The position numbers and the translations under genes were made by a program. Below the pieces are notes generated by a model that was not told the origin of the DNA, did not search any database, and saw nothing but the letters and a program-made list of their open reading frames with translations. From a virus, in the IMG/VR virus record IMGVR_UViG_3300027996_000201, positions 1 through 21,245 of that record: a DNA stretch of 21,245 nt, one strand, 5' to 3'. How positions within the stretch are numbered: position 1 is the first letter of the stretch; each line of letters opens with the position of its first letter. This document shows, piece by piece, positions 1 to 21,245 of the stretch.

Positions 1-324
1 ATTCAGAGTATTACAAGCGTATCTTATTTAGATGATGCGGGCGCAACCCAAACGGTATCGTCATCTGACTACACAAGCGACCTGATCTCGCAGCCATCTA
101 GGCTCGATCCGGTGACATCGTGGCCTACGGCATCTGTCGAGGTTAACGCTGTGACCATCCGCTATGTTGTTGGATACACGTCCGCCTCGGACGTTCCTGC
201 ACCTATTAGACAGGGTATCATGCTTGCTATCGCCTCTATGTACGAAAACCGAACTGACGGCGTTAAACGCCTCCCTACGGCTTCTGAGTACCTATGGAAT
301 CCGTTTAGAATTTTTACATTCTAA
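1..324 (+). CDS. Head-tail connector protein, gp6/gp8-like (5' truncated)
   Basis: The frame is open from base 1, so the true start lies upstream; 107 codons are visible. The product resembles the phiE125 gp8 / HK97 gp6-like head-tail connector family, which forms the ring below the portal at the head-tail junction. Family features I can see are the N-terminal strand ending in SVSYLDDAG, the WPTASVEVNAVTIRYVVGY beta segment, and the C-terminal helix with VPAPIRQGIMLAIASMYENR. An internal GTG at 112 could be mistaken for the start, but the homologous sequence before it shows the gene is longer. The next gene, a head closure protein, follows after 3 bases, which is the usual order. The family call is fairly secure and no function beyond the connector role is implied. 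Confidence 0.85.
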   Translation: MQSITSVSYLDDAGATQTVSSSDYTSDLISQPSRLDPVTSWPTASVEVNAVTIRYVVGYTSASDVPAPIRQGIMLAIASMYENRTDGVKRLPTASEYLWNPFRIFTF

Positions 325-327
325 GCT

Positions 328-642
328 ATGAATCCCGGAGATCTTGACAGAAGAATAGTAATAAAGAATCAGACCACCGTTAACAAGAATAACGGGGAGC
401 GTCAGATTTCCTTCTCTGCCTACGCAACACGCTGGGCTAGTGTTAAGTACAAGAACGGTAAAGAAGACGATGAAGCGTTAGAGATAACATCTGTTCAGGA
501 TGTCATCTTCACTATTCGTTGGGACTCAAACATCGATACAACATATTCCGTTACCTACAATGGTAAGGACCACAATATCGAAAGCGTTAATCCTATCGGA
601 AGAAAGGATTTTATTGAACTATATACCCGCGCAACGTCATGA
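328..642 (+). CDS. Head closure / head-tail adaptor protein (SPP1 gp16-like)
   Basis: This 104-residue protein matches the short phage head closure family (head-tail joining protein, HK97 gp7 / SPP1 gp16 type). These proteins cap the connector and create the docking surface for the tail. Typical marks are the N-terminal MNPGDLDRRIVI, a central ATRWASVKY segment, and the C-terminal pattern of beta strands ending YNGKDHNIESVNPIGRKDFIELYT. Length is normal for the family. It sits 3 bases after the connector gene and its stop overlaps the next start (ATGA), so it is probably translationally coupled. No Shine-Dalgarno sequence is visible before the ATG. Confidence 0.88.
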   Translation: MNPGDLDRRIVIKNQTTVNKNNGERQISFSAYATRWASVKYKNGKEDDEALEITSVQDVIFTIRWDSNIDTTYSVTYNGKDHNIESVNPIGRKDFIELYTRATS

Positions 643-1181
643 GTATGGTTAACATTTCCGTCGAAGGTATGGACTCTGTTATTAAGCTACTTAATGACAT
701 GCGTACCGTTGGTGATAAGCGCCACCGACAGATCAAGCGCGAGATGGCAAAGGCAGCAGCCCCGATGGAGGTTGCGGTTAAGGCATCTATCCGTGATGGG
801 GAAACGCCCATGAAATCAACCATGATAGGTAGAGGTACTGATAGAAAGTCTGGATTAACAAAACACTTAAAAGTAGATTATAAACCCGGAAACCTCCGTA
901 GGTCTATTGATGTGTTTCCAACACGCAAGGGATTAGCTGTACATGTAGGCGCACGGTTCGGGCGTAAATCAAGAAGTGATGCTGATGGCTACTACTCAGG
1001 TATGGTTCAGTTCGGCGTGTTCGGTAGAGGTGGAAAAAAATATAAGAATAACGGAAAAACAAGATACAATGTAGGCTACGCAGACAAGGCTTACGCAGCA
1101 GGTCTTTCAGCAACTCAGGCATCCATGCTTGCCGCTGTAAATAATATCATAGAAAAGTATATAACAGGACCAATGTCATGA
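639..1181 (+). CDS. HK97 gp10-like neck/tail morphogenesis protein
   Basis: This 180-residue protein resembles the HK97 gp10 family, small proteins encoded between head closure and tail terminator genes and needed for head-tail completion. The visible family pattern is an N-terminal SVEGMDSVIKLLNDM helix, then a long basic helix KRHRQIKREMAKAAAPMEVAVKA, then a Lys/Arg-rich middle and the strand GLAVHVGARFG. The C-terminal part, with Tyr/Gly-rich YYSGMVQFG, is also typical. It is longer than many family members, with an insertion rich in Lys and Gly around residues 60-85. The start overlaps the upstream stop by 4 bases (ATGA); a second ATG six bases downstream is an alternative. Confidence 0.82.
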   Translation: MSMVNISVEGMDSVIKLLNDMRTVGDKRHRQIKREMAKAAAPMEVAVKASIRDGETPMKSTMIGRGTDRKSGLTKHLKVDYKPGNLRRSIDVFPTRKGLAVHVGARFGRKSRSDADGYYSGMVQFGVFGRGGKKYKNNGKTRYNVGYADKAYAAGLSATQASMLAAVNNIIEKYITGPMS

Positions 1182-1567
1182 GAGGAGGACCAGCATTATA
1201 CGGTATTTTAGCAACGGACGCGGGTGTCTTATCAGTAGCTTCAAACAGGATATTCCCGGAGATAGCAGCACAAGGCTCTGAATTGCCGTTGGTAGTTTAC
1301 AGGTTTTCAAACCTTGTTCCCTCTGACACTAAGAGTGGTGTATCCACCTTAGATTCAGAGAGTTATGTGATTGTTGCTATTGCGAAATCATACACTGTTT
1401 CGACAGACTTATCTTATAAGATAAGAACAGCACTTGACCGCTACAGCGGTACAGTAAATAGCGTAGAGGTCCAGTCGATTGAGTTCACTGGTTATGACTC
1501 TGACTATGATGCAGACAATGCCGTATACACTACGGTTACAGAATTTACTTTAAGAATAAAAATATGA
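1178..1567 (+). CDS. DUF3168 tail terminator / tail completion protein
   Basis: This 129-residue protein fits the DUF3168 family (gp17-like tail completion or terminator proteins), which stop tail-tube growth at the set length and join tail to head. The family-like features are the N-terminal helix ALYGILATDAGV, the strand with IFPEIAAQGSELPLVVYRF, the middle SYVIVAIAKSY segment, and the helix STDLSYKIRTALDRYSG followed by VQSIEFTGYDSDYD. Position between the gp10-like gene and the tube protein gene matches the family's usual location. Start and stop both overlap neighbours by ATGA, indicating coupled translation. The fold assignment is from pattern recognition only. Confidence 0.82.
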   Translation: MRGGPALYGILATDAGVLSVASNRIFPEIAAQGSELPLVVYRFSNLVPSDTKSGVSTLDSESYVIVAIAKSYTVSTDLSYKIRTALDRYSGTVNSVEVQSIEFTGYDSDYDADNAVYTTVTEFTLRIKI

Positions 1568-1743
1568 AAATAGAAATCATTAAAAAGACAACCATTAACG
1601 GCAAGAACTTCGCTAAAGGCGCTGTTCTATCCGTTGTTAATGAACGTGCTGCCGAACTCATTGCGGAGGGAAAGGCAGTAGAATTTGGTACAGAGGTACC
1701 GAAGGAAAAGCCCGCAAAATCTAACCCCAAATATAAATTATAA
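1564..1743 (+). CDS. Small phage protein (59 aa) between tail terminator and tube genes
   Basis: This 59-codon gene is easily missed because of its length. It begins at an ATG overlapping the previous stop (ATGA) and ends in TAA overlapping the next start (TAATG), so it fills the gap between two structural genes exactly. The protein begins MKIEIIKKTTINGKNF and contains AKGAVLSVVNERAAELIAEGKAVEF, then a Lys/Pro-rich tail. This looks like the small phage proteins of the form 'strand, NGK, KGxV, helix, GKA' that recur in structural gene clusters. Their role is unknown; a small head or tail accessory part is possible. The coding call rests on the double overlap and the sensible sequence. Confidence 0.72.
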   Translation: MKIEIIKKTTINGKNFAKGAVLSVVNERAAELIAEGKAVEFGTEVPKEKPAKSNPKYKL

Positions 1744-2156
1744 TGGCCACAACAGGAATTATGAACGGCACCCTATTGGGTGTTTACGCCGGCGCTACTC
1801 CTACTTTGATTGCACACGCCACAGAAAGCAGCATTTCGCTTTCTATGGATACGCGTGACGCATCTACAAAGGACAGCGCTGGATACCGCGACCTCTTAGA
1901 AGGCGCACGCAGTGGATCCATCAGCGTTAGCTCGCTATATGCAGAAGATGCTGCGTATGGTGTTGATGACTTGATGACTCACTTCACAGCACGCACAGCA
2001 GTAGCTGTAAAGTTTAGCACTGAAGAGGCTGGCGACCACTACTGGTCTGCCAATGCTTACATTACCTCTTTGGAAGTTAACGCTTCTAAGGAAGACAATG
2101 TAACATACTCTGCTTCTTTTGAATTAACTGGAGCAATCACTTACGGAACAATTTAA
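1743..2156 (+). CDS. Major tail tube protein, TP901-1 family
   Basis: The 137-residue product matches the TP901-1-type major tail protein family, which polymerises as hexameric rings into the non-contractile tail tube. Family features are the N-terminal GTLLGVYAG, the segment ESSISLSMDTRDASTKDSAGYRDLLEGARSGSISVSSLY, a helix YGVDDLMTHF, and the C-terminal beta region with VTYSASFELTGAI. The phrase 'RDASTKDS.GY...L.G.RS..IS' is especially characteristic. Length is normal and no extra Ig-like domain is attached. The gene follows a small protein gene with a TAATG overlap and is followed after 6 bases by the tail assembly chaperone. The upstream leader is A/T-rich with no Shine-Dalgarno sequence. 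Confidence 0.88.
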   Translation: MATTGIMNGTLLGVYAGATPTLIAHATESSISLSMDTRDASTKDSAGYRDLLEGARSGSISVSSLYAEDAAYGVDDLMTHFTARTAVAVKFSTEEAGDHYWSANAYITSLEVNASKEDNVTYSASFELTGAITYGTI

Positions 2157-2162
2157 AAAAAC

Positions 2163-2465
2163 ATGGTAAAGTCAGTCAAGATAGGCGGCGAAGAGCGCCC
2201 AGTAAAATTTGGTTTCTCAGCACTCATGAACTTCTGCGACCTCGCGGGATATAAACTCAACGATCTGGGCAGGCTCGGTGAGGATATGACTCTCGGAGAT
2301 GCAGTAAAACTCATTTGGTGTGGACTGAAGGATGGTGCGCGTGCAGAGAAAAAAGAGTTCAGCACCTCGGTAGAGGATGTCGCTGACTTTTTGGACGATG
2401 ACATCGGCGCTTTGAATGACGTGCTTGCTGTATTTGCTGAATCGTTTACGGAGGGGGAGAAATAG
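2163..2465 (+). CDS. Tail assembly chaperone, gpG-like
   Basis: The 100-residue protein fits the phage tail assembly chaperone group, which binds the tape measure protein and helps tube subunits assemble around it. Recognisable parts are VKIGGEERPVKFGFSALMNFC, LIWCGLKDGARAEKKEF, and the VEDVADFLDDD segment near the C-terminus. It lies between tube and tape measure genes, where lambda has G and GT. The A-rich leader (TTTAAAAAAAC) holds no Shine-Dalgarno sequence. The last codons run through a five-G tract just before the TAG stop at 2463. A -1 slip there would fuse this protein to the next frame and give a product of about 221 residues. Confidence 0.85.
   Translation: MVKSVKIGGEERPVKFGFSALMNFCDLAGYKLNDLGRLGEDMTLGDAVKLIWCGLKDGARAEKKEFSTSVEDVADFLDDDIGALNDVLAVFAESFTEGEK
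2441..2465 (+). promoter_or_regulatory. Putative -1 ribosomal frameshift site (gpG to gpGT-like fusion)
   Basis: The downstream chaperone frame is open only after the in-frame TGA at 2438-2440, and the upstream gene stops at 2463-2465. Any switch must therefore fall in this 25-base window. The window holds GGAGGGGGAGAAATAG, with five consecutive G at 2453-2457. A P-site tRNA on GGG (2454-2456) can re-pair with GGG at 2453-2455. The GGAGG element is also an internal Shine-Dalgarno-like sequence. The heptamer G GGG GAG is not a perfect two-tRNA slippery site, so efficiency cannot be judged from sequence. A -1 direction matches lambda G/GT. Confidence 0.6.
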
Positions 2466-2527
2466 CCTCAGAAGGTTCGGAGCAATCCGGGTCGGCTGAG
2501 GCTGCCACTTTCGATTACTTACAAGGC

Positions 2528-2827
2528 TTGGCGTGCGGGCAGCTTCGGCTGTCCCCGTCCGAGTTTTGGAACATAACACCGCGGGAGCTACATAACGCTC
2601 TACGGGGGTGCGCCGAAGCTGAGGGGCTAAAGCAACAGAGCGACTGGGAGCGCACACGCTGGCAGACAGTGGCTCTCATAAACATCCAACTACCTAAAGG
2701 TAAGAGTGTTAAGGCACAAGACTTAGCGTTGTTCCCATGGGAAAAGAAGGAGAAGAAAAATACACTTTCGCAAGAACAGGCGAAAGAGATACTTGAAAAA
2801 TGGCAAAGAAAAGCAATAAGAGCATAA
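2528..2827 (+). CDS. Tail assembly chaperone second part, gpT-like (probably expressed as frameshift extension)
   Basis: This frame, -1 relative to the upstream chaperone, is open from 2441 to 2827. It carries LRLSPSEFWNITPRELHNAL, which matches the 'L..SP..FW..TP.EL' signature of the TAC_6/DUF2376 tail chaperone family also seen in gene transfer agents. No ATG or GTG exists anywhere in the frame before the stop. The only conventional alternative start is the TTG at 2528; an ATA at 2462 follows GGAGG closely but ATA is a rare start. I think it is mainly translated by -1 frameshifting from the preceding gene. The C-terminal half is Lys/Glu-rich and helical. It overlaps the tape measure start by 28 bases. 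Confidence 0.78.
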   Translation: MACGQLRLSPSEFWNITPRELHNALRGCAEAEGLKQQSDWERTRWQTVALINIQLPKGKSVKAQDLALFPWEKKEKKNTLSQEQAKEILEKWQRKAIRA

Positions 2828-5364
2828 ACGTCATACTTGGCCTAAATATGACGCAGTTCCAAAAGGGACTACGCACCGCACAAGCAAGGCTAAAAAGATT
2901 CGGAAAAACAATGTCACGCTTTGGGTCCTCTATGACCCGTAGCGTGACTTTGCCGTTGTTAGGCGCTAGTATTGCTGGCATAAAGATGGCTTCTGATCTG
3001 GAGAAGTCTTTTGCGAAGATAGAAAACCTCGTAGGTGTAACAGGCCCAGTTCTTGACGGGTTCAAAACAAAACTCAAAGAAATAAGTACGGAGACAGCGA
3101 CAGCTCAAAGGTCACTTGCTGACGCATTATTCGTAATCACCTCCGCTGGTATCCGTAGCGCAGCGGCTATGGACATCCTATCTGTATCAGCAAAATCCTC
3201 ACAGGTGGGGATGGGTGAGACTGAAGCTATTGCACGCGGTATAACTGGTGCTATGAACTCATACGCTAAGTCAGGCCTTGATGCGGCCCGCGCTGGTGAT
3301 ATTATGATGGCTATCGTAAGAGAAGGTAACCTCGTTGCAGAGGACCTTGCACCTACACTTGGTCGTGTGACCGGTATGGCTGCACAGCTAGGTATATCTT
3401 TTGAAGAATTAGGTGCTAACATCGCAACCTTCACACGTCTTGGTGTCCCCACAGAAGAGGCCGTAACGGGTCTGCGTGGAGTTATGTCAGCAATTCTTAA
3501 GCCCACCAAGGCCGCTAAGGATATTATGGATAGTCTTGGGACATCTTCATCAAAACTTCGTGAAAAAGTCGGAAGAGACGGCTTACATAACACACTAATG
3601 TCTCTTATCGATGCCCTTAAGGGTAATGATGAAGGGCTATCATCAATGTTTGGTAATGTTCGTGCGCTATCTAACGTATTAGGCACGGCTGGCGCTCAGG
3701 GTAAGGCATACGGTATTATTCTTGACAGTATCAACAGCTCCGTTGGCATGGTAGATGAATCCTTTGAGAACGCATCAAAGGAGAGCTTCTTTAAGTTTAA
3801 TCAGGCCATTGTAGATCTTAAAAACAATGCTATTGAGCTGGGAGCTGAATTGCTACCACTAGCGGTAAAGGTGGCTGAAAAGATTACAAACCTTGCCAAA
3901 GCCTTTAGGGACATGAATCCCTCAGTCCGTAAGTCTATAATTGTTATTGGCGGAATTGTAGCGCTACTTGGACCACTTGCTTTAGTTATAGGCGCCACCT
4001 CTACATCTATAGCTGCGGGCATAGGTTTGATAAGTAAAGCAATAGCAACAGCCCACCCGATACTTCTCGCACTTACTGTTGCTACTGTTGCACTTACAAG
4101 TGCTTTTGCTTATTTCTCTACAGAGAGTAAGATTGCTTCATCATCACTTGATGACAACACAAAATCCATATTAAAAAACCAAGCAGAAGCAAACTTACTA
4201 TTGGATACTATTGCTAGAACCAATATAACCCAAAGCACAAGAAATAGGTTAATAAATGAATACAATCTAAAATACGGAAAGTACGCAGGAAATTTATCTA
4301 AAGAGAAGACTGCGATTGATGATATAAGAAAGGTCCAAGTTGGAATGAATATAGCATTCAAGGATAAAATCAAAGCAATGGTTCTTGAAAAAGTCATTGC
4401 TAACCATGTTGAAAATCAAGCAAAGCGGCTGGTTACAATAAAGGAGAAAGAATTACAATTATCTGAAGAACTAGCTAGTCTTAGCTTAACTAAAAACATG
4501 GATGACGATGCATTAGCATCGCTTGGCATGAGTGCAGAATCCCTTATTGGTTTAAATGAAGCTGCGGAAACGAGTATACAGAATCTAAGGGATGGCATCT
4601 TGGCTCTTCAGAATGCTGGAGAAGTAGATGCATCAATGCTGGCAGATCTTCAAGATCAACTTACAAAAATTCTTGATAAGACGACGGAGTTGACAAAACC
4701 CCAAAAACCTCTAGGCTTAGTTGACTCTGTTAAATTTTTAGAGCAAGAGATTAAGGACTTAATATCTTGGCTTGACACTAATGAATTAAGTTTTTATGAA
4801 GCGGACGAAGACCTTGATGAACTTAATGAATTTTTAGATGGATTAGAAAAATTAAGTCAACAAATGGCGTTTTCTGCCAGCATTGTTGATTTTTTCGGAT
4901 CGAGCATGGAGAGTGCTTTCCGAGGAGCAATAGAGAATGGCGAGAGCTTTTTGCAAAATATGCAAAACATGCTCAAGCAGCTTACCGCTAAACTTCTGGC
5001 TGCCGCTGGTGCCGCCATAATTTTAGGTATCGCTTTATCTGCAATAATGGGAGGAGCAAATGTAGGCGGCGTTTTCCTTAAGGACTCAAAATTGATCCTT
5101 GCATTATTTAATCAGTTCTCAGGACTTAAAGTCCCCGCCTTAGCGGATGGTGGTTTAGCCTTCGGACCAACACTAGCCATGGTTGGAGATAATAACAACG
5201 CAAGTATCGACCCAGAGGTGGTAGCTCCACTATCTAAGTTAAAGGCTATGATGGGCGGCGGTAATGGGCAAAATATCACAGTCACAGGCCGACTCAGCGG
5301 TTCGGACCTGTTAATTTCTAACGAGCGTGCTGGAAGGCAACGCTCACGATACAGAGGATTCTAA
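2800..5364 (+). CDS. Tail tape measure protein, TP901 family
   Basis: This 854-residue protein sets tail length and is ejected with the genome. The N-terminus is basic (MAKKSNKSINVILGLNMTQFQKGLRTAQARLKRF by pieces), typical of tape measure proteins. Residues about 85-330 form the TP901 core domain (ETATAQRSLADALF, LVAEDLAPTLGRVTGMAAQLG, VPTEEAVTGLRGVMSAI). A hydrophobic region lies at about 374-439 and another at about 727-751, plausible membrane-inserting segments. Between them are amphipathic, coiled-coil-prone stretches. The C-terminus has ALADGGLAFGPTLAMVGD and PEVVAPLSKLK, a common tape measure ending. The middle, about 4110-4960, is clearly more AT-rich than its flanks, suggesting an exchanged segment. 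No peptidase domain is visible. Confidence 0.93.
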   Translation: MAKKSNKSINVILGLNMTQFQKGLRTAQARLKRFGKTMSRFGSSMTRSVTLPLLGASIAGIKMASDLEKSFAKIENLVGVTGPVLDGFKTKLKEISTETATAQRSLADALFVITSAGIRSAAAMDILSVSAKSSQVGMGETEAIARGITGAMNSYAKSGLDAARAGDIMMAIVREGNLVAEDLAPTLGRVTGMAAQLGISFEELGANIATFTRLGVPTEEAVTGLRGVMSAILKPTKAAKDIMDSLGTSSSKLREKVGRDGLHNTLMSLIDALKGNDEGLSSMFGNVRALSNVLGTAGAQGKAYGIILDSINSSVGMVDESFENASKESFFKFNQAIVDLKNNAIELGAELLPLAVKVAEKITNLAKAFRDMNPSVRKSIIVIGGIVALLGPLALVIGATSTSIAAGIGLISKAIATAHPILLALTVATVALTSAFAYFSTESKIASSSLDDNTKSILKNQAEANLLLDTIARTNITQSTRNRLINEYNLKYGKYAGNLSKEKTAIDDIRKVQVGMNIAFKDKIKAMVLEKVIANHVENQAKRLVTIKEKELQLSEELASLSLTKNMDDDALASLGMSAESLIGLNEAAETSIQNLRDGILALQNAGEVDASMLADLQDQLTKILDKTTELTKPQKPLGLVDSVKFLEQEIKDLISWLDTNELSFYEADEDLDELNEFLDGLEKLSQQMAFSASIVDFFGSSMESAFRGAIENGESFLQNMQNMLKQLTAKLLAAAGAAIILGIALSAIMGGANVGGVFLKDSKLILALFNQFSGLKVPALADGGLAFGPTLAMVGDNNNASIDPEVVAPLSKLKAMMGGGNGQNITVTGRLSGSDLLISNERAGRQRSRYRGF

Positions 5365-8300
5365 ATGGCAGTAAGATTAAGAGCTGAATTTCACAGCGAC
5401 AATAGCGATCTCTACAAGATAGACCTCCATGATGAGGACTGGCTCGGTGGTGTGCATGACTTTACCGTTGGTGGCGAGGGACTTTCCTTGGATTATCAAG
5501 GCGGTACAGATGATTTGATAAGCCCTATTATATCATCTGAACTAACATTCTCTATTGCAACAAGGAGTGGTCAAACGGAATCATATATTAACGATGTAAA
5601 AACATATCAAGAATCCCGATTTAGGATTGTCGTATATAAAGATTCATCCATTTATTGGGTTGGGTGGGTGATGCAGGACCTTATAGAGGTTGAGGATGCG
5701 GCAGACCCTTACTTTGTTATTGTAAAGGCTGTCGACGGTATTGGTCGCTTAAGCAATATAGAGTATGAAGACGCTAACGACATATCTCAAGGCGGAGGAT
5801 TAAGGCTGACAAATATCGTTGATATAGCTCACAAATCTCTATCTAAGATTGGAACCCGTGACCTATGGGGCAGTACAGACACATATCTTCAGACATCGGC
5901 AGACTGGTGGGAGACGTCCTTAATGACTTATTCAGCCACAGACAATCCATTAGATGATATTGCTCTTGATGTTCGCATATTCCAAGATTACGACGGAGAC
6001 GGAAACATTGTAAACGCTAATGTTTATGATGTATTGCATCAGGTGGCAACGGCGTTTAACGCGAGGGTATATCAAGCAGACGGACGCTTTGTTATGGAGC
6101 AGTATGGTCAGCTTGACTCATCCTCTCGATTGGTGTTTAAGTATGACAAAACAGCGACTTTTTTGTCCTATGAAACGGTAACTAACGATATATCAATAGA
6201 TCAAACGTCTAATGCGGCACGATTGGCGGGGAACATGCACAACTTTATTCCCGCAGTATCAAGGGCCGAGGTTACATATAATCAGAAGTTCTTAGACCCG
6301 TGGATCACGACCCTGCCATTTGACTCCGCGAGGACACAATATAGCTTGGGATTTATCGCAGGAGGTACGGGCACAACGCTTACGCTTACTGGCACAGTTA
6401 AATACAACACACAGGTAACAGGCGCATCATATAATGATGGTGTATTGATGCCTATCTACCGTATGGAGATACGCGTTGAGGACGTTAATAACGCAGGCAC
6501 ATATCACTACTTACGACGGGACTACAACGGCATTGGTGGCGCTGGCGCTACCTATGGCAATGCCCTGTGGCAGACATCACAAGCGTATTACTACTTTGAT
6601 GCTGATGACGAGAGAACGACAGATGGTGAATTATTCATATATAACAACTTAGCACTAAGTTCATTACCACTTCCCGTGAGTGGCGACCTACGCGTAACAA
6701 TTGAGTTATATAACGTATACAAGCAACCCACTGGTAACCTATTTACTCTTGGCACTAACCAGACGCAAACTTGGATTATTCTCGCTAACATATCAAGAGA
6801 AGAGGATGGTGCGGGGGCAGCGGACTCAGAGGTGTTTATTGCCAATAACTCATCGACAGGTGTTGATAGCAATCTGATCCTAGACGTAGGTTCTATAAAC
6901 ATTGGTGACGGTCTACTTCAGACTGGACATTTATGTGCCTACAATGGCACGGCGTGGGGGTCTTCGTCATCGTGGCGTAAAGGATCAACTGGCACAGGTG
7001 TCAGCTTCCTTCAGTTACTTGTCAGGGAGGCTTTAGCCCTACACTACTTACCCATTGAAAGGTATAACGGGTCAATATCTGGGGACTTCTCCTTTGGGCA
7101 GCGCATCACGTTCAGCTCTATGGAGTTAGTGATGATGGGCGGATCTTTTGGTGCGACAGGAAATACATGGAGCGCGGAATGGTTTGTTATAGATAGAAAT
7201 ACGTCCACGGTTGGTGATGGTCCCATAGAGCTTGGGGCACTAAGAACACCTATCGGTGGCGGAACATCACCAACAAACGGCGGAACGGCTAACGACATCC
7301 CAACGGGTAAGATTGGCGGCATGGTTATAAATCTCGATGACGAGAAGCTCGGCCCCTTCCAACAGGTAACCGGCGGTGCTGCTATCGTCGGTGGCTTGAA
7401 AGATGGCGAAGGGTCCTTCGGATCATCAGGTCAGGTGCTGTCATCAACGGTCACGGGACTAAGCTGGATAACCAGCGCTTCTAGCAACGACTACGTTGAT
7501 GGCGTGACTTTCAATACCTCTGATGGTATCGTAACGCTCACACGCAGCGGCGGCCTTGCTGACCTCACGGTAGACCTTGACGGGCGCTACCTCACCACGC
7601 ATCCCGCGATACCTAACTCTGGGTCTATAAACAACGCCAACGGGGTGGTGGTACAAGATGTCACCATCGATGCCTACGGTCACTCTACAGCTTGGGGGAC
7701 GGTAGACCTCGATGATAGGTTCACGCAGCTTGGCGACCCACAGGTCGTCACGGTGAAGAATATGGAGGCTACGGCAACGCTTGCTAAAGGCACGCCGGTA
7801 TATGCCGTGGACCCATCATCTAGCGGCAACATCATAGGCGTTAAAGCAGCAGACGCTTCTAGCTCTGCCACGATGCCCGCTGTCGTTATCATGAACGAAT
7901 CTGTGACGGCAGGAAGCGAGGGCGAAGCACTTATCGTGGGGGTGATAAGAGGTGTAGATACATCCTCCTTCACCTCTGGTGATGTGGTGTATGTGGCCTC
8001 TGGCGGTGGATTCACCAACGTCAAGCCCACAGGCACGAACCTTATTCAGAACCTAGGTGTTGTGATGAAGGTACACGCCACCAACGGGTCCGGGGTTATA
8101 TACGGATCAGGACGCGCTAACGATGTCCCTAACATCCCTAACTCACAGGCGTGGGTAGGTAACGCGTCAGGGGTGGCTACGCCCACTACGCTGAGTATAA
8201 CCAACTGGAACACCGCATATACCTACTCAACTGTAGGGCATCTGCCTCTTGCTGGTGGTACGTTGACCGGAGGGCTGACGGGTACAACGGCTACGTTCTC

Positions 8301-11300
8301 AGGACAGGTAACGATACCGGCTGTACCGGTGTCTAACACAGACGCTGCCTCGAAGCAGTACATAGATAATAAAGTTGCTGGGGCCTTGATATACCTAGGC
8401 ACATGGAACGCAAACACAAATACCCCAACGCTGGTATCAGGTACAGGCACGGTGGGTACATACTATATCGTTGCTACAGACGGGACCACAACCTTAGACG
8501 GCATCAGCGACTGGATCACCGGTGACTGGGCGATCTTCTCTGACCTCCCGACAGACGCATGGCAGAAGATTGATAACACCTCCATCCTCGGTGGTGCGGG
8601 AACAGGGGGTAACATAGCAGCATGGTCCGGTAGCGGAACATCAGTGACGCTTACAGATGCCCCTATCACATATAGTGGTAGCAATACGACTTTTGGGGGT
8701 ACTATAGCAGCCACCGGTGGTACGTCCACGCAATGGAACACAGCCTACGCCTACTCACAGGTAGGGCATCTGCCTTTGGCGGGGGGTACGCTGACGGGGA
8801 ACACATTTGTTAACGCTCAACTAGGCGTTAACACGACAACTATAAACTCTGCTAACAAATTAGAGGTTCACGGTCAAGCTAGAGTTGATGGTAAGATGAT
8901 GATTGGTGATAGCTCTTTATCTAACACTGTAAATGCAGCTGTACAATTACATATAAAAAACACTGGTCAAGCAGCTATTAGATTAGAAGACTCAGACAGC
9001 AGCAATTTAGCTTTTGATATTATTGCAGACGAGGGCGTTGGTTTCGTAATAAAAGAAACTGTAGGTGGTGACGCTGGTGATGACGTTAGACTTACAATAG
9101 CTGAAACTACTGGCAACGCAACCTTCGCAGGGACCATCGCCGCATCTAACCTCTCAGGCACAAACACCGGTGATCAAGACTTAAGCCCTTATGCTCCTTT
9201 AGCTTCTCCAACATTTACGGGAAGCCCACGCTCTGTGACTCCTGCCACTGCAAGCAATGATACGAGCGTTGCTACTACCGCATACGTTAAGGCACAGGGA
9301 TATAGCACGGCAGCAGGCACTGTGACCTCTGTGGCGATGACCGTTCCCACAGGGTTAACTGTATCTGGTACGCCCGTTACTACGTCAGGAACGCTTGCCG
9401 TAGTATTCGCATCTGGATACTCCATACCTACCAATACAGGTCAGAGCAACTGGAACACCGCATACACCTACTCACAGGTAGGGCATCTGCCGTTGGCGGG
9501 TGGTACGCTGACGGGGAATGTTTATGTAGGTAGTGCAACAACCAATGGTGGTGTTATTAATTTAATTCAATCAGCGACAAACCCTGAAATAAGAATACAA
9601 TCTGGTGAAAGCGGTACAACTGCTTTTAGCATTTATAATACTGCTACTAATCCTGACGCAGAACAATTTTTTATAAACAATACTTTAGGTACATCTCATC
9701 TAGGAAATAAAAGAGGTGCTTTAAAACTTGAAACATCCTCTGGGGTTGCGCTTACACTAAGTGGTTTAAACGCAACCTTCGCAGGGACCATCGCCGCAAC
9801 AGGTGGCACCTCCACACAGTGGAACACCGCCTATGGTTGGGGTGACCACGCCGGGCTTTATCTACGACTAGCGGGTGATACTATGGCCGGGACCATTGAG
9901 ATGGACGGCAACACTATCAACGATGGTATCTTCGTAACGCAGGGAGGAACGTCCGATGACTTCGTTAAAGGTGATGGGTCGTTAGACTCTACAGCGTATC
10001 TGGCGCTGACGGGGGGGACGTTGACGGGGAATACTATTCATAATGACAATGTAAAGTCTATTTATGGAACAGCAAGTGATGGTCTTGAAATATACCACGA
10101 TGGTTCACATTCTTATATTTCTGATACAGGAACAGGGGATTTAACCATTAGAGCATCTAATGATTTACGTTTACAATCAGCATCAACAGAAGCATATTTA
10201 ACTTGTAACGAAAATGGTTCAGTACAGATATACTATAATAACTCAGAGAGGTTAGCAACTTCAAGCGCAGGTGTTACTGTAACGGGGTTGATGCTTGCAT
10301 CAACAGTGGGGGTCACAAACATAGTTACCAATAAAGTAGTTAAGTTTAATGGTTCTATACTTGATGACTCTAATATAACTGACACAGGTTCTCTTATAAC
10401 CCTTGGCTCTGCTGTTACCGCAACAGGCACAGTTACATCCCCTACATTCTTAGGCGACCTCAGCGGCACAATAAACACAGCTACCACGGCGGTAACACAA
10501 GCAGCAAGTAATAACTCTACAAAGGTGGCAACGACTGCTTATGCAGATGCAGCCGCTGCAGCCGTTCCCGTCGGGGATTACCTCCCCCTTGCAGGTGGTA
10601 CCATGTCAGGAGATGTTGATATGGGCGGCAACAGGATCACCGAGGGTGTATTCGTAACGCAGAGTGGCACATCCGATGACTTCCTTAAAGGTGATGGTAC
10701 GCTAGACTCTACAGCGTACTTAACCGGAACAGGAGCTGCAACACAAGTTGCTTTCTGGGATACAACAAATTCATTAAGTGGAAACAGTAATTTATACTGG
10801 GACAATACAAATGGCCATTTAGGAATAGGTGATTCCACACCGGGTTCTAAATTAAAAGTTTATAGTGGGGTAAACGAAACAAGTATTTACACTGTAGATA
10901 TTAATCACGTAAGAAATGACGCGAATGTAGCTACAAACGCTATGAGGCTAAATGTAGATTTAAGTGGTGCTGACACTACAACTACGGATAGAACAAACAG
11001 CGGTTTGTTTATAGATTTAGATTCATCTGCTAACGGAGATGCCTCTAACGAACATAGAATTAAAGGAGTTAACTCTGACGTTAGATTTTCAGGGTTCTCT
11101 GATTCAGTTCAATCTGGTTATTTTTTAGCTGAGTCAAATTATCTTTTAGGAAAAACAGCACAGTTAGTAGGTGTTTTTGGACAGGCTTCTCACGACACCA
11201 GTTCAACAGATGGGGGTGTCAGTAATATGTATGGGGTTCTTGGAACAAGTTCAGTACAGGATTTAGGAGATGTTGACAATGCTTTTGGAGGTTACTTTTC

Positions 11301-11760
11301 AGTTACTATAAGCACAAATAGAGGTAATGCCAATGTAGGTGTTACAAAAGGAGTTGAGGGTCATATTGACATAGACAAAGCAGATACTATAACCTACGGA
11401 GAAATGATGGCTGTCTCAGGTATCATTGATAATAACGAAGGTACTGTACCTACATTTGGAAACCAATATTTATTCAAAGGTGATTATCAAGGTGATAGAG
11501 GCGCTAACGCTTGGGGCATATACACAGAAGGCGACAAGAACTATTTTGAAGGTGATGTCGGCATCGGCCTCACGGCTCCACAGTCCAAGCTCCAAGTGGA
11601 TGGCGGCATCCAGATGTCTGATGACACGGACACAGCTTCAGCGAGTAAGGTAGGAACACAGAGGTACAGGACATCAGGTAACAATAGCTATGTAGATATG
11701 TGCATGCAAACAGGAGCGACCACATACGAGTGGATTAACATTTTAGAAAACAACTGGTAA
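5365..11760 (+). CDS. Giant tail-tip/fibre protein: baseplate-like N-terminus plus repeat-built fibre
   Basis: This 2131-residue protein starts directly after the tape measure stop, with AGAGGA ahead of the ATG. Residues 1 to about 640 look like a tail-tip protein (IYWVGWVMQDLIEVEDA, VKAVDGIGRL, FSFGQRITFSSMEL) of the kind found after tape measure genes in marine phages; exact homology is uncertain. From about 640 the chain is fibre-like. It has a KGTPVYAVDPSSSG module (about 790-915), repeated LPLAGGTLTG motifs, SNDTSVATTAYV, YHDGSHSYI, and near the end GDVGIGLTAPQSKLQVDG. It closes with CMQTGATTYEWINI, a fibre terminus I recognise from aquatic phages. It probably forms a trimeric receptor-binding fibre anchored at the tail tip. 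No S74 chaperone domain is seen. Base composition changes sharply between modules. Confidence 0.85.
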   Translation: MAVRLRAEFHSDNSDLYKIDLHDEDWLGGVHDFTVGGEGLSLDYQGGTDDLISPIISSELTFSIATRSGQTESYINDVKTYQESRFRIVVYKDSSIYWVGWVMQDLIEVEDAADPYFVIVKAVDGIGRLSNIEYEDANDISQGGGLRLTNIVDIAHKSLSKIGTRDLWGSTDTYLQTSADWWETSLMTYSATDNPLDDIALDVRIFQDYDGDGNIVNANVYDVLHQVATAFNARVYQADGRFVMEQYGQLDSSSRLVFKYDKTATFLSYETVTNDISIDQTSNAARLAGNMHNFIPAVSRAEVTYNQKFLDPWITTLPFDSARTQYSLGFIAGGTGTTLTLTGTVKYNTQVTGASYNDGVLMPIYRMEIRVEDVNNAGTYHYLRRDYNGIGGAGATYGNALWQTSQAYYYFDADDERTTDGELFIYNNLALSSLPLPVSGDLRVTIELYNVYKQPTGNLFTLGTNQTQTWIILANISREEDGAGAADSEVFIANNSSTGVDSNLILDVGSINIGDGLLQTGHLCAYNGTAWGSSSSWRKGSTGTGVSFLQLLVREALALHYLPIERYNGSISGDFSFGQRITFSSMELVMMGGSFGATGNTWSAEWFVIDRNTSTVGDGPIELGALRTPIGGGTSPTNGGTANDIPTGKIGGMVINLDDEKLGPFQQVTGGAAIVGGLKDGEGSFGSSGQVLSSTVTGLSWITSASSNDYVDGVTFNTSDGIVTLTRSGGLADLTVDLDGRYLTTHPAIPNSGSINNANGVVVQDVTIDAYGHSTAWGTVDLDDRFTQLGDPQVVTVKNMEATATLAKGTPVYAVDPSSSGNIIGVKAADASSSATMPAVVIMNESVTAGSEGEALIVGVIRGVDTSSFTSGDVVYVASGGGFTNVKPTGTNLIQNLGVVMKVHATNGSGVIYGSGRANDVPNIPNSQAWVGNASGVATPTTLSITNWNTAYTYSTVGHLPLAGGTLTGGLTGTTATFSGQVTIPAVPVSNTDAASKQYIDNKVAGALIYLGTWNANTNTPTLVSGTGTVGTYYIVATDGTTTLDGISDWITGDWAIFSDLPTDAWQKIDNTSILGGAGTGGNIAAWSGSGTSVTLTDAPITYSGSNTTFGGTIAATGGTSTQWNTAYAYSQVGHLPLAGGTLTGNTFVNAQLGVNTTTINSANKLEVHGQARVDGKMMIGDSSLSNTVNAAVQLHIKNTGQAAIRLEDSDSSNLAFDIIADEGVGFVIKETVGGDAGDDVRLTIAETTGNATFAGTIAASNLSGTNTGDQDLSPYAPLASPTFTGSPRSVTPATASNDTSVATTAYVKAQGYSTAAGTVTSVAMTVPTGLTVSGTPVTTSGTLAVVFASGYSIPTNTGQSNWNTAYTYSQVGHLPLAGGTLTGNVYVGSATTNGGVINLIQSATNPEIRIQSGESGTTAFSIYNTATNPDAEQFFINNTLGTSHLGNKRGALKLETSSGVALTLSGLNATFAGTIAATGGTSTQWNTAYGWGDHAGLYLRLAGDTMAGTIEMDGNTINDGIFVTQGGTSDDFVKGDGSLDSTAYLALTGGTLTGNTIHNDNVKSIYGTASDGLEIYHDGSHSYISDTGTGDLTIRASNDLRLQSASTEAYLTCNENGSVQIYYNNSERLATSSAGVTVTGLMLASTVGVTNIVTNKVVKFNGSILDDSNITDTGSLITLGSAVTATGTVTSPTFLGDLSGTINTATTAVTQAASNNSTKVATTAYADAAAAAVPVGDYLPLAGGTMSGDVDMGGNRITEGVFVTQSGTSDDFLKGDGTLDSTAYLTGTGAATQVAFWDTTNSLSGNSNLYWDNTNGHLGIGDSTPGSKLKVYSGVNETSIYTVDINHVRNDANVATNAMRLNVDLSGADTTTTDRTNSGLFIDLDSSANGDASNEHRIKGVNSDVRFSGFSDSVQSGYFLAESNYLLGKTAQLVGVFGQASHDTSSTDGGVSNMYGVLGTSSVQDLGDVDNAFGGYFSVTISTNRGNANVGVTKGVEGHIDIDKADTITYGEMMAVSGIIDNNEGTVPTFGNQYLFKGDYQGDRGANAWGIYTEGDKNYFEGDVGIGLTAPQSKLQVDGGIQMSDDTDTASASKVGTQRYRTSGNNSYVDMCMQTGATTYEWINILENNW
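8206..9519 (+). repeat. Three dispersed copies of a ~65-70 bp WNTAY..VGHLPLAGGTLTG repeat
   Basis: Near-identical in-frame copies lie at 8206-8270, 8734-8802 and 9451-9519. Each encodes WNTAY(T/A)YS(T/Q)VGHLPLAGGTLTG. A diverged fourth copy begins at 9820 (WNTAYGWGDHAGLYLRLAGDTMAG). Further LALTGGTLTG and LPLAGGTMSG copies occur near 10000 and 10580. The copies are GC-rich, and different AT-rich sequence follows the copies at 8734 and 9451. Confidence 0.85.
9115..9144 (+). repeat. 30-bp exact direct repeat, copy 1 (second copy 9769-9798)
   Basis: The 30 bases reading AACGCAACCTTCGC... through ...ATCGCCGCA occur identically at 9115-9144 and 9769-9798. They encode NATFAGTIAA in both places and are exactly 654 bases (218 codons) apart. 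Recombination between them would remove or add a fibre module without changing the reading frame. Confidence 0.85.
9868..10010 (+). repeat. Paralogous fibre repeat, copy 1 (second copy 10588-10730)
   Basis: The segment coding for LAGDTMAGTIEMDGNTINDG, FVTQGGTSDDFVKGDGSLDSTAYL has a clear second copy 720 bases downstream. That copy codes for LAGGTMSGDVDMGGNRITEG, FVTQSGTSDDFLKGDGTLDSTAYL. TTCGTAACGCAG begins at 9931 and at 10651, and TCCGATGACTTC follows in both. The in-frame spacing of 240 codons indicates module duplication. Confidence 0.8.
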
Positions 11761-14700
11761 TGAGTAAAAAATATACAACCGACAATATCACTATCTCCGA
11801 AGCACTTAATGACGGCTCAGGAGTAGGAACAAGCGGTCAGGTCCTGTCGTCCACAGGGTCTGGCGTAAGCTGGATTGACGGCTCTGGAATCGTCGGTGGT
11901 CCTTACCTTGCGCTGTCTGGGGGTACGATGACTGGGGCGTTGACGGGTACTACTGCAAACTTTACAGGTGGTATATTAACATTGGGTCAAAATAAAATAG
12001 ATGGCTCGTCTGATAATTTAAAAATATCAGCAGATTTTGGAAGTGTTAGTGGTTCTTCTACTATTGAGTTTTTAATTGATGGAAGTGAGAAATTAAATAT
12101 AAATAATGGGGGAAAAGTAACGTTTAGCACAAATGGGGGGACTATTACAACTATTGGTTCTGATATTGCAATAACTCAAGGTGCTGTTGGGTTAAGAATA
12201 AATGATGCTGCATCTGCAATAAGTCCAACTACGGCAACTTCAAATAATGATAATGTAGTTGATTTGGGTGTTTCTAATATAAGGTTTAGAAATCTTTATA
12301 TGGGTGGTTCAATAACATCTGGAGGGGGAGCAACCTTTGCAGGGAATGTTACCTTTGGGGATAGTCATTTTATTGGCGATGATGCGAGTGATAATTTATT
12401 GATACAAAGCTCAACAGGAGAAAATATTATTATTGATTCTTTAGACGAAACGTTATTTAGGATTAATGGTAGCACTAAAATGCAAATCAAAAGTAGTGGC
12501 AACGTCGGGATTGGAAACACCAACCCCACCTCTGGCTTATCTGTTACAAAGTCAATGGGGGCCGCTTGGTTAGTTGATTTCGTAAACACAAATGTTAGCG
12601 GACACGGTTTACTTATTCAGGCGGGCGGAACAACAGGCACACGTTATATCACACAATGGAAAGATGCTTTAGGCACGGAAAGATTCCATATGGAAGATAA
12701 TGGTGAAGTTTATTTTCAAGGCAACGTCGGGATTGGGACGACTAGTCCTGCTCAAAAGTTAGACGTTAACGGAAATTTAGCAATTAGCGGCACTACCTTT
12801 GTAGACTCTACAAGAAGAAATATTTATTTAAATTCTTTTGCAGGCGGCGGAGCTAATGGTATTTTCTTTAGAGACGGTTTTACATATAACGCTTCTATTA
12901 CCGCTGAAGATCATAATGGGTCTTCTGCTGATGGTATTTGTATTAGCGGTTACGACGGTGTTTCTTTTTCTACTGGAGCTAATACCAAAAACGAAAGAAT
13001 GCGTATCACCTCAGCAGGCAACGTCGGGATCGGGACGACTGCTCCGGGTTACCCTTTTTCTTTAGAAAACAGCGGGACGGCATTAATATCTAGGATTTAT
13101 AATACTAATGCTGACGGGCAAGGTTTACTTATAAGAGCAGGAGCTACAAACTCATCAACACGAGCGTTTCAAGTAGCGTCTTCTAATGACACTAAAATAA
13201 TGACCGTTAACTCCAACGGCAACGTCGGGATCGGGACGACAACGCCTGAAAATTTATTACACGTTCAGCAAGCTGGTTTATTTACAGGAATACATACAAC
13301 AGCAGGTATTAGGGTAAAATCAAGCGGAGCAAGCGCAATAGATAATTATCACGGAACAATAGCTTTATCAAGGGGCACAGGTTCTGTAGCAATTTCAGCA
13401 GTACAAGAAGCTACAGATAGTGACGTAATGGGTATGGCGTTTTTTACACACCCCTCAACCACAGGAGCTGATGCTGCTGTAGAGCAAATGAGAATTGACC
13501 AGAACGGCAACGTCGGTATTGGGACTACTAGCCCTACTGGTAAATTAACAGTATATACTTCAGCTAACAGATTCCAATCGCTTAAAGGTGCGAATGCTGA
13601 TTTAGAAATAGTTTCCGATAATAATACAAACCCTGTAGCACTTATTAAGGGGACTGGGACTGCTGATTTGTTAAATGTTTTTGATAATACAACAGAAGTA
13701 TTTACTATTAGAGACGGAGGCAACGTCGGGATTAAAAATACTAATCCTAGTTATCTATTAGATATTGGCGCAGCTAATGTTGAAAATCCAGTTGATTACA
13801 TAAGATTAAATCCAACTAACGGAAACGGAGATGGAACCTCAAATACATTAGGTGGTGGTTTAATATGGGCACCAAACTATGCTACTTATACAAAAAAATC
13901 AGCAGGTATAATAGCTGTAGGTGAGGGAAATTATTTCAGAACAGGTTTAGCTTTTCTTACTAACAATAGTGCTAACCAAACAGGAAATTACGCTGAACGA
14001 ATGCGTATTACAAGTGGGGGGGAATTACGAGTAGGGCATAATTCAGGAACATATACAAATACTCAAACTTTTGCTTCATTTGGAAATACAGTTGTAGCTG
14101 ATGAATATGGGGTTCAATTAAGTTCTAAGGGAAATGGACTTGCAGGAATGTTTGGGTCAAATACTCATTGGGCTAATGGCACATTTAGTAAACCAACATC
14201 AGGAAGGTCATCAGGTTATTTAGAAATTTCAAATAGCGGTAGTAATAATACAGGTAGTTCATTTAATTTTTATACTGTACCTCAAGGAAGTACAACGCAT
14301 ACAAGTAGAATGACCATTGACAGCGCAGGCAACGTCGGCATCGGAGATTCTTCACCGTCTTACAAATTAGATGTAAACGGTACAGGTAGATTTACAGGTG
14401 TCTTGTACGCCAACACATACGTTAACACCCCAGCGGTTTACGGTACTACTGTATCAGTGGGTGGTGCGGCAGGTGGGTCACCAAGACTTAACTTCTCGGC
14501 TACGGGAATAACGACACAGGGAACCGGTGATATATCACTACTTTCCGGCAACATCGGTATAAACACCACCGCGCCCCTAGCGAAGCTCGACGTAAGGGGT
14601 ACGCTACGCTCTGACCAAGACAGCAGCGGCCCAAACGGGACATCAGGCGTAGGGGAACTTGATACACTGATAGGCGATGCAGGACCTGACAATACCGCTT

Positions 14701-14777
14701 TAGGCACTCCAGACCAATGGTTGAGGATTAACATCTCAGGCTCGGACTACGTTATACCAGCATATACCGCACCATGA
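11760..14777 (+). CDS. Second tail fibre protein with NVGIGTTSP-type repeats
   Basis: This 1005-residue protein starts at an ATG overlapping the previous stop (TAATG). Its N-terminal part (GTSGQVLSST, VSWI, YLALSGGTMTGALTGTTANFTG) is paralogous to segments inside the preceding fibre (GSSGQVLSST at about 7420, LAGGTLTGGLTGTTATFSG at about 8240). The body is built from eight copies of a GNVGIG-like turn, usually followed by TTSPxxKLDVNG, a common phage fibre repeat. It ends GTPDQWLRINISGSDYVIPAY, a fibre terminus I recognise from aquatic phages. No S74 self-cleaving chaperone or sugar-degrading domain is visible. It likely forms an additional side or tip fibre binding host surface structures. 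Unique modules are very AT-rich, unlike the GC-rich anchors and C-terminus. Confidence 0.82.
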   Translation: MSKKYTTDNITISEALNDGSGVGTSGQVLSSTGSGVSWIDGSGIVGGPYLALSGGTMTGALTGTTANFTGGILTLGQNKIDGSSDNLKISADFGSVSGSSTIEFLIDGSEKLNINNGGKVTFSTNGGTITTIGSDIAITQGAVGLRINDAASAISPTTATSNNDNVVDLGVSNIRFRNLYMGGSITSGGGATFAGNVTFGDSHFIGDDASDNLLIQSSTGENIIIDSLDETLFRINGSTKMQIKSSGNVGIGNTNPTSGLSVTKSMGAAWLVDFVNTNVSGHGLLIQAGGTTGTRYITQWKDALGTERFHMEDNGEVYFQGNVGIGTTSPAQKLDVNGNLAISGTTFVDSTRRNIYLNSFAGGGANGIFFRDGFTYNASITAEDHNGSSADGICISGYDGVSFSTGANTKNERMRITSAGNVGIGTTAPGYPFSLENSGTALISRIYNTNADGQGLLIRAGATNSSTRAFQVASSNDTKIMTVNSNGNVGIGTTTPENLLHVQQAGLFTGIHTTAGIRVKSSGASAIDNYHGTIALSRGTGSVAISAVQEATDSDVMGMAFFTHPSTTGADAAVEQMRIDQNGNVGIGTTSPTGKLTVYTSANRFQSLKGANADLEIVSDNNTNPVALIKGTGTADLLNVFDNTTEVFTIRDGGNVGIKNTNPSYLLDIGAANVENPVDYIRLNPTNGNGDGTSNTLGGGLIWAPNYATYTKKSAGIIAVGEGNYFRTGLAFLTNNSANQTGNYAERMRITSGGELRVGHNSGTYTNTQTFASFGNTVVADEYGVQLSSKGNGLAGMFGSNTHWANGTFSKPTSGRSSGYLEISNSGSNNTGSSFNFYTVPQGSTTHTSRMTIDSAGNVGIGDSSPSYKLDVNGTGRFTGVLYANTYVNTPAVYGTTVSVGGAAGGSPRLNFSATGITTQGTGDISLLSGNIGINTTAPLAKLDVRGTLRSDQDSSGPNGTSGVGELDTLIGDAGPDNTALGTPDQWLRINISGSDYVIPAYTAP
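12498..14570 (+). repeat. Eight GNVGIG-coding repeat anchors
   Basis: The sequence GGCAACGTCGG begins at 12498, 12720, 13017, 13218, 13506, 13719 and 14328. A diverged copy, GGCAACATCGG, lies at 14547. Codon choice (GGC AAC GTC GGG/T/C AT) is nearly identical in all copies, although the 200-600 bases between them are unrelated in sequence and much richer in A and T. Confidence 0.88.
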
Positions 14778-14887
14778 TACCGTTAACAGAAGAACTTTTA
14801 AAGAAAATAGAAGAAAGTGGAGTTCCTATCCACAGCTTAACATTGGAAGAGTTCCAACAGAGCATTAAGGGAGAAATAAATAAATAA
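14774..14887 (+). CDS. Small protein of unknown function (37 aa)
   Basis: This 37-residue reading frame starts with an ATG overlapping the fibre gene stop by ATGA and ends 2 bases before the next start. It therefore fills the gap exactly. The sequence has MIPLTEELLKKIEESGVPI then LTLEEFQQSIKGEINK: two charged amphipathic helices split by a Gly-Val-Pro turn. No family is recognised. Small helical proteins next to fibre genes can be fibre chaperones, but nothing in the sequence proves that here. The coding call rests on packing and the coupling overlap. Confidence 0.55.
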   Translation: MIPLTEELLKKIEESGVPIHSLTLEEFQQSIKGEINK

Positions 14888-14889
14888 TT

Positions 14890-15231
14890 ATGACAACTAC
14901 ATATACATGGGACTGCAAAACGGTAGACGTTTACCCCACAAACCAAGAAGAAACCGATGTCGTGTACAACGTACACTGGATCGTAACAGGAACCTCAGAT
15001 GAGCTGGACCCACAGGGTGTGGCCTACTCTTCAGGGAGTATCGGCACACAGACACTCTCTGTTGACGACATCACAGACTTCATCCCATTTGCTGACTTAA
15101 CCAATGCGGATTGTGTTGCGTGGACTCAGGCAACTATGGGCGCAGAACAGGTTACTGCAATAGAGGCAGGTATCGAGGCCGCTATCGTGCAGCTTATTAC
15201 CCCCACCTCGGTCACGATGGTTATCGGTTAA
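14890..15231 (+). CDS. Marine phage conserved protein, DUF7936-like
   Basis: The 113-residue product resembles a small protein family found after fibre genes in many aquatic phages, with the opening TTTYTW, then YPTNQEETDVVYNVHWIVTG and a C-terminal half WTQATMGAEQVTAIEAGIEAAI. I believe this is the family called DUF7936; no function is established. The first half looks beta-rich and the second is a helix. The A/T-rich leader GAAATAAATAATT carries no Shine-Dalgarno sequence. Its location suggests a virion or tail accessory role, as inference only. Confidence 0.7.
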   Translation: MTTTYTWDCKTVDVYPTNQEETDVVYNVHWIVTGTSDELDPQGVAYSSGSIGTQTLSVDDITDFIPFADLTNADCVAWTQATMGAEQVTAIEAGIEAAIVQLITPTSVTMVIG

Positions 15232-15262
15232 TTTATATAGTAAAAAGTATTATATTTATACC
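15232..15262 (+). promoter_or_regulatory. AT-rich leader before the lysis-region genes
   Basis: This 31-base gap is one of few non-overlapping junctions in the late region and is almost entirely A and T (TTTATATAGTAAAAAGTATTATATTTATA). It could hold a promoter -10-like element (TATATT or TTTATA), but no matching -35 element is convincing. It may simply be an AT-rich ribosome entry region without Shine-Dalgarno sequence. Confidence 0.25.
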
Positions 15263-15499
15263 ATGAAAATAAGAGAAGAGTTAATGGACAGCATCAAGGA
15301 TGCTAGAAATAAAATGAGCGCCATACAGAACGAGCTAGGCTCAATGCCTATCCGTAAGGCTGCGCTTATCAAAGCATTCGCAGATCAAGAGGCAGAGGCA
15401 CAGGCTGTCTCTGACGCTATCCGTGAGGAGTACGGCGATGGTATGGTAGACCTTGAGACCGGTGAGTTCACCGCGAACGAGGACGAAGATGAATCCTAA
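15263..15499 (+). CDS. Small coiled-coil protein (78 aa), unknown role
   Basis: The product is 78 residues, nearly all helical, with heptad-like MKIREELMDSIKDARNKMSAIQNELGSM and a second helix AALIKAFADQEAEAQAVSDAIREEYGDG. It ends in an acidic tail (EFTANEDEDES). It has no signal peptide or membrane segment. Similar short coiled-coil proteins with an 'EEYGD..(V/I)D..TGE(F/Y)T' ending occur near the lysis genes of aquatic phages, but I know no assigned function. Its end overlaps the next gene by 11 bases, so it is probably co-expressed with the holin block. Confidence 0.7.
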   Translation: MKIREELMDSIKDARNKMSAIQNELGSMPIRKAALIKAFADQEAEAQAVSDAIREEYGDGMVDLETGEFTANEDEDES

Positions 15500-15662
15500 C
15501 GAGTCGCTTTTTGTTTCATGGGTAGGGTCTTTCGCTACCATCTTTGTCATGGATGATATTATGCAGACCATCACCGCCATAGGCACAATCATCTTTACCG
15601 TCACCATGATAGTAAAAAACATTCAAGAGATAATTAAGAAAAGAAATGAAAAAGATAAATGA
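15489..15662 (+). CDS. Small membrane protein (57 aa), holin-like candidate
   Basis: I start this gene at the ATG at 15489, preceded by GAGGA eight bases upstream, rather than at a non-ATG codon 36 bases earlier. The 57-residue product has a hydrophobic N-terminal segment (LFVSWVGSFATIFVM) and a clear membrane helix (ITAIGTIIFTVTMIVKNI, about residues 28-45). The tail is strongly basic (EIIKKRNEKDK). A short membrane span with a positively charged cytoplasmic tail is holin- or antiholin-like. No family is recognised. It overlaps both neighbours, by 11 and 17 bases. Confidence 0.6.
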   Translation: MNPNESLFVSWVGSFATIFVMDDIMQTITAIGTIIFTVTMIVKNIQEIIKKRNEKDK

Positions 15663-15792
15663 TTACATCCTCGCCAACCTAAAGCATATCACGTTAGGCT
15701 TTTGGATATGCTTCCTTCTATCGCTGTATGACTCTTCTTTGGCGCTATTCGCCATCGCAGGGATGTGGCTGTATTGGATTGCCAAACGGTAA
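15646..15792 (+). CDS. Tiny membrane protein (48 aa), holin-like candidate
   Basis: This 48-residue frame starts at an ATG inside the end of the preceding gene (17-base overlap). It stops in TAA, with TAATG overlapping the holin start. The product begins with a short basic stretch (MKKINDYILANLKHI), followed by two hydrophobic helices (TLGFWICFLLSLYD and LALFAIAGMWLYWIA) and ends KR. Two short spans and charged ends suit a pinholin or holin partner. I recognise no family. The coding call rests on overlap coupling and the strongly patterned hydrophobicity. Confidence 0.58.
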   Translation: MKKINDYILANLKHITLGFWICFLLSLYDSSLALFAIAGMWLYWIAKR

Positions 15793-16148
15793 TGCCTAAC
15801 ATCTTTAAAACCCTATTGGGCACCTCCGCATCGGACGTGGTGAAAGAGGTTGGTAAGATAGCCGATAAGTTCATCGAGACACCCGAAGAGAAGAGAGCCT
15901 TCCAAGCCTCCATCGAGCAGATGGTAGCAGAGAAATGGAAGGCAGATATGTCATCTGATAGCTGGCTCAGTAAAAATATACGACCAATGACACTTGCTTT
16001 GGTTATGGTCACCCTTGTCGTGCTGACCTTCTTTGATGGTGCAGGGCTTCTAACTATCTCAGAGAGATGGATAGGTCTATGGGAGCTTGTAAGTATCAGT
16101 GTTGTAGGCGGTTACTTTGCCGTAAGGACCATAGACAAGCGAAGATGA
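15792..16148 (+). CDS. 3TM-type holin
   Basis: I start the gene at the ATG at 15792, which overlaps the previous stop (TAATG), giving 118 residues. The product matches the 3TM holin family also found in gene transfer agents: a soluble helical N-terminus (ASDVVKEVGKIADKFIETPEEKRAFQ), the conserved ADMSSDSWLSKNIRP at residues 51-65, membrane spans at about 66-84 and 95-112, and a basic end (DKRR). Holins permeabilise the inner membrane at the end of infection to let lysis proceed. Two spans are clear; a third is not. No endolysin gene is next to it or anywhere else in the window. Confidence 0.83.
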   Translation: MPNIFKTLLGTSASDVVKEVGKIADKFIETPEEKRAFQASIEQMVAEKWKADMSSDSWLSKNIRPMTLALVMVTLVVLTFFDGAGLLTISERWIGLWELVSISVVGGYFAVRTIDKRR

Positions 16149-16246
16149 CAGATGATTTTAACGACTGGGTAACCGGTCTTGAAGAAGGTGAGCAGCCAGA
16201 GGCTTGCGCTATTGACGACCCCGATTGCGAGGCTTGCGGTAGTTAA
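16145..16246 (+). CDS. 33-residue acidic cysteine-containing peptide
   Basis: This frame starts at an ATG overlapping the holin stop (ATGA) and ends at TAA before the terminator. The product is acidic and carries three cysteines in its C-terminal part (ACAIDDPDCEACGS), spaced C-x6-C-x2-C, after MTDDFNDWVTGLEEGEQPE. The spacing could bind a metal or form disulfides, but three cysteines are too few for a classical zinc site within one chain. No family is recognised. The ATGA overlap and the clean end before the terminator support it as a real gene, but its small size keeps confidence moderate. Confidence 0.5.
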   Translation: MTDDFNDWVTGLEEGEQPEACAIDDPDCEACGS

Positions 16247-16333
16247 CAACAATTTTTTCGTATGTTTGCCTCGTAAAGAATTAGCGATGGAGTAGTTTTT
16301 TTCTTGTTTTGTTTTGTTTAACGCTCCTCGTTC
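16247..16333 (+). other. T-rich untranslated stretch between last late gene and terminator
   Basis: These 87 bases hold runs of T (CAATTTTTTCG, GTAGTTTTTTTCTTGTTTTGTTTTGTTTA) and no convincing reading frame, stem or tRNA-like fold. I see no function beyond being the 3' untranslated part of the late transcript. Confidence 0.4.
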
Positions 16334-16366
16334 GCCCCACGCCTGAACATCGTGGGGCTTTTTTTT
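16334..16366 (+). terminator. Intrinsic (Rho-independent) terminator of the late operon
   Basis: A perfect 8-bp stem GCCCCACG / CGTGGGGC encloses a 9-base loop and is followed directly by eight T. It lies 88 bases after the last late-region stop and separates morphogenesis/lysis genes from replication genes. The reverse direction lacks a T tract after the stem, so it should act on + strand transcripts only. Confidence 0.93.
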
Positions 16367-16470
16367 GCCCCATACAACAATCTTTATTGATATACAACTG
16401 CGTCTGTTTAAAACTTTAATATATCTTAGTGGATGTATAACGGGGATGATCCCCACAATTCTATTTAACT
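16367..16470 (+). promoter_or_regulatory. Probable promoter/leader of the replication operon
   Basis: This 104-base AT-rich gap follows the terminator and precedes the first replication gene, so a promoter is expected. TTGATA at 16387-16392 could be a -35 element, but the best -10 candidates (TAAAAC, TAATAT) match poorly. TATCTTAG at 16422-16429 differs by one base from the Bacteroidota -7 consensus TAnnTTTG but has no well-placed upstream TTG. The leader before the ATG has no Shine-Dalgarno sequence. The exact promoter remains unassigned. Confidence 0.4.
16442..16454. promoter_or_regulatory. Palindrome GGGGATGATCCCC, possible operator or leader hairpin
   Basis: Arms GGGGAT and ATCCCC are perfectly complementary around a single central G. 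The site ends 16 bases before the start codon of the first replication gene. As DNA it looks like a small operator; as RNA it can form GGGG/CCCC with a 5-base loop. Confidence 0.4.
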
Positions 16471-16968
16471 ATGAGCAAACCAGATTTTGCAAACGGTGTC
16501 CGCACAATTCTAAGCGGCACCACAACATGGGCGCAACTCACTCCAACGAGTGGCCCTAACCAGTTCTCGGAGAAGTACCAAGTGGATCTTACACTTGATG
16601 CTAAATCCGTAAAGGAGATTGAGTCACTAGGCGTGGCAGATTTCCTTAATATCAAAGACCAAGAAGGCGTGGCTAAGTACGACACTTTAACAGTGCGTAT
16701 AAAAACCAACAAGCCCCCACAGGTATTTGACCGCAACAAGGCCGTATTTGATGATTACATCCATAACGGTTCCGTCATGCGCGTAGCTGGACTGATTAAG
16801 TCTTGGGAGTATATGAGTAAGAAAGGACTCACTTGCTACTTCAACCAAGGTGTGGTCCTAGAAGCCGCTGAACGCCAAGAGGGCGAAGGTGGTGGCATCA
16901 ACGATGCCCTATTCAACGACATGCCGACAGCATCAGCACCTGCAACAGACGATGGGCTTCCCTTCTAA
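16471..16968 (+). CDS. Single-stranded DNA-binding protein, phage OB-fold type
   Basis: This 165-residue protein looks like the phage ssDNA-binding proteins of the T7 gp2.5/DUF2815 kind. The N-terminal part (TTWAQLTPTSGPNQFSEKYQVDLTL) is a beta strand region followed by KSVKEIESLGVADFL. Later come NGSVMRVAGLIKSWEYMSKKGLTCYFNQGVVL strands. The C-terminus is a flexible Gly/Ala/acidic tail ending DDGLPF, closely similar to the DDDIPF tip that bacterial SSB uses to dock partner proteins. It is first in the replication operon and would coat single strands for the downstream exonuclease and primase-helicase. The leader has no Shine-Dalgarno sequence. The next gene starts 17 bases before its stop. 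Confidence 0.75.
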   Translation: MSKPDFANGVRTILSGTTTWAQLTPTSGPNQFSEKYQVDLTLDAKSVKEIESLGVADFLNIKDQEGVAKYDTLTVRIKTNKPPQVFDRNKAVFDDYIHNGSVMRVAGLIKSWEYMSKKGLTCYFNQGVVLEAAERQEGEGGGINDALFNDMPTASAPATDDGLPF

Positions 16969-17386
16969 TTCACGCAGACGTATCCTCGCAGCCGTAGCAC
17001 TCTCAGAGAGAGTCTGCGGTCTGCAAGAGGACTCTATCCTGTCACCATTGCGTGAGAGGGATAACGTGACGGCAAGGCAGATGGTGTATGTATACGCACG
17101 GCTTACTTGGAAATACACATACCAGCGCATTGGTACGGTGGTTAAAAGAAACCACTCCACCGTCGTATACTCCATCAAACGCCATCATGAGATGTTGGGT
17201 AAATACCCACATACAGGCAAGTATATCTATCCCGAATATGTATCAAACTGGACCACCTTTGAGCAGATAATGGACGACAGATTTAAAGAAAAGGCAAACC
17301 ACTGCCACAGCTGCGGTCAAGATGTGGACATCTATGAGTCTGAGACTTTAGATGTTGTAACAAACAATAACTACGAGACAGCATGA
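16952..17386 (+). CDS. DnaA domain IV-like DNA-binding protein with C-terminal CxxC
   Basis: I start this at the ATG at 16952 (MGFPSNSRRR), a 17-base overlap with the SSB gene; an upstream start at 16889 would overlap more and adds unlikely sequence. In the 144-residue product, residues about 35-80 resemble the C-terminal DNA-binding domain of the bacterial initiator DnaA: VTARQMVYVYARL, then YTYQRIGTVVKRNHSTVVYSIKR. NHSTV stands where DnaA has DHSTV, the loop that contacts the DnaA box. The AAA+ ATPase domain of DnaA is absent. A single CHSCG motif at 118-122 could be half of a metal site. It may mark a phage origin, compete with host DnaA, or act as a regulator. Confidence 0.72.
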   Translation: MGFPSNSRRRILAAVALSERVCGLQEDSILSPLRERDNVTARQMVYVYARLTWKYTYQRIGTVVKRNHSTVVYSIKRHHEMLGKYPHTGKYIYPEYVSNWTTFEQIMDDRFKEKANHCHSCGQDVDIYESETLDVVTNNNYETA

Positions 17387-18099
17387 AAAAGTACCTACCG
17401 CTATCGTTCTCTTCTATAAAGGAGTTTGCGAAGTCCCCCAACCACTTTATCTACTACAAGAACAAAAAGCGCAAGTCAAGCCCGGCAATGCTCAAAGGAA
17501 GCGCAGTACACACCATGGTCTTGGAGCCGCAGGAGTTTGAGCTTAGATATTTCGTTATCCCCGACGGTACAAACAGAGGCACCAAGGCATGGAAGGAGTA
17601 CGCATCTATCGCCGCTGATCGTGAGATACTCAAAGAGGTAGAGTATAACGTCATCGCTAAGATGGCACGCATGGTATGTGAGCATTACGATGCCCGCGAG
17701 ATACTTAAAGAAGCCACTGAGTTTGAGCAGCATATCAAGCTAGAGTTCAACGGTCTACCGTTCCATGGCTTTGCAGACATCGTAACACCTAATATAGTAT
17801 GCGACCTTAAGACAACAAGGGACAGCACCGCCAAAGCATTCATGCGCACGGTATTGGACTTTAAGTACCACTGGCAAGCAGCGCTATATATGAAGGCCAC
17901 CGGGAAGAAGACCTTTAGGTTTATTACTATAGAGTCCTCAGCGCCATACAGCGTTGTGGTATATGAGCTGTCTCAAGACCTTCTAGACAAGGCGGTGATG
18001 GAGCTTATAGAGGTCACCAATAAGTTCAAAGCATGGGATGGTCTTGAGCAGGGATATGTCGAGGGCGTTCAAATGTTAGAGATGCCGTCATGGATGTAG
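17383..18099 (+). CDS. RecE-like / RecB-family PD-(D/E)XK exonuclease (DUF3799)
   Basis: The 238-residue product has the ordered motifs of the exodeoxyribonuclease VIII (RecE C-terminal) group: LKGSAVHTMVLEP with H43, HGFADIV with D132, CDLKTT with D141-L-K143, and HWQAALY (Q165, Y169), the RecB-family QxxxY motif. Such enzymes chew 5' ends of double-stranded DNA to expose strands for annealing or recombination. SSB is two genes upstream and a VRR-NUC nuclease two genes downstream, but no RecT/Erf-type annealing protein is seen in the window. The start overlaps the preceding stop by ATGA. Nuclease assignment is firm; in vivo polarity is inferred from the family. Confidence 0.88.
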   Translation: MKKYLPLSFSSIKEFAKSPNHFIYYKNKKRKSSPAMLKGSAVHTMVLEPQEFELRYFVIPDGTNRGTKAWKEYASIAADREILKEVEYNVIAKMARMVCEHYDAREILKEATEFEQHIKLEFNGLPFHGFADIVTPNIVCDLKTTRDSTAKAFMRTVLDFKYHWQAALYMKATGKKTFRFITIESSAPYSVVVYELSQDLLDKAVMELIEVTNKFKAWDGLEQGYVEGVQMLEMPSWM

Positions 18100-18299
18100 A
18101 AGACGCTAGAATGATAGTCATAGCCTTTACCATCCGCGCAGAGGGGTATGCAGAAGATAACAACTGCGACATGACGCGGTTGCTAGTAAAAGCTATGGAC
18201 ACCCTATGTGAGCATGCCGATGACTCTATCCCCGAAACACAGGGGTGGTGGGTAACACACAGCACCGATAGAGACATCATCTATAACATTAAAAAATGA
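18090..18299 (+). CDS. Small hypothetical protein (69 aa) in the recombination operon
   Basis: This 69-residue acidic protein begins inside the end of the exonuclease gene (10-base overlap) and its stop overlaps the next start by ATGA. It starts MDVEDARMIVIAFTIRAEGYAED, continues with a helix DMTRLLVKAMDTLCEHADD, and ends WWVTHSTDRDIIYNIKK. It has no membrane segment or recognised motif. Tight packing between two nuclease genes suggests it belongs to the replication/recombination set, but no function can be assigned. Confidence 0.65.
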   Translation: MDVEDARMIVIAFTIRAEGYAEDNNCDMTRLLVKAMDTLCEHADDSIPETQGWWVTHSTDRDIIYNIKK

Positions 18300-18736
18300 A
18301 GCTGCCGACAACCATCAAGGAGCTTAAGGCTTTCGCTCATGAAGTTAACTTAGCTAAGTACCCAGATATACCTGAGTACGCAGTACCCACCCCGGTGATG
18401 AGCGATAGCAGCACCAACGCTTTAACCAAGGCAGTGATATACGACATGACCAACGTCCGCAAAGGTGTGGCATACAGGATCAACAACGCCGGTGTATACG
18501 ATCAGAAGAAAGGAGTATACCGCAAGGGTGTCACACGCAAAGGAATCCCCGACATCATAGGAATCATCAAAGGCAGATTCTATGGCATAGAGATAAAGTT
18601 TGGCGCAGACCGCCAAAGTGCAGAACAGCGTATCATAGAGCTAGAGATCAAAGCAGTCGGCGGCGTGTATCTTATCGTAAGGACATACCGCCAGTATGTG
18701 GAATCTATGAACGAGCTGTCGCGTGATTCCAGATAA
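18296..18736 (+). CDS. VRR-NUC domain nuclease
   Basis: The 146-residue product fits the VRR-NUC branch of PD-(D/E)XK nucleases. Its active-site motifs are GIPDIIG (P85-D86) and YGIEIKFG (E99-x-K101), followed by QSAEQ and VGGVYLIVRT, the usual C-terminal pattern. The first 60 residues are helical and have no recognised domain. Phage VRR-NUC proteins are thought to act as structure-specific or junction-resolving nucleases, a likely role for clearing replication branches here. The start overlaps the previous stop by ATGA and the end overlaps the next gene by 14 bases. Confidence 0.85.
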   Translation: MKLPTTIKELKAFAHEVNLAKYPDIPEYAVPTPVMSDSSTNALTKAVIYDMTNVRKGVAYRINNAGVYDQKKGVYRKGVTRKGIPDIIGIIKGRFYGIEIKFGADRQSAEQRIIELEIKAVGGVYLIVRTYRQYVESMNELSRDSR

Positions 18737-19109
18737 CAAGAAGCGTGGTGAGTGGGCAGAGGCACACTTCATAGCCGATGCTTTAATGCACGGGTGGCAG
18801 ATATTTTCTCCGCATGGTGAGAGTGGTCCATACGATGTCATCATCGCCAAAGGGGTTATGATGCACACGATACAGATAAAGTCTACCTTCGGTAGCAGCA
18901 CGACGAGATCTAAGTGGACGGTAAGCCGCGGGTCTAATCACAACAAGTCATACCACAGAGGTGTAGACTTTTTTGCCTTGTACTGTGGCCATACGAAGGT
19001 GTGGAGGTTCATAAGACAGTCAAGGATAGCGGGACGGAAGACATATAGCATACGGTACGATGAAAACAAAACAAAAAACAACTGGCATGAGCTTGAAAAC
19101 AACGATTGA
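18723..19109 (+). CDS. PD-(D/E)XK endonuclease, Holliday-junction-resolvase-like
   Basis: I use the GTG at 18723 because an in-frame TGA lies at 18708 and no ATG precedes the conserved start of the fold. The 128-residue protein has KRGEWAEAHFIADALMHGW (E10 and E13), SGPYDVII (D38) and HTIQIKST (Q51-x-K53). This spacing matches archaeal resolvase-like and PDDEXK_11 endonucleases, with Gln in place of the usual Glu. The basic, Tyr/Ser-rich C-terminal half is less conserved. It overlaps the VRR-NUC gene by 14 bases and the primase gene by up to 50 bases. Resolution or processing of branched phage DNA is the likely job. Confidence 0.78.
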   Translation: MIPDNKKRGEWAEAHFIADALMHGWQIFSPHGESGPYDVIIAKGVMMHTIQIKSTFGSSTTRSKWTVSRGSNHNKSYHRGVDFFALYCGHTKVWRFIRQSRIAGRKTYSIRYDENKTKNNWHELENND

Positions 19110-21030
19110 AATTGCACAGCAATACTTATCTAAGGGATTCTCTCCGATACCTATCGTGCCGGGAGAGAAACGACCCACCATATCTAATTGGACGCGGTAT
19201 GTAGACGACACCATCGGCTTCAAAGAGGCGGAGAAGCTATTCGCTAACACCGATTCAATAGGTCTGGTGTGCGGATACGATAATATGGAGGTCTTAGATA
19301 TAGACCTTAAGTACCACACGGGTGATGAGATGGCACAGTTTGAGAAGATGCTTGACGACAACGCACCCGGCCTTCGTGATAAGATGGTGGTACAGACCAC
19401 ACGATCAGGCGGTAAGCATTGGATATACAAATGCACGGAGATAGAGGGCAATCAGAAGTTAGCCAACAGCCTTAAGGGTGATGTTTTGTTTGAAACACGC
19501 GGACGTAAGGGTCAGATCGTTGCCTATCCATCGCCCGGGTATACGTTTGACACCAATCACGCGGTGCAGTTTATTACCCCGGAAGAACGCAATATACTAT
19601 TGTCTTGCGCCCGTGACTTGGATGCAGCGCCTAAGCATGTGGTGGGTGTTGCCGAGTACAACGGTAAGCAACAGGAGAAACAACACACCCCTTGGGGTGA
19701 CTACCGAGCAGAGCATAACGCCATTGACGAGTTGTTTAAGTACGGATGGACAGCCGTTCGTGAGAGTGAGAAGTATATATATATGAAGCGTCCGGGTGAC
19801 ACCACGGCAAAAGATAGCGGACGCATCTTTAAAGACTCTGGCCTGTTCTGGCCATGGACAACCAGCACGGAGTTTAAGGCAGAGCGTCCCTACGATGCCT
19901 TTCAGATATATATGCTAATAGAGCATAATGACGACATTGCTTCCGCGTCTAACGCGCTATCAACGCTGGGGTACGGCAAGCAATACGAGATAACATTACC
20001 CGAAGAATTATTTATAGACGATATCGATGAAGAAGAAAAAAGTGAATTACAAGCACGCCTTGAAGCGATGGAGGTGGACAGTACGCAAGAGGTTAAGCAA
20101 CCTCCGATTGCGGTCAATGTTGTGGATGCTACGAGCAAGTATATATTTGGCACGCGAGGGAACTTCTCGCTCATTCAAGGCAAGGCTAAGAGCCGCAAGA
20201 GTTACTTTGTTTCCTCAATTGCAGCGGCCTCCCTATCCGACCACATGGTCGCAGGAAAGCTCGAAGGCCTCCTCGGAGACAAAGTGGTCGTATACATTGA
20301 CACCGAGCAAGGGGAATGGCACGCACACAAGACCAAACGTAGGATACTGCGAATGGCCGACTTGGACACAAACGACAACAACGAAAGGCTCCGTTACTTT
20401 CAATTTCGTGGATTAGAGCGCAACTCAGAGCGCATGAAGCTCGTTGAGTTTGCTCTCCAGACCATTGAGAATATAGGCATCATCATCTTGGATGGTATTG
20501 TTGACCTATCATCCAAGGGCGTGAACGACGAAGAGGAGGCCACAGAGATAGCGTCACGCCTATTGAAGTGGACAGCCAATTACGACTGCCACGCTATTTG
20601 TGTGCTTCACGAAAATAAGAACGACACGAACGCAAAAGGTCACCTAGGAGCTTACCTCACACAGAAGGCAGAGACAGTGGTATCGGTACGCAAACACGAA
20701 GACCTTAAGGACTCAAGCGTTATCATGGCTGAGTACACGCGGAACATAGAGTTCCCTGATATGCAGATGGATATATTTGATGATGACGTGATGCTTAATG
20801 ACTATCAAGAGGCATCGTTCTATAAGGATGAGTTTGAATGGTCATCACAAGACATAGAGGAGTTAAGCCGTGAGGTGCATCTGAAGTCGCGCCTCGTTGC
20901 CTTAGAGCATATCAAACACTCGCGTGATGTGAAGCCTAAAGAAGCATCTAAAGCACTGGTGGTGATGGAGAAAGGCGGATACATAACGTGGCAGAAAGGA
21001 AAGATTTACCGTACAGTACCAAAAAGATAA
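19060..21030 (+). CDS. Primase-polymerase fused to RecA-like/AAA helicase-type ATPase
   Basis: The 656-residue protein joins two domains. Residues about 11-190 form an archaeo-eukaryotic primase (prim-pol): the N-terminal helix and KRPTISNW, catalytic VLDID (D80, D82), SGGKH at 116-120, and ETRGRKGQIVAYPSPGY at 145-161. Residues about 355-560 form a RepA/AAA_25-like ATPase with the P-loop GKAKSRKS (374-381), IDTEQGEW (413-420), Walker B IIILD ending at D478, HENK and KGHLGAYLTQKAETV. The C-terminal end resembles a winged helix. It would prime and unwind phage DNA. Arg replaces the usual Gly before Lys in the P-loop, seen in related ATPases. A second start, MSLKTTI at 19087, shortens the overlap with the upstream gene to 23 bases and is equally likely. 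Confidence 0.88.
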   Translation: MKTKQKTTGMSLKTTIEIAQQYLSKGFSPIPIVPGEKRPTISNWTRYVDDTIGFKEAEKLFANTDSIGLVCGYDNMEVLDIDLKYHTGDEMAQFEKMLDDNAPGLRDKMVVQTTRSGGKHWIYKCTEIEGNQKLANSLKGDVLFETRGRKGQIVAYPSPGYTFDTNHAVQFITPEERNILLSCARDLDAAPKHVVGVAEYNGKQQEKQHTPWGDYRAEHNAIDELFKYGWTAVRESEKYIYMKRPGDTTAKDSGRIFKDSGLFWPWTTSTEFKAERPYDAFQIYMLIEHNDDIASASNALSTLGYGKQYEITLPEELFIDDIDEEEKSELQARLEAMEVDSTQEVKQPPIAVNVVDATSKYIFGTRGNFSLIQGKAKSRKSYFVSSIAAASLSDHMVAGKLEGLLGDKVVVYIDTEQGEWHAHKTKRRILRMADLDTNDNNERLRYFQFRGLERNSERMKLVEFALQTIENIGIIILDGIVDLSSKGVNDEEEATEIASRLLKWTANYDCHAICVLHENKNDTNAKGHLGAYLTQKAETVVSVRKHEDLKDSSVIMAEYTRNIEFPDMQMDIFDDDVMLNDYQEASFYKDEFEWSSQDIEELSREVHLKSRLVALEHIKHSRDVKPKEASKALVVMEKGGYITWQKGKIYRTVPKR

Positions 21031-21245
21031 TGGATATACAAACACCCTTGGGCCAATGGTCCTTAGCAAAAGAATATGTGATCATGCGAAAGCTATGCAA
21101 GAAGATGTCATGGTTCGACGTACCTACACCACGCGATATGCCTGCACCATTAGATGGTGTGATGAGCGATGATGTAGGGATGGTCTTCGTCTATGAGGTC
21201 AAGTGCAGAGACACTACCCTTGTGCAACTACAGAACTGGGGGACC
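21030..21245 (+). CDS. Probable PD-(D/E)XK nuclease-like protein (3' truncated)
   Basis: This frame starts at an ATG overlapping the primase stop (TAATG) and runs open to the window edge, 72 codons. The visible part has a helix LAKEYVIMRKLCKKM, then LDGV (D42) and VFVYEVKCRD (E57-x-K59). The D...ExK arrangement in strand context is that of PD-(D/E)XK nucleases. Because the C-terminal half is cut off, family and activity are uncertain. It could be a nuclease of the replication module or an inactive DNA-binding relative. Confidence 0.6.
   Translation, partial: MDIQTPLGQWSLAKEYVIMRKLCKKMSWFDVPTPRDMPAPLDGVMSDDVGMVFVYEVKCRDTTLVQLQNWGT

Follow-up and report, generated by a model that had tools for sequence, protein, structure and literature searches.

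Tail-fibre mosaicism is well known, and the in-frame joining of unrelated sequences is usually left open (PMC10684548). One described route is that of the T-even gp38 adhesin, in which hypervariable specificity segments are exchanged by recombination between conserved motifs rich in glycine (Tetart, Desplats and Krisch 1998, cited in PMC12529663). Here we analyse a virus record of 21,245 bases (the whole stretch, referred to as the window) that carries, besides tail genes, two large fibre genes and genes for replication and recombination. We consider it likely that the repeated anchors in its second fibre gene (fibre 2) are short-homology recombination joints for fibre cassettes under concerted evolution, and that cassette swapping alters which bacterial surface the phage binds. 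A comparison that took in about 300 other viral sequences establishes the joint positions, their footprint, cassette mobility and a genome-wide spelling, and shows that the first 27-30 bases of the joint are where the fibre genes of different phages cross over. Adhesin exchange via conserved motifs is known; what this fibre adds to it is joints that are locked in their codons and spelled in dialects, a pattern measured over hundreds of phages.

The likeness to gp38 lies in short conserved glycine-rich motifs that flank hypervariable host-recognition segments and serve as recombination points. Unlike in gp38, the motif here is GNVGIGTTSPxxxL in a repetitive fibre, and whole domains of 57-193 aa are exchanged; added here are a synonymous footprint of ~27-30 nt, genome-wide dialects, and a measured GC3 spike. 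By analogy, exchange in fibre 2 would work like gp38 swapping, without the protein being a gp38 member. Such membership (five glycine-rich motifs, four hypervariable segments) is not met, as no Pfam family matched and the PHROG matches are to other tail fibre families. Rad52-like relaxed recombination in phage mosaicism (PMC3945230) is similar in that exchange between diverged phages is driven by homology, and in that the minimal segment of Red-beta, 23-27 bp, is near the footprint size seen here. It differs in that the homology there consists of long ordinary genes in lambdoid phages, whereas here it consists of recurrent short joints within one gene. Large-scale work on domain mosaicism (PMC10684548) likewise describes ongoing fragment shuffling in tail fibres and is explicitly agnostic on the genetic process; for one fibre class, the present finding offers a candidate.

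As a protein motif, GNVGIGTTSPxxxL is common and already known, and it resembles the Bdellovibrio MAT/S74-type capping loop. A Pfam scan matched no family in the 1005 aa of fibre 2, and a C-terminal S74 chaperone-protease was likewise not detected by it. PHROG tail fibre families do match (phrog_9942, 7.7e-32; phrog_18345, 2.3e-28), and the solved relatives of fibre 2 are the Bdellovibrio MAT fibres 8oml, 8ond, 8ojn and 8on4 (phmmer against PDB: 6.1e-8, 3.9e-7 and 2.9e-5 for the first three). In phmmer alignments the anchors fall on GNVGVG..PTAKMDV and GNVGIGATAPTAKLEV of the solved MAT chains, where such motifs form the capping loops that border beta-helix modules (PMC10769870). The V-G and P-X-X-X-L elements of the capping-loop consensus, V-G-G/N-pi-X-X-P-X-X-X-L (PMC10769870), are present in the anchors; the VG-to-P spacing is one residue longer than in that printed consensus, but the alignment to solved chains is direct anyway. 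By homology we infer that fibre 2 falls with the capping-loop fibres, at most as a non-S74 kind, and its trimeric state and beta-helix modules are part of the same inference. An AlphaFold monomer of a 227-residue, two-anchor piece had a mean pLDDT of 37.5, too low, and the model was discarded. MAT/S74-type fibres (PMC10769870) would share with fibre 2 a trimeric beta-rich fibre, the same repeated joint and interchangeable adhesive modules (E = 6e-8). Unlike the case here, the account of them concerns protein architecture, in a predatory bacterium, and we found no DNA-level exchange mechanism in the sections of that paper bearing on it.

A degenerate scan for GNVGIGTT gave matches in viral contigs and in bacterial and archaeal genomes, and among cultured phages the relatives are cyanophages and pelagiphages. 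A DNA search of the whole fibre 2 gene in annotated phages gave no match. The literature searched gave no paper on GNVGIG and nothing on point in codon or gene-conversion work on tail-fibre repeats, and in it we found no description of the motif's DNA behaviour, its codon locking. We also observe fibre-like genes with near-identical GGCAACGTCGGCATCGGG anchors in two patescibacterial contigs, L330 (Candidatus Doudnabacteria) and L390 (Paceibacterota).

Anchors and cassettes of fibre 2

Table 1. Features of the window, with positions counted from its first base
Feature	Position	Strand	Basis or remark
Fibre gene 1	5365-11760		
Tail-fibre gene 2, 1005 aa, eight GNVGI/GNIGI anchors	11760..14777	+	ORF call, PHROG families
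N-terminal part of fibre 2	11760..11936	+	conserved with sister phage; backbone-like GC3 of 0.49
Segment wholly replaced in sister phage G001	11937..15259	+	
In-gene control, non-anchor Gly-Asn-Val	12342..12350	+	spelled GGG AAT GTT
Anchor 1	12498..12524	+	GGCAACGTCGGGATTGGAAACACC
Anchor 2	12720..12746	+	GGCAACGTCGGGATTGGGACGACT
Cassette present in seven other viral contigs (L449-L455)	12750..13016	+	74-95% DNA identity
Anchor 3	13017..13043	+	GGCAACGTCGGGATCGGGACGACT; same as anchor 4 over 23 nt
Anchor 4	13218..13244	+	GGCAACGTCGGGATCGGGACGACA
Anchor 5	13506..13532	+	GGCAACGTCGGTATTGGGACTACT
Anchor 6	13719..13745	+	GGCAACGTCGGGATTAAAAATACT
Longest cassette, GC3 0.15	13749..14327	+	without relative in viral contig scan
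Anchor 7	14328..14354	+	GGCAACGTCGGCATCGGAGATTCT
Anchor 8, diverged (GNIGIN)	14547..14573	+	GGCAACATCGGTATAAACACCACC
Gp2.5-like single-strand DNA binding/annealing protein, candidate recombination factor	16471..16968	+	phrog_112 2.5e-6 (modest)
RecE/exonuclease VIII-like PD-(D/E)XK nuclease, candidate recombination factor	17383..18099	+	PF12684 2.5e-28, phrog_412 8.8e-50

The sequence-only reading of the window had claimed that seven anchors and one diverged copy keep nearly identical codons while the sequence between them is unrelated, and this held. Anchors 1 to 7 begin with exact copies of GGCAACGTCGG and anchor 8 with a one-mismatch copy, GGCAACATCGG; all eight lie in frame on the + strand and encode GNVGI or GNIGI (Table 1). 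The whole window holds 14 matches to the anchor sequence with <=2 mismatches, against 3.6 expected, and none of 100 shuffles equalled this. Within fibre 2 the seven exact anchors use GGC, AAC and GTC without exception (7/7 each), while outside anchors GTC serves 3 of 49 Val, GGC 20 of 127 Gly and AAC 23 of 77 Asn, and none of the 8 other Gly-Asn dipeptides uses GGC AAC. The probability of one common codon triple in all seven is about 9e-7, and of this very triple 1.6e-18. The codon-locked tract is not merely 11 bases long, fading instead over about 27-30 bases (codons 0 to 8 or 9 of GNVGIGTTSP).

The bodies between anchors are mutually unrelated, save for a 30-aa similarity between those following 12498 and 13017. 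Their G+C is 0.34-0.42, with the last two at 0.47 and 0.54, and that of the 30-nt anchors is 0.40-0.70. The earlier G+C counts, 14/60 at 12421-12480 and 37/60 at 14581-14640, held as well. The proposal that inserts came from AT-richer sources held only in part: such sources explain the G+C contrast incompletely, since anchors of every composition class show a GC3 excess in their own right, as set out below.

Other repeated motifs are visible nearby. Fibre 1 ends (window 11551) with an anchor-like GDVGIGLTAPQSKLQV, spelled GGT GAT GTC GGC ATC GGC, and the next fibre gene of a sister phage has a related GGDVGIGLTAPEAKLHI, spelled GGC GAC GTC GGC. Fibre 1 also contains (G)HLPLAGGTLTG-like repeats with similar codons at window positions 8248, 8776, 9493, 10006 and 10588. 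It is possible that a LALSGGT(M/L)TG or GGTLTG-like motif is a second kind of joint. When GGTLTG was tried as a control or second anchor, only 6 ORFs had multiple copies, too few for a verdict.

Codon agreement, dialects and GC3 at the joint

For each viral ORF with >=2 anchors, we asked how often its anchors choose the same synonymous codon at a given offset, taking as expectation the ORF's own codon usage outside anchor zones. Across 114 ORFs, each of codons 0 to 9 showed agreement 0.12-0.37 above expectation, and the excess was about zero at the conserved L+13 (85%), K+12, V+15 and I-4. A second, independent scan (61 ORFs) gave the same profile. Measured against other ORFs matched for GC3, agreement was raised by 0.17 to 0.28 at codons 0-6. 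Taken singly, 26 of the 43 ORFs with >=3 anchors show a significant effect (p < 0.05). The excess at Ser+8 may partly reflect the two unconnected Ser codon blocks, and between-ORF pairs also show 0.15 there; the conclusion does not need it. Loci are not phylogenetically independent, and near-identical ORFs were removed and per-locus tests used where possible. Normal synonymous divergence among anchors, which would have counted against the sequence-only reading, is not what we see: the anchors of one genome share codons much more often than its codon usage would predict.

Recent tandem duplication of modules, which would leave anchors alike as young copies, explains likeness within a gene and is in keeping with the similar bodies after anchors 1 and 3. 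We nevertheless regard it as very unlikely. Restricting the comparison to anchor pairs whose flanks are unrelated (1561 of 1676 pairs, from 166 multi-anchor ORFs) leaves the profile as it was, and the profile therefore does not stem from young duplication. Neighbouring synonymous sites show no excess, and shared cassettes retain their bodies, not their anchors.

Spelling is also shared beyond the single gene. Separate fibre genes on one contig agree at 0.65, against 0.41 expected, and there are 32 distinct 11-mers among anchors, the commonest being GGCAACGTCGG (154 of 827 anchors, on 72 contigs). Dialect tracks the sharing of cassettes: the dialect excess is 0.088 among cassette-sharing phage pairs and -0.009 among others (p = 5e-15), and within the group whose fibres are accompanied by a DUF7936 gene it is 0.122 for sharing pairs and 0.046 for others (p = 6e-6). 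Cassette-sharing phages have more similar dialects at their other anchors, too. This correlation is no proof that dialect limits exchange, and common descent contributes to it.

The joint is further marked by its composition. Against codon usage matched by amino acid, codons 0-6 have a GC3 excess of 0.10-0.31; the excess is about zero at codon 7 and beyond, and also ahead of codon -4. Both AT-rich and GC-rich ORFs have this spike. It recurs in cellular genes, where codon agreement is weaker. GC-biased repair and selection for firmer pairing, which our data do not separate, are both possible sources of the spike. Import of anchors from one mid-GC pool was rejected, as GC-rich ORFs would then show lower GC3 at their anchors and instead show higher.

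Selection on codons or RNA at the joint, for example for a pause during co-translational trimer folding or for an RNA or protein binding site, could also be considered. In its favour, the anchors of AT-rich ORFs use rarer codons than expected (0.36-0.39 vs 0.42-0.47), and the GC3 shift appears in many phages and in cellular genes. Against it, ORFs with GC3 above 0.6 go the other way, with anchors in commoner rather than rarer codons (16 ORFs only), so there is no constant rare-codon rule; spelling varies among phages while the protein is constant, so there is no fixed site; and phages of the same composition differ. We find this explanation unlikely.

Breakpoints and shared cassettes

If anchors are joints for exchange, fibre pieces shared between phages should end at them. 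We compared all fibre ORFs against each other and recorded the internal ends of HSPs of >=85% identity. Of these ends, 38-39% lie at anchors, against 12-13% at random, or about three times chance. About 60% are not at a recognised anchor, and other sites must therefore take part in exchange as well; diverged joints escape the anchor regex. Cassette order is inverted in 6 of the 20 ORF pairs with several shared pieces.

Single crossovers can be read inside anchors. The anchor at 1822 in contig L169 has the left flank of the L172 anchor at 1150 and the right flank of the L172 anchor at 2203, two joints separated in L172 by a 1053-base cassette step, and the switch falls within GGCAACGTCGGGAT, 14 shared bases. 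The cassettes of these two phages are 98-99.5% identical, while their flanks and the surrounding genome are 91% identical; the cassettes therefore moved recently, after the phages parted. The pairs L182/L198, L188/L195 and L033/L113 show similar joints.

What travels with a cassette was examined in 29 cases in which two phages share a cassette whose starting anchor lies wholly inside the alignment. Synonymous identity there is 0.64 at codons 0-8, 0.78 at codons 10-18 and 0.82 at codons 19-59, and the difference between anchor and cassette is significant (p = 3e-4 over the 29 cases; p = 8e-4 over 20 query loci). Pooling all boundary anchors gives 0.63 vs 0.80 (62 cases, p = 3e-7); in the 7 cases where the anchor is shared on both sides, the difference is not significant. 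Anchor codons thus do not travel with the cassette, and the footprint at codons 0-8 agrees with the within-genome footprint. Motif DNA more diverged than the adjoining variable cassette is the expected trace of crossing over or conversion at the motif. All of these data come from assembled metagenomic contigs, and no exchange has been seen at the level of reads or in the laboratory.

The main alternative reading of such junctions is illegitimate joining, after which selection keeps in-frame junctions at a structural joint and codon identity is a by-product. The joint is indeed a conserved structural motif (PMC10769870), at which viable junctions would cluster anyway. This explanation does not, however, predict agreement confined to codons 0-9 and absent at L+13, anchor codons tied to the genome and not to the cassette, or junctions inside 14 or more identical bases, and we consider it unlikely. 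Dedicated site-specific recombination of the shufflon or invertase type, or a diversity-generating retroelement, would likewise place short repeated sites around variable segments, and is all but excluded. The anchors are all direct, are not palindromic and vary in spelling between phages; variation takes the form of whole-cassette replacement, not adenine-directed substitution; and no recombinase, invertase or reverse transcriptase was found among the window proteins scanned, which did not include every small ORF. A shufflon or invertible segment was specifically rejected, with all anchors in frame on the + strand and no recombinase in the proteins scanned.

We return to homologous exchange at anchors, which the window's own cassettes also illustrate. 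In the seven other contigs, the cassette between anchors 2 and 3 has unrelated neighbours and other anchor spellings; the copy in L450 is 94.6% identical, with the right anchor GGAAACGTAGGAATT instead of GGCAACGTCGGGATC. In two of these contigs (L450 2012-2269 and L455 3001-3123) the left-hand junction of the shared cassette lies at a cryptic site, GNLGISGTTFVDS; the window has an ordinary GNLAISGTTFVDS there, internal to its cassette, which makes this an exchange at anchor-like sequence.

A sister phage offers a second comparison. It is 98.4% identical to the window over 15260-19494, 98.3% over 19494-21245, 90% over 1-4014 and 97.9% over 11657-11936; similarity breaks at 11936, inside a LALSGGTMTG motif. 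Its own anchors are GGCAACGTCGG, GGCCACGTCGG and GGCAACGTCGG, with GGCGACGTCGG in the next gene, keeping the GGCxACGTCGG spelling, and one more motif copy, GGTGATGTCTC, is diverged. The fibre body has been replaced and the spelling kept, and the spelling therefore goes with the phage lineage and not with the cassettes. A tape-measure scan found only two relatives, one being the sister phage; L207 is a further relative. The DUF7936 gene after fibre 2 (window 14890-15231; PF25590, 1.4e-21) was replaced along with the fibre in the sister phage, and it adjoins anchor-bearing fibres in many marine contigs. Its product is conceivably a fibre chaperone or cap. The sister phage also carries two ORFs with a DPPY motif on the minus strand (L448 3443-4093 and 4881-5525), DNA methyltransferase-like by eye only.

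The sequence-only reading had proposed that anchors act as homology tracts for cassette exchange, or were copied from one another. This is supported: related genomes are not collinear, with cassettes in differing neighbourhoods and orders, shared pieces end at anchors above random expectation, and single crossovers are readable inside anchors. The two options are not exclusive, and our data suggest both.

A proposed mechanism and its recombination genes

In the model we infer, each GNVGIGTTSPxxxL would be a capping-loop-like joint between modules, as homology suggests, and modules cut there would fit in frame. Phage or host enzymes probably expose single strands at the joints, and an anchor may then pair with another anchor in the same gene or in that of a co-infecting phage, by which whole cassettes would be inserted, deleted or replaced in frame. 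Each exchange or mismatch repair would copy letters between joints, and the joints of one genome would drift into a common dialect. The cassettes would stay unrelated, coming from varied and mostly AT-richer sources, and the GC3 excess of the joint would follow from GC-biased heteroduplex repair or selection for firmer pairing.

The exonuclease VIII-like and Gp2.5-like proteins of the window (Table 1) are possible factors, but only candidates, and their part in exchange is inferred. For a system of exonuclease plus annealing protein, the 17383-18099 protein meets the requirement of a RecE/ExoVIII-kind exonuclease; a Rad52-like annealing protein (Red-beta, RecT, Erf, Sak) was not found among the window proteins scanned. 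Exact runs between window anchors are 11-23 nt, mostly below the 23-27 bp minimal pairing segment of Red-beta (PMC3945230). Within ORFs generally, exact anchor runs average 12, vs 8 in controls, and 5.7% of within-ORF anchor pairs reach >=23 nt, vs 0.1-0.3% in controls. Short exact runs are a real weakness of the model, except if pairing tolerates mismatches or if the anchors of donor and recipient are better matched than these.

A bolder reading is that a general DNA joint of 27-30 bases, concerted across a genome's fibre genes with GC-biased conversion, occurs in the fibres of many marine phages (and less strongly in bacteria and archaea), and that lineage dialect partly governs exchange partners. 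We lean against this reading. If true, it would amount to a population-level compatibility code for host-range evolution, and would be one of the earliest indications that phages undergo GC-biased gene conversion. Even without it, the joint is here visible at base level, with a measured footprint near the minimal pairing segment of a phage annealing protein. Synonymous recoding of the joint is predicted to lower cassette exchange. Anchors offer a way to locate cassette borders in metagenomic fibres, and the GC3 spike is a lead on GC-biased conversion in phages. Should dialects limit exchange, they would help tell which phages draw on a common pool of host-range cassettes. As a minor observation on the same gene neighbourhood, a protein with a DnaA C-terminal helix-turn-helix (window 16889-17386; PF08299, 6e-11) adjoins the exonuclease VIII-like gene.
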